Assembly (NCBI RefSeq): GCF_027579695.1
Contig: NC_083571.1
Span: 37,061,943 to 37,125,942, forward strand
Source: Neoarius graeffei
Taxonomy: Eukaryota; Chordata; Actinopteri; Siluriformes; Ariidae
Reading direction: 5' to 3'
DNA length: 64,000 nt
Part shown: positions 1 through 64,000 of the stretch, piece after piece
Numbering within the stretch: position 1 is the first letter of the stretch
How the letters are laid out: the number at the start of each line of letters is the position of its first letter
Made by a program: the position numbers and the translations under genes
The notes under the pieces: model-generated
Seen by the model: only the letters and a program-made list of their open reading frames with translations
The model's database searches: none
What the model was told of the DNA's origin: nothing

Positions 1-593
1 TATGCTCTGCATCTCTTCTCAGGATGTGCCCATACCATCTCAGTCTCATCTCTCTTAGCTTAATTCCCAAGCTCTCCACATGTGCTGTCCCTCTGATGTG
101 CTCGTTCCTTATCCTGTCCAACCTTGTCACTCCCATCGCAAACCTTAACATCCTCAACTCCGCCACCTCCAACTTTGCCTCCTGTCTCTTCGTTAAGGGT
201 ACGGTCTCCAATCAATACATCATAGCTGGTCTCACTACTGTCTTATACATCTTACCTTTCACTTTTGCTGGGACTTTCCTATCACAAATGACTCCCGAAA
301 TCCTTCTCCAACTGCTCCACCTTGCCTGCACTCTCTTTCTCATCTCACTATCGCAGCCCCCATTTTTCTGCACAGTTGACCCCAGGTACTTGAATTCACC
401 AACTTTCTTTACGTCTACTCCTTGCATCTTCACTACACTCTCATCCCCATTCTCATTGATGCACATGTATTCTGTTTTGCTCCTGCTCACCTTCATTCCT
501 CTTCGTTCCAATGCATCCCTCCATCTCTCCAAACCCAACTCAACCTCCTTTCTACTTTCACCACATATCACAATATCATCTGCAAACATCATG

Positions 594-657
594 AATTTCA
601 CTGTGCTTGAAATGTGCATGTGACAAATAAAGATTTAAAAGGTTTTAAAAAAAGGTT
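594..657 (+). repeat. Short 3'-end retro-insertion with A-rich tail
   Basis: About 64 bp that do not fit the RTE reverse transcriptase, between the QESPW and MMFADD coding stretches. On the plus strand it reads as a transcript 3' end: GTGCATGTGACAAATAAAG followed by an A-rich run. The same CATGTGACAAATAAAG-type end is seen, inverted, at 62588-62612. It is probably a strongly 5'-truncated LINE copy. Confidence 0.5.
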
Positions 658-1220
658 CCATGGTGACTCTTGCCTCACTTTGTCCGTCAAGCTATCCATC
701 ACGATGGCAAACAAAAAAGGACTCAAAGCAGATCCTTGATGGAGTCCCACCTTCACCTTGAACCATTCAATTGTTCCAACTGCACACCTCACCGCTGTTT
801 CACTGTGCTCATACATGTCTTGCACCACTCTAATATACTTCTCATTCACTCCACTCTTTCTCATATAATACCATAACTCCTCTCTCGGTACTCTATCATA
901 TACCTTCTCCAGGTCTACAAACACACAATGTAGCTTTCTCTGGCCTTCTCTGTACTTCTCCATTAACATTCTTAAAGCAAAAATTGCATCCGACGTGATC
1001 TTCCCTGGTATAAACCCATACTGCTGTTCACAGATTGCTACCTCTCTTCTCAATCTCGCCTCCAATACCCTTTCCCATAGCTTCATGGTGTGGCTCATCA
1101 ATTTTATTCCTCTGTAATTACTGCAGCTCTGTACATCTCCCTTATTCTTGTATATTGGGACTAGCACACTCTTTCTCCATTCATTTGACATTTTCTCATT
1201 CTCTAGGATCTTATTAAACA

Positions 1221-1320
1221 ATCTTGTTAGGAACTCCACAGCTGTCTCACCCAAACATCTCCAAGCCTCAATCTTGTTAGGAACTCCACAGCTGTCTCAC
1301 CCAAACATCTCCAAGCCTCA
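1221..1320. repeat. Exact 50 bp tandem duplication
   Basis: Positions 1221-1270 and 1271-1320 are identical 50-mers starting ATCTTGTTAGGAACTCC. Because 50 is not a multiple of three, the duplication shifts the reading frame of the LINE polymerase. This is why its open frame splits here. Confidence 0.97.
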
Positions 1321-2183
1321 ATCGGGATACCATCTGGTCCGACTGCTTTCCCAGTCTTCATTCTTTTCATGGCTGCCCTCACCTCATCCTTACTAACCAA
1401 CTCTGCTTCCTGATTTGCTGTCTCCAATGAATCTGACCTTTTCTCTCTTGGATTTTCCTCATTTAATAAATCCTCAAAATACTCTTTCCACCTTCTTAAT
1501 ACACTATCTTTGTTTGTCAGCACATTTCCACTTACATATTTCATCACTCTTACCTGCTCTACATCCCTCGCTTCCCTGTTTCTCTGCCTAGCTAGTCTGT
1601 ACAGGTCTTTCTCTCCTTCTTTGGTCTCCAGTCTTTCGTATAACTCCTAGTATGCATCTGCTTTCACCTTCGCTACTGCTCTTTTTGCCTTCTGTCTCGT
1701 CTCTCTGTATAACCACCTGCTTTCCTCGTTTTTCTGATCGTCCCAATTCTTCTTTGCTAGCCTCTTCTCTTTTATAATTTTCTGCACTTCTTTGTTCCAT
1801 CACCATGTCTCCTTGTCTTCCTTCCTCCTTTCTGATGACCACCCTAGCACCTTCCTTGCTGCCTCTCTTACTAGTACAGCAGTAGTATTCCAATCTTCTG
1901 GCAGACTTCCATAACCATTCAATGCTTGTCTCATTTCTTCCCTAAACTTCTTCTGATGTTCAACCTCTTTTAGTTTCCACCACTTAATCTTCGGCTCCAC
2001 TATTTCACACTTCCTCTTTTTCACTTTCAATCTCATCCTGCACACAACCACTTGATGTTGTCTAGCTACACTCTCCCCTGCCATCACTTTACAGTCTCCA
2101 ATCTCCTTCAGATTGCCCCTTCTGCAGAGTATGTAGTTCACCTGTGTAGAGCTTCCTCCACTCTTAAATGTGTCAGAAAACAA

Positions 2184-3606
2184 AATCCAGGGACACATGT
2201 CTGCCCGGGGGCATTTTGAGTTATTGACAGATTCAGAAAGTACAGTTTCTAAGCTTTCCAATGATGCCTTCCATGTGGAGATCTGACAATATTTGAAGAA
2301 TGTGTGGCCTTTTGAAAGTGTATACTTCTTAAAACAGAAAAGGGAGAAAATCGCCCTCAAAGTTTTCCATCTCAGCTACTCTGGGTGTAGGGCGGGCACA
2401 TAATGCTGCTCATTTGCATGACATTAAGGAAAGCTCTACCCCCTAGTAGCTAGCACGATACTACTTTCATGTAAACAAAGATCACCACGTCAATTTTCCT
2501 TCCATGCAAAGTATGCCCAACACAATTATGAAGAACAAAAATAAGTCCTAAAGTATACTTTAACGTTTTGTGGTTGAAAAATTACTCACACCGTAAGAAA
2601 GAAAGATAGCACAATGATGACACAACTAACACAACACTAGTTTCATGTAAAGCCTCGGTCACAACCGGCCGTACCGTGCTCCTACGGCCGGTCTACATGC
2701 AAAAAACGCAAGAAACGCACGGAGGGCGCATGTGAAACGCACGAGAGCGCACATGTGATGTGCTGATTTTCGAGCCGCAGACCGGCCGCAGAGGTTCTTT
2801 GTCATGTCAAACAAACTCTACGGGCACTTATGTTTTTTTTCAGGTTGCAAGACAAACTTACGGCCAACGCGCGTCTTTCTCCATGAACAAAAAAAAATGC
2901 AGCGATTTGGGAAACGCCAAAAATCGCACGGCCAAAAAATCGTACATCCGGTTGTGACCTAGGCTTAACCAAATCACAACACTCTCCGTTACATGCAAAA
3001 ATAACCACACAGCCTTAGATTAATAAACTTAACCCATCAGAAAGAGAAACGGCGCCTTGCACACATCAATGCCTCCGATGGAATGTAGTCCTAGAACGGT
3101 CCATGTATCATCCAATCATTCAAGTATTCCATTCAATCTGGAAAACGAGGTTGCATTTTTTTTTGCTAGAAATGGTTATCTCCGATGTAAATACCATGTG
3201 TCTGTTTGCTTCGCGGTGTTTCAGCTCCTCTGCGCTCTGTTTAACTTGCTCATTCCATAGTGAAATTACATGCCTCTATGCAGGTTAAGTAGCCATGCAT
3301 TCAGCTCGCATCATACAGCTGATTCGCAAAAAAAAAAAAGACTTAAATCATCATGTGAATGGCCCATATGGTAATTTACCCACACCCCCCAGCAGGCTAC
3401 AGTCCTGACAAAAATGAGACAATTTGCAACAAAAAATGTATGCTTTTCCAACAAAACAATCTATTATCTGAAATACTGATTGCATTCTTCAAGATCTCAA
3501 CTTGCACATGATGGAAAAAAAAAACAAAAATCACAAATTTCGAAAAAAAAAATGCTTCTTTTGAGATTATCTCGGATTCGTTTTGGCCGACATGTGTCCC
3601 TGGATT
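2184..3606. mobile_element. Non-autonomous DNA element with terminal inverted repeats
   Basis: The left end AATCCAGGGACACATGTC and the right end (reverse complement AATCCAGGGACACATGTC) form an 18 bp inverted repeat bounding 1.42 kb. The element splits the endonuclease coding region of the RTE LINE. I see no convincing target-site duplication and no transposase ORF, so the superfamily is not assigned. A younger 315 bp MITE lies inside it. Confidence 0.75.
2651..2965. mobile_element. Harbinger-type MITE, 315 bp
   Basis: Terminal inverted repeats AGCCTCGGTCACAACCGG and (reverse complement of the right end) AGCCTAGGTCACAACCGG differ at one base. TAA lies on both sides (2648-2650 and 2966-2968), the three-base target duplication expected of PIF/Harbinger elements. 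No coding capacity. Confidence 0.8.
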
Positions 3607-4313
3607 CGGTGAGGGGTCACAAATGTCACCCTGTGCTGCTCTTTCTTCTCGAGGTATGTATTGACTATTGCCAAATTCACCTTCTTTGAAAAATCAACCA
3701 CTATTTGCCCTTCCACATTTCTCTCTCTTACACCATATCTGCCCATCACATCCTCATCTCCTCTGTTTCCCTCGCCAACATGTCTGTTGAAGTCTGCTCC
3801 TATCAGCATGCACTCCTCTCTCAGTATACTTTCTACCACTTCATCCATCTTTTCCCAGAAAGACTCTTTCTCTTCATTCTCACATCCAACCTGTGGGGCG
3901 TACGCACACACAACATTGATTACCACTCCTTGAATCTCCAACTTCATGCCTATCACTCTATCTGACACCCTCTTCACATCAATCACACTGTTGACCAACT
4001 CTCCCCTCAAAACAATACCAACGCCATTTCTCTTTCCATCGACTCCATAATAAAACAACTTGCATCCATCTCCAATGTTCTTGACCTTGCTTCCTTTTCA
4101 CCTCGTCTCCTGCACACACAAAATGTCCAACTTCCTTCTTTCCATCATACCTGCTAACTCTCTTGCTCTGCCAGTCAATGTTCCCACATTCAGTGTTCCT
4201 ACCCTCAATTCTAAGCTCCTTCCCTTCCATCTTTCATGCTCTCTCCTAACACGTCTCCCCCCTCTCTTTCTCCTTCTCCGTTTTGGTGCAACAGTAGCAC
4301 ACTTTCCACCGGC
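3607..4313 (-). pseudogene. RTE LINE endonuclease domain, broken
   Basis: N-terminal APE-like endonuclease of the RTE element. Visible motifs are LNVGTLTG near the start, CVQETR (catalytic Glu), and GADFNRHVGEGN (Asp/Asn) followed by GRYGVRERNVEGQ. An in-frame stop follows QETR, where a Trp codon would be expected. The reading then continues in the same frame from YYGVDGKRNGVG to the VTFVTPHR stretch, where the 1.4 kb inverted-repeat element is inserted. Function in an intact element: nicking target DNA to prime reverse transcription. Confidence 0.82.
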
Positions 4314-4411
4314 ACCCTGTTGACCAACAGTACCAGAGGTGGTCATTGTTAACCCGGGCCCCGACCGATCCGGTATGGTATTTCTCTTTTCATTCCACAT
4401 GTTAGATTTGG

Positions 4412-4777
4412 GCGGCACGGTGGTGTAGTGGTTAGCACTGTCGCCTCACAGCAAGAAGGTCCTGGGTTCGAGCCCCAGGGCCGGTGAGGGCCTTTCTGTG
4501 TGGAGTTTGCATGTTCTCCCCGTGTCCGCGTGGGTTTCCTCGGAGTGCTCCGGTTTCCCCCACAGTCCAAAGACATGCAAGTTAGGTTAACCGGTGACTC
4601 TAAATTGACCGTAGGTGTGAGTGTGAATGGTTGTCTGTGTCTATGTGTCAGCCCTGTGATGACCTGGCGACTTGTCCAGGGTGTACCCCGCCTTTCGCCC
4701 ATAGTCAGCTGGGATAGGCTCCAGCTTGCCTGCGACCCTGTAGAAGGATAAAGTGGCTAGAGATAATGAGATGAGAG
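4412..4777 (+). mobile_element. tRNA-headed SINE, full length (copy 1)
   Basis: Begins GGCGGCACGGTGGTGTAGTG with an internal pol III promoter: an A box in GTGTAGTGGTTAG and a B box GGTTCGAGCCC. It ends in the GGATAAAGTGGCTAGAG tail with a GATGAG repeat. It is flanked by the perfect target duplication GTTAGATTTGG (4401-4411 and 4778-4788). It sits in the 5' part of the RTE LINE, so it is the younger insertion. Confidence 0.95.
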
Positions 4778-4879
4778 GTTAGATTTGGCACAGTTTTACG
4801 CCGGATGCCCTTCCTGACGCAACCCTCTCCAATTTATCCGGGCTTGGGACCGGCACCAAGAGTACACTTATGCACCCCC

Positions 4880-4917
4880 AGTGGCTGGATTTCAAATCAG
4901 TGGCTGGATTTCAAATC
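4880..4917. repeat. 19 bp tandem duplication
   Basis: AGTGGCTGGATTTCAAATC occurs twice in direct succession (4880-4898 and 4899-4917), at the 5' border of the RTE LINE. Confidence 0.9.
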
Positions 4918-4981
4918 AGATTAAATAAAGGAAATAAAAAATAACACAAATAAAGAAATAAAACCGGTATATGTACTGTAC

Positions 4982-5183
4982 CTGCTGAAACAGTTATTGG
5001 AGAATCAACCATAGTTTTAAATGTATTCACCCAGTTGCTATGATTGACTTGTATTTGTGTTTCCTTTTCTTTTACTTTATGTTCCAGCTTTTTAATTTTG
5101 GACTGCACAGCTTTCTTATCTGATTTCAGAGTTAGGCAGTTATCACACTGCAAATTAAAGGAAAGAGGTGTACTTGATGACAA
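4982..5183 (-). pseudogene. Coiled-coil exon fragment, possibly from a DNA transposon
   Basis: An open stretch encoding CDNCLTLKSDKKAVQSKIKK and a charged heptad-like segment, ending at a consensus splice donor (GCAG|GTACAGT on the minus strand at 4981/4982). The composition resembles the coiled-coil segment that follows THAP domains in some transposases. No partner exon is visible nearby, so the identity is open. Confidence 0.3.
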
Positions 5184-5589
5184 TGGCTATCTTGTAAAAT
5201 CTGGAGTGAGAATTGAAAAAGTACTTGAATGAGAGAGTGGAGTTGTAAAAATCTTTTTGTGGTTGCTGTGTAACAGCATTGAAACCACGAGCTTGGAGCA
5301 GTCTCCAAACATGGCCGCTCTGGACTACAATCCCCAAGAGTCACAGCACCCTCTATCACCTGACTTCTAATTACATCGCCTGTCTCCCATTCATCAGTAA
5401 TAACCTAACCTATACTCAGCTCTCACAGACTATCAGTGAGAAATATCATTTAGTGTTCCATGTCTAATTTTACCAAGCTGTTTGATTTCTGCCTGACTTT
5501 CCGTGTTTGACCAGTGTTTACGTTTAGTCTCGACTTTGTCTTATTGTTTTCCCTACATTTTTAGGCACTACTCCTCCTCATAACTGTAT

Positions 5590-6995
5590 TTATCCATTGT
5601 CCCTAACAGAGCAAGCCACCATGGAAGAATATGTACAAGAGGCCCTGAAACAAGGTTACATCAGACCAGCTACCTCACCCGCTTCAGCAGGCTTCTTCTT
5701 TGTGGAGAAAAAGGGAGGAGGTCTCTGGCCCTGCATTGATTATTGGGGCCTGAATCAAATCCCTGTAAAGTACCTGTATCCACTCCTGCTGGTGCCCTCA
5801 GCCTTGGAACAACTACACTCAGCTAAAATCTTCTCCAAACTAGACCTTCACAGTGCTTATAACCTGGTCCAAATTCAAGAGGGGATGAATGGAAACACCA
5901 TTTCCACTTTTAGCACCACTGCCAGCCATTTTGAATACCTGGTCATGCCTTATGGGCTTTCTTCAGTGCCAAGCATCTTCCAGTGCCTGATCAATGACAT
6001 CTCATCTCATTATCTCTAGCCGCTTTATCCTGTTCTACAGGGTCGCAAGCAAGCTGGAGCCTATCCCAGCTGACTACGGGCGAAAGGCGGGGTACACCCT
6101 GGACAAGTTGCCAGGTCATCATAGGGCTGACATATAGACACAGACAACCATTCACACTCACATTCACACCTACGGTCAATTTAGAGTCACCAGTTAACCT
6201 AACCTGCATGTCTTTGGACTGTGGGGGAAACCGGAGCACCCGGAGGAAACCCATGTGGACACGGGGAGAGCATGCAAACTCCGCACAGAAAGGCCCTCAC
6301 CGGCCACGGGGCTCGAACCCGGACCTTCTTGCTTTTTGGGCTTTGCGAACTTCTATAGGCACTTCATTCAGGGTTTCAGCACCATCGCCGCTCCTCTTAC
6401 CTGGCTGCTAAAGAGTAGACCACATCGTCTCCAGTGGAACCCAGCAGCTGAAGAAGCTTTTAACCAGCTCAAGGCAGCATTCACCTCCGCTCCCATTCTA
6501 CAATATCCAGACCCTACCAAGCCCTTCATTGTAGAGGTAGATGTGTCTGAAATGGGAGTAGGAGAGGTGCTCTCACAGCAATTTAGGGAGAGACCCAAGC
6601 TGCACCCAGTCGCCTTCTTCTCTCAGAAGCTTACACCCACAGAGAGGAACTACAACATCGGTAATCGAGAGCTCCTAGCTATCAAACTGGCCTTGAAGGA
6701 GTGGAGGCATTGGCTGGAAGGTGCCACACACCCATTCACGATACTGACTGACCACCAGAACCTAGAATACTTAAAGACTGTGAAATGTCTGAACCCTTGG
6801 CAAGCCAGGTGGGCCCTGTTCTTCACCCACATTCAATTCATGATATCCTACCACCCCGGCTCTGGAAACACCAAAGCTGATGCTCTCTCCAGGGTCCATA
6901 ATTCTTTACCCCACACCTGTAAACCAACTCCCATCATACCACCTGAATGTTTTGTACAAGCCATCACACGGGACATTGATAAGGAGCTCAAATAG
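5590..6995 (+). pseudogene. Gypsy LTR-retrotransposon pol remnant (RT and RNase H)
   Basis: Plus-strand pol fragment. 5597-5999 encodes the RT palm start: [36 protein letters not shown] and [13 protein letters not shown] with one catalytic Asp. 6334-6993 encodes the region after the RT active site and RNase H: FANFYRHFIQGFS, EVDVSEMGVG, AFFSQKLTPTERNY, ILTDHQNLEYL, ISYHPGSGNTKADALSR. The segment that would hold the YxDD motif is missing and a SINE lies exactly there. No LTRs, gag or integrase are visible. Confidence 0.88.
6000..6333 (-). mobile_element. tRNA-headed SINE (copy 2), head truncated
   Basis: Minus-strand copy of the same family, from the CTCATCTCATTATCTCTAGC tail to the GGGCTCGAACCCGG B box. 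The first ~40 bases of the tRNA-like head are missing. I see no target duplication; the join is to Gypsy sequence that itself lacks about 90 codons. Confidence 0.88.
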
Positions 6996-7763
6996 TCAGA
7001 AAAGGTTGTAGTTTTATGAGCAACTGAATTTTGGAGGTTAACCCTAACAAATTCCTGGCTGCTGCACACTCACTGCACACAATGCATATGGTACAATGCA
7101 TCACCTGTTTCTGCTGGCTCCAACACTGAAAGTGAAAATAAGTGCTTAACATGAGCTTGACACTTACCTTGCGGTGAGCTCTTTGGGATGGTGCTTCTGA
7201 CTTTTGTTTCTAGATCGTAGGAACTGCTCTGCGTATCAGACGTCACTCAAATCCTTCTATGTGAATTTGCTCACAAATTTATCTTTTTCAAAATGTATGG
7301 AGCAGACACCAAACCATCCTGTCCATACAAAATGGAACCCATTCCTTCCGTAAGTGTCCTGCCAACTTTGAGCAAAAATGGATCAAAATTCCGCTTTTTT
7401 ATCGGCTACACTTGAACAGCCTTGAACGACATACCTCTTAGGAGACATGCTTTGGTTTTATTTAGTTTTGGAATAAAAAAAATCATTAAAAATGTGCTAC
7501 ACTTTGCAAAGCAGACGAAGCCAGAAATGTCTCGAACTTTCAAGCATTGCACATACTGTATGATGCCACTTCCTTTGAATTGACAATAACTCATCAGGAA
7601 TGCATTCATGTAATGCAGACTCAAAGGGCCAAACTTTACCAGCTAAATAGAACACTTTCCCCATCTCATATTAAAATACAGTTTAGCCTGTAAACTATTT
7701 AACATGTCTAGTTTTATAAGATATAATTTCCAGGGGTGATGTCATTTTCATGAGACTAGCACT
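6996..7763. other. No recognisable feature
   Basis: AT-rich sequence after the Gypsy remnant with only short open frames. No domain, repeat or RNA gene recognised. Confidence 0.5.
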
Positions 7764-7767
7764 TTAA

Positions 7768-8444
7768 AGTGCATATCCTGGACCAATTTCGGGCTTTTTT
7801 ATATGAAAGTGTGTCCCTTTACACACTCATCCAGAAGGGTATTTTTGCACAAGGCCATCTGTCTACAGCAAAAAAAATAAATAAATAACAAAACGTGCCT
7901 GGAAAAATCCCAAGGGAGTCTGGAGCCAGATTCGTGACATTACCTGCGGAAGCGCCAGCAGGCTGAGAGAGCTTGCACAGTTTCAGTGCACAGCCTGTGT
8001 AGACCAAGCACTCCCATTTCTCTCTCATTGTCCGGTCTTTTGGAAAACGATGCGTATGAATCCCATCAAGATTGGTGTTGCTACACCCTCCTACAATACA
8101 TCTGTTAACCATTTTAATAATTATGTGATAACATTGAAGAAATTTGCAGAAAACCACCAGGTCGTTTTCTCATAAACAAATCAGCACTGACGTGGGATTC
8201 AGAGGGAGGCGTCCCGCATGCGATGTCACAAAAATCAATGTTTGACGGGAAATCCAAATGCCAAGTTTTTTCAGAGGTGGACCAATTCGCCTCAGATGGC
8301 TTGATTTCAACTGAATTTTTCTGGTATTGCACAAGGTAAAAAAATTGCACAAAATGTAAAATGTGACAGATATTTGACCAAAGTTTAATATAAAATAGGA
8401 GAATTACATTGAGCTTGCTCCTGAATTTACCTGTAATATGCACT
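7768..8444. mobile_element. TTAA-flanked (Kolobok-like) deletion derivative with a THAP exon
   Basis: TTAA lies on both sides (7764-7767 and 8445-8448). The ends share AGTGCATAT as inverted termini. The 677 bp body contains a THAP-domain first exon on the minus strand and nothing of the transposase core. TTAA duplication plus a THAP domain fits the Kolobok superfamily. Confidence 0.65.
7944..8112 (-). pseudogene. THAP zinc-finger first exon (transposase 5' fragment)
   Basis: Starts at the ATG at 8112 and encodes MVNRCIVGGCSNTNLDG, then THRFPKD, then W in EKWECLV. This is the start of a C2CH THAP DNA-binding domain: first Cys pair C5/C10, conserved FP and Trp. The exon ends at a consensus donor (GCAG|GTAATG). 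The second metal-binding pair and the AVPTIF-type box would be in a downstream exon that is absent, so the domain is incomplete. Confidence 0.65.
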
Positions 8445-8708
8445 TTAAGGGGTGTGGTTGAACATGCTGTTCTGTGTAAAAGCTGAAAGAAGTATCAAGG
8501 CTGCAAGCAGACAAACTGAAGAAAGCTTTAATTCTATTTTTATTTTATTTACTGTGGAAACTCTGGACATTTTCATCTTTATACAAATGGATCATCTTTT
8601 CAACACAACTGACCAGGATCATGATTGCTTTAATGAAAGAGTATGTCTTTAAACATTGTGTGTAAAGTGTGTGAAATAATATTTTAAGATCAATACAGTG
8701 AAATGTGG

Positions 8709-9085
8709 GGCGGCACGGTGGTGTAGTGGTTAGCGCTGTCGCCTCACAGCAAGAAGGTCCTGGGTTCGAGCCCCGGGGCCGGCGAGGGCCTTTCTGTGCG
8801 GAGTTTGCATGTTCTCCCCGTGTCCGCGTGGGTTTCCTCCGGGTGCTCCGGTTTCCCCCACAGTCCAAAGACATGCAGGTTAGGTTAACTGGTGACTCTA
8901 AATTGACCGTAGGTGTGAATGTGAGTGTGAATGGTTGTCTGTGTCTATGTGTCAGCCCTGTGATGACCTGGCGACTTGTCCAGGGTGTACCCCGCCTTTC
9001 GCCCGTAGTCAGCTGGGATAGGCTCCAGCTTGCCTGCGACCCTGTAGAAGGATAAAGCGGCTAGAGATAATGTGATGTGATGTGA
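8709..9085 (+). mobile_element. tRNA-headed SINE, full length (copy 3)
   Basis: Complete copy with A and B boxes. The tail reads GATAATGTGATGTGATGTGA instead of the usual GATGAG repeat. Perfect 13 bp target duplication CAGTGAAATGTGG (8696-8708 and 9086-9098). Confidence 0.96.
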
Positions 9086-9317
9086 CAGTGAAATGTGGAT
9101 TGTTCTGATAGTATAAGGAGCGTTTTACATGAGGAACAAACCCACCTGCTGTAGGTGGAGAAGTATTTAAATAAAAACACATTTGGACAGCAAAAGCAAC
9201 ATAATGTACCTATAAAGCTAATTAATAATCACTACATTTATATTTATAAGCAAATATTATCTTCTGTGATATTAGGTGTGACAGGTTTGTGTTTGATTCT
9301 GTTTGTCAGATTTCTTT

Positions 9318-9693
9318 CTCATCTCATCTCATTATCTGTAGCCGCTTTATCCTTCTACAGGGTCGCAGGCAAGCTGGAGCCTATCCCAGCTGACTACGGG
9401 CGAAAGGCGGGGTACACCCTGGACAAGTCGCCAGGTCATCACAGGGCTGACACATAGACACAGACAACCATTCACACTCACATTCACACCTACGTTCAAT
9501 TTAGAGTCACCAGTTAACCTAACCTGCATGTCTTTGGACTGTGGGGGAAACCGGAGCACCCGGAGGAAACCCACGCAGACACGGGGAGAACATGCAAACT
9601 CCACACAGAAAGGCCCTCGCCGGCCCCGGGGCTCGAACCCAGGACCTTCTTGCTGTGAGGCGACAGCGCTAACCACTACACCACCGTGCCGCC
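9318..9693 (-). mobile_element. tRNA-headed SINE, full length (copy 4)
   Basis: Minus-strand full copy with perfect target duplication CAGATTTCTTT (9307-9317 and 9694-9704). Confidence 0.95.
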
Positions 9694-9704
9694 CAGATTT
9701 CTTT

Positions 9705-10159
9705 ATTCTTTATTATATTCTTATCTGTGTAATGCAGTCATAGAAGACATTTTTTCATCAGTGTGATGATGTAAATGATGATAATTTCAGTGGCTTTGCA
9801 CTTAGTAGTACTAATGGTTGAAGTGGCTGAATTGAAGTGCTTTAAACATGAGAAAGTACACTAATACATTGAAGCACATGCAGAAGCTCCCTGAGAGATG
9901 CCCATGTAATCGTGCAAAAAGGAATAAAACACTGTGTGCATTGCTGGTATTGGAAAATCAAGACAAATTTGAAACAGGAGAGAACAATGGAGGACGCGAG
10001 TGTGCGAATGAAATGTGAAAGACACACTCCAGTAATGGAAAAGTAAAAGTAAAGAAAACATGTTATGTTGCGAAGGAAAGGAAACGCAGGACCAAACTAA
10101 TAAATATCGGCAGTCAGCGAGCACCTCGGTGTGATCAGCTGTTCGTTTAGCGACAGAAT
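9705..10159. other. No recognisable feature
   Basis: Single-copy-looking sequence between two SINEs. No long ORF, repeat or RNA gene seen. Confidence 0.5.
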
Positions 10160-10169
10160 GATGTAACTG

Positions 10170-10542
10170 GGCGGCACGGTGGTGTAGTGGTTAGCGCTGT
10201 CGCCTCACAGCAAGAAGGTCCGGGATCGAGCCCCGTGGCCGGCGAGGGCCTTTCTGTGTGGAGTTTGCATGTTCTCCCCGTGTCCACGTGGGTTTCCTCC
10301 GGGTGCTCCGGTTTCCCCCACAGTTCAAAGACATGCAGGTTAGGTTAACTGGTGACTCTAAATTGACCGTAGGTGTGAATGTGAGTGTGAATGGTTGTCT
10401 GTGTCTATGTCTCAGCCCTGTGATGACCTGGCGACTTGTCCAGGGTGTACCCGGCCTTTCGCCCGTAGTCAGCTGGGATAGGCTCCAGCTTGCCTACGCC
10501 CTTTAGAACAGGATAAAGCAGCTAGAGATAATGAGATGAGAT
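10170..10542 (+). mobile_element. tRNA-headed SINE, full length (copy 5)
   Basis: Complete copy with target duplication GATGTAACTG (10160-10169 and 10543-10552). Confidence 0.95.
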
Positions 10543-10570
10543 GATGTAACTGTCAGTGTACAGTCAAGGT

Positions 10571-10640
10571 AAACCTGTAGATGGCAGTAATGCAATACTG
10601 TGGATGCTAGCTGCCATAAAACCCGAAAGATGAAGAAAAT
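10571..10640 (+). repeat. Fragment like the 3' end of the I/Nimb-type LINE
   Basis: GTAGATGGCAGTAATGCA, then GCTGCCATAAAAC and CCGAA followed by a GAAGA-rich end. This matches the order of motifs in the 3' end of the intact LINE at 18590-18657 (GTAGGTGGCGGTAATACACC, CTGCCATATTAAAC, CCGAAGAAG). It is an old 3' fragment of the same or a related LINE/SINE tail. Confidence 0.5.
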
Positions 10641-10827
10641 GACGGACGACTCAGGTAAGTGTGCACATGCGCACATGGACTTCCTCTGTCTTTTTTTTAT
10701 TATTATTAAAGAAGAATTTGAAATACAGCATCTTGAAGAGGAAAAAAAACATATCAAAGTAAACAAATACAAACAAAACAAAAACAAAGGGGCAATAAAC
10801 AGTGACAGATAAAGGAGCAGTGCCATT

Positions 10828-11130
10828 TCATAAAAGTAACACAGAATTTATGTCTTTGTGGATTTTACACGCCAACTTAAATTTCACTTTTTGGAGAGAC
10901 AGGAAAAATAATTTAAAGTCATTAACAAAACATGAAAAGGAAGGCTTGTTGTTTCTCCATTTACAACGATGAATATGATATTTACCCATAAGTATGACAA
11001 TGTTTACCAATTCAGAAATAGAAGAGTTAAGATTGTCCATGTAAAAAAGAACATGAGAGATGACAAAAGGTAACATATCAATTATTTTGACAGATAACCA
11101 ATCATTGATATCCAGCCAAAATTACCTAGA
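10828..11130 (-). pseudogene. L1-Tx1 ORF2, extreme C-terminus
   Basis: Encodes LGNFGWISMIDWLSV, then LMGKYHIHRCKWRNNKPSF and FVNDFKLFFLSL before a stop at 10828. The GKYHIHKCK-type ending is usual for the L1-Tx1 ORF2 terminus. The 3' UTR and A-rich tail follow at 10692-10827. Confidence 0.75.
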
Positions 11131-12187
11131 TACAGGCAGTCCCCCCAGGCTTTCGCGGGCCTTTTTTGTGATTGTTGCGGGCTAAAATGTCTGATGTTGG
11201 GGGGTGGGGGGGTGGGGGGTGTTTCCAAAAAATTGCGATGAAAGTTGCTGTGTTTTTTTTCGGTTTTTGTTGCGATTACATTGCGGGAGGAAGTTAAAGT
11301 TGCGAGAAATTGTTGCGATTTTCTCTTTTTGTGATTAAAATTGAGTGATATGTTAAATATTAAGTTATTACTGAAAAACTATTGATTAAAAAAAACAAAG
11401 ACACTGAGAAATGGTCCTATAAACAACTTTACCAATATAAAAGATTACCAGGACTACAAAAATGCAGAAAAATAGGCTTTACTTATCCAAATGCACCTGT
11501 TGGTTCAAAAGTTAAAGTGCATAGAACCTCACAGCACAACATGAAGTTACTTTAAAATATAATATAAATGCCTCAGCTTTCATGTAAGAAAAAAAACCTA
11601 TTAATACTAGTACTGTGTGCAGGCAGTCTCTCCTGAAGACTAAATTAAACAATAATTATAAACTAATAAAATAAATGGCTCAGGCTTCATAGAAGAAAAA
11701 AAAATTGAACAGAATCTCACAGTATGATGCTGAAGCTGCCTAAACAATGGAAAATAAAATACCATTTTGGCAAAAATGTTGGCATCCATTAATTTCTTGT
11801 ATTAAGTAAAAAAATAATGTAAAGTGTGCACAGTCCTTCACTGTAAACATAACACACTTTCAGTAACAGAATTTAAACCTATATAAACACTGACTCGCAC
11901 ATGCAGTGTTGCCAGATACTGCTGACGTTTTCCAGCCCAAAATCTGTTCAAAACCCGCCAAAATGCACTTACAACCGCCCAATCTGGCAACACCGCGCAC
12001 ATGCTGCTTCTCTTGAACGTATACACGGAAGTAAGGCGGAAGGTAGTTTGTCGACGTCACCTCAAGACAACGCCAACGATTGGTTAGATTTGCGGGAAAG
12101 TTACGGTGATTGGATATAATTGCAACACCGCCCTGAATTCGCGGGGATTGGTTGAATTTGCAAATCGCAACATCCTGGAGGGTCTGT
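11131..12187. mobile_element. Non-autonomous inverted-repeat DNA element
   Basis: About 1.06 kb inserted between two in-order coding segments of L1-Tx1 ORF2. Ends are related as inverted repeats: TACAGGCAGTCCCCCCAGG on the left and TACAGACCCTCCAGG as reverse complement of the right. It contains G-rich runs (11199-11221) and no transposase. Exact borders are uncertain by about 10 bases. Confidence 0.6.
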
Positions 12188-12681
12188 ACAGGGCATAAAT
12201 AAAACGTGTTCTGAGGTCTCTTCAGCTTCATTACAGAATCCACAAGGTTCTACTTCAAACCCAAATCTTCTTTTAAGGAAATCAGCAACTGGATAAATTT
12301 TATTTATTATTTTAAAGTGAGTTTCTTTGACCTTAGGTGAAATAGGCCATTTCACAAATTTTGTATGAGCCTTTTCCAAAACTGACAAGGTCACTTCATC
12401 ATTCATTCTGAACAAGGCTCTGTTGACGTTATGGAACAACTCTACTTTAAAGGCTGTACTGACAAATCTGTTATCACACTTCTTATTGTTTATGTGGGTT
12501 TCATCTATGATTAACTGGGGTAAAAGTGATCTAACAGAATTCTTCCTGATATTTTGTATCAATCTAATCAAAGGCAGGGGGATAGCCTTGCAGATTTTAT
12601 TATATTCATGTGGAGCGCATTTTAATTTGTATTTATTTGAAAAGACACTATAATCCAAAAATTCACCATCCCCATCCATTA
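12188..12681 (-). pseudogene. L1-Tx1 ORF2, C-terminal part (second segment)
   Basis: Encodes FLDYSVFSNKYKLKCAPHEY, KWPISPKVKETHFKIINKIY and the metal-binding CGFCNEAEETSEHVLF stretch (C-x2-C...H). This is the C-terminal zinc-finger region of L1-type ORF2. It lies between the Tc1 MITE and the inverted-repeat element. Confidence 0.78.
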
Positions 12682-12683
12682 TA

Positions 12684-13211
12684 CACTACCGTTCAAAAGT
12701 TTGGGGTCACTTTGAAATTTCCTTATTTTTGAAAGAAAAGCACTGTTCTTTTCAATGAAGATCACTTTAAACTAATCAGAAATACACTCTATACATTGCT
12801 AATGTGGTAAATGACTATTCTAGCTGCAAATGTCTGGTTTTTGGTGCAATATCTCCATAGGTGTATAGAGGCCCATTTCCAGCAACTCTCACTCCAGTGT
12901 TCTAATGGTACAATGTGTTTGCTCATTGCCTCAGAAGGCTAATGGATGATTAGAAAACCCTTGTACAATCATGTTAGCACAGCTGAAAACAGTTTAGCTC
13001 TTTAGAGAAGCTATAAAACTGACCTTCCTTTGAGCAGATTGAGTTTCTGGAGCATCACATTTGTGGGGTCGATTAAATGCTCAAAATGGCCAGAAAAATG
13101 TCTTGACTATATTTTCTATTCATTTTACAACTTATGGTGGTAAATAAAAGTGTGACTTTTCATGGAAAACACAAAATTGTCTGGGTGACCCCAAACTTTT
13201 GAACGGTAGTG
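12684..13211. mobile_element. Tc1/mariner MITE (528 bp)
   Basis: Begins CACTACCGTTCAAAAGTTTG and ends with its reverse complement. TA lies on both sides (12682-12683 and 13212-13213). No transposase is encoded. It interrupts L1-Tx1 ORF2. Confidence 0.93.
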
Positions 13212-13213
13212 TA

Positions 13214-13529
13214 TCAGTAACAAACCAAATGTCTCTCTCATACCAATCCTTCTTAAAAAGTGACTTTCTATTGATGTTAATAACTCTGTTATTCCATAAG
13301 TTTGCACCGTGAGGTGAAAAATTATGGGTAAATATCATCTTCCAAAAGTAAAGAATCTGTTTATGAAATCTTGAAAGTTTCAAAGGAATCTTAATGATAT
13401 CAAAATCACATTTTAAAAGAAAATCAAATCCTCCAACTTTATTGAACAGTGATCTAGGTATGTGGAACCACATAGAATCAGACTGGGCCAAAAATGTTTT
13501 AATCCACTTAATCTTCAGAGTCCCAACCA
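13214..13529 (-). pseudogene. L1-Tx1 ORF2, C-terminal part (segment between insertions)
   Basis: Continues ORF2 on the far side of the I/Nimb-type LINE. It encodes KWIKTFLAQSDSMWFHIPRS, FKHQILYFWKMIF-like and LWNNRVININRKSLFKKDW stretches typical of the C-terminal region of fish L1-Tx1 polymerases. It ends at the Tc1 MITE. Confidence 0.75.
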
Positions 13530-13626
13530 AGGGGTGGGAGAGAGGTGACGGAGAGAGAGAGAGAGGAGTTTCAGCTTGAGAGGATCGGCGGCTCGTAGTG
13601 AACCGGTGTCTTTTGTGGAGAACCCC

Positions 13627-14805
13627 ATGGGGATCTCAGACACCAGTAGTATGGATAGTGGAGGAGAAGACTGTGATCCTGAGGGCAATAGGACGTTTAG
13701 ACCTTCCCCTACAAGGAGTAGGTCTAAACAGGATAGAGACAATCCGAGTAGATTTAGTGTTGGGAGTGATGAAGAGTCTCAGCGCCTTAAAACAAGAAGG
13801 AGTGAGTTTGTTGTAATTGTGAAATTGAAGAGTAATGCGCCCAAGATCTTGAATGCCGTGCATTTAGCTGAAAGCTTGTCGAAAGAAATGGGTGGCTTCC
13901 AGCATGCAAAATCTCTGGCTAATGGCAGGATCCTAGTGGTTTGTAATTCTAAAATGCAGGAGAAAGCCCTCTCTATCTCATCCCTTAGAAACTGCGATGT
14001 GGAGGTATATGTACCAGGGACTGGCACAAGGGCAAAGGGTGTAATTTATGGAGTGCCTATTGACATTACTGATGAGGAAATTCGGAACAATTCTATGGGA
14101 ACAAAGATTGTTGAGGTTAGACGATTCCTAATTACTAGAAACAATGAGAAAATGCCTAGTCGAACAGTACGGCTGACATTTGACTCGGCGGTTATGCCGA
14201 GTCGTGTTGGGATTGGATTTTTGAGTTTTCAGGTGAAGCCATATATAAGGCCTCCTCTGCGGTGTTTCCATTGTCAGGGATATGGGCATGTTGCCTCTAT
14301 GTACCGTTCGAAAAGAAAGTGTGGCAAGTGTGGGGGGGACCACAAATATGAGGAGTGCGATGCGGCTTCGATGTGCTGCCCAAATTGTGGGGAAAACCAC
14401 AGTTCCGCGTATAAGGGGTGTCGGATGTATGCGACCGCTGTGGAAGTTCAGAAAGTCAGAACAATTGATAAGATATCTTATGTGGAGGCTGTGAGAAGAG
14501 TTAAAAATGCTGGTCCTGGCCGTCTCCCTCAACAGCCGCCAGCTCCTAGAGCCCAAGTAACTTCCACTCCAAGTGATAACTTTGTTATTAAAAAGATGGA
14601 TCTTCTGGCATTTATCTCTGACGTAATCTCAGAATCGAAGTTTTCTCGAGTGGTCAACAAGTCTGATGTGGTTCAATTAGTCTCTAAGGCTGCAATCAAA
14701 TATTTGCAAGTGAACATTCTCCCTGAATCTCTGTTCCGGTTTCTTAAAGAAAGGGATGGCCGTCCTATGATGTCCCAAAGTAGCACTATGGGAGGGAATA
14801 GGTAG
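13627..14805 (+). CDS. LINE ORF1 gag-like RNA-binding protein (about 393 aa)
   Basis: Open frame from the ATG at 13627 (an upstream in-frame TTG at 13576 is not needed) to TAG at 14803. The central part resembles the RRM-like gag region (EFVVIVKLKSNAPKILN, KGVIYGVPIDITDEEI). Three zinc knuckles follow: CFHCQGYGHVASMY, CGKCGGDHKYEEC and CCPNCGENHSSAYKGC. In the first knuckle the final Cys is replaced by Tyr (codon TAC at 14302-14304). It binds the element's RNA to form the retrotransposition particle. The stop lies five bases before the ORF2 ATG, so ORF2 may be translated by reinitiation. Confidence 0.9.
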   Translation: MGISDTSSMDSGGEDCDPEGNRTFRPSPTRSRSKQDRDNPSRFSVGSDEESQRLKTRRSEFVVIVKLKSNAPKILNAVHLAESLSKEMGGFQHAKSLANGRILVVCNSKMQEKALSISSLRNCDVEVYVPGTGTRAKGVIYGVPIDITDEEIRNNSMGTKIVEVRRFLITRNNEKMPSRTVRLTFDSAVMPSRVGIGFLSFQVKPYIRPPLRCFHCQGYGHVASMYRSKRKCGKCGGDHKYEECDAASMCCPNCGENHSSAYKGCRMYATAVEVQKVRTIDKISYVEAVRRVKNAGPGRLPQQPPAPRAQVTSTPSDNFVIKKMDLLAFISDVISESKFSRVVNKSDVVQLVSKAAIKYLQVNILPESLFRFLKERDGRPMMSQSSTMGGNR

Positions 14806-14810
14806 CTTTG

Positions 14811-17800
14811 ATGGTTTTTAATCTCCTGCAATGGAACGCTCGTAGTTTGATTGGAAATGGGCAGGAATTTAAAAGGTTTGTCACTTCTAGTGAAATTAGT
14901 TGTCATGTTATTTGTGTCCAGGAGACCTGGCTGAAGCCATCTTTGGATTTTGTCCTGCCTGGATATGTATCTGTGCGGAAAGATAGGAAGGACAGGGTAG
15001 GTGGTGGGTGTGTAACTTTTATTAAAGTCGGCATTGAATTCAGGGTTGTTCCAATAGAGTCTTCCCTAGAAGTACTAGTGACTGAAATTTGGAGTACTAC
15101 TGGTCGTTTTTCACTGATTAATTTTTACAACCCGTGTTTACGTTTGCGCACAGTTGAGCTGGCTGATATATTAAGTCAGGTGCGCACCCCAGTTATTTGG
15201 ACGGGAGATTTCAACGCGCATAATGTTTTATGGGGAAGCGGCAAGACGGATGGCAATGGGGAGGTAGTGGAAGATGTAATGTTTGATTTTAACTTAGTCT
15301 GTCTTAATGATGGACACCCCACTAGAGTGCAGCTTGGGTCGTCGACCACGTCATGCTTGGATTTGATGCTAGTTTCTGGCGAGTTGGCAGGCAAGAGTGG
15401 ATGGGAAGTGTTTGATTTCAACTTAGGTAGTGACCATTTTCCTACGCTGGGAACTTTTGGACTGCAGCTTCCTGCTGAGATGATTAGGACAGATGGGAGG
15501 CTCAACTTTTTCAAAGCGGACTCAGAAAAGTTCGAAACTGTATGCGATACTCTCCTTCCAAGCATACAAAATGAGTCAATAGACCAGTGGAACTCTGACC
15601 TTACAGGCCTAATTTCAGCAGCAGCAGCCTCTGCTATTCCTAAGAAAGGCATAGGCCTACAGAGGAAAGCGGTCCCCTGGTGGAGCAAAGAATGTGATGA
15701 AGCTATTAAGGAAAGAAATTCTGCCTTTAGACTCCTGAGGAGGTACCCCACCGTTGACAACCTTATACAGTATAAACGCTGCAGGGCTCTGGCTAGGAGA
15801 GTCATTAAATCTGCTAAGAGGGATAGTTGGAGGGAATACTGCTCCTCTCTGTCAGGTGATACCCCTATTTCACAACTGTGGTCTACTGTGAGGAGGATGA
15901 ATGGTATAGGAAAGAAGGTAGATATTCCTGTCCTGGTGGTTGGGGCTTCGACTGCTATGACTCCCGCAGAGAAGGCCAACCTTTTAGTGGAATCATTCAG
16001 GATGGTTCACAGTTTTGATAATGTAGACCAGGAAAGCCGGGACATGATGAACCAGTCTGTGGGTGGGTTTGTGTACTCCCATGAATTAATGTCTGATGAT
16101 TTTAATGTTTTCTTTTCTTTAGATGAGTTAAAGAGAGCCATAGCGGCAGGCAGGAAGACGGCCCCTGGCATGGATAACCTACATTACGAATTACTCAAAC
16201 ATGTTTCTGATGCCCTCCTGGATGAATTACTCAGTCTCATGAATGACATTTGGAGGCAAGGTAGACTACCAAAGTCATGGAAACACGCAGTGGTCATCCC
16301 GGTGTTGAAGCCTGGGAAGGATCCCAGCTCCCCTTCTTCGTACAGGCCTATTGCCCTTACATCGGTTTTATGCAAGGTTATGGAACGAATGGTGACAGAC
16401 AGGTTGGTCCATTTTTTAGAATCTAAGGGGGCATTGGCAGAGTATCAAAGTGGATTTAGAAAGGGGAGGAGTACCATGGACAATGTGATTGCCTTAGACT
16501 ATGAGATCAAAAGAGCATTTGCTAATAAGGAGTCTCTTATCGGTGTCTTTCTGGACATAGAGAAGGCGTACGACATGCTGTGGAGGGAGGGCCTTCTTGT
16601 GAAGCTTTCTAGATATGGTGTAAGTGGTAGGATGTTTGGGTGGATTAGAAATTTCCTGGAGGAGCGAACAATTCAGGTGAGGGTAGGGCAAGTCTTGTCA
16701 GATGTAGTCTCTATTGACAATGGAACTCTGCAGGGGAGCGTGATTAGCCCTGTTTTGTTCAATGTAATGATTAACGATATGTTTTTAGATCTGAACCAAG
16801 GTATTGGGAAGAGTTTGTATGCGGATGATGGGGCTCTCTGGGTCAAGGGTAGAAACATTCCCTTCATTACAAATAAGATGCAGGAAGAGCTGAATACTGT
16901 GGTTAAGTGGGCCAGGAAATGGGGGTTTAAAATATCTGTGGCCAAATCTAAATTTGTAGTTTTCAGCCGTAGCAAGAAAAAGTGGAACATTTCTTTGTCC
17001 CTTTATGACTCTTCTATAGAGAAAGTGGACAGTTTTAAATATTTGGGAGTATGGTTGGATAGTAAATTGACCTGGAACGTTCATGTTTCTAAAGTGATTA
17101 CAAAAACTAGCAAAGTGTTAAATGTTATGAGGTGTTTGTCTGGATTTTCATGGGGGGCTGAAAAGGGCACTTTACTAACTATTTATCAGGCTATGATAAG
17201 ATCTATCTTTGACTATGGGTGCCAGGTATATGGTGCGGCTGCAATTTCTGTCTTAAAGAGGCTAGATGTCATTCAATTTAAGGCCCTTAGAGTCTGTTGT
17301 GGGGCATTTGCCTCCACATCGACCTCTGCTCTTCTGGTTGAAACAGGTGAGAAGCCTTTGATGGTGAGAAGAGTTCAGCTTTCTCTGCACTATTGGAATA
17401 GGCTCAGGGAGAAGTTTGCTATCTGCCCCACAAGCCACATATTCATGGACTGTTATGAATTTGCCTCTGACCAGGTGAGAAGCCATCCATTCCTTAGACA
17501 ATGTATGACATGGGCCAAAGATTATAACTTATTGGATATGGTCCCAGTTAAGAGTTCCTATTGGGGATCAGTACCTATGTGGCTCCTTCCCTCCTTCCAA
17601 ATTGATTTTAATTTGCACAAGGATAAACATGATGAGGAGATTGAATTTTCTAAGGACTCTGTTCAGGAGCATATTCAACATAACTGGAATCTGCATTTGC
17701 AGATTTATACTGATGGATCTAAAGATCCTGAGTCAGGGAGAGTGAGTTGTGCGTTTTATGTTCCACAGCTAGATTTAAAATGCGGGTATAGAATAAGTGA

Positions 17801-18557
17801 TAATATGTCTGTGTTTACAGCAGAGGCTTTGGGTATTTTAAAAGCCCTTCAATGGGTATTGGAGGCACGGCCTAAAAACGTGATTATTTGCTCTGACTCT
17901 TCATCAGTCTTACACTGTATTGAAACATACTCTTCAAATGCTCGCCCTGATCTAATCTCAGACATTCTATTGTTGCTGAATAATCTCCATAAGAGTGGCT
18001 GTGTTGTTTCCTTCCTGTGGGTCCCCGCCCATATGGGTATTAAGGGGAATGAACTAGTCGATCAGTGTGCAAAAGACAGCTTGAAAGAGGACACAATTTC
18101 TGTGTCGGTTAGCCCAGGTCGAACTGAACTAAGGAGTAAACTCATGGAGGAAGTGTTCCAGACATGGCAGCTCCAGTGGGACAGAGATGTGAAAGGGAGA
18201 CACTTATATGCAATTCAGCCTTCTGTAAGCTCCCAGTGTACTTTATCTGGAGTTAGGTCTCAGCAAGTAGTGCTCACACGTCTTAGATTAGGGCATTGTG
18301 CCCTAAACTCCAATCTATATCTGATTAATAAACACAGAGATGGATTGTGCGACAAATGCAGAGTTCCTGAGACAATTTCTCATGTTTTGTTAGAATGTGT
18401 GCAATACAGTGTGCATAGACGTACGTTTTTTAACATCCTCTCCAGCCTTGGTGTTACCACTGTCTCTCTCCCTGTTTTGCTTCAGTTGAAGGATTATAAA
18501 GTTACCTCCATCCTGATTGGGTTTTTAAAAGCCTCTGGGCTTTATTCCAGAATCTAA
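14811..18557 (+). CDS. LINE ORF2 polyprotein: endonuclease, reverse transcriptase, RNase H
   Basis: Uninterrupted frame of about 1248 codons from the ATG at 14811. The APE endonuclease (residues 1-220) has LLQWNARSL, CVQETW, WTGDFNAHN and GSDHFPT. The reverse transcriptase (about 470-770) has PVLKPGKDPSSPSSYRPIAL, SGFRKGRSTMDN, FLDIEKAYD, GTLQGSVISPVLFN and the catalytic YADDGALW. RNase H (about 965-1095) has IYTDGSKDPESG, FTAEALGI, CSDSSSVLHC and WVPAHMGIKGNELVD, giving the D-E-D-D set. A C-terminal zinc motif CDKCRVPETISHVLLEC follows. All catalytic motifs are present, so the element may be active or recently so. Confidence 0.95.
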   Translation: MVFNLLQWNARSLIGNGQEFKRFVTSSEISCHVICVQETWLKPSLDFVLPGYVSVRKDRKDRVGGGCVTFIKVGIEFRVVPIESSLEVLVTEIWSTTGRFSLINFYNPCLRLRTVELADILSQVRTPVIWTGDFNAHNVLWGSGKTDGNGEVVEDVMFDFNLVCLNDGHPTRVQLGSSTTSCLDLMLVSGELAGKSGWEVFDFNLGSDHFPTLGTFGLQLPAEMIRTDGRLNFFKADSEKFETVCDTLLPSIQNESIDQWNSDLTGLISAAAASAIPKKGIGLQRKAVPWWSKECDEAIKERNSAFRLLRRYPTVDNLIQYKRCRALARRVIKSAKRDSWREYCSSLSGDTPISQLWSTVRRMNGIGKKVDIPVLVVGASTAMTPAEKANLLVESFRMVHSFDNVDQESRDMMNQSVGGFVYSHELMSDDFNVFFSLDELKRAIAAGRKTAPGMDNLHYELLKHVSDALLDELLSLMNDIWRQGRLPKSWKHAVVIPVLKPGKDPSSPSSYRPIALTSVLCKVMERMVTDRLVHFLESKGALAEYQSGFRKGRSTMDNVIALDYEIKRAFANKESLIGVFLDIEKAYDMLWREGLLVKLSRYGVSGRMFGWIRNFLEERTIQVRVGQVLSDVVSIDNGTLQGSVISPVLFNVMINDMFLDLNQGIGKSLYADDGALWVKGRNIPFITNKMQEELNTVVKWARKWGFKISVAKSKFVVFSRSKKKWNISLSLYDSSIEKVDSFKYLGVWLDSKLTWNVHVSKVITKTSKVLNVMRCLSGFSWGAEKGTLLTIYQAMIRSIFDYGCQVYGAAAISVLKRLDVIQFKALRVCCGAFASTSTSALLVETGEKPLMVRRVQLSLHYWNRLREKFAICPTSHIFMDCYEFASDQVRSHPFLRQCMTWAKDYNLLDMVPVKSSYWGSVPMWLLPSFQIDFNLHKDKHDEEIEFSKDSVQEHIQHNWNLHLQIYTDGSKDPESGRVSCAFYVPQLDLKCGYRISDNMSVFTAEALGILKALQWVLEARPKNVIICSDSSSVLHCIETYSSNARPDLISDILLLLNNLHKSGCVVSFLWVPAHMGIKGNELVDQCAKDSLKEDTISVSVSPGRTELRSKLMEEVFQTWQLQWDRDVKGRHLYAIQPSVSSQCTLSGVRSQQVVLTRLRLGHCALNSNLYLINKHRDGLCDKCRVPETISHVLLECVQYSVHRRTFFNILSSLGVTTVSLPVLLQLKDYKVTSILIGFLKASGLYSRI

Positions 18558-18587
18558 GAGTCTGACATGGTAGTGGACTTGATTATC

Positions 18588-18657
18588 CTGTAGGTGGCGG
18601 TAATACACCAGTTGGTGTCTAATCTGCCATATTAAACTCCGAAGAAGAAGAAGAAGA
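18588..18657 (+). repeat. LINE 3' terminal motif and (GAA)n tail
   Basis: GTAGGTGGCGGTAATACACC, then CTGCCATATTAAACTCCGAA and (GAA)n. This short 3' structure is the probable recognition end for target-primed reverse transcription. The related fragment at 10571-10640 shares its motif order. Confidence 0.7.
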
Positions 18658-18670
18658 AGAGTCCCAACCA

Positions 18671-21260
18671 TTGTTTCAAAATCTGGAGCTCTGATACCAC
18701 CTTCTTTATACTCTTTAACCAGCTGTGATCTTTTAATGTAGTGTGTTTTATTCTTCCACAGAAACTGAAAAATAATAGAGTTGGCTTTTTTGATATTGTT
18801 AGTAGAAATGTAAAGTGAATGACAAGGGTAGATTAAATTCGATATGCCATCTGCTTTAGAAAGAAGCACTCTGCCAAAAATGGTTAGGTCTCTGGATAAC
18901 CAACGGCTAAGTTTTTTTTCCATATCTGATATCTGGATAGAGATATTGGTGTCCTCTCTTCTGAGTATGTTTTTGGACATTGTTACTCCAGGGTATTTAA
19001 CTTCAGATTCAACTCTAATTGAAGCAATAGATGATTCTGTGCAAGTATGTATAGGAAGCAATTCGCACTTTTCAGTATTAAGGATTAAACCTGATGCATT
19101 AGAAAAAATATTAATTATATTTAAAGCTTTTTCTACCATACATTTGTCTTTGAGGAAGATGGATGTATCATCAGCGAATTGACTAATTTTGAATTCTTTT
19201 TCAAAAATCGTAATACCAAGTAAATCCTGACTATTATTAATAAGCAGTGCTAATAGTTGAGTGGTCAAAATAAACAACTTAGGAGAGATAGAGCACCCTT
19301 GTCGAATGCCCTGCAACACCTTAAAACTAGGGGTCATTCCTGGATTCAGGGCAACAGAACTATATATATCAGTATAGAACATCTGCACTATATTGCAGAA
19401 GCTTTCTCCAAAACCTAGAAAATGTAGTGCTTTCAAGAGGAAGGAATGTTCAACTGTATCAAAAGCCTTGTAAAAGTCAAGGAATAGTATAAGTCCATCA
19501 GTGAAGATAAAGTCTCTGTAGTCCAGCATATCTAGTATTAGTCTCGTGTGATTATGAATATTCCTACCTTTTATAAAGGCTGATTGGGATTCATCAATTA
19601 TAGTCATTAAGCCCTCATTTAGTCGATTTGCATAAACATGTGCCAACAGCTTGTAATCATTACATAGGAGTGTTATTGGTCGCCAATTGTCTAAAAGGAG
19701 TGAGTCTTTATTAGGTTTTGGAATTAGTGTTATGAGACCATGTTTCATAGTAGCAGACAAGTTTTTATTTGATATACATTCTTTAAAGGCTTTGTATAGT
19801 AATATTCTGATTTCGCTCCAAAAGAACAAATAAAACTCAGTAGTTAGCCCATCAACTCCTGGTGACTTTCCTTTTGTCATGCTAGTTATTGCCCTATCCA
19901 ATTCTTCGATTTTAAGATCATTTTCTATATTGCTTTTAAAGTCATCATCCATCTGTTTTTTAAATTTACCAATTTTCTCAAAGAATAAAGAGCAACCTGT
20001 CTCTGAGAACTGAGAGTTATATAAGTTGCTATAGAACTTAATTATTTCCTCATCAATAACCATTTGATTATCACTCACTTTACCATTTATATTCAATTTA
20101 TGAATTTTTTTTTGGCTTGTCTTTGTTTTTCAAGACTAAAAAAGTAGGATAAGTTCTTTTCTCCTTCTTCAATCCAACGAGCTTTTGCCCGTACAAAAGC
20201 ATCCTTGGCTTTTTCCAGGTAAAGGGTATCGAGTTCAGTCTGAAGATTGTTCAATTTAGTTTTTTCATCTTCAGCTAAATCAGATTTACTGCACAACTGA
20301 TTAATGTTCTTTATGATATCTTGTTGTTTTAATTTTTTAAGCTTACATATCTGTTTACTGGTATTTATTGCCATCTGCTTTACCTGAAATTTAAACCATT
20401 CCCATTTGCTTAGCATTGACATTTCCATGCCAGCAATTTCTCCAAGTAATTGTCTAACTTTTAAACAGAAAGGAACATTTTGTAGTAACATATTGTTAAA
20501 TTTCCAAACCTGGTTTGGCACAGCCTCATATCTATACCAGCACAGGGATAATGCTACAACACAGTGATCCATTAATGGAGAAGCAGAGATTTCACATTTA
20601 GACACATAGTTAATTAAATTGTCTGAAATTAACCAATAATCTAACCTAGAGCATTGACCATTTTTTTTTGCTGCATTAAACCAAGTGTACTGCTGTGTAC
20701 TGGGATTATGCATTCTCCAAAAATCTATCAACCCTAAATTTGTGACTAGCTCAAGAAAAGTTACATCATAATTGTGACAGTTTCCTTTAGGAGGCATATG
20801 ATCTAACCAGAGATCAGGGACCATATTAAAATCCCCTCCAAAAATAATTTTATCAGTTGTATAATGTGTCTTCCATCCTTCCACCCTATTACTCAGCGAT
20901 GAATAAAAAGACTTGTTCTGTACTTTTCTGTTAAACCCATAAACACACAATAAGATATAGTATACTCCATTAATTTCTACAACCACTATTACCCAGTGGT
21001 CCTTATCATCACATTTGTGGTCAATTACATTACCAGGAAACCTGTTCAACAAAATCATCACACCTGCTGAATGTGATGTACCATGACTAAAAAAAAGTGT
21101 CCCCCCATTGGCTTTTCCAGAAAATTGAGTCATCTTTAACTGAATGAGTCTCTTGAAGAAAAACACAATTAACCTTTTGCTCCTTACAAAAAAGAAAAAT
21201 AGCTTTTCGCTTTACATTGTCTCTTAGCCCCCTAGTGTTTAAAGAAATAAATGATAGCAT
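18671..21260 (-). pseudogene. L1-Tx1 ORF2: endonuclease and reverse transcriptase
   Basis: Starts at the Met before LSFISLNTRGLRDNVKRKA (21260). The endonuclease shows FLQETHS, GGDFNMV, SRLDYWLIS and PLMDHCVVA. The reverse transcriptase shows SPGVDGLTTEFYLFF, LITLIPKPNKD, SAFIKGRNIHNH, LFLDFYKAFDTVEH, GIRQGCSISPKLF and the catalytic FADDTSIF. Two frameshifts occur at homopolymers: an A/T run near 21090-21105 and a T run near 20100-20112. The frame ends at the insertion point of the I/Nimb-type LINE (18671). Confidence 0.88.
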
Positions 21261-21423
21261 TGAACGATTAATTTTGAACGAAAGCACAAGGTTTAAGCTG
21301 ATGTGCAGGAATGAGTAACTTAGTTGGTCCTTATAAAACATTCCTCATGTAACCCTCAGAACTTTAAAGCAGTAAATATTTTAACAGTCAACCTCACATT
21401 AGGCCTTAATGCCGTTACTTTGC

Positions 21424-22230
21424 CTAATTTGAGTCTATTCTTTGGTTGTCAATCATCGCATACCCTTCCTTCAAGAAAGCATGTTTCCCCTTTCTTCTTG
21501 CTTCGTCCACCAGCAGCCACAGCTTGCTGCGAGCCTCACAATCATCTTTTGAAAAATCTTCTTTAAACTGTATGTGAATTTCCTTGCACACTTTGGCATC
21601 CTTCGATCTCCTCCATACGTCGTCTCGCACGGTTCTCATAGCAAACTGGATGATGACTGATCTCGCCATGTTGTTAGAAATAGCAGCATTCCCCTTTTTA
21701 CCCAAGCGATGAACTGTATCCACCGTATCCCGCAATCGCTTGACAGAAATAGGCACCACTCTCGTGAGTATGCCAATGACCGTATCTCTTACGTCTTCTC
21801 CGTCTTTCTCTGGAAGACCGGTCAACCTCAGGTTCCATCTTCTCTTGTATCGGGCTTGCTCCTCAAATGCACGCTTTGGAGATAAGTTTTGTTTCTTCAG
21901 CGCATGGATTTCATTTTGCGCCTTGATGATTTCCTCTTTGTTTTCTTTAGTTGCAGCTGTGTTATCTTCAATGCGTTTTTCAAAATGTTTTAAAAGTTCA
22001 GTTTGTTCTTCCATCTTTTTAGTCAAGGCTTGCACAGCATGGAGAATCGCTGCTCCGGTGCTTTCTTCTAAGTCATTTTGCCTCATTTTTTTGGGATGTG
22101 GGTTTTTAATTGGTGTGTGATCCAGATTGACTTTCTGTTCTTTCAGAGATTGATCCACCACTATTTCTTCGATATCGCCGTTCTCACACGCCTCATGTAG
22201 CACTGCCAAATCATAGCTATGATCACTCAT
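21424..22230 (-). CDS. L1-Tx1 ORF1 protein (RNA-binding, 268 aa)
   Basis: Uninterrupted 268-codon frame. An acidic N-terminus precedes a coiled coil (about residues 65-120: QALTKKMEEQTELLKHFEKR and following), then an RRM-like segment (RRWNLRLTGLPEKDGED) and a C-terminal domain (ARSVIIQFAMRTVRDDVWRR, RSKLWLLVDEARRKGK). This is the layout of L1 ORF1p, a trimeric RNA chaperone that coats the element's RNA. It lies about 160 bases upstream of ORF2. It is still open although ORF2 is broken. Confidence 0.88.
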   Translation of the reverse strand: MSDHSYDLAVLHEACENGDIEEIVVDQSLKEQKVNLDHTPIKNPHPKKMRQNDLEESTGAAILHAVQALTKKMEEQTELLKHFEKRIEDNTAATKENKEEIIKAQNEIHALKKQNLSPKRAFEEQARYKRRWNLRLTGLPEKDGEDVRDTVIGILTRVVPISVKRLRDTVDTVHRLGKKGNAAISNNMARSVIIQFAMRTVRDDVWRRSKDAKVCKEIHIQFKEDFSKDDCEARSKLWLLVDEARRKGKHAFLKEGYAMIDNQRIDSN

Positions 22231-22474
22231 GCTAGCAGTAATCTTAGCAAGATCTCACCGTCAATGTAAAATAGCGTTTCAAAGTATAATTCAAGGCTTG
22301 GAACTTATCGCCAATCAGCTTTAAAGTTCCGTTTCTACTTCAGTCTTTGTATTAAGGAGTTACAGCATGACAATTTCACATTTCAAGGACTAAAAAAAAC
22401 TTTTTCCCAGAGAGCCTGCAAAAAGTCTGCCACTCACTCCGCCATCCCGGAAGTCCTCCGGACTTCCTCTGTCT

Positions 22475-22959
22475 GCTTGACTGCACGACGCGAGCGATTT
22501 CATGTACATTATTTGCTCGGGAATCCCCTCGAATTAAATAACTTCCCAGCCACAGAATAGCCTGACATTTTGTGAGATATTACAGAAATAAACATACGGT
22601 ATATCACAATGACCAAATTTCAGAGGGAACTAAATTTCACCAATTTTATGAAATCGAAAGGCCATCTACTTTTAAGTGATTTTTGTTTAGGTCTATTTTT
22701 CTCAATTTTTTTCAAATCTTGGATATTTAATTCAAGATTTTTATTCATGCTTTCAAATTTCACATAAAGTTTGGAAAAAAATATATACAGTGATCTCCCC
22801 CTTCTCTCTCTCACTCCTCTCACTCTTTCACTCTCTTCTCCCCTCTTTATTTTGCATTATCTACATGTTATTTCCTTTATTTGAGGAACAGAACAGATAT
22901 GATGCAGCACTGTGAGATTTATGATGCGTATTTTCTGCACTCTGGTCTGCTGCCTTAAG
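22475..22959. other. No recognisable feature
   Basis: AT-rich sequence just outside the L1-Tx1 target duplication. It includes a CT-rich run at 22799-22850. No coding or RNA feature seen. Confidence 0.5.
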
Positions 22960-23150
22960 TGACATCCTCTTTCACTTCCTGGGGTCCTTGGTGAGACACC
23001 AGATCGCTAGGCATCTTGTGCATGTGGATTTCATGCTGCATTAATATCTCTGCCATGGAAAGGCTGTGTGAATACAATGCACAGGGGTGGAGCTTGTGAG
23101 AAGGGCTTGGTTTTTGTGAAAGAACCGGTCCCAAACCTACATCTATGTCA

Positions 23151-23640
23151 TCAGCCTCGACTGGGCAATTGGAGGACCAGGGAGCTTGTTAGCCTCCTCT
23201 TGAGCTCCTCAAATTCCTCCTGAGCTTCAGGGGTCCATTGAACATGACCTGGATTCTTCTGAGTCTGCACAGTTAGAGGAGCCACAACCACGTTGACATT
23301 TTGGACAAACTCCCAGAAGTAATTGGCAAATTCCAGGAAGTGCAGGACCAATCCAGGGAGGTGGGATGGGGCCAGTACTGAATTGCTCTGATCTTAGCTG
23401 GGTCCATGCTCATCATCTGTCTGGGGATGATGATAAATGCCAAGAAGGACACAGTGGAGACATGGAACTAGTTTGCTGTACAAGTGATTCCCCAACAAAA
23501 GTTGGAGAATTCATCTGATGTGGCCTACATGTTCTTCCCTGGATCGACTATAAATCAAAATGTCATCTAGGTACACACAGGCACAGTGGTCCAGGGCCTC
23601 CCTCAGGACCTCATTATCAATTGCTGGAAGCCGACGAGAG
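23151..23640 (-). pseudogene. Gypsy reverse transcriptase remnant
   Basis: Minus-strand reading gives [13 protein letters not shown] near 23590-23530 (the catalytic YLDD of Ty3/Gypsy reverse transcriptase) and FLEFANYFWEFVQNVNVVVA with VQWTPEAQEEFEELKRRL at 23330-23180 (post-RT segment before RNase H). Flanks out to about 22960 and 23870 may be further decayed parts. No LTRs are visible. Confidence 0.7.
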
Positions 23641-23870
23641 AACACACAGTGGAGTGGATGTGTGGATGAAACCCGTGGCTAAAGCACTTTGAATGTGGTT
23701 TCCCTGCCTTCCCAGGCACCTTCCCTGGGGGGTGTGGTTCCTGGGAGGAGGTTGATGGAGCTATCATATGCCCAATGAGAGGTAGGACCTGGGCCTTTCT
23801 TTCACTGAAGACCTCCTGAAGGTCTCAATATACTCTGGGGACCCCGACAGATCCTGATCAGATGGAGACC

Positions 23871-24007
23871 CAAGCAAAAATTTACTATAGGCTAACATTA
23901 CAAATATCGAACCCACTATGAAAGCTATAATAACAGTAACTTAGCCTCACACATTACGCTCATCCTACCCATAATCGTAATGTTAACAAAGGTAAATTAT
24001 CAAAAAA
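23871..24007. other. No recognisable feature
   Basis: Short AT-rich stretch between the Gypsy remnant and the Rex3 target duplication. Confidence 0.4.
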
Positions 24008-24017
24008 AACCCCTCCT

Positions 24018-24577
24018 ATTCCTCCTCCGCCAGCGGATCCAACTCACTACCAGGTGGTGATCAGTTGACAGCTCAGCCCCTCTCTTCACCAGAGTGTCCA
24101 AGACATAGGGCCGGAGATCAGATGAAACGACTACAAAGTCTATCATCGACCTCCGACCTAAGGTGTCCTGGTGCCACGTGCACTTATGGACACACCTATG
24201 CTCGAACATGGTGTTCGTTATGGACAAACTGTGACTAGCACAGAAGTCCAATAACAAAACACCACTCAGGTTCAGATCAGGGAGGCCGTTCCTCCCAACC
24301 ACGCCCCTCCAGGTGTCACTGTCATCACCCACGTGAGCATTGAAGTCCCCCAGTAGCACAATGGAGTCCCCAGTCTGAGCACCACACATGGCGGCTGAGC
24401 TGGGGAGCTATAAGCAAGCCCACACCAGCCTGCCGCCACTCACCATGGGCGACTCCAGAGAAGTGGAGAGTCCAGCCCCTATTGAGGAGCTGAGTTCCAG
24501 AGCCCAAGCTGTGCGTGGAGGTGAGCCCGACTATCTCTAGCCGGTACCTCTCAACCTCCCACACAAGCTCAGGCTCC
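24018..24577 (-). pseudogene. Rex3 endonuclease segment, inverted and internally deleted
   Basis: Minus-strand reading gives [35 protein letters not shown], then jumps to [40 protein letters not shown] and [14 protein letters not shown]. The jump near 24385 removes roughly 100-150 codons expected between SRHV and the GDFNAH motif. The segment runs opposite to the polymerase next to it. Confidence 0.88.
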
Positions 24578-26728
24578 TTTTCTGGCAGGCCCAAATGTAT
24601 GGTGAGGGTCTGCTGGGAACGTCTGGCCGAGCACTCTGTTGGGGAGGTCTTTAACTCCCACCTCCGGGAGAGCTTTTCCCAGCTTCTGAGGGAGGTGGGG
24701 GACATTGAGTCTGAGTGGACCATGTTCTCTACCTCCATTGTGGACGCAGCTGTTTGGAGCTGTGGCCGCAAGGTCTCCGGTGCTTGTCATGGCAGCAATC
24801 CCCGAACCCGGTGGTGGACACCGGAAGTAAGGGATGCCGTCAAGCTGAAGAAGGAGTCCTATCAGGCCATGTTGACCTCCAGGACTCCTGAGGCAGCTGA
24901 TGGGTATCGGCAGGCCAGGCGTGCTGCAGCTCGGGCAGTTGCGGAGGCAAAAACTCAGAACTGGGAGGAGTTCGGGGAGGCCATGGAGAAGGACTATCGG
25001 TCGGCCTCGAAGAAATTCTGGCAAACTGTCCGGCACCTCAGGAGGGGGAAGCAGTACTCTGCCAACACTGTTTACAGTGCGGGTGGGGAGCTGTTGACCT
25101 CGACTGGGGACATTGTCGGGCGGTGGAAGGAATACTTTGAGGATCTCCTCAATCCCACTGTCATGTCTTCCACTGAGGAGACTAAGGCTGATGACTCAGA
25201 GGTGGACTCGTCCATTACCCAAGCCGAAGTCACTGAGGTGGTTTGCAAGCTCCTTGGTGGCAAGGCACCGGGGGTGGATGAGATCCGCCCTGAGTATCTC
25301 AAGTCTCTGGATGTTGTGGGGCTGTCTTGGTTGACATGCCTCTGCAACATCGCGTGGCGGTCAGGGACAGTGCCTCTGGAGTGGCAGACTGGGGTGGTGG
25401 TCCCTCTTTTTAAGAACGGGGACCGGAGAGTGTGCTCCAATTATAGGGGAATCACACTTCTCAGCCTCCCAGGGAAGGTTTACTCCAGGGTACTGGAGAG
25501 GAGAATTCGACCAATAGTCGAACCTCGGATCCAGGAGGAACAATGCGGTTTTCATCCTGGTCGCGGAACACTGGACCAGCTCTATACCCTTCATAGGGTG
25601 CTTGAGGGTTCATGGGAGTTTGCCCAACCAGTCCACATGTGCTTTGTGGATCTGGAGAAGGCATTCGACCATGTCCCCTGTGGTATTCTGTGGGGGGTGC
25701 TTCGGGAGTATGGGGTTCGGGGCTCTTTGCTAAGGGCTGTCCGGTCCCTGTACGAACGGAGCAGGAGTCTGGTTTGCATTGCTGGCAGTAAGTCAGACCT
25801 GTTCCCAGTGCATGTTGGACTCCGCTAGGGCTGCCCTTTGTCACCGGTTCTGTTCATAATTTTTATGGACAGAATTTCTAGGCGCAGCCAGGGGCCGGAA
25901 GGAATCCTGTTTGGGAACCACAGGATTTCATCTCTGCTTTTTGCGGATGATGTTGTCCTGTTGGCTTCTTCAAACCAGGACCTTCAGCATGCACTGGGGC
26001 GGTTTGCAGTCGAGTGTGAAGCGGCTAGGATGAGAATCAGCACCTCCAAGTCTGAGGCCATGGTTCTCGACTGGAAAAGGGTGGCTTGCCCTCTCCAGGT
26101 TGGTGGAGAAGTCCTGCCTCAAGTGGAGGAGTTTAAGTATCTCGGGATCTTGTTCACGAGTGAGGGAAGGATGGAGCGTGAGATCGACAGGCGGATCGGT
26201 GCAGCCTCCGCAGTGATGCGGTCACTTTACCGGTCCATCGTGGTGAAGAAGGAGCTGAGCCAAAAGGCGAAGCTCTCAATTTACCGGTCGATCTACGTTC
26301 CGACTCTCACCTATGGTCATGAGCTTTGGGTAATGACCGAAAGAACAAGATCGAGGATACAAGCGGCCGAAATGAGTTTCCTTCGCAGGGTGGCTGGGCG
26401 CTCCCTTAGAGATAGGGTGAGAAGCACAGTCACTCGGGAGGAGCTCAGAGTAGAGCCGCTGCTCCTCCACATCGAGAGGAATCAGTTGAGGTGGCTCGGG
26501 CATCTTTTTCGGATGCCTCCTGGACGCCTCCCTGGGGAGGTGTTCCAGGCATGTCCCCCCAGGAGGAGGCCCCGGGGAAGACCCAGGACACGCTGGAGGG
26601 ACTATGTCTCTCGGCTGGCCTGGGAATGCCTCGGTGTTCTTCCTGAGGAGCTGGCCGAGGTGTCTGGGGAAAGGGAAGTTTGGGCTTCAATGCTTAGACT
26701 GCTGCCTCCGCGACCTGGTCCCGGATAA
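24578..26728 (+). pseudogene. Rex3 reverse transcriptase and C-terminal domain, one nonsense codon
   Basis: Reads RVCWERLAEHSVGEVFNSHL, GGKAPGVDEIRPEYLKSL, VVVPLFKNGDRRVCSNYRGI, CGFHPGRGTLDQLYTLHRVL and FVDLEKAFDHVP. At 25826-25828 a TAG replaces the Gln of the usual LRQGCPLSP motif. The same frame then continues: ISSLLFADDVVLLAS (catalytic FADD), VEEFKYLGILFTSEG, LTYGHELWVMTERTR, and the RRPRGRPRTRWRDYVSRLAW end. Apart from this stop the coding region is open, so inactivation looks recent. Confidence 0.92.
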
Positions 26729-26850
26729 AGCGGAAGAAGACGAGACGAGACGAGAACCCCTCCTTTTCCCATTCATACCACTTTAATACGTATTAGACAC
26801 ATTAGGCTACGTAAGGTTACCATGTTAACATTATCAATACCTCGTGTTAA

Positions 26851-27311
26851 TAGCGGAGCATAGTTCCATACTTAAGAAAATATGGTAACCCATCGAGATG
26901 ATTTTTCATGGACACTCAGGGATCCCAGCCATGTATGTCCGTCCGTCCGTGCCCCTCGCGATTCTGATTGGCTGTTTGATTTTGGTGGGAACTAGAAGTG
27001 TGAGTGCGCCTACATAACTTGATTTTGTCTTCAGATAATTTCATATTTATCGGGTTTTTCCACCGAGAACAACTCAAACAGTGCAACAAAATAATAATCA
27101 CTTTTACAAACTTTAATACAAACTTTAAAAAGATATCAGAACAAATTAACCAAGGAGAGAAAGATGAAGTCAAAACCGGGAACAGAAAGAGAATTTTGAC
27201 AGAAGAAGAAAAGGAAAGAAGCCGTGAAAGAGCAAGAGAAAGGCGAAGAAATCTTTCACAAGAAAAGCGAAATATGGGTGACCATATTTTCTTAAGTATG
27301 GAGCTCTGCTA
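26851..27311. mobile_element. MITE with about 38 bp inverted ends
   Basis: The left end TAGCGGAGCATAGTTCCATA continues into CTTAAGAAAATATGGTAACC. The right end, reverse complemented, reads TAGCAGAGCTCCATACTTAA and then GAAAATATGGTCACC. The 461 bp interior holds a short Arg/Glu-rich frame (RSRERARERRRNLSQEKR) and no transposase. The target duplication is unclear. Confidence 0.7.
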
Positions 27312-27381
27312 AAAAATGAATTAATAGAAATGATGATAGTGATTTCTATTAATTCTAAATAGTGATGTTGATTTTGAAATC

Positions 27382-27745
27382 GGGCGGCACGGTGGTGTCG
27401 TGGTTAGCACGGTCGCCTCACAGCAAGAAGGTCCTGGGTTCAAGCCCAGCAGCCGACGAGGGCCCTTCTGTGTGGAGTTTGCATGTTCTCCCTGTGTCTG
27501 CGTGGGTTTCGTCCGGGTACGCCGGTTTCCCCCACAGTCCAAAGGCATGCAGGTTAGGCTAATTGGTGGCTCTAAATTGACCGTAGGTGTGAGTGTGAAT
27601 GGTTATCTGTGTCTCTGTGTCAGCCCTGCGATGACCTGGTGACTTGTCCAGGGTGTACCCCACCTCTCGCCCATGGTCAGTGGGGATAGGCTCCAGCTTG
27701 CCTGCAACCCTGTAGGACAGGATAAGCGGCTACAGATAATGGATG
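27382..27745 (+). mobile_element. tRNA-headed SINE, full length (copy 6)
   Basis: More diverged copy (GTGTCGTGGTTAGCACGG head). It ends GATAAGCGGCTACAGATAATG. Perfect 12 bp target duplication GATTTTGAAATC (27370-27381 and 27746-27757). Confidence 0.95.
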
Positions 27746-27757
27746 GATTTTGAAATC

Positions 27758-28109
27758 ACTGCGAAATCCTTCGGGATCTGACAAGTTGACTTGAATCCAG
27801 TGTTTTCATGAATCATGTATCTTTTGTTTTCAAAACATTTTGCTATAAATCCCTAAAGCACACTGTAGGTTATAGTAATAAAAAGAATAATATACATGTG
27901 AGTTTGGAGAAATTTATCTTCTCATGATAAAATTGAAACACATCAAAGTACATCATCTGTTGCATGTTTGTTTTCATTTGAATGGAAGCTCTGTTATTAA
28001 GTAGGACCTTATTTTATATTAGACTTATCCAACTGTTCAGGCTAACATTAACTTAACCCTCATTTTGATATTGATGAGGTTTCATTTCACATTTCAGCTC
28101 TTCTTTCTT
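27758..28109. other. No recognisable feature
   Basis: AT-rich spacer between two SINEs. Confidence 0.4.
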
Positions 28110-28475
28110 CTCATCTCATCATCTCTAGCCGCTTTATCCTGTTCTACAGGGTCGCAGGCAAGCTGGAGCCTATTCCAGCTGGCTACGGGCGAAAGGTGGG
28201 GTACACCCTGGACAAGTCACCAGATCATCACAGGGCTGACACATAGACACAGACAACCATTCATATTCACATCTACAGTCATTTTAGAGTCACCAGTTAA
28301 CCTAACCTGCATGTCTTTGGACTGTGGGGGAAACCGGAGCACCCGGAGGAAACCCATGCGGACACAGGGAGAACATGCAAACTCTGCACAGAAAGGCCCT
28401 CGCCGGCCACGGGGCTCGAACCCGGACCTTCTTGCTGTGAGGCGACAGCGCTAACCACTACACCACCGTACCGCC
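28110..28475 (-). mobile_element. tRNA-headed SINE (copy 7)
   Basis: Minus-strand copy from CTCATCTCATCATCTCTAGC to CCACCGTACCGCC. The tRNA-like head is complete. No clear target duplication found. Confidence 0.92.
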
Positions 28476-28650
28476 CACTGTAAATATAAAATATGAAAAT
28501 AAAAACCAGTGACTAACTGCAATTTAAAAAAAATACAAAAATTCCCATGATGCAGTAGTAACTACAATAACTTACAATGAAAAAAAATTAAATAAAGTAT
28601 TTTACTGTGTGACATATAGTGCAGTACTGTAGAAATTACTGAAATGTCTA

Positions 28651-28958
28651 TGTAGTATCTGACCAGGTGGGTGGAGCACAGAAGCACGGCAGGCCAGAAC
28701 TGAGTTCTCAAAACTCTTTTTATTCTAAGCTTTTCAGCTTTTCCCAATCTCCCAGCCACACACGCACACACACAAGTCTTCTGGTTAGGGAGAGAGCTCC
28801 CTTTCTCTGCTCTCTCTCTCCTTTTAAAAGGCACAGTCACTGGGGAAGACACACAAACACAGGTTAATTCCCATCAGGTGCAATGACTCCACCACTTACC
28901 TTCCCTGACTCTGCCCTCCATTCGCAGACCGACGCTTGGCCACGCCCCCGCTACCACA
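28651..28958 (-). repeat. 3' LTR of the Gmr1-like element
   Basis: 308 bp beginning TGTAGTATCTGACC on the plus strand and ending CTACCACA. It matches 38544-38849 with few differences. The last RNase H/linker codons and a purine-rich GGGGGTATG stretch (minus strand) lie just inside at 28959-28975. Confidence 0.92.
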
Positions 28959-29057
28959 TACCCCCACTGCCCGACTCAGGCCGGGGAGTCATCTGACGGG
29001 AGAGGAAGTCCTCCATGACCATCTGTGCCCCCAGCCTGTGGACCACCTCGAACTTAA

Positions 29058-29575
29058 AGGGATAGTTCAGGATTTTTGACATGAATCTGTATGGCATCCC
29101 CATCAATAGTGTCGTGCAAACACACTGACTTACCCCCGACAGCATCCTGTGAGTCCAGTTCTTGTCCAGTTTTGGTCCAGACAAAAGTAGTCCGGCAAGT
29201 TTGTTGGGGTCACGAAAGTAAAACGTTTTTCGTCTCAAAACAGTATGTGTTCAAAAGAGTGATATATTTGCATCACAAAACCGTTGCCAAATAAAAAGTC
29301 AGACCTCGAAATCGCTTGGCACTATTTTCTCTCCCTTCTTATCACTGCGTGCTGCCGCCAGGTGACAGCCACGGCTGTTTCATTCATTGTTTACTGCTAG
29401 CAAAGTTAGCGACAACATGTCTGACTACGACAGCGACGTTGAAAACATTGACTTCATCTCACAGCCAAAGGGATATCTTTATGAACCCAAATATACAGAT
29501 GAAGAAATTCGCCAGATGGAGTTAGAACGGGCAGAGAGAGAAAGGGTGGACAGAGAAGTGGAAGAAGGTGAAGCT
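29058..29575. repeat. Long terminal inverted repeat, left arm
   Basis: Matches 32241-32758 in inverted orientation at high identity over 518 bp. It runs from the transposon tip through the promoter region and the first ~53 codons of the ballast gene. Confidence 0.9.
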
Positions 29576-30741
29576 GGAGCCGCAGCTGGAGCCGCAAGAC
29601 ACCGGGTGACCGACAAATGGTGGTGTACTTGTTCCAAATGTGAAGTAATGCAGACAGAGGTGGAGTGCTACTGCTGCCACGAATGGGATCTCATCATGCC
29701 ACAGATGCAAGACCTTTCAGTTGACGAGGAGGCCAGCGTGCCAGCTGTTGTCTGCATCACAAACCACACTGACTTCCCTGCACTCCTGAATGTTGGTGTC
29801 TTGCAGACGTTTTTCCACATTCCTAAAATTAACTGGAAGAAGCGTCCCAGGCCAGCTGGACCCGATGGTCAGTTGTCTTCAGAGTAAGTGTTGACTCCTT
29901 TTTTACATGTTGTAGCCTACAGGTGTTTTGTTAGTTGAATGTTTATAACCTTATAAACTGTACACGTGATCAAGCAATGACTTATTCTGGCATACTGTAT
30001 GCTTTAGTTAGTATAGTCCAGGTCATACACGACTACAACAAATGGGTGTACACATCAGACATTGAAGGAATATGAGTAATAATGATAATCTTTTACATAA
30101 CATTTTTAATGGTGATGCATGTGTTTTTATTGTGTATTCCCAAGTTATTTTTGTTCTTAGAACTTCATATTTGTATCAGAGCTTTATAAGACCTGAGCCT
30201 CAACATGTCTGTATCCTACTGTGCTCAGGAATAAATGTCTTGGCCTAAATGGCAGCCCCCAGCAATTGGCATGATCTCCTGTCCTCACAGGATCAAGCTA
30301 TCAGACTCCCCGTCTCCTCCTGCCCCCAGCATTTAGCACCTTCTTTTGTCTGCACAATATAGCCTTCTGTCCCAAATTACCTAATGCAAATTATTTTAGG
30401 GTGGGCCCAAAGGTTACGCCCCTATGTCCCAGCAGTGTACTTATATATATGTATATAAAATGCCACCAGCAACCAAATTCTGCCATAGCCAGATATGTTG
30501 ATGCATACATTCCTGGCAAAAAGTTGCTTATTTATGTTATGTTGTTTTCTATTTCAGACAGTACAGGCTGATTGCCTATCGCATTGTATTAGAATGGGCC
30601 CTGAAAGGAGAGAAGCATGGTCCCGGCGACAGGAGAGTTCTTCCTTCCTGTGTGGTGGAGCTAATAAGAAGAACATATCCATCACCAAATGGACAATATG
30701 CAGGGTTCAAAGAGTCAGTGGATGCACTGCAATTGTTTTAG
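29417..30741 (+). CDS. Stand-alone P2X7 C-terminal (ballast) domain protein, 216 aa, two exons
   Basis: Exons 29417-29883 and 30558-30741, with a GTAAGTG donor and a TTTCAG acceptor. The join keeps the frame and gives 216 residues. Residues 1-55 are acidic (MSDYDSDVENIDF, GYLYEPKYTDEEI). The domain then shows WWCTCSKCEVMQTEVECYCC, CITNHTDFPALLNVGVLQTF, YRLIAYRIVLEW and LPSCVVELIRRTYP with GQYAGFK. These match in order the Cys-rich, zinc- and nucleotide-binding cytoplasmic ballast of vertebrate P2X7 receptors, but there is no channel domain. AATAAA follows at about 30861. The role in the transposon is unknown; a regulatory or second mobility protein is possible. Confidence 0.82.
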
Positions 30742-30913
30742 ATCTTAAAAATTGTAAAGTTTTACTGTACATTTTCTACATTGTTACATTTACCCTTTCT
30801 ATGGAAAATTATTTGAAACAACATCGAACATACAAAATAGAAACAGATTTCTGTCCTGTTCAATAAAACTATGTTCACAAAGACATCAGATGTTATGGTT
30901 ATTACTATTACGT

Positions 30914-31275
30914 TTACACATAGTTATACAAAAAGCAACATGGCCTGAAAAATGCTTGGTAAAGGTAAGCGACCACAAACAGGGCTTTTTCAGTCTCAGA
31001 CACCAACATCTTTATTGTTTTTTTGGAAAACGTGACATGTTCTGTAACCAAATTATCCTTGTTTGGCTTTGGAGTGGGAGCAATGTTGGCTGGTATTGTG
31101 ACTGGAGGTTGGATGTGGAACGCTGGATCTCCAAGTCTGACATTCTTGTCAAGTCGCCGCTGAATGACCTGTTCCACCAATTCTTTGCAGAAATCCTGAG
31201 TTGTTGGCTCGTACAGCTTCCTTACAATCCACTGGTTAGATTGTTTGGAGTGAATAACATTGTACTTTTCTTTTC
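30914..31275 (-). pseudogene. Kolobok-like transposase, last exon
   Basis: Begins after a CCCAG acceptor (31277/31276). It encodes GKEKYNVIHSKQSNQWIVRK, YEPTTQDFCKELVEQVIQRR and a basic Pro-rich tail, ending at a stop at 30914. Its start phase fits the donor of the exon at 31809-31955. This is the C-terminal tail of a THAP-type transposase. The stop codon is convergent with and close to the end of the ballast gene. Confidence 0.6.
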
Positions 31276-31704
31276 CTGGGAATGAGGAGAGGGACGGGAC
31301 ACAAGAATGATGATGATGGTTCATGTTCATGTTCATTACTTTGGTATGAAATTGAATCACTGTGGTTTGTGTGGCCTGTGAATTGAGGAATGACTACATA
31401 AATAAAGCAGTAACTCTAAAATACAAAAGCAAAATACTAAGATGAAAGTCATAAATCTGAATACGACAAAATTCTCAGGAAAAACAATTATATATTTATA
31501 CTACATATACTATAGTATACTACATATACCATATATATATATATATACTACACAATTATATATTTATACTATACATTTACTGTTGGTTTTAGCCCTTTCA
31601 AAGTCCAGTGGTTTGACAGAGGGATATTATGATTTTTGTCTGGTAACTCCTAGTTTGAAAAGTGCTGATTTATCCAGTGGCATGACAAAAGGTGTAATGT
31701 ATAC

Positions 31705-31710
<6 letters not shown>

Positions 31711-31783
<73 letters not shown>
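31711..31783. repeat. (TA)n microsatellite
   Basis: About 36 TA units in the transposase intron. It generates spurious YIYIYI frames on both strands. Confidence 0.97.
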
Positions 31784-31785
<2 letters not shown>

Positions 31786-31808
31786 GTGTGTGTGTCTTTC
31801 ATACTTAC

Positions 31809-31955
31809 CAGACTGAGTACGGTCATGCTGACGGCCAACATTGAGGTTGTGGTCAATAACACTGAGTTGGAGCCTTGCCTGCATTGTGACATATGTGAAG
31901 TGGCGCCTCTTCTCTGTGTACTTCAGCATAGAGCTGTGGAACACTTCAAGGTCCC
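31809..31955 (-). pseudogene. Kolobok-like transposase, penultimate exon
   Basis: Acceptor TTTTAG and donor CTG|GTAAGT. Encodes DLEVFHSSMLKYTEKRRHFT, then YVTMQARLQLSVIDHNLNVG. The LEVFHSxxLKYxxKRxHFxYxxMxAR...LDHN pattern is one I associate with the C-terminal half of THAP/Kolobok transposases. A short upstream exon piece at 32219-32240 (encoding LFKHTG up to a GTAAGT donor) is in phase with it. Confidence 0.6.
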
Positions 31956-32240
31956 CTAAAAGAAAAAAAGAAGATTGTATTTACACATTTTCAACTTTAT
32001 ACATATGCAAACAGTCTGAAATTATTGCTATTGCTATGATCACTATTTTTTTATGTTTTGTTGGGCAAAGTAAAGTTTTTCTTGTACATTTGCGAAATTG
32101 CTTTTGTTTTCCCAAAGGACAGGTTAAGCATTGCATTATTCATGCTTCTCTAAGAGGTGTTCATATTTGTTTAGGGACAAATGTGATCAACCTACGGCTC
32201 AGAAGTTTATCCAAACTTACCTGTATGCTTGAACAAAGTC

Positions 32241-32758
32241 AGCTTCACCTTCTTCCACTTCTCTGTCCACCCTTTCTCTCTCTGCCCGTTCTAACTCCAT
32301 CTGGCGAATTTCTTCATCTGTATATTCGGGTTCATAAAGATATCCCTTTGGCTGCGAGATGAAGTCATTGTTTTCAACGTCGCTGTCATAGTCAGACATG
32401 TTGTCGCTAACTTTGCTAGCAGTAAACAATGAATGAAACAGCCGTGGCTGTCACCTGGCGGCAGCGCGCAGTGATAAGAAGGGAGAGAAAATAGTGCCAA
32501 GCGATTGCGAGGTCTGACTTTTTATTTGGCAACGGTTTTGTGATGCAAATATATCACTCTTTTGAACACATACTGTTTTGAGAAGAAAAACGTTTTACTT
32601 TCGTGACCCCAACAAACTTGCCGGACTACTTTTGTCTGGACCAAAACTAGACAAGAACTGAACTCACAGGATGCTGTCGGGGTTAAGTCAGTGTATTTGC
32701 ACGACACTGTTGACAGGGATGCCATACAGATTCATGTCAAAAATCCCGAACTATTGCT
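32241..32758. repeat. Long terminal inverted repeat, right arm
   Basis: Inverted copy of the left 518 bp, carrying a second start of the ballast gene (MSDYDSDVENNDFIS at 32400 downward). It ends abruptly after VEEGEA and passes directly into transposase sequence. Confidence 0.9.
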
Positions 32759-32762
32759 TTAA

Positions 32763-33144
32763 ACGGCTGGAGTGCCAAATATCAACGGGTGATCTGCGCG
32801 TTGGCATCCTTCATGCGGTGGAGCCACTGCAGGGGCGTGTGGTCCAAACAGAGGGTGAAAGGGCACCCCAGCAGATAGTAGCGGAGGGCAAGGACCGCCT
32901 ACTTGATGGCGAGGCACTCCTTTTCGATTGTGTTGTACCTGCCCTCATGCACCGACAGCTTCTGGCTGATGTACAGCACTGGAAGGTCCTCCCCCTCCAC
33001 CTCCTGGGACAGAACAGCCCCCAGCCCTCTGTCTGATGCATCTGTCTGCAAAATAAAGGGGAAAGAAAAGTCAGGGGAATGTAACAGTGGCCCCCCACAC
33101 AGTGCAGCCTTTACCTCAGAGAAAGCCTGCTGGCATTGCTCCAT
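32763..33144 (-). pseudogene. Gypsy RNase H, part before the Kolobok-like insertion
   Basis: CQQAFSEVKAALCGGPLLHS, FILQTDASDRGLGAVLSQEV (catalytic Asp), LPVLYISQKLSVHEGRYNTI and EKECLAIK (catalytic Glu). It continues to 32763, where the TTAA-flanked element begins. The remaining codons (FKFEVVHRLGAQMVMEDFLS) lie at 28959-29053. Confidence 0.85.
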
Positions 33145-33147
33145 CCA

Positions 33148-33624
33148 CTAGACTGGATCTGGTGCTCCCTTTTTAGTGAGATCGGTCAGCGGGCTGGTGA
33201 CGTCCGAATAATTAGGTATAAACCTATGATAGTAGCCAGCCAGCCCCAGGAACTGTCTCACCCCCTTTTTGGTCTTGGGCCTCGGGCAGGCCGGAATCGC
33301 TGCTGTCTTATTAATTTGGGGATGCACCTGCCCATTGCCCAAGTGGAAACCCAGATACCATACTTCTACCTGCCCAATTGCACACTTCTTTGGGTTGGCT
33401 GTGTGACCCGCTCGCCTCAGCGACCTAAGGATGGCCCTTAGGTGTTCCAAGTGCCGCAGCCAGTCATTACTGTAAATAATAATGTCGTCCAAGTAGGCGG
33501 CTGTGTAGGTGGCGTGGGGCCAGAGGACCCTATCCATAAGCCGCTGGAACATAGCAGGCGCCCCAAACAGCCCAAAAGGAAGTGTGATGAACTGGTATAA
33601 GCCAAACGATGTGGAAAAGGCCAT
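33148..33624 (-). pseudogene. Gypsy reverse transcriptase, catalytic part
   Basis: Same frame as the preceding segment after one stop. Contains FSTSFGLYQFITLPFGLFGA, AAYLDDIIIYSNDW (catalytic YLDD), KKCAIGQVEVWYLGFHLGNG and RQFLGLAGYYHRFIPNYSDV. A second nonsense codon follows PDPV at the boundary to RNase H. Confidence 0.9.
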
Positions 33625-33630
33625 TTTCTC

Positions 33631-34938
33631 TCAGGATAGCAGAGTCAAGGGGATCTGCCAATATCCCTTTGTCAAATCCAGTGTTGAATAAAAACAAGCC
33701 GTGCCTAGTTGATCGAGCAACTCGTCAATACGAGGCATTGGGTACGCGTCAAATTTAGACACTGCGTTGACTTTTCTATAGTCCACACAGAACCGGACCG
33801 ACCCGTCGGTCTTGGGAGCCAAGACCACCGGGCTGCTCCTGTCGCTGTGGGACTCCTCGACGATGCCCATTTCAAGCATGGCCTCGAGTTCTTCCTGAAC
33901 CACCTTTTTTTTGTGTTTGGGCAGTCTGTAAGGGTGGCTGTGCACTACTATCCCCGGGGGTGTCTCAATGTGGTGTTCTATGAGGTGGGTGCGGCCGGGC
34001 AGTGGCGAGAAGACGTCAGAAAATTCTGTTTGCAACTGGGCGACCTCTGTGAGCTGGTTCGGGGAGAGGTGGTCTCCACAGGGGACCGGTGTGGTGGGCG
34101 ATGTCAATTTCCTTTTTTGAACCTCCAGGGCCAGCTCCGCCTTCTCCGGAACCACCGACACCAACGCCACGGGGACCTCCTCGTTCCAAAGTTTTAGGAG
34201 ATTGAGGTGGTAAATCTGTAACTCCCCACCCCTGTCCGTTCGCCTCACCTCATAATTGATGTCCCTGACTCGTTGTGTGACCTCAAAGGGTCCTTGCCAC
34301 CTGGCGATCAATTTGGAGCTCGACGTGGGCAACAACACAAGTACTTTATCTCCCGGTGTGAATTCCCTAAGGCGCGTGCCCCTGTCGTACAGACGGACTT
34401 GACATTCTTGGGCCTGCCGCAAATTTTCCAGGGTTAGGTGCATGAGGGTGTGGAGTTTGGAGCGCAGGTCAATAAAGTATTGAATTTCGTTTTTACTGGT
34501 TGAAGGTCTCTCCTCCCAATTTTCCCGTAGCACATCCAGAATGCCATGCGGCTTACGCCCATATAATAATTCGAACGGGGAGAACCCCGTGGAGGCTTGC
34601 GGGACCTCTCGCACTGCGTATAACAGGGGCTCAAGCCATTTATCCCAGTTGCGTGCATCTTCACTTACAAATTTTCTAATTATGTTTTTGAGGGTGCGAT
34701 TGAACCGTTTGACTAAGCCATCCATTTGTGGGTGATAAACACTGGTGCGGATAGGCTGAATTCCCAGTAACCCATACAGTTTGTGCAGTGTGTGTGACAT
34801 AAACATAGTGCCTTGATCAGTCAGAATCTCCTTGGGGATTCCAACCCGAGAGATGATGTAGAAGAGTGCTTCTGCAATACTACGTGCTGAGATATTGCGA
34901 AGCGGCACTGCTTCTGGATATCGCGTTGCATAGTCCAC
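33631..34938 (-). pseudogene. Gypsy integrase core and start of reverse transcriptase
   Basis: MDYATRYPEAVPLRN, EILTDQGTMFMSHTLHKL and SVYHPQMDGLVKRFNRTLKN give the integrase D,D-35-E core. An integrase C-terminal segment follows (LREFTPGDKVLVLLPTSSSK, ARWQGPFEVTQRV). The reverse transcriptase then begins in the same frame: SHPYRLPKHKKKVVQEELEA, MGIVEESHSDRSSPVVLAPK, FCVDYRKVNAVSKFDAYPMP, FYSTLDLTKGYWQIPL. A nonsense codon ends it. The continuous frame proves integrase and RT are joined in this order. Confidence 0.9.
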
Positions 34939-35024
34939 CAGAACTAAAATAAAGCAATATCCTCATGTTGACCGACCTAATGGCCCGACGAGATCCATCC
35001 CAATTCTTTCGAACGGGGTCTCAA

Positions 35025-35717
35025 TTAATGGCAGAGGGTGCAAAGGCGCTTTTTGGAATTGACTAACTGGCATTTGCGGCACGCCGTACACCACCTATGG
35101 GCATCGCCGTGAATCCCTGGGCAAGAGAACCAGGCCATTATTCGGGCTAGTGTCTTATCCTGCCCCAAGTGTCCAGCCATGGGATTAAAGTGACCCACCT
35201 GGAATATAAATTCCCAGCGGCTGTTTGGGATTAAAAGCTGTGTTATTTGTTCCTTAGTCTGAGTGTCCTGCGTCACTTGGTATAATCTATCTTTAATAAT
35301 GGAAAAATAGGGGAAGGAGAGGGTGGCGTTTGGCTGGAGAGTTTGACCATCGATTACTCTCACTTGGTCAAAAGCATGCCGCAGAGTCTCATCTCGCGAC
35401 TGCTCTAACGGGAAATCCGTGAGGGAATCCCCGAGAGAGGGAGGAGGAGCCTGCTGCTCCTCACTCTGACGCGGTGATGACATAGACGGCTCTGTGACAG
35501 CTGCTCCCACCAATGCCACTCCAGGACCTCCCCCCGCTGAACTATGGCAGACCCCACTCTTCACTAAATGCGTCATTAATTCCCGAAATCCTGGCCAATC
35601 AGTCCCCAAAATTATCGAGTGGGTAAGGCAAGGATTAATCGCCGCCTTTACTCTAAATTTTTCCCCTCGAAATAGAATGTGGACTGACACTAAAGGTGAA
35701 CATCCCCGTGCACACAC
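35025..35717 (-). pseudogene. Gypsy protease end and integrase zinc-binding domain
   Basis: HSIILGTDWPGFRELM ends the protease. A Ser-rich linker leads to YQVTQDTQTKEQITQLLIPN and then the HHCC domain: HFNPMAGHLGQDKTLARI followed by WCTACRKCQLVNSKK. A frameshift just after NSKK separates it from the catalytic core. It precedes the reverse transcriptase, the reverse of the usual Gypsy order. Confidence 0.85.
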
Positions 35718-35936
35718 AACACCTTCACCAACTGTGCTCTTCCCAATGCCTCGTCTTGCACCAGGCTTTGGTGGATTGAGGTCTGATTACAGCCGGAGTC
35801 CACCAAAGCCTGATACGTATCCCCTTGGATACTCACCGGTATGCGATACGCTCCAGCCCGATTGAGGGCAGTCCCTGGCGCATTGGGGATCCAGACCACC
35901 GCGCCCACCTCCATCGCCAAGCACTGATGCTGGAGG
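35690..35936 (-). pseudogene. Gypsy protease region
   Basis: Encodes VGAVVWIPNAPG, YRIPVSIQGDTYQALVDSGC and NQTSIHQSLVQ. The Asp-Ser-Gly triad is the retropepsin active site. It lies directly downstream of the gag zinc knuckle on the other side of the hAT insertion. A frame change separates it from the downstream ILGTDWPGF stretch. Confidence 0.75.
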
Positions 35937-36191
35937 CATACCTGTTAACTTTGAGGTTTGAAAAAAAGGGATATTTCCCAGATTTTTAACTCAAAATAAG
36001 GGAAAATTTCGGAAAGTCGAACTTTCCGAAAATTTCGGAAAGTCAGTAATCGAACTGACTTTTCTTCACAAAATTAAATTCGTCCTGCCATTTGGGCAAG
36101 TAGCGGCAATACACCTTTTTTGGTTTTGCCTCGCTCCTTTCTTTATTCATGTCTCTAGTCTCGCCGTCTACTGAAACTCACTCCCTGAGGA

Positions 36192-37203
36192 CAGTGCTTG
36201 AAGTGGAAAAAAAGAAGTGCAGGAACCCTGATTTTCTGACAATGCCATCCCGGTCATTCAAATAAGTTCAAATGAAGTTCAAATTTTTTAATTGAAAACT
36301 TCACAGTTTTTGTATTGCCTTCACACATTTTGCAAAACTTGGCTCATAAGGACAATGCGCTACTCTTTTCATCTGTTGTTGTGCTACAGTATTTGTTGTT
36401 TGAACAGATGTTTTCACAATGACTCTGAAATATTATTTTTGAACGAAGTGTCTTAGTTTGTAGACAGCTGGAGTAAAAACAAATCAGAACTAAGAACCAC
36501 AACCATATTGTCAAGTTGTGGATGATTTTCCCCAGTTTTGTGCCCCAACTTCAAAAGAGCTTTGGTCACACAAGGAACACTCAGTTTTCCCCCTTTTTTT
36601 TTTTTTAATTGAAGTTCAAAGGTGATGAAGGGGTTGATTAGGGCTTGATTAGGTTGATAACCTTAAGAACAACAGAAAAACATTGCATCATTTTAAGTTT
36701 AAACTAATAAAAACAAGTCATCACAACATTAATTTAAGTTTCAAAAATAAAAAAATGAGTAATTAGTGCACGTATTACACTAAAAGAAAAGCAAAAGAAG
36801 GTTTAACACCTTTAAGTTTACTAATCACATACATAAACACCTTTAAGTTTAACTAAGTTCACTAATCACCAAACCGCTCTCACGGTGCGCTCACTGGATG
36901 CGACCCAGCGCACGGAAAGGACGCAGCCAATAACAAGAAGGCGCTGCTCAACGCGCTGCGCACAGCTCGCGCTGATTTTTTGGTGAAGCGTGATAAAGGC
37001 TGTACAGCTTGTCGAAGATCTTAAAGTTGTTCATGCCATTGATCTGCTTTAAAACATCCCCAACTGCTAATTCAAGCCTGTGGTTGAGGCAGTGCCAGAC
37101 AAACAAATGGGGAAACTTCGCACAAAACTGCGCTGCCACTCCGGTGAAAATAAAGAAGTGCAGGAACGCAGTTCCGGTGCGTTCCGGCCCACTTCAAGCC
37201 CTG
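36192..37203. mobile_element. hAT-type element (inner), nested
   Basis: Ends CAGTGCTTGAAGTGG and (reverse complement) CAGGGCTTGAAGTGG. Perfect 8 bp target duplication CCTGAGGA (36184-36191 and 37204-37211). Carries a short transposase remnant on the minus strand. Confidence 0.93.
36948..37139 (-). pseudogene. hAT transposase fragment (KIAA1586-like)
   Basis: Encodes FPHLFVWHCLNHRLELAVGD, then FKIFDKLYSLYHASPKNQRE. The WHCLNHRLELAVGD motif is found in hAT-derived transposases of the KIAA1586/ZBED-like group. Only about 60 residues remain. Confidence 0.7.
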
Positions 37204-37562
37204 CCTGAGGAAAGAATTACGACCATCTTTTAGTTTTGTGAGAAGTTCCGAGCAGTGACCTTGGTCAGACTAGCGCTATGGTTCTGACAGTCTTCTTCAC
37301 AGACATGCAATTAAAATCAATGTGTAATTACTAGACTGCCACCTGCTGTACTGGAGAGGGCGGGGACGTGAATTCATGGCCCGACTTCCTGCTGTAAACT
37401 CCTGTCAGAGGCGCGTCATGAATTCTGGACCTACCGACTTTTTTATATTGTGAAAATACCGGGATATTTTCGGGAAAAAAAAAAACGGGAAGACAGCGGG
37501 AAATAAGTCAAAATAAGGGATTTCCCGGGAAAAACGGGAGGGTTGACAGGTATGGCTGGAGG

Positions 37563-38500
37563 TGCCCTGGTTCCCCGCAGTGCCAGCATACTGGCCCAGG
37601 CTCTTTCCCTGCACCGGTGTTCCAGAGATCACTCACCTGAGGGGGGGAAGACACAGACAAGGAAGTAGGAAATGGTAGGACACCGCGGGTGTGGTGGGCC
37701 GGCTGGGGTGGAGCCGGCCCCTGCCTCTGCGGTGGGGGAATGGGGAGAGGGCAAGGAGCAGAGGGAGAAAGAGAAGAGACGGGAGAAGGGGAGACACGCT
37801 GTCCTGCTGTCGGAACGGCTGCCATATGGTCCTCCGCCAGCTCGATGGCCTGATCCAGCGACGCCGGATGATGGCACTGGACCCTCTCTGCTGTTCCTTC
37901 CGGAAGTCGGGCGATGAATTGTTCCAGCACCACCAGATCAATGATTCCCTCGACGTCGCGGTTGTCGGCCCTCAGCCACCGCCGGCAGGCGTCCCGGAGT
38001 TGCTGGTCAAACGCGAACAGCCGGCCGACCTCCTCCAGGTGTAGCGCGTGGAAGCGCTGCCGTTGCTGTTCCAGGGTGCGACCAACACATTGGAGGACGG
38101 CCCTGCGGAGGTCCGCATAGACCAGCTGGCTGTCGGCGGGGACCTGTAGCGCGGCCAGCTGTGCCTCGCCTGTTAGCAGGGGGAGGAGGCGAGCTGTGTG
38201 CTGTTCCACCAGCCAACCCCACGCCTCTGCTGCCTGCTCAAAAAGAGAGTGGAAGGCTTCGGGGTCATCATGCGGACCCATCTTCATTAGGGTGAGGTGG
38301 GGAGGGTCCGCAGCAGTGCTGATTGGGGCCCCTGCCGACACGAGCAGGTGCCGGAACGCCTGGCGATCTTCCTGTTGCGCCAGCACCAGGGCTTCGAACC
38401 GTTGTTCCTGCTCCTTCCGGAGGGCGATCACCGCCTGGTGCTGGCTCTGTTGGGCCGTGGCGAGGGCATGGACCAGGTCCTTGAAGGGGGAGGAATCCAT
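37563..38500 (-). pseudogene. Gypsy gag with SCAN-like capsid, split at the zinc knuckle
   Basis: Starts MDSSPFKDLVHALA at 38500. Residues 1-60 are Gln/Arg-rich helix. The capsid region (about 70-215) has the pattern of the SCAN domain: DDPEAFHSLFEQAAEAWGW, LLTGEAQLAAL, LEQFIARLPEGTAERVQ, DQAIELAEDHM. A Pro/Ser-rich linker follows, then CWHCGEPGHLQ. The nested hAT insertion falls inside this CX2CX4HX4C knuckle, so the last Cys is on the other side of the insertion. SCAN domains of vertebrate zinc-finger proteins are thought to derive from such Gmr1-like capsids. Confidence 0.85.
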
Positions 38501-38524
38501 GTGGCCGTTCCCTTCTGCACTCCG

Positions 38525-38542
38525 TCCCGGGTTTCGGCACCA
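38525..38542 (-). promoter_or_regulatory. Primer-binding site of the Gypsy element
   Basis: Minus strand TGGTGCCGAAACCCGGGA, starting two bases inside the 5' LTR. TGG pairs with a tRNA 3' CCA. The matching tRNA species is not assigned. Confidence 0.7.
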
Positions 38543-38543
38543 C

Positions 38544-38849
38544 TACAGTATCTGACCAGGTGGGTGGAGCACAGAAGCACGGCAGGCCAGAACTGAGTTC
38601 TCAAAACTCTTTTTATTCTAAGCTTTTCAACTTTTCCCAATCTCCCAGCCACACATGCACACACACAAGTCTTCTGGTTGGGGAGAGAGCTCCCTTTCTC
38701 TGCTCTCTCTCTCCTTTTAAAGGGCGCGGTCACTGGGGAAGACACACAAACACAGGTTAATTCCCATCAGGTGCAATGACTCCACCACTTACCTTCCCTG
38801 ACTCTGCCCTCCATTCACAGACCGATGCTTGGCCACGCCCAGTCTAACA
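38544..38849 (-). repeat. 5' LTR of the Gmr1-like element
   Basis: 306 bp matching the left LTR. The terminal TG of the left copy reads TA here, and the right edge is CTAACA. The bases next to the two LTRs (GTCTA and TATAA) do not give an obvious target duplication. Confidence 0.92.
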
Positions 38850-39568
38850 TATAAAAAGAGAGAAAGAAGTGTTCCTGTTTCTAGAGATGGAGTTCAGGGT
38901 CTGTGTGTGAATCATCTCGGAGAGAGAGAGAGAAGTTTATTGGCCATTCGGGGGGGAAAAAGACGGACTAAAGATGCACGTTTTTGTGAACAACAGCACC
39001 GAGCACTGCGATTGGGTGAGTCTGAGTTCTGGAGATGTGGAGCTCTGACTGTTTGGTGTTTGGTGACGCTTGGCCACGCCCAGTCTAACATAGAAAAAGA
39101 GAGAAAGAAGTATTCCTGTTCCCGTTTCTAGAGGTGGAGTTCAGGGTCTGTGTGTGAACCATCTCGGAGAGATGGAGAGAGAGAGAGAGAGAGAAGGAGG
39201 GAGGGAGGAGGAGGAGGAGAGAGAGAGAGAGAGGGAGGGAGAGAGAGAGAGAGAGGGAGGGAGGGAGAGAGAGAGAGAGAGAGGGAGGGAGAGAGAGAGA
39301 GAGGGAGGGAGGGAGAGAGAGAGAGAGAGAGGGAGGGGGAGAGAGAGAGAGGGAGGGAGGGGGAGAGAGAGAGAGAGAGGGAGGGAGGGGGAGAGAGAGA
39401 GAGAGAGGGAGGGAGAGAGAAAGACGGAGAGAGAGAAGTTTATTGGCCATTCAGGGGGAAAAAAGACGGACTGAAGATGCACGTTTTTGTGAACGACAGC
39501 ACCGAGCACTGCGATTGGGTGAGTCTGAGTTCTGGAGATGTGGAGCTCTGACTGTTTGGTGTTTGGTG
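38827..39568. repeat. Tandem duplication spanning the outer edge of the Gypsy LTR
   Basis: 38827-39065 and 39068-39568 share the same order: GCTTGGCCACGCCCAGTCTA (LTR edge), AGAGAGAAAGAAGT, GAAGTTTATTGGCCATTC, GGACTGTTTGGTG-type end. The second unit is longer because of a (GA)n/(GGGA)n expansion. The unit contains 23 bp of LTR, so the duplication happened after the Gypsy insertion. Confidence 0.85.
39174..39435. repeat. (GA)n/(GGGA)n microsatellite
   Basis: About 260 bp of GAGAGA interspersed with GGGAGG on the plus strand. It makes long spurious RERERE and SLSLPPSL frames. Confidence 0.97.
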
Positions 39569-40142
39569 CTCTCTAGAGAGCAGATCAGATCCACAGAATG
39601 CGCAGGAACCCAGAGAGCTAAAGGGGTGTGTTTTTACTGTAAATGCAGTTGGTGTGTGTGTGTGTGCTGGATGTGGTGGAGTGGTGATGTGATGCATTTA
39701 CATTTCACACCCTGGGATAGTAAAAGTTTAAACTTCACACACGAACTCTGGTTTGATTTGGGCACATGAACTTTCAGAGTCTTCTTCATCATGGAGGCAG
39801 AGCTCCAGGTTCCTGTTCCAGACAGAGGTTTCAGTTTCTAGTGTCGGGAAAAGTTTTGGGAATACTCCGATCCAGAAATCTAAATCTTTTTCTATAGAAA
39901 CTTAAAAAAAAGTTTGAACTATGACATTAAACTAAACCAGGGGTTTCATTCCAGCTGTTCCCGGAAAGGGTGTGTCCTTTATGATGTCCTCACAGCTTTG
40001 TGCCATGCTTAAACATGCATACACTTGCAGAAATCCCTAGTGGTAGAAATGTGTAATTGCATCGCAGGTAAACTGATTATGAGGAGCTCCATGAAACAGC
40101 ATCAGAATCTCTGAGAGACATTTCAGCTCTCATGATCAATGT
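39569..40142. other. No recognisable feature
   Basis: Spacer with a short GT repeat at 39650-39666. No gene recognised. Confidence 0.4.
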
Positions 40143-40345
40143 CACAGTGGAGCAGTGAGTCATGCTGCAGTCTCACAGCTCCAGGGTTTGATCTCGGGCT
40201 TGCATTCCTGTCTGTCTGGAGGTTCACATGCTCTCCACATGTTTCCTCTTGGTTCTCCGGTTTCCGCCAAGCTCCCAGAAACATGCCAGAAAATGGCATG
40301 AGTGCATGCTAGGCCACTGTCTCGTCTCATCTCATCTCATCTCAT
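40143..40345 (+). repeat. Degenerate SINE-like copy of a second type
   Basis: Contains CTGCAGTCTCACAGCTCCAG, GGTTTGATCTCGG (B-box-like), TTCACATGCTCTCCACATG and CTCCGGTTTCCGCC in SINE order. The sequence is closer to another abundant fish tRNA-SINE than to the family seen elsewhere in the window. Ends in a CTCATCTCAT repeat. Confidence 0.45.
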
Positions 40346-40574
40346 TTCCATATTACACCAGGTATTCTTGGGACGGAATTCCCATAATATCTATTGTACA
40401 GCAAGTACTTTATTAAATACTTCTATCAGTTATATCAGTAAATTAAATATATTTATCATAGATACATTTATTTCATGCCTTTTTTATCTCTGCTTTTTAT
40501 TTCGGTTCATAAACATAAAATCATTGGTATATTTTTTGTTTATTTTAAGAGGATCGGTTTCAAAAAGAAGTAAT

Positions 40575-40939
40575 CTCATCTCATTACAGTATTTCTAGCC
40601 GCTTTATCCTGTTCTACAGGGTCGCAGGCAAGCTGGAGCCTATCCCAGCTGACTACGGGCAAAAGGCGGGGTACACCCTGGACAAGTCGCCAGGTCATCA
40701 CAGGGCTGACACATAGACACAGACAACCATTCACACCTACGGTCAATTTAGAGCCACCAGTTAACCTAACCTGCATGTCTTTGGACTGTGGGGGAAACCG
40801 GAGCACCCGGAGGAAACCCACGCGGACACGGGGAGAACATGCAAACTCTGCATAGAAAGGCCCTCGCCGGCCACGGGGCTCGAACCCGGACCTTCTTGCT
40901 GTGAGGCGACAGTGCTAACCACTACACCACCGTGCCGCC
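40575..40939 (-). mobile_element. tRNA-headed SINE, full length (copy 8)
   Basis: Minus-strand copy with perfect 13 bp target duplication AAAAAGAAGTAAT (40562-40574 and 40940-40952). Confidence 0.96.
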
Positions 40940-41439
40940 AAAAAGAAGTAATGATGCTGAAAATGTAAATCACCACGTTTCTCAGCTCAGAATGAAACAT
41001 TAAAGTCCGAGGTTTTGTTAAATCCTGTCTCACCATCATGTCACTCCTTCATCATGGGATTAAACACAAGAGTTTAAATTCATGTGTTGAACTTTCTGAG
41101 CTGAATCCTGGTGTAGGACGGAGCTGGTTGTAAAGTTTCACTTCTGTTTCTGCCTCTCATCCTCTTTTCATCTACAAACGTTCCAGGTTTTTGTGTTAAA
41201 TTCTGTAACACTGGATTTTTCTGTTACTAAATAAAGCAATGTGAGAAAATGTGGCAGTAGTTTATAATTAGAAAAAATTCTCAAAAACATTTTATAGCTG
41301 TATGTATTGAGGTGAGGAAAAAAGACAAAAGACTGATGATGACAGAATTTAATATGTATCCGGAACCGAGCTTTCGGCGAAATCTGAATTTTGGTTTCAT
41401 AAATAAAAAGGTTTGTTTCACTCAGTTCGATTCCAGTCC

Positions 41440-41809
41440 CGGGGCGGCACGGTGGTGTAGTGGTTAGCACTGCTGCCTCACAGCAAGAAGGTTCTGGGTT
41501 CGAGCCCCGTGGCCGACGAGGGCCTTTCTGTGCGGAGTTTGCATGTTCTCCCCGTGTCCGCGTGGGTTTCCTCCAGGTGCTCCGGTTTCCCCCACAGTCC
41601 AAAGACATGCAGGTTAGGTTAACTGGTGACTCTAAATTGACCGTAGGTGTGAATTTAAGTGTGAATGGTTGTCTGTGTCTATGTGTCAGCCCTGTGATGA
41701 CCTGGTGACTTGTCCAGGGTGTACCCCGCCTTTCGCCCGTAGTCAGCTGGGATAGGCTCCAGCTTGCCTGCGACCCTGTAGAACAGGATAAAGCGGCTAG
41801 AGAGGATGA
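41440..41809 (+). mobile_element. tRNA-headed SINE, full length (copy 9)
   Basis: Plus-strand copy with target duplication GATTCCAGT (41428-41436 and 41810-41818). Confidence 0.94.
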
Positions 41810-42135
41810 GATTCCAGTGATCTCAGTGATCTCCAGTCCAGGTTTCACATGTTGGACTAAAAGAACAAACACTGAAGGAACATTTTGAGTATGTGGTGTT
41901 AGTGAGTCTGAGAGATTTTGTTTTATAATTGTATTAGTTTTACACTCCTGAGTATGAGATCACTCACCTTCTCTCCAACACTCTTCTTGCAGCTAAGTGA
42001 AAATGTTTCATCAGACATTGTGTGAGTATCCACTTCAACATACATATATGTGTATATATAGTGTGTACATAGTGTATATACAGTGGCATGCAAAAGTTTG
42101 GGCACCCTTACTGAAAATGTCTGTTACTGTGAATA

Positions 42136-43740
42136 CAACCCCGATTCCAAAAAAGTTGGGACAAAGTACAAATTGTAAATAAAAACGGAATGCAATGATG
42201 TGGAAGTTTCAAAATTCCATATTTTATTCAGAATAGAACATAGATGACATATCAAATGTTTAAACTGAGAAAATGTATCATTTAAAGAGAAAAATTAGGT
42301 GATTTTAAATTTCATGAGAACAACACATCTCAAAAAAGTTGGGACAAGGCCATGTTTACCACTGTGAGACATCCCCTTTTCTCTTTACAACAGTCTGTAA
42401 ACGTCTGGGGACTGAGGAGACAAGTTGCTCAAGTTTAGGGATAGGAATGTTAACCCATTCTTGTCTAATGTAGGATTCTAGTTGCTCAACTGTCTTAGGT
42501 CTTTTTTGTCGTATCTTCCATTTTATGATGCGCCAAATGTTTTCTATGGGTGAAAGATCTGGACTGCAGGCTGGCCAGTTCAGTACCCGGACCCTTCTTC
42601 TACACAGCCATGATGCTGTAATTGATGCAGTATGTGGTTTGGCATTGTCATGTTGGAAAATGCAAGGTCTTCCCTGAAAGAGATGTCATCTGGATGGGAG
42701 CATATGTTGCTCTAGAACCTGGATATACCTTTCAGCATTGATGGTGTCTTTCCAGATGTGTAAGCTGCCCATGCCACATGCACTAATGCAACCCCATACC
42801 ATCAGAGATGCAGGCTTCTGAACTGAGCGCTGATAACAACTTGGGTCGTCCTTCTCCTCTTTAGTCCGAATGACACAGCGTCCCTGATTTCCATAAAGAA
42901 CTTCAAATTTTGATTCATCTGACCACAGAACAGTTTTCCACTTTGTCACAGTCCATTTTAAATGAGCCTTGGCCCAGAGAAGACGTCTGCACTTCTGGAT
43001 CATGTTTAGATACGGCTTCTTCTTTGAACTATAGAGTTTTAGCTGGAAACAGCGGATGGCACGGTGAATTGTGTTCACAGATAATGTTCTCTGGAAATAT
43101 TCCTGAGCCCATTTTGTGATTTCCAATACAGAAGCATGCCTGTATGTGATGCAGTGCCGTCTAAGGGCCCGAAGATCACGGGCACCCAGTATGGTTTTCC
43201 GGCCTTGACCCTTACGCACAGAGATTCTTCCAGATTCTCTGAATCTTTTGATGATATTATGCACTGTAGATGATGATATGTTCAAACTCTTTGCAATTTT
43301 ACACTGTCGAACTCCTTTCTGATATTGCTCCACTATTTGTCGGTGCAGAATTAGGGGGATTGGTGATCCTCTTCCCATCTTTACTTCTGAGAGCCGCTGC
43401 CACTCCAAGATGCTCTTTTTATACCCAGTCATGTTAATGACCTATTGCCATTTGACCTAATGAGTTGCAATTTGGTCCTCCAGCTGTTCCTTTTTTGTAC
43501 CTTTAACTTTTCCAGCCTCTTATTGCCCCTGTCCCAACTTTTTTGAGATGTGTTGCTGTTATGAAATTTCAAATGAGCCAATATTTGGCATGAAATTTCA
43601 AAATGACTCACTTTCAACATTTGATATGTTGTCTATGTTCTATTGTGAATACAATATCAGTTTTTGAGATTTGTAAATTTCTGCATTCCGTTTTTATTTA
43701 CAATTTGTACTTTGTCCCAACTTTTTTGGAATCGGGGTTG
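42136..43740 (-). mobile_element. Tc1-like transposon (inner), 1605 bp
   Basis: Begins CAACCCCGATTCCAAAAAAG and ends with the inverted counterpart. TA duplications at 42134-42135 and 43741-43742. Nearly complete, with a transposase gene on the minus strand. It is younger than the element it sits in. Confidence 0.96.
42356..43378 (-). pseudogene. Tc1-like transposase (340 codons) with a single nonsense codon
   Basis: Starts [20 protein letters not shown] at 43378. Paired helix-turn-helix DNA-binding region ([38 protein letters not shown]), then the catalytic domain with [11 protein letters not shown] (Asp 1), FQHDNAKPHT (Asp 2) and SPDLSPIENIW (Glu). One TGA after the codons for MLPSR (about 42682) interrupts an otherwise open frame that runs to TAA at 42356. 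An Arg CGA to TGA change would explain it. Very recently inactivated. Confidence 0.92.
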
Positions 43741-44065
43741 TAGTTAAGTGAGCAGAAGATGAACTGATCACCAAAAGGCATAAAGATAAAGACAATACAT
43801 TTCTTTTCAGCGTTTTCTGCAAGATTTGTGTATTATTTTTGTTTTGTACAACTGGAGAGTGAAAAAAGAAAAGGAACACCATGAGAAAGTTTGGGCACCC
43901 CAATACATTTGAGTTCTCAGGTAACTTTTACCAAGGTTCCAGACCTTAATTAGCTTATTGAGCTGTGGCTTGTTCAAATTCTTCGTTAGGAAAGGTCAGA
44001 TGATGTAGATTTCAAAGCTGTATAAATTCTCTGACTCATCAAACTTGTCCCTAAAATCAACAGCC

Positions 44066-45088
44066 ATGGGCTCCTCTAAGCAACTCCCTCGCATTCTGAA
44101 TAATAAAATAATTGATCCTCACAAAACAGGAGAAGGCTACAAGAATGTAGCAAAGTGATTTCAGGTAGCTGTTTCCTCAGATCGTAATGTTATTAAGAAA
44201 TGGCAGTTAACAGAAACAGTGGAGATCAAGGTGAAGTCTGGAAGATGAAGAAAACTTTCTGAAAGAACTGCTTGTTGGATTGCTAGAAAGACAAATAAAA
44301 AACCCTGTTTGACTGCAAAAGACCTTCAGAAAGATTTAGCAGAGCCTGGAGTGGTGGTGCACTGTTCTACTATGCAGCGACACCTGAACAAATATGGCCT
44401 TCGTGGGAGAGTCATCAGAAGAAAACCTTTCCTGCATCCTAGCCACAAAATTCAGCATCTGAAGTTCGCAAATGAACATCTAAATAAGCCTGATGCATTC
44501 TGGAAACAAGTCCTGTGGACTGATGAAATCAAAATAGAACTTTTTGGCCACAATGTGCAAAGGTATGTTTGGAGAAAAAAGGGTGCCAAATTCCAGGAAA
44601 AGAACACCTCTCCAACTCTGAAGCATGGGTGTGGATCGATCATGCTTTGGGGTTGTGTTGCAGCCAGTGGCACAGGGCACATTTCATTGGTCGAGGGAAG
44701 CATGGATTCGAACAAATACCAGCAAATTCTGGAAGCAAACATCACACCATCTGTAAAAAAGTTGAAGTGAAAAAGAGGATGGGTCCTACAATAAGACGAC
44801 GATCCAAAACACACCTCAAAATCTACAATGGAATACCTCAAGAGGCACAAGCTGAAGGTTTTTGCCCGGGCCCTCACAGTCCCCTGACCTAAACATCATT
44901 GAAAATCTGTGGATAGATCGCAAAAGAGCAGTGCATGCAAGACAGCCCAAGAAACTTTTGGAACTGGAAGCCTTTTGCAAGGATGAATGTGTGAAAATCC
45001 CCCAGGTAAGAACCGAAAGATTATTAGCTGGCTACAAAAAGTGTTTACAAGCTGTGATACTTGCCAAAAGGAGTGTTACTAGGTATTA
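44066..45088 (+). pseudogene. Tc1-like transposase of the outer element, multiple stops
   Basis: Starts near the ATG at 44066 (GSSKQLPRILNNKI). Long open part 44309-44770 encodes LTAKDLQKDLAEPGVVVHCS, KQVLWTDEIKIELFG (Asp 1) and GCGSIMLWGCVAASG. Downstream DDDPKHTSK (Asp 2) and the region of the last Glu are broken by several stops and frameshifts. Older than the inner element. Confidence 0.88.
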
Positions 45089-45304
45089 ACCATGCAGGGT
45101 GCCCAAACTTTTGCTTTGGGCCCTTTTCCTTTTTTGTAATTTTGAAAATGTAAAAGTTGAAAATAAAAAATGTTTTTGCTTAAAATATAAAGGGAATGAG
45201 TCGTCTTTATGCCTTTTGGAGATCATTTCATCTTCAACTTGCTCAACTGTTCACAGTAACAGCAATTTTGACCAGGGGTGCCCAAACTTTTGCATACCAC
45301 TGTA

Positions 45305-45755
45305 TAGTGTCTAAACTCCACTGTATCATGTTTTTTTTCCTAAACAAGACTGTAGTGATGTCTGACTCATAAACAAATCACCTTTTTGAGATGATTCTTT
45401 CTTCTGAATCAAACTGTTTCAGGAGAGAAAACTTTGTGCAGTTTCAACACAGCATTTAAAGATGGCTTACCATATATGTTTTTTTTCTTTTTTACTGATT
45501 TTACTCTCAAAGACAAACTCACACATCGAATTGAATTATTTAATTGTGAGTTGACATCTATAGTTTTAAAGTGCATCACGGTTTAGAAACATCACGACCA
45601 ACAACATTCAGCGAAAAACGTTCAAGAAGAATTAGATAAACTGAATCACTCATGTACAAGTTCTTTATCTTCAATCACATTCTTTAAAATCTGTCACTGT
45701 TCTTTGGGTCTGTCTAAATTACAACTTTTCTTTCTTTCTTTTTTTTTAATTGAAG
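45305..45755. other. No recognisable feature
   Basis: AT-rich spacer between the nested Tc1 pair and the first visible exon of the STRA6-family gene. 5' non-coding exons or promoter elements could lie here but none can be identified by eye. Confidence 0.4.
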
Positions 45756-48481
45756 CAATGAAATGGATTTTACACAGTGTGTCACGAATGAACAGCTCTT
45801 TGTTCCACTAAGTCTGCTGCCTTCTGTGAGTGACTCCTTCATGTGTTTTTATTTATTTATTTATTTTATTAAATGTGATTTTGTGTTTTACTCGAACTCT
45901 TCATGTCACGTCATGAGAACTATCTAACCTGCTGTCAAGGTGTACGATATTCTGGATTTCTGATTGGACAGAAGGGAAGGTGTTGATTAATTTTCTAAAA
46001 CAGCAACCGTGACAGTAGCGCAGCTTTATTTAGGATTAATGCACCTGTTCTAACACATTATTGTTGCTGTAGTAACAGCTCATTAAAACAAAACAATCAA
46101 GTGTTGCCACAAACCTCGTCTGGTAGCACTTATGATGAATATGAAGGAAGATATCGTTTAAAAAAGATTTTGACCTTTTTGTAGCCTAGTAAACTAGACC
46201 CACCCGCCTAGCGGCCAAAAATATTTTTGCCTACGAGTGGGTCTAGCCTCGCACCATATCAACAAAACACCCCGGGCATCAAATCGTGCCCGCCAATCAC
46301 AACACAAGGTTTTTGTTTGGATTCTTTGGGCGGGCTTTTGCAGGAGTGACGACAAAGCTGCGCGACGCTGGAGAAAGCACAACAGGAAAGATGGCTACGG
46401 CTAGTGAACAGCGTGCGTTTGACTCCGCTTTGGAATCAGTTTTAGAAGAATTAGACTTGGAGTTTTCGTTGAAACATGAGCAGGAAGAGGCTCTCCGCTC
46501 ATTCCTTTTCAAGAAGGATGTTTTCACTGTTTTGCCGACCGGCTATGGCAAAAGTCTGATCTACCAGCTGCTCCGCTGGTAGCCAAAAGGATGGGGCTAG
46601 TTTGTGCAGTACGAAGAATTAATAAACAGCTTTGAAACATTACTTTTTGATTGTTTCTTATTTTCCCGTTATTTTAAATTTAAGGGAAATTATTTCACCA
46701 AACACTACTAAATAAAAATAAAAACTCAAAAACAGTTTAAGCAAACCCTTGAAAAACACTTGAAAAAAAAAAGAGTTAAGTATGTGGTACAGACTCCAAA
46801 CTTGTGGTCATTTATCTCCAAACTTCTTAATATCTAGAACCTGTTTATTAATTAATACGCATTTTGAAAACTTATTTATTTCAAGGCCTCCCCCACTGCT
46901 TTCTGTCGCTCTGACTACGTCACAGTCACTGTTGCGCTGATTGGTCAGAGCGTTGGCCTATACGCACAGAGACAGTTTGAAAGACAACGGGTTGTCCCTA
47001 CCCACACCCTTCGGAAATGTCTACGATCAAGACCAGACTAAATATTCACATTTAGTCTGGCTTGCCAGGCTAACCTTTTTGGTGACTTTGACGTTGATTT
47101 TGACCTTGTGTGTGAACGTACTTTGCCGATAAACATGGTTCTGATTCTTTGCTGTTCTCAGCCAATCAGAACACACCGTACTGCACAATTGTTACACTTT
47201 CACATTCTTACAGCATGATGACATAGTGGCTACCGCCTTTATATGAAGCAGTAGCCACATAATCCTTGATCTTGACCAGATGACCCCAAAAATGTTGGCG
47301 GTTCTATTTGAGACCAATGCCCATCTTTCCTGAAAGTTTCATGAAGATTGATCCAGCCGTTTTCCCGTAGCATCGTTTACAAAAACAAACAAACCCAACC
47401 GAAAACAATACCTCACCCCCTGGTGGACTCCGTCCCGGGCGAGGTAAAAATCATTGATATAGTGAAATGTGTTTGTGTAACATTTCTGGAAGGAGTCTCC
47501 AGCGTCAGTGCTTTGTATGAGTGTAACAGCGTAACAGTTGCAGCTATCAAGAGAGACTGATGAGGGAATGATTGTTTATAGCCGCTATAAGATAAGTGAT
47601 GACAGGAAGTAAGTTGTTTCATGAACATTAAATATAACTGTAAACAAAAATTACCATGTGTCGTAGTTGCCACATTAGAGAGCTAATTATAATGAAATAA
47701 GTTTGTTCATGTGTTGTTACATATTGAATTAATAAATAAATAGATAGATAAATAAGTAAATAGGAAATGAGTCTTATTCATTAAATTGTGTGTGTTGCAG
47801 GTGTTTATTATACTCCTGCTGTCATTTGTCGAGCGAAGAAGGAAGATTTATGACTGTGAGAGGAGCGCCCTGTGTCTGAGAGGCCGATTTGGCTTCGTGT
47901 TGTCAGTTCAGAATTTACCGTTATATTTTTGTAGCTAAATCAAACTTTCTGATTTAGTAATGTACTTAAACAGGATGTAGAACATGCCGTATTTGGTTTG
48001 AACTTAACAAGTACAGGCTAATCTGGTTCCATGTTTTGTGCGTTAGCTAATTTATAGGTTGGCCTTGTCATACATGGGAAACATGAATTTGAAATACGGT
48101 CACTAAATCATTTGTTTTTTCATTTTCGACACCTCCTAAATCAGAAAGTTTCATTTCTTTCACGTTACACTAAAATTTCACACAGTAGCTATTGGGAAAA
48201 GTGATTTTAAATCATGAAGCAAATCTGAGCTGGTTGTTGAGGAAGATTTTTTTAATGGATGGATTTCCTTGTATACTGTTAGACCTCTGGATTTCACAGG
48301 GAAGATGCAGAACCGATGGTCTTACGCTTTTGCCTTTGGTGCCGTGACCCCCATGGTGCTCGAGCTGATATTCAAGAGCACCAAATATAATTATGTGCTC
48401 CCTGAATTAAAAGGTACACTCTGGTAATCCACAGTATAACACACTTTGAATGGTCTAATTACTTTAATAATTAAGACAATC

Positions 48482-48518
<37 letters not shown>

Positions 48519-48688
48519 TTTTGGAGGTTCTGTTAACTGCGTTGATGGTAAGCATTGCCTGCATGCCGTTATTTGCCTGTCTCTCAACACCACACCGACT
48601 ACTCGGAGGAGTCCTGGGGCTGCTGTATTCACTCTTCTGGTAATTTTGCACTGAAAGTCGAAGATGATTATGTTTATATTCTGGCTCT

Positions 48689-48734
<46 letters not shown>

Positions 48735-49200
48735 GTCCATGTTGCAGGTGAAAGCAGGGTCTGAGAGAAAAAAGTGAAATACACTCTGAAAAATAATGGG
48801 GCCAGTACCGGTTCTTCAGGGCGATGCCATAGAAGAACCTTTTTCAGGGCTTCAAAGAACCGTTCATGCAACAGTTCTTTAAAGAACCATTTAAGCCATT
48901 TGTTTGAGCAGTGAAGACAGATTTGTGTAAACATAGCCGATGTGCATTGACCAGCAAATGGTAAGAGAATGCCAGGCTCTGAAGAACCATTTCCAATGTG
49001 AAGAACCTTTCGCATAATGTAATAGTTCATCACAGAGTTTTGACTCTCCATGGAACCATCCAGAGATTTGAAGAACCACTGAAGCACCTTTATTTTTTAG
49101 AGTGTAATCCACCTGCTTCACCTTCACAGTGTCACATGGAGCCATCTCACTCACTGATGATGATGTGTTATGGATTCAGCCTTGTTTTAACCTTTAGGTG

Positions 49201-49263
<63 letters not shown>

Positions 49264-49582
49264 TGCCAGGTTCATCAGACAGCTGTGGTATTTAATCTTG
49301 TGCAGATCATTACTACTGAGAGGAAGTAAAATTTTCGCTGTCTACAGGTTGTTAGGGTGGGTGAGTAAACCGCTGTCCACAGGATAATTTTTTACCGATA
49401 ATGTTGTCATACATCTCGGATACTAACCACAAACTAACCACAAACTATTCACATGATTTTCAAATGTGTTCTTGTGTGCAGTTCCTTTACACGCCACAGT
49501 TACTGTGCTTGGCGTTCCTGGTGTGCCGCTTTGGTTTCATCATTGTCAAGGGTGTGAAGAAGCACCTGAGGAATTACAGCCA

Positions 49583-49660
<78 letters not shown>

Positions 49661-51693
49661 TGTCCAAAAAAACCCAAACTAGGTCAGTGTTGAGAAGAGA
49701 ATGCCACCAGATTCCGAACCTGAAAATAGATTAGCGAGTGAGGGATCTGATGCCAAGCTTTTTTTCTTGTTATCTTCCATTGAGAAGATTCACAGTTTCA
49801 GCCTTTCAGTGGGATTATTCCAGGGTTTAATAATCTGGTGTCTCCAGCACTAAAGATGCTGTGAAGTTTAGTCTAAAACTATTCAAAGGTAAGGTGGAAT
49901 TGTGATTTATTTTATCAATTTCAAAACAAAGTATTTTATGTGATTCGGCGAAGATAAGTGACACAATTTTTGTTTTTATTTTTGAAATAATCTCCTGTGT
50001 ATTTATACTAAAACAATTATCTGCCTCAGGCTCAGTGAATATTGGTGAATAATAACCTCAGCTTCATCTCGATTATTATTCACCAATATTTACTGCACCT
50101 TCAGCAAATAATTGTTAAATAGAACTCTGTGTGAACTGGTCTTTTAAACACACCTCAGCTTCTCTCTATCAGAAGATACTCACAGAGCTTAAAGATCATA
50201 GGCAACGGTTTTCAATGTATGCACATTTGAAACTTTATATGTTAAAAAACCCTCTGTAATTTTCTTCTGGTCCCAAGAAGTATTGTTAATAAGTAATAAT
50301 TAAAATAAGTTAGAGCGGATCGCGGCGAATTTCTGTTCGACGATTTTCGTGACCACTCGGCGCGTGACGTCATTCAAGCCAAACAAATTGCTTGAGTTGA
50401 GTCTACTTCCGTTTACTTACATTGCCGTTCGGCTTGAGTGCAGACGTGCGTTCGGGAATTTCCAAAGAAAAACCCTATGCCTTATTGTTGGGCAGTGAAC
50501 TGTAACAATGGGACCGGCTCAGGAAGAAGTTTTTACCTTTTTCCAAGAGAGGAGAAGAGGCAGAGCGAGTGGGTTGGCTTTTTCCAAAAAAGGAGAAGAG
50601 GATGGAGCGAGTGGGTTGGCTTTTTCCAGAAGAGGAGAAGAGGCGGAGCGAGAGGATTATGCACGTGAAGCCAGAGGATTGTTTTTTTCCGGAAGAGGAG
50701 AAGAGGTGGAGAGAGTGGATTGTGTGTGTGAAGCCAGAGGGTTGTTTTTTTCTGGAAGAGGAGAAGAGACAGAGAGAGTGGATTGTGCACGTGAAACAAA
50801 ATCAAGCAGTCAAAGAAGAAACGGAGCAGCAATGCTCAAGCAAAAAGGAGAAGATTGGAGGTAAACATTTTTACTTTTGCTTGCAATTGACAAGTCAAGA
50901 ATCCTGAGGGATCCTGTACAATCATTGTGGAAATGAGACAAAGGGATATTTCCTCGCTTAGAGTCAGCTATAAATAGTATAATGCCGTGGATGGCAGGCT
51001 AATCTGGACTACCGGCGCACTGTCGAGTAATCGTTCCCTATATTCACTAGGGAGGGCGGTTTAATTATTCTTCAAAAGGGGTCTTATTTAGTATTACAAT
51101 GAAAGTAGGAATTTATCATAACTACCAGGATCAATCATTTGGGCGCGAGTCTTGTTGAGGTCCGGGGTCACCGCGATCAGAGTCGGCCGAGTCGCTGTCC
51201 GATTCCGAGGCTGCACGGTCAAACCAGTGAGCCACATTCACCGATTGCTTCGCAACGGCCATAGGTTCATACATATATGGCTTCACCTCTCGATATTCAA
51301 TTTGGAAAGTTCCTACTTCAAAATCGCTATCGCTTTCAGACATTTTACACAACCTCTCACGACCAAAGTCCGTACACGTGTGCTCGGTTCACAAGGAAAC
51401 ACAGAACTACTCCCAGTCTGTTTGGCTTGAATGACGTCACGACGACGGTCCCCTGGCGGTGAAAGTGCACATAAGTGAGATGTAAACAAACGTTCTGAAA
51501 TTGGGCAAAACAGTATATTTTAACTGTTTTATTCAATTTTAGGGTGCAAATTAGACACTAGGAAGATTGATTTCGCTTTTTGGGTCGTTCTTCTAGACAA
51601 TAAAGTTGATATTCTATGTTTCACCTCCGACCACTGCCTATGACCTTTAAAGAAAGATGAGCAGTGCTGAAGGCTGATAAACATACAGAAATA

Positions 51694-51766
<73 letters not shown>

Positions 51767-51843
51767 TTCTGCAGGAGGAAGTGAAGAAGCATGAATACAA
51801 ATATGTACAACATTTACTGAGACGGTCTGCTGAAGCGTACGTG

Positions 51844-51898
<55 letters not shown>

Positions 51899-54800
51899 TG
51901 TAATACACACTTTTTTACACTGCAGATCTGTACAGAAGAGCTGGATCCAGAGGAAAGTGTACGAGTGGGATCCGTATTTTAAATTCCCAAACAGGATCAT
52001 CGCCACCATCGTGCTCTCCTTCTATGGAGTGTATGTGGTACGTGTGTATCTTTAGTGTGTATGATGTGTTACTATAAGATGGAGAAACTGGATGTTTGTT
52101 GTTGTCATCTTGTTGACAGTCACCAGTGTTTTGATGTGAAATGAGCACTGGGTCAGCTTATCCTTCAAACTGTTGGAGCATGCGTCAAATGAACACAAAC
52201 GTGAGGATCTGAACCAAGAAAAACAGGAAAACATGGAAATTAAAAAACACGTAAAGGATGAGCAGATTTTTACAAAGAAACACCAGGGTATGAACAGGCA
52301 AAATAATTCCGAGCTACTGTAATTCAAGTTACACTAATGATGCAGAAGTGTGGAAATGGGACCAGGAAGTGAAAACAGACACGTCAAAATAAGAGCATGG
52401 GCTGAGCTCATTCCAACAACTCATCTCATTCATCTCATTATCTCTAGCCGCTTTATCCTGTTCTACAGGGTCGCAGGCAAGCTGGAGCCTATCCCAGCTG
52501 ACTACGGGCGAAAGGCGGGGTACATCCTGGACAAGTCGCCAGGTCATCACAGGGCTGACACATAGACACAGACAACCATTCACACTCATATTCACACCTA
52601 CGGTCAATTTAGAGTCACCAGTTAACCTAACCTGCATGTCTTTGGACTGTGGGGGAAACCGGAGCACCCGGAGGAAACCCACGCGGACACGGGGAGAACA
52701 TGCAAACTTCGCACAGAAAGGCCCTCGCCGGCCACGGGGCTCGAACCCGGACCTTCTTGCTGTGAGGCGACAGCGCTAACCACTACACCACCGTGCCGCC
52801 CCAACAACTCAAAATAGTGAATTAAAAGTGTGATAAAATCATCTCCATCCTGTGCACATGTTTTGATTTTATCATGATTTCATAAGATATGCTGGATCAA
52901 GTAATGTTTTATAAGCTGCTAAATAATGATTGTGGAAGATTAATTAATTCAAATTTCCTCTATTCACACATTATTGTACAAGACTGTGGCTTTTATTTTT
53001 CATTTTTAAATTGCCCTTTGTGTTTACATTATATTACACTGACTGCAAATGGGGGGCACTTACTGTACTTGTTTCTTCTTTCTTTAGTCTGCATTTTCTC
53101 TCCCTGAGTTTTTTGGATTGAAAGGCAGCAGTCGAGATGCCTGTCTCGTACTATTTATTGGAAGAATATGGAAAAGAAATGGGCAGAATCTCTTTGTTGA
53201 ACAAATAATTATTTGTTTGTTTGCTGTTTGGTTTGTTTTTTCATCCACTATAAATGAAAAAAAAAGTGTTTATTGCCTGAGGTTCGCAACCACTAGCAAC
53301 AGGACAATGATGATATTTTTGCTTGTACTTTCCTGCAGGAGATGTGTGTGACTGTGTGTTTCTGTTTCCATTATAGGTCATAGCAACAGAGCAGGTCTCT
53401 TCTTGGTTCTTTATCTCAGATTTGGAAAGATGTTCGAATTTTGGCTTTTTGCAAGCATTCTTTTTAAAACACCTGAACTACTTCAAATGTAAGCTCACTC
53501 TCTCTGGCTTTAATTGGTTGATTGGGGATTGGTTGATTTAATTAGTTAATATTGGATTATAATGATATGACACCTTTTTAGTTTTTAGTGCATCATGATA
53601 TTTGTTTGATATTTCATATTTTTAAAAAGGAGAACAGTCAGCATCATTACAGACCCATTATTTGATTCCAAAAACAGTCAGGTGTTTATTGATGAACTCA
53701 TTAATGATGTGCTTTTAGACGCCTGGTATATCTCAGCAGCTTGTGCCACGTTGTCGTCTGCCGTTCACATCAGCCAGGTGTTGGTGTATTACAGGTACGC
53801 CTGAGCATGACATTACATTCATTTTGACAAGAAAATAATGGTCAATACTGTTTTATTATAAATCATAAAGCACCAAATTCTTCCTTCATTCCTTCTTTTA
53901 TGAATTCACTCCATTGACAGGAAGCACATAAAATCACTGCGAGCTGGGGAAAAAAAATACTTGCCGAAGACATACAGACCGGATGCTGTTGATGGTGTGG
54001 TGAGTGCGTGTTTCTTCTCTCATGTGTTATGTGAGGAAATGAGTAACAATGCTCAGGGTGGAGCACTAATAAAAATGTTAAGAAATGCACATTTCAGGAA
54101 ATGACTTATTCATTCTCAGGCCTAAGCTGGAATAAAAAATAAAAAACAAACGGAGAAGAGCCAACACCACCAGAGAAAAGAAAGAAAGCACAACTTTGTT
54201 GAATGAATGAATGAATGAATGAAACCTTTATTGCCCCAAGGGGAATTTGTCTTGCACTTAGGAGCCATAAATTACATAAAACAAAACAACACTTAAACAT
54301 GCAGACTTATACAATAATACATAGAATAACAAACAAATCTAAAAAATAAAATAAAAAAAACAATATATAAATAGGGGCAGCACGGTGGTGTAGTGGTTAG
54401 CGCTGTCGCCTCACAGCAAGAAGGTCCGGGTTCGAGCCCCGTGGCCGGCGAGGGCCCTTCTGTGCAGAGTTTGCATGTTCTCCCCGTGTCCGCGTGGGTT
54501 TCCTCCGGGTGCTCCGGTTTCCCCCACAGTCCAAAGACATGCAGGTTAGGTTAACTGGTGACTCTAAATTGACCGTAGGTGTGAATGGTTGTCTGTGTCT
54601 ATGTGTCAGCCCTGTGATGACCTGGCGACTTGTCCAGGGTGTACCCCGCCTTTCGCCCGTAGTCAGCTGGGATAGGCTCCAGCTTGCCTGCGACCCTGTA
54701 GAACAGGATAAAGTGGCTAGAGATAATGAGATGAGATGAGAATACATAAATAAAAGGTACATACTTTAGAATGGTGTCAACCTGTCTGAATTCAGCCTGT

Positions 54801-57800
54801 TTAGCAGCTGAATGCTCCTTGGCACAAAAGATGTTATAGCTCTGTTTGTTTTTACATGTGGCATTCTACTGTATAATGGAGTCCTGAGGGGAGAGGGGAG
54901 TACTCAGGGAAGAGGGGGTGGGATGGATCATCCAGTATCTTCAAGGCCAAATTAATGGTGTATTCATCAGAAATCTGCATGATACTTTTAATTTCTGATC
55001 CAGTTATTTTCCTACCAAGTTTTGTAATCTTATCCAGCATATTCCTGTTTTGAACAGATAAACCACCCCCCGCCCCCCAACACTGAATTACAAAGGTCAC
55101 AACACTCTGTATAAAAGTTAAATAAAACAATCTCAAAATCACTGTATCAGCCTTAAAGCTACGCAGTTTCCTTAAAAAATAAAGTCTTTGTTGTGCCTTT
55201 GTATATCTTGCAAGAGTATTTGCCCTCCATGTGAGCTTATTGTCTATAATAGTGCCTAAGTACTTATACTCTTCCACTTTGTCAATATCACTCCCATGTA
55301 CAGAAACTGGTTTAAGAGGGGGCCTTTTCCTAAAATTGATAACCATTTCTTTGGTTTTCAAAATATTTAAAATCAAGGAATTTTCATTTTATTATTCTTC
55401 ACACACTTGTGAAATTTCCTCTCTGCATTTGACCTATCTGAAGCAGTGAACACACACGTGAGCAATGAGCACACACACATACCCAGGGCAGTGGGCAGCC
55501 ATGCTAACGGCACCCAGGGAGCAATTGGGAGTTAGGTGCCTCGCTCAAGGGCACACCAGCCCAAGTCTGTCCCATTTTAACCTAACTGTATGTCTTTGAA
55601 CTGTGGGGGAAACTGGAGCACCCGGAGGGAACCCACACAGACACGGGGAGAACATGCAAACTCCACACAGAAAGGCCCTCACCAGCCACTGGGTTCAAAC
55701 CCAGAACCTTCTTGCTGTGAGGCGACCGTGCTAACCACTACACCACCGTGCCGCCCACAGAGACACACACAGCTCAGTGTCAAACCTTTACCTCTTACTC
55801 TGCTCTATTCTGAATACGTATGTTGTAGAGTAAGCACTTACGCACAACTCGGCCTGATTAACTGAGCCCACATCCAGAACCGATTCTGGGATCTTTTGGG
55901 GACGGGAGCTCCTAATCACGTTTGGTTATGGTTTTATATAATCAGTCAGATGTTCACCTTCCTCGCATCACAGAAAGTAACTTAACAAGTTGATCCAGTC
56001 AGGTTAAGGGAGGTCAAGGGAGTAAACGTCTCTGTGGGAGGGGCATACTCTCTCCACCCTTTTATTCAGAGCCAATCCACAGAGTTTGCATGTATGCAGA
56101 AGAAGGTAGATAGCACTTTCATCTGAAATGAACATAGGTGTTTAAAAAACACCTAAATCACCTTCTAGTTTTTTATGTGGTAATTGTAATTGCTAATATT
56201 ATAATCATAATCCCTCCTCCAGATGGGGCTTTTGAAGTATTCTGGCTATCAGATCGCCTTCTCTGTGTGGGGTGAGTGTGTTACGTTATGTTTAAATGCA
56301 TTTCTTCTAATATTTGTATGTTTTCTATCAACAACAAGAACAATTATGCTACCATTTGGAGTAGATTATCTGCTTAGTAAATAAACAGAACATTTGCAGG
56401 TTATTTCATCGTGCACATTGTGATGTTCATGATTGGCATGGTGTTTGTATACCTGGTTATATTACCGATCCAGGAAGACGGATTTCTCGCCTGGTTGAAG
56501 TGGGTGTCCCTGAGTCTGTAAGTCCTGATTCATCCGTTTCTTCTCCAGGGATGGGGAGCTTGGAGGCCTCTACCATTTTAGCTCATTTGCTTAAATATTT
56601 AGTCCAGTACTAAAAGTTGAAATATAAAACTTATCTTAAGGAGAAATGTTAACAGAGATGAGACAAAAATGTATTTACAATCACAGCTTCATGGTCGAGG
56701 TTTAGAAGCTGCAGTCTGATCCCAGTTCTGTGTTTTATAATTTCAGGGCCAATTTCTTCATCTTGATCATTGTGATGGTGTTGCAGCGCGTGCTGAGCCG
56801 TATATTTTTCCTGCAAGACAAAATCTCACCGACAGATGAAGACAAGCCATTAGCACTCAACAACAGGTAACACGAAAGTTAATTATAATAAACAAGTCCA
56901 GAATAGCAACAGTAAATTACAGTAAGTCCTATTTTATGTTCATTAGAGAAACTGAGCCGAGCAGGTAAAATCCTGTTAAGTTCAAATTTTAATCAAGAAA
57001 ACTAGGGATACTTTATTGGCATGAATGCTCATTTAGACAAAAAGGTGTCTAGGTGAATCTTCTTCTTGTTCCGAGACGTGAAATAGAACTGCTAAAATCT
57101 GTGGTGGTTCATTTTTGACTTCCAGCATTCAGAAACACTCTTTCACAAGTTTACAGATGTGTGTTTTTCACCCTCTTCACTTAATTCCTATCTCTCTAAC
57201 CTCCGCAGGAAGGCCTTCCATAACTTTAACTACTTCTTTTTCTTCTGTAACGTGATCTTGGGCTTGATGAACTGCTTGTTGCGGTTAATAAAAAGTGCCG
57301 CCGTGGGTCTGATGTTGCTGTCACGCATCGAGCGGACCATAATGCCAGAAGGCTTTGAGAATCTGGACAACAGTAAGACTGTAGTTTTTCCTTTTAAACT
57401 CGTGTTTATCTCATTTCCGGTTGTGTTCACTGTTGCCTTTTTGAGTTCAAGGGTTTAATAAGATAAGATAAGATAAGATAAGATAAGATAAGATAAGATA
57501 AGATAAGATAAGATAAGATACAGTGGTGCTTGAAAGTTTGTGAACCCTTTAGAATTTTCTATATTTCTGCATAAATATGACCTAAAACATCATCAGATTT
57601 TCACACAAGTCCTAAAAGTAGATAAAGAGAACCCAGTTAAACAAATGAGAGAAAAATATTATACTTGGTAATTTATTTATTGAGGAAAATGATCCAATAT
57701 TACATATCTGTGAGTGGCAAAACTATGTGAACCTCTAGGATTAGTAGTTAATTTGAAGGTGAAATTAGAGTCAGGTGTTTTCAATCAGTGTGATGACAAT

Positions 57801-60800
57801 CAGGTGTGAGTGGGCACCCTGTTTTATTTGAAGAACAGGGATCTATCAAAGTCTGATCTTCACAACACATGTTTGTAGAAGTGTATCATGGCACGAACAA
57901 AGGAGATTTCTGAGGACTTCAGAAAAAGCGTTGTTGATACTCATCAGGCTGGAAAAGGTTACAAAACCATCTCTAAAGAGTTTGGACTCCACCAATCCAC
58001 AGTCAGATAGATTATGTACAAATGTAGAAAATTCAAGACCATTGTTACCCTCCCCAGGAGTGGTCGACCAACAAAGATCACTCCAGGAGCAAGGCGTGTA
58101 ATAGTCGGCGAGGTCACAAAGGACCCCAGGGTAACTTCTAAGCAACTGAAGGCCTCCCTCACATTGGCTAATGTTAATGTTCATGAGTCCACCATCAGGA
58201 GATCACCGAACAACAATGGTGTGCATGGCAGGGTTGCAAGGAGAAAGCCACTGCTCTCCAAAAAGAACATTGCTGCTCATCTGCATTTTGCTAAAGATCA
58301 CGTGGACAAGCCAGAAGGCTATTGGAAAAATGTTTTGTGGATGGATGAGACCAAAATAGAACTTTTTGGTTTAAATGAGAAGCATTATGTTTGGAGAAAG
58401 GAAAACACTGCATTTCAGCATAAGAACCTTATCCCATCTGTGAAACATGGTGGTGGCAGTATCATGGTTTGGACCTGTTTTGCTGCATCTGGGCCAGGAT
58501 GGCTTGCCATCATTGATGGAACAATGAATTCTGAATTATACCAGTGAATTCTAAAGGAAACCGTCAGGACATCTGTCCATGAACTGAATCTCAAGAGAAA
58601 GTGGGTTATGCAGCAAGACAACAACCCTAAGCACACAAGTTGTTCTACCAAAGAATGGTTAAAGAAGAATAAAGTTAATGTTTTGGAATGGCCAAGTCAA
58701 AGTCCTGACCTTAATCCAATCGAAATGTTGTGGAAGGACCTGAAGCAAGCAGTTCATGTGAGGAAACCCACCAACATCCCAGAGCTGAAACTGTTCTGTA
58801 TGGAGGAATGGGCTAAAATTCCTCCAAGCCGGTGTGCAGGACTAACAGCAGTTACTGGAAATGTTTAGTTGCAGTTATTGCTGCACAAGGAAGGGGGTCA
58901 CACCAGATACTGAAAGCAAAGGTTCACATACTTTTGCCACTCACAGATATGTAATATTGGATCATTTTCCTCAAGAAATAAATGACTAAGTATAATATTT
59001 TTGTCTCATTTGTTTAACTGGGTTCTCTTAATCTACTTTTAAGACTTGTGTGAAAATCTGATGATGTTTTATGTCATATTTATGCAGAAATATAGAAAAT
59101 TCTACAGGGCTCACAAACTTTCAAGCACCACTGTAAGATAAGAACCTTTTATTATCCCACAAGGGGAAATTTACATTGTTACAGCAGCAAAATAAAGAGA
59201 AAAAGATAAGGCAGTGAATGAGTAGTGCAAAAGTACTAAGTATAAAAAAAGGATAGATATAAAAGAAATAAACTACAAAATTTAGAGATAAAAAATTAAC
59301 AAATTTGCATAAATTGACAGGTTTGCAGATATACAGTTAATATAAGTGTATTACAAAGGTGGAATTGCATGTGTAAGTATTGCACAGGTAGTATTGCACA
59401 AGTAAGTAGGTATATTGCATAAGAGCCATTTTAACTATGTGTAGCTAGCACTTCGCTGTAAAGTACTGATGCTGATAATCAGTGCACACAGTATACGTTC
59501 AGAGGGGTTTCTGTGGTCTTTACCTTCCCTGATCTTTATTCTTAGTTCCTTCTGTACCATCCTCAATTCCTCTCTGTTTCCTGATCTGAATACTCTCTTC
59601 TTCTCATTCAAGAGAGCCTTCAGCTCAGGAGTGACCCAGGGTTTGTTGTTTGAGAAGCACCATAATGTTTTAGTGGGCACAGTGGTCTCCACACAGATGT
59701 TTATGTAGTCCGTGATGCAGCTTGTGAGGCTGTCTACGTCCTCATGGGGCTCACGAAGAACATCCCAGTCTGTAGTGCCAAAGCAGTCCTTCAAAGCCTC
59801 ATAAGCCTCATCAGTCCAGCTTCTCACCTGTTGAGCACAGCACCAACTAACAGTGAGTGAAAATAATAGCTCTTATCCACTGTTTTGTTCTTGATGAACA
59901 GCCACTGTTGGTCATTGACAACAAGTTATCCTGATGCAATGAAGTGCTTTTCTTCAGTGAAACAAAACCTGCTGAAATCCAGCTTGATCCAAGCTAATTA
60001 ATGTGCATCATTACAATCATTGAGCTAACATTATAAAGAATGCTTTCTATAACATAACATAACCAGAGCTAAATCATATTGGCAAGTTTGGTGACTTTTT
60101 TTTTAACCAGAGGCCAAAGAAATGGAATTTCCATCTGTTTTGGGAGGTGTCCTCGCTCTGTGTTGAATTTATTTGTGATGTTACAGTCCACAGTCTGCTA
60201 ACTCTAGAACTCGACATCCAGTTTTCCCGAAAACAAGCTGAAATGTAGACTCGTCTGACCACAGCACACGTTTCCACTGTCCTTTGGTCCATCTGAGATG
60301 AGGTTGGGCCTAGAGAAATCAGTGGCATTTCTGTATAGAATTGATGAATGGCTTCCTCCTTGTGTAATACAGTTATTATTATTAATCCAGCTCCATTTCT
60401 CGATGCAGCAGTGGACTGTGTTCGGTGACGATGGTTTCCGAAGTACTCCCGAGCCCATGTGGCTATATTTGTAACATTAGCAAAACGGTTTCTCAGGCAG
60501 TGCTGCCTGAGAGCTCAAAGGTCATGCACATTCAACAGTGGCTTCCAACCTTGCCCTTTACACACTGAGATGTCTCAGAATTCCCTGAATCTTTTCACAA
60601 TATTATGGACTGTAGATTTTGAAAGATGTAAAATCTTCCACTGAGAAATGTTCTTTTAAATTGACTCACAATTCTCTCATGAATTTTGGCACAAAAGAGT
60701 GAGCCACGATCCATCCTTGCTTATAAAGACTGAGCCTTTGGTGCATACTCCTTTTATACTCAATTACGTTACCAATTAACCTGCTTATTGTGGAATCTTC

Positions 60801-62427
60801 CAAAATGGTGTTACTTGAATATCCTATAAATATTTCAGTCGTATTTTGCCTCTGTCCTAACTTTTTTTGAGTGTGTTGCAGGCATCAAATACTATCTTTG
60901 TTTATATTTATAAAATACAATTCAGTTGGTCAGTAAAACTATTGAAAATCTTTTCCTTGTACATTTGTCAGTTAATTAAAGGCTCATGTAAATTAACAAA
61001 TCACAGATTTTTGATTTTATTGCATTTTGGAAAATATCCCAACTTTTCTGGAAATGGGGTTAGTAATAACAGACCTGTGACTAAAAATTAATTCATTTGT
61101 TTATACTGATTAAAAATATCCAATAAGTTGATTTCCATTCCACCGGCTGAATGGAACACCAGCATACTGCTAAAAAGGGTTAATACTAAGTAAATTACTT
61201 CCTAATCCCTAATTCCTGCCCTAGATGCCCAGCCGAGTTGGGATCCAATACTTTCTTAGTATTAACCCTTTTTAGCAGTATGTGTTCCATTCAGCCGGTG
61301 GAATGGAAATCAACTTATTGGACATTTTTAATCAGTATAAACAAATGAATTAATTTATAGTTGCAGGTCTTTTATTACTAATGCCATTTCCAGAAATGTA
61401 CTACTGTAGCAGAAAGTTCTGGATTCATGTGCAGGAGATGCATTGTGAAATCCAAAACTCAACCACGTTTCAAAATCATCAAATGGGCAAAGATCAAATG
61501 CAGAAGGCAAAAAATATCCAAAACAAAAGGGCAAAATCCAAAGACTTGTCAAGAGTCGATGCAAAGGTCAGAACAAAGAGGAATATCAGTGGCAGGATAC
61601 AAGGCTCTGACACCAAGGTTAGCAAGACTTCACAACAATACATTGTGCATGTGGTCGTGATTTACTCAAAATTTAGATGCTTTGAGGAACTAGAATCCAC
61701 CAAAACCTCACCACTGTGCATAAAGACATGTGAGGCAGTGGGGAGGTAGGGCAAAGTGAAGGAGAAGGGGAAAACATGTGGAGGGGTGTTGGTGTTAGTG
61801 CTCCTTGTTTTCAGGGACCCTGGATCCACTTGGAAATTCCTTCTGGGACTGAAGTGATGAATATTCACCTTTTAATCAGGGGTCCTGATAGGGTTTCCTG
61901 TGACAACAGGGATAGCAACCAGACTGCGAAGTGTATTACCCATAAAGCACCAGGGTTTAACACCAAAAGTGCATACAAGCAATGATTGAGAAAATTGAGA
62001 AGATTACCAAACCATTTGTTCATTCTTCTATCCATTCTGTTATTTGTTGTCAGGTTACTGTATGTGGTTGGGAATGATCATGGCAGACCATCATCATACT
62101 AATCCAGTACTGGTGTGTTTCTGCCACCTGCTGCTCAAATACAATTTAGAGAGATTCCAAGATGGCGAGTACTCACACTTAAACCAAGGTACCAAGCAAG
62201 ATTAATGTTTAGCTGGACAAATGTCTCCTTACAAAGCGATACACACATCTTTATTTCTGTTCTGTTCTCCAGAGCCTCTAGCGAAGGACCGAGTTCGCAC
62301 TCGCTGGCTTCTTGTCTACACCCTACTGAGGAATCCTCAACTCATCCTGATGAGGAAGAAACACAAGCAAAAAAATGACAAAGAGGGTGAATTTGCCTTC
62401 GCCTGGGCCGTCTCACATACAGCATAA
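45756..62427 (+). CDS. STRA6-family retinol transporter gene (stra6 or stra6l/rbpr2), 17 exons
   Basis: Membrane receptor that takes up retinol from RBP4. Exons: 45756-45825, 47801-47898, 48283-48413, 48519-48639, 49270-49360, 49482-49586, 51775-51836, 51926-52037, 53377-53488, 53719-53794, 53921-53999, 56223-56271, 56400-56517, 56747-56866, 57209-57372, 62054-62188, 62273-62427. All have GT/AG borders and agreeing phases. From the Met at 45763 the product is 596 aa. Family-typical stretches are [85 protein letters not shown] and [18 protein letters not shown]. Many hydrophobic segments fit a multi-pass protein. [10 protein letters not shown] and the short N-terminus lean towards stra6l, but the paralogue is not settled. 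Exon 1 sits behind a strong acceptor-like tract, so upstream exons are possible. Confidence 0.88.
46182..47072. mobile_element. Inverted-repeat DNA element carrying a RecQ-like helicase fragment
   Basis: Ends TAGCCTAGTAAAC and (reverse complement) TAGCCTGGCAAGC. Perfect 9 bp target duplication ACCTTTTTG (46173-46181 and 47073-47081). 891 bp in intron 1 of the STRA6-family gene. Nine-base duplications occur in few superfamilies (for example Mutator- or Merlin-like); no transposase is present to decide. Confidence 0.75.
46391..46582 (+). pseudogene. RecQ-like helicase N-terminal fragment with Walker A motif
   Basis: Encodes [20 protein letters not shown], then [20 protein letters not shown] and [14 protein letters not shown], the Q-motif-like and Walker A (TGYGKS) region of RecQ-family DNA helicases. 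One base is missing just after LIYQL. In the +1 frame the sequence continues with a typical APLVAKRMG, then diverges. The fragment is bounded by the transposon ends, so it was probably captured or is a remnant of the element's own helicase. Confidence 0.7.
47082..47800. other. Intron 1 remainder, no recognisable feature
   Basis: Intronic sequence after the RecQ-bearing element. A segment at 47240-47460 contains phrases such as GACCAGATGACCCCAAAAATG and CGAGGTAAAAATCATTG that look repetitive, but I cannot name the family. Confidence 0.35.
48484..48512. repeat. (TG)n microsatellite abutting exon 4
   Basis: About 14 TG units directly before the TTTTCAG acceptor of exon 4. Confidence 0.95.
48692..48732. 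repeat. (TG)n microsatellite
   Basis: About 20 units in intron 4. Confidence 0.95.
49203..49262. repeat. (TG)n microsatellite upstream of exon 5
   Basis: About 30 units ending seven bases before the acceptor of exon 5 (49270). Confidence 0.95.
49587..49658. repeat. (CT)n(CA)n microsatellite at the exon 6 donor
   Basis: Starts within the donor itself (CAGCAG|GTCTCTCT) and runs about 40 bp of CT then 30 bp of CA. Confidence 0.95.
50477..50860 (+). pseudogene. THAP-domain exon with internal tandem repeats
   Basis: From ATG 50477: [20 protein letters not shown], then [13 protein letters not shown]. This is the start of a THAP finger (C4/C9, FP, Trp). The segment around [11 protein letters not shown] is repeated five times with unit starts at 50551, 50592, 50634, 50697 and 50760 (spacings 41, 42, 63, 63 bp), giving [24 protein letters not shown] and [12 protein letters not shown] in shifting frames. 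The repeats break the domain. Confidence 0.65.
51131..51343 (-). pseudogene. Acidic YMYEP exon, similar to the ballast-gene N-terminus
   Basis: [20 protein letters not shown], then [13 protein letters not shown] and a Ser/Asp-rich tail. Compare MSDYDSD...GYLYEP in the gene at 29417: the same position of a short acidic start and a Y-x-YEP motif. The Cys-rich ballast part is not present in this element. Confidence 0.45.
51696..51765. repeat. (TG)35 microsatellite just upstream of exon 7
   Basis: 70 bp ending nine bases before exon 7 of the STRA6-family gene. Confidence 0.97.
51847..51896. repeat. (AC)25 microsatellite just downstream of exon 7
   Basis: 50 bp beginning ten bases after the exon 7 donor. 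Complementary to the (TG)n on the other side of the exon. Confidence 0.97.
52424..52800 (-). mobile_element. tRNA-headed SINE, full length (copy 10)
   Basis: Minus-strand copy in intron 8 of the STRA6-family gene. Perfect target duplication CCAACAACTCA (52413-52423 and 52801-52811). Confidence 0.96.
54374..54740 (+). mobile_element. tRNA-headed SINE (copy 11) inside the L2 3' UTR
   Basis: Starts GGGGCAGCACGGTGG and ends GATGAGATGAG. Flanks ATATATAAATA and ATACATAAATA form an imperfect target duplication. Confidence 0.92.
54860..55376 (-). pseudogene. L2-type LINE reverse transcriptase C-terminal region
   Basis: Encodes [60 protein letters not shown] and [18 protein letters not shown], the thumb and C-terminal domain of fish L2-group LINEs. 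The catalytic palm lies in the missing 5' part. Confidence 0.85.
55410..55756 (-). mobile_element. Composite SINE: same tRNA head, different 3' body (copy 12)
   Basis: The head (55575-55756, minus strand) matches the other SINEs from the CCACCGTGCCGCC end through the CTCCGG-type region. The rest (55410-55560) instead contains GGTGCCGTTAGCATGGCTGC and GCCCTTGAGCGAGGCACC (minus strand), another common fish SINE/LINE tail. Confidence 0.7.
57458..57520. repeat. (AGATA)n tail of a LINE
   Basis: About 12 AAGAT units. The same unit resumes at 59135 (TAAGATAAGAACC) after the Tc1 insertion, so it is one simple-sequence LINE tail split by a transposon. Confidence 0.9.
57521..59133 (+). mobile_element. 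Tc1-like transposon, 1613 bp, in intron 15
   Basis: Begins CAGTGGTGCTTGAAAGTTTG and ends with the inverted counterpart. TA duplications at 57519-57520 and 59134-59135. Contains a plus-strand transposase gene with few lesions. Confidence 0.96.
57888..58868 (+). pseudogene. Tc1-like transposase with two nonsense codons
   Basis: Starts [20 protein letters not shown] at 57888. DNA-binding part with [20 protein letters not shown] box in [13 protein letters not shown], catalytic [13 protein letters not shown] (Asp 1), [11 protein letters not shown] (Asp 2) and [11 protein letters not shown] (Glu). A TAG after HQSTVR (58008) and a TGA after MNSELYQ (58545) interrupt the frame. The DDE set itself is intact. 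Confidence 0.93.
59134..59830 (-). mobile_element. L2/CR1-group (Rex1-like) LINE 3'-rearranged remnant
   Basis: The 3' end near 59140-59170 (minus strand AATGTAAATTTCCCCTTGTG then a TCTTA repeat). The coding piece at 59470-59827 encodes [40 protein letters not shown] and [16 protein letters not shown], the linker between endonuclease and reverse transcriptase. Polymerase sequence between them is deleted. Confidence 0.75.
60075..61063 (-). mobile_element. Decayed Tc1-like element
   Basis: Minus-strand Tc1-like transposase remnants can be followed in pieces, for example around 60220-60300 ([19 protein letters not shown]) and 60440-60600. The right end CCCCATTTCCAGAAAAGTTG (minus strand, 61037-61060) resembles the inner Tc1 family at 42136. 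Too many indels for a continuous frame. Confidence 0.6.
61042..61399. repeat. Large imperfect palindrome (about 147 bp arms)
   Basis: 61042-61190 and 61255-61399 are inverted copies of each other, separated by 64 bp. The arms share, for example, CATTCCACCGGCTGAATGGA at 61137 and its reverse complement at 61293. The outer end of each arm includes the terminal repeat of the decayed Tc1 element next to it. Confidence 0.9.
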
Positions 62428-62574
62428 AAAACAACGCGGGTGTGCATAAAATCTTGCAGATATTTTAGCTCTTTTTTTAAAGCAAAAATATTATTCTGCC
62501 AAAAGAATTAAACAAATTTACAAGCTCTGCCATCAAAATATTACGTTCATATAGCATGAGACATTTGAGTTATT

Positions 62575-62614
62575 AAGACAAGTCAAGACAAGAAGCCTTT
62601 ATTTGTCACATGTA
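62575..62614 (-). repeat. LINE 3'-end fragment
   Basis: Minus strand CATGTGACAAATAAAGGCTT followed by a CTTGT repeat. Shares its end with the small insertion at 594-657. It provides the TA site of the following Tc1 element. Confidence 0.5.

Positions 62615-64000
<1,386 letters not shown>

Follow-up and report, generated by a model that had tools for sequence, protein, structure and literature searches.

Why a gene for little more than the cytoplasmic ballast domain of P2X7 receptors should lie within a TTAA-flanked insertion, and to what kind of mobile element it belongs, are the questions raised by a locus of Neoarius graeffei (contig NC_083571.1). The window analyzed here is the whole stretch of 64,000 nucleotides, and all positions refer to it. 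The insertion is very probably a non-autonomous, internally deleted Kolobok DNA transposon of the Kol0 lineage, which has kept an intact KolX accessory gene. Kol0-lineage Kolobok elements encode two proteins, a transposase and KolX (Kojima & Bao 2022, PMC9587614). KolX is described there as having the ballast fold, with similarity to residues 476-595 of human P2X7, and its seven conserved Cys residues surround two zinc ions (PMC9587614).

The element is 3,701 bp long (29058-32758) and carries a copy of TTAA on either side, at 29054-29057 and, adjoining its right end, at 32759-32762. Its termini read 5'-AGGGATAG... on the left and ...ATTGCT-3' on the right. When the flanks were joined at a single TTAA, the frame of an LTR retrotransposon (...YLALQPFKFEVVHRLGAQ...) was restored and ran continuously across the site (...YLALQPFKFEVVHRLGAQMVMEDFLSR...), which indicates a genuine TTAA insertion, as the earlier note had proposed. 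The target-site duplication of Kolobok elements was found at both ends and in this frame-restoring empty site, and the terminal AG...CT follows the 5'-RR/YY-3' rule (PMC9587614); the RR...YY ends of Kolobok are described there as unlike the termini of piggyBac. The joined flanks (356 nt) contain a 41-residue open piece and three in-frame stops, two before and one after, so that the host retrotransposon has probably decayed itself.

The ballast gene lies on the plus strand in two predicted exons. Exon 1 (29417-29883) opens with the start codon at 29417 and encodes an acidic N-terminus and the Cys motifs CxCxxC, CC and CITN; exon 2, which includes the stop codon (30558-30741), encodes AYR, LPSC and GQYAGFK and matches Pfam P2RX7_C. 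The intervening phase-2 intron (29884-30557; GTAAGT...TTTCAG), predicted from the sequence, interrupts the ballast domain, and its removal leaves an open frame of 216 aa. A candidate poly(A) signal, AATAAA (30862-30867, plus strand), is found about 120 nt past the stop.

The claim of a two-exon ballast gene held, with a likeness to the P2X7 domain well above the level of chance. Against P2RX7_C (PF20478) the 216-aa protein scored 49.9 bits (E 4.8e-13, cut-off 23.5) and exon 2 alone 37.2 bits; neither the exon 1 half alone nor two shuffled versions of the domain reached this family at E 1. P2RX7_C was the only Pfam family matched by the protein at E 1, the P2X channel domain being absent. All four PDB sequences that matched at E up to 1 were P2X7 (best E 0.0016), and the PDB match within exon 1 (residues 67-87) scored below zero. 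With a profile built from three P2X7 ballasts, the protein scored 24.6 bits, versus at most 8.2 over 2000 shuffles of residues 56-216, and the match was limited to residues 156-208. Judging from these sequence comparisons, the domain signal appears to come mainly from exon 2. A single-sequence AlphaFold2 model was poor (mean pLDDT 44, with residues 54-216 below 50), its better part being a helix at residues 28-56.

A gapped global alignment paired 117 residues with the rat ballast, 37 of them identical, and set seven of the nine rat Cys within residues 471-595 (477, 479, 482, 498, 499, 506 and 572) opposite a Cys; no Cys was found opposite 548 and 573. Owing to long alignment gaps in the exon 1 half, the first six of these pairings owe more to pattern than to score. 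These seven are taken to represent the Zn-coordinating set of P2RX7_C, in which seven Cys surround two zinc ions (PMC9587614). At the guanosine-site positions listed in PMC7016195, the protein shares R546 and R578 and differs at H547, R574 and K583; with two of the five kept, GTP or GDP binding is doubtful. R574 and K583 are also missing from fish and frog P2X7 and from nanor, and invertebrates keep only R546 and R578 (Rump et al., PMC7016195).

Convergent with this gene, three minus-strand pieces splice in frame to give KVKLTLFKHTGDLEVFHSS...: a truncated exon end (32251-32221; KVKLTLFKHTG), entered from the right repeat arm with no Met before its splice donor, an exon that is spliced in frame (31955-31809; DLEVFHSSMLKY...TQSG) and a last exon (31275-30914; KEKYNVIHS...) with the stop at 30916-30914. 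A (TA)38 microsatellite (31707-31783) lies inside a predicted intron. The open stretch of 192 aa reaches back into the right arm, with no Met until 33 residues in, past the first predicted splice; the gene is reduced to its 3' exons, and the frame begins without a start codon. In our reading this is what remains, on the 3' side, of a convergent transposase gene that has lost its 5' part, and the transposase was presumably of the Kolobok type. Neither the 192-aa product nor a 142-aa piece of it matched a Pfam family at E 1, and Pfam revealed THAP in neither of the two proteins of the element. A DDE core was not found in this copy, in which the 3' exons alone remain of the minus-strand gene. The earlier note had recognized here the final exons of a THAP/Kolobok-type transposase: the in-frame splicing of three pieces bears out the exons, whereas THAP was not recovered, and the Kolobok label rests on the ends and on KolX, as Pfam offers no family for the minus-strand exons.

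How the copy came to have one open and one truncated gene is suggested by its terminal inverted arms. These measure 519 nt from the element ends (29058-29576, plus; 32240-32758, minus), or 523 nt if TTAA is counted, and are identical at 502 of 519 positions, leaving 17 mismatches. They stop at GAAGGTGAAGCTG, beyond which the left and right sides diverge immediately. The left arm starts with 5'-AG (RR), and its inner 160 nt, which include the KolX start codon, are coding sequence of that gene; in the right arm the first 53 KolX codons are present once more, in a frame that, if spliced, would run for 62 residues and then stop. Of the mismatches, 10 lie within the outer 120 nt and 7 within the inner 399 nt (Fisher p 0.0014, to be read in the light of a cut chosen post hoc among four), and 0.5% of 2000 permutations gave as good a skew (one-sided, with the best cut taken at intervals of 10 between 30 and 290). 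With the mismatches concentrated in the outer 120 nt, the inner part of the arms seems to stem from a more recent copying event than the ends. The copy is read as a deletion derivative that arose through duplication of the left end at the right end. By abortive gap repair or template switching, the left terminus and the initial 53 codons of KolX may have been duplicated at the opposite end, and the same step would have deleted the 5' part of the transposase gene. Such a copy would have been mobilised by transposase supplied in trans, or would have lost its transposase after moving.

An open KolX beside a ruined minus-strand gene, with the KolX upstream stretch and N-terminus present at both ends, might also be taken for a product of the element's reduction that represses full-length elements in trans, or for a step towards domestication. 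Truncated P-element products provide a precedent for trans repression of this kind. We nevertheless regard this as unlikely, for an intact frame may well survive by chance. Beyond the last outer mismatch the inner arms differ at 7 of 409 positions; at half this divergence about 5.6 substitutions are expected in the KolX coding sequence, and under neutral decay since the inner arms separated the gene would be free of stops and indels with a probability of 32-42%, if disabling indels are assumed to occur at 0.10-0.15 per substitution. At such odds, an open KolX frame does not point to selection. Selection on KolX was considered as an explanation and, on the same figures, dropped as unprovable. 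Slightly less likely again is the broader proposal that copies with KolX as their sole working gene form a family that carries the KolX upstream region and N-terminus at both ends, spreads without a transposase of its own, acts in trans on the element or on the host and represents a living intermediate towards host ballast genes such as nanor and P2X7.

The preferred reading, a deleted Kol0 element, accounts for the gene as the element's own. The TTAA copies, the RR...YY ends and the KolX gene fit Kol0, and the second gene of that lineage, a KolX with the ballast fold, is represented in the sequence by the P2RX7_C match and the Cys alignment, as judged by published descriptions of KolX. That a host nanor-like ballast gene was instead captured by chance, as passenger cargo, is improbable: ballast-only nanor genes of fish are indeed annotated as host genes (Rump et al., PMC7016195), but the KolX start codon lies within the repeat arm, and KolX is the second protein of the published Kol0 lineage, known from vertebrates, annelids, cnidarians and sponges (PMC9587614). 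Least probable of all is an element of the piggyBac kind with a KolX-like protein, for in spite of the TTAA duplication and of such families reported by Kojima & Bao, the ends (5'-AG...CT-3') have the Kolobok RR...YY form contrasted by those authors with piggyBac, and the protein retains the Cys set, which by their account is largely absent from those piggyBac proteins (PMC9587614). The minus-strand remnant had no Pfam match to a piggyBac transposase, though a 3' remnant might be missed by a core-domain model.

Searches of viral contigs and genome contigs yielded no relatives of KolX, and no relative of the 142-aa remnant piece was found among viral contigs; a search of plasmid sequences hit the TA repeat alone, in a single record. 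Within the window, KolX was found again only as its first 53 codons in the right arm; of the remnant no second copy was detected apart from a weak match over 16 residues (E 0.32).

The host of the element is a minus-strand LTR retrotransposon, pieces of which match integrase and reverse transcriptase families, and its repeats (near 28654-28960 and 38547-38853) are identical at 294 of 307 aligned positions. This retrotransposon (28654-38853) contains a SCAN-domain piece (37511-38542, minus strand), and its integrase pieces lie upstream of the reverse transcriptase, an order as in Gmr1-like gypsy elements. Copies of an interspersed repeat, direct and inverted, are shared between 27368-28508 and 40576-41812 and flank the retrotransposon, and a GA-rich tandem array (39167-39436) is located about 300 bp past the right LTR. 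The window is rich in transposable elements: ten frames were scanned from among its 38 open stretches of at least 150 aa, of which eight matched reverse transcriptase, integrase or transposase families, one matched SCAN and one matched nothing. At 13549-18554, a 418-aa open stretch is followed by one of 1251 aa with matches to endonuclease, reverse transcriptase and RNase H, as in a LINE-like element whose second frame is long and open. Transposase frames of the Tc1/mariner type occur at 42689-43441 and 63353-63898, and the latter also matches a Sleeping Beauty HTH. Neither Rfam, at its gathering scores, nor ARAGORN, run with bacterial settings, detected RNA genes in the window.

As for the role of KolX in its transposon, the most likely, to which we give slightly less than even confidence, would be that of a zinc-folded nuclear partner of the transposase, which would help to assemble or regulate the transposition complex. 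The acidic N-terminus, together with the basic stretch KKRPRP, would be in keeping with such a nuclear partner. On the side of the host, it has been proposed by others that capture of a KolX-like domain gave P2X7 its ballast; Kojima & Bao (2022) concluded that a P2X4-like gene fused with KolX to give P2X7, and considered nanor a likely domesticated KolX (PMC9587614). Our results favor the core of the earlier interpretation, a complete ballast-domain gene within a Kolobok-like element from which the P2X7 tail could have come, an idea already published in 2022 (PMC9587614); as a whole, that interpretation is partly supported, because the presumed transposase exons match no known family.

Both the pairing of transposon and ballast and the source of the P2X7 tail being in the literature, the element is a well-preserved further example and not a discovery, and our finding is an independent rediscovery of the link between Kol0 and KolX published by Kojima & Bao (2022, PMC9587614). 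The copy makes that link between a transposon gene and the P2X7 tail visible directly in the nucleotides of a single clean insertion, complete with its TTAA copies, its ends and an open ballast gene. It adds a clean empty site, an open KolX beside a ruined partner, arms that reach into KolX and a predicted mid-domain intron. In the open-access literature searched, KolX and Kolobok occur together in PMC9587614 only, and Kolobok and P2X7 also in PMC9319628, each word once. The main text of PMC9587614 does not discuss an intron within the domain, "exon" occurring only as part of exonuclease (in all 10 places). Ballast-only genes were found across animals by Rump et al. (2020, PMC7016195), whose main text contains no words beginning with transpos or Kolobok. 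That paper places "ancestral synteny" markers next to ballast genes in lineages from sponge to molluscs, arthropods and echinoderms and gives the Ixodes ballast protein a "TAHP" N-terminus (read here as THAP); the markers could be Kolobok transposase genes, and the Ixodes protein a fused gene model.

Among known systems, the element most closely recalls Kol0 with KolX (Kolobok-1_XT, PMC9587614), with which it shares the TTAA target, the RR...YY ends and a ballast gene beside a second gene; it differs in having only the 3' exons of that second gene and 519-nt arms that enter the KolX coding sequence. The piggyBac elements with a KolX-like C-terminal protein share the TTAA target, but have other ends, and most of the seven Cys are said to be missing (PMC9587614). 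Zebrafish nanor and nanor-b (PMC7016195), compared by description only, likewise encode a ballast-only protein with a short N-terminus, but are host genes. Finally, the ballast of P2X7 itself (PF20478; PDB 6u9v) aligns with the KolX-like protein in seven of nine rat Cys, AYR, LPSC and GQY(S/A)GFK, whereas the latter has no channel part and two of the five guanosine-site residues. In addition, KolX has its predicted intron in mid-domain, in contrast to the P2X7 ballast, which is assigned to a single exon, exon 13 (PMC7016195); this difference implies capture from an intronless KolX lineage, loss of the intron, or its later gain.
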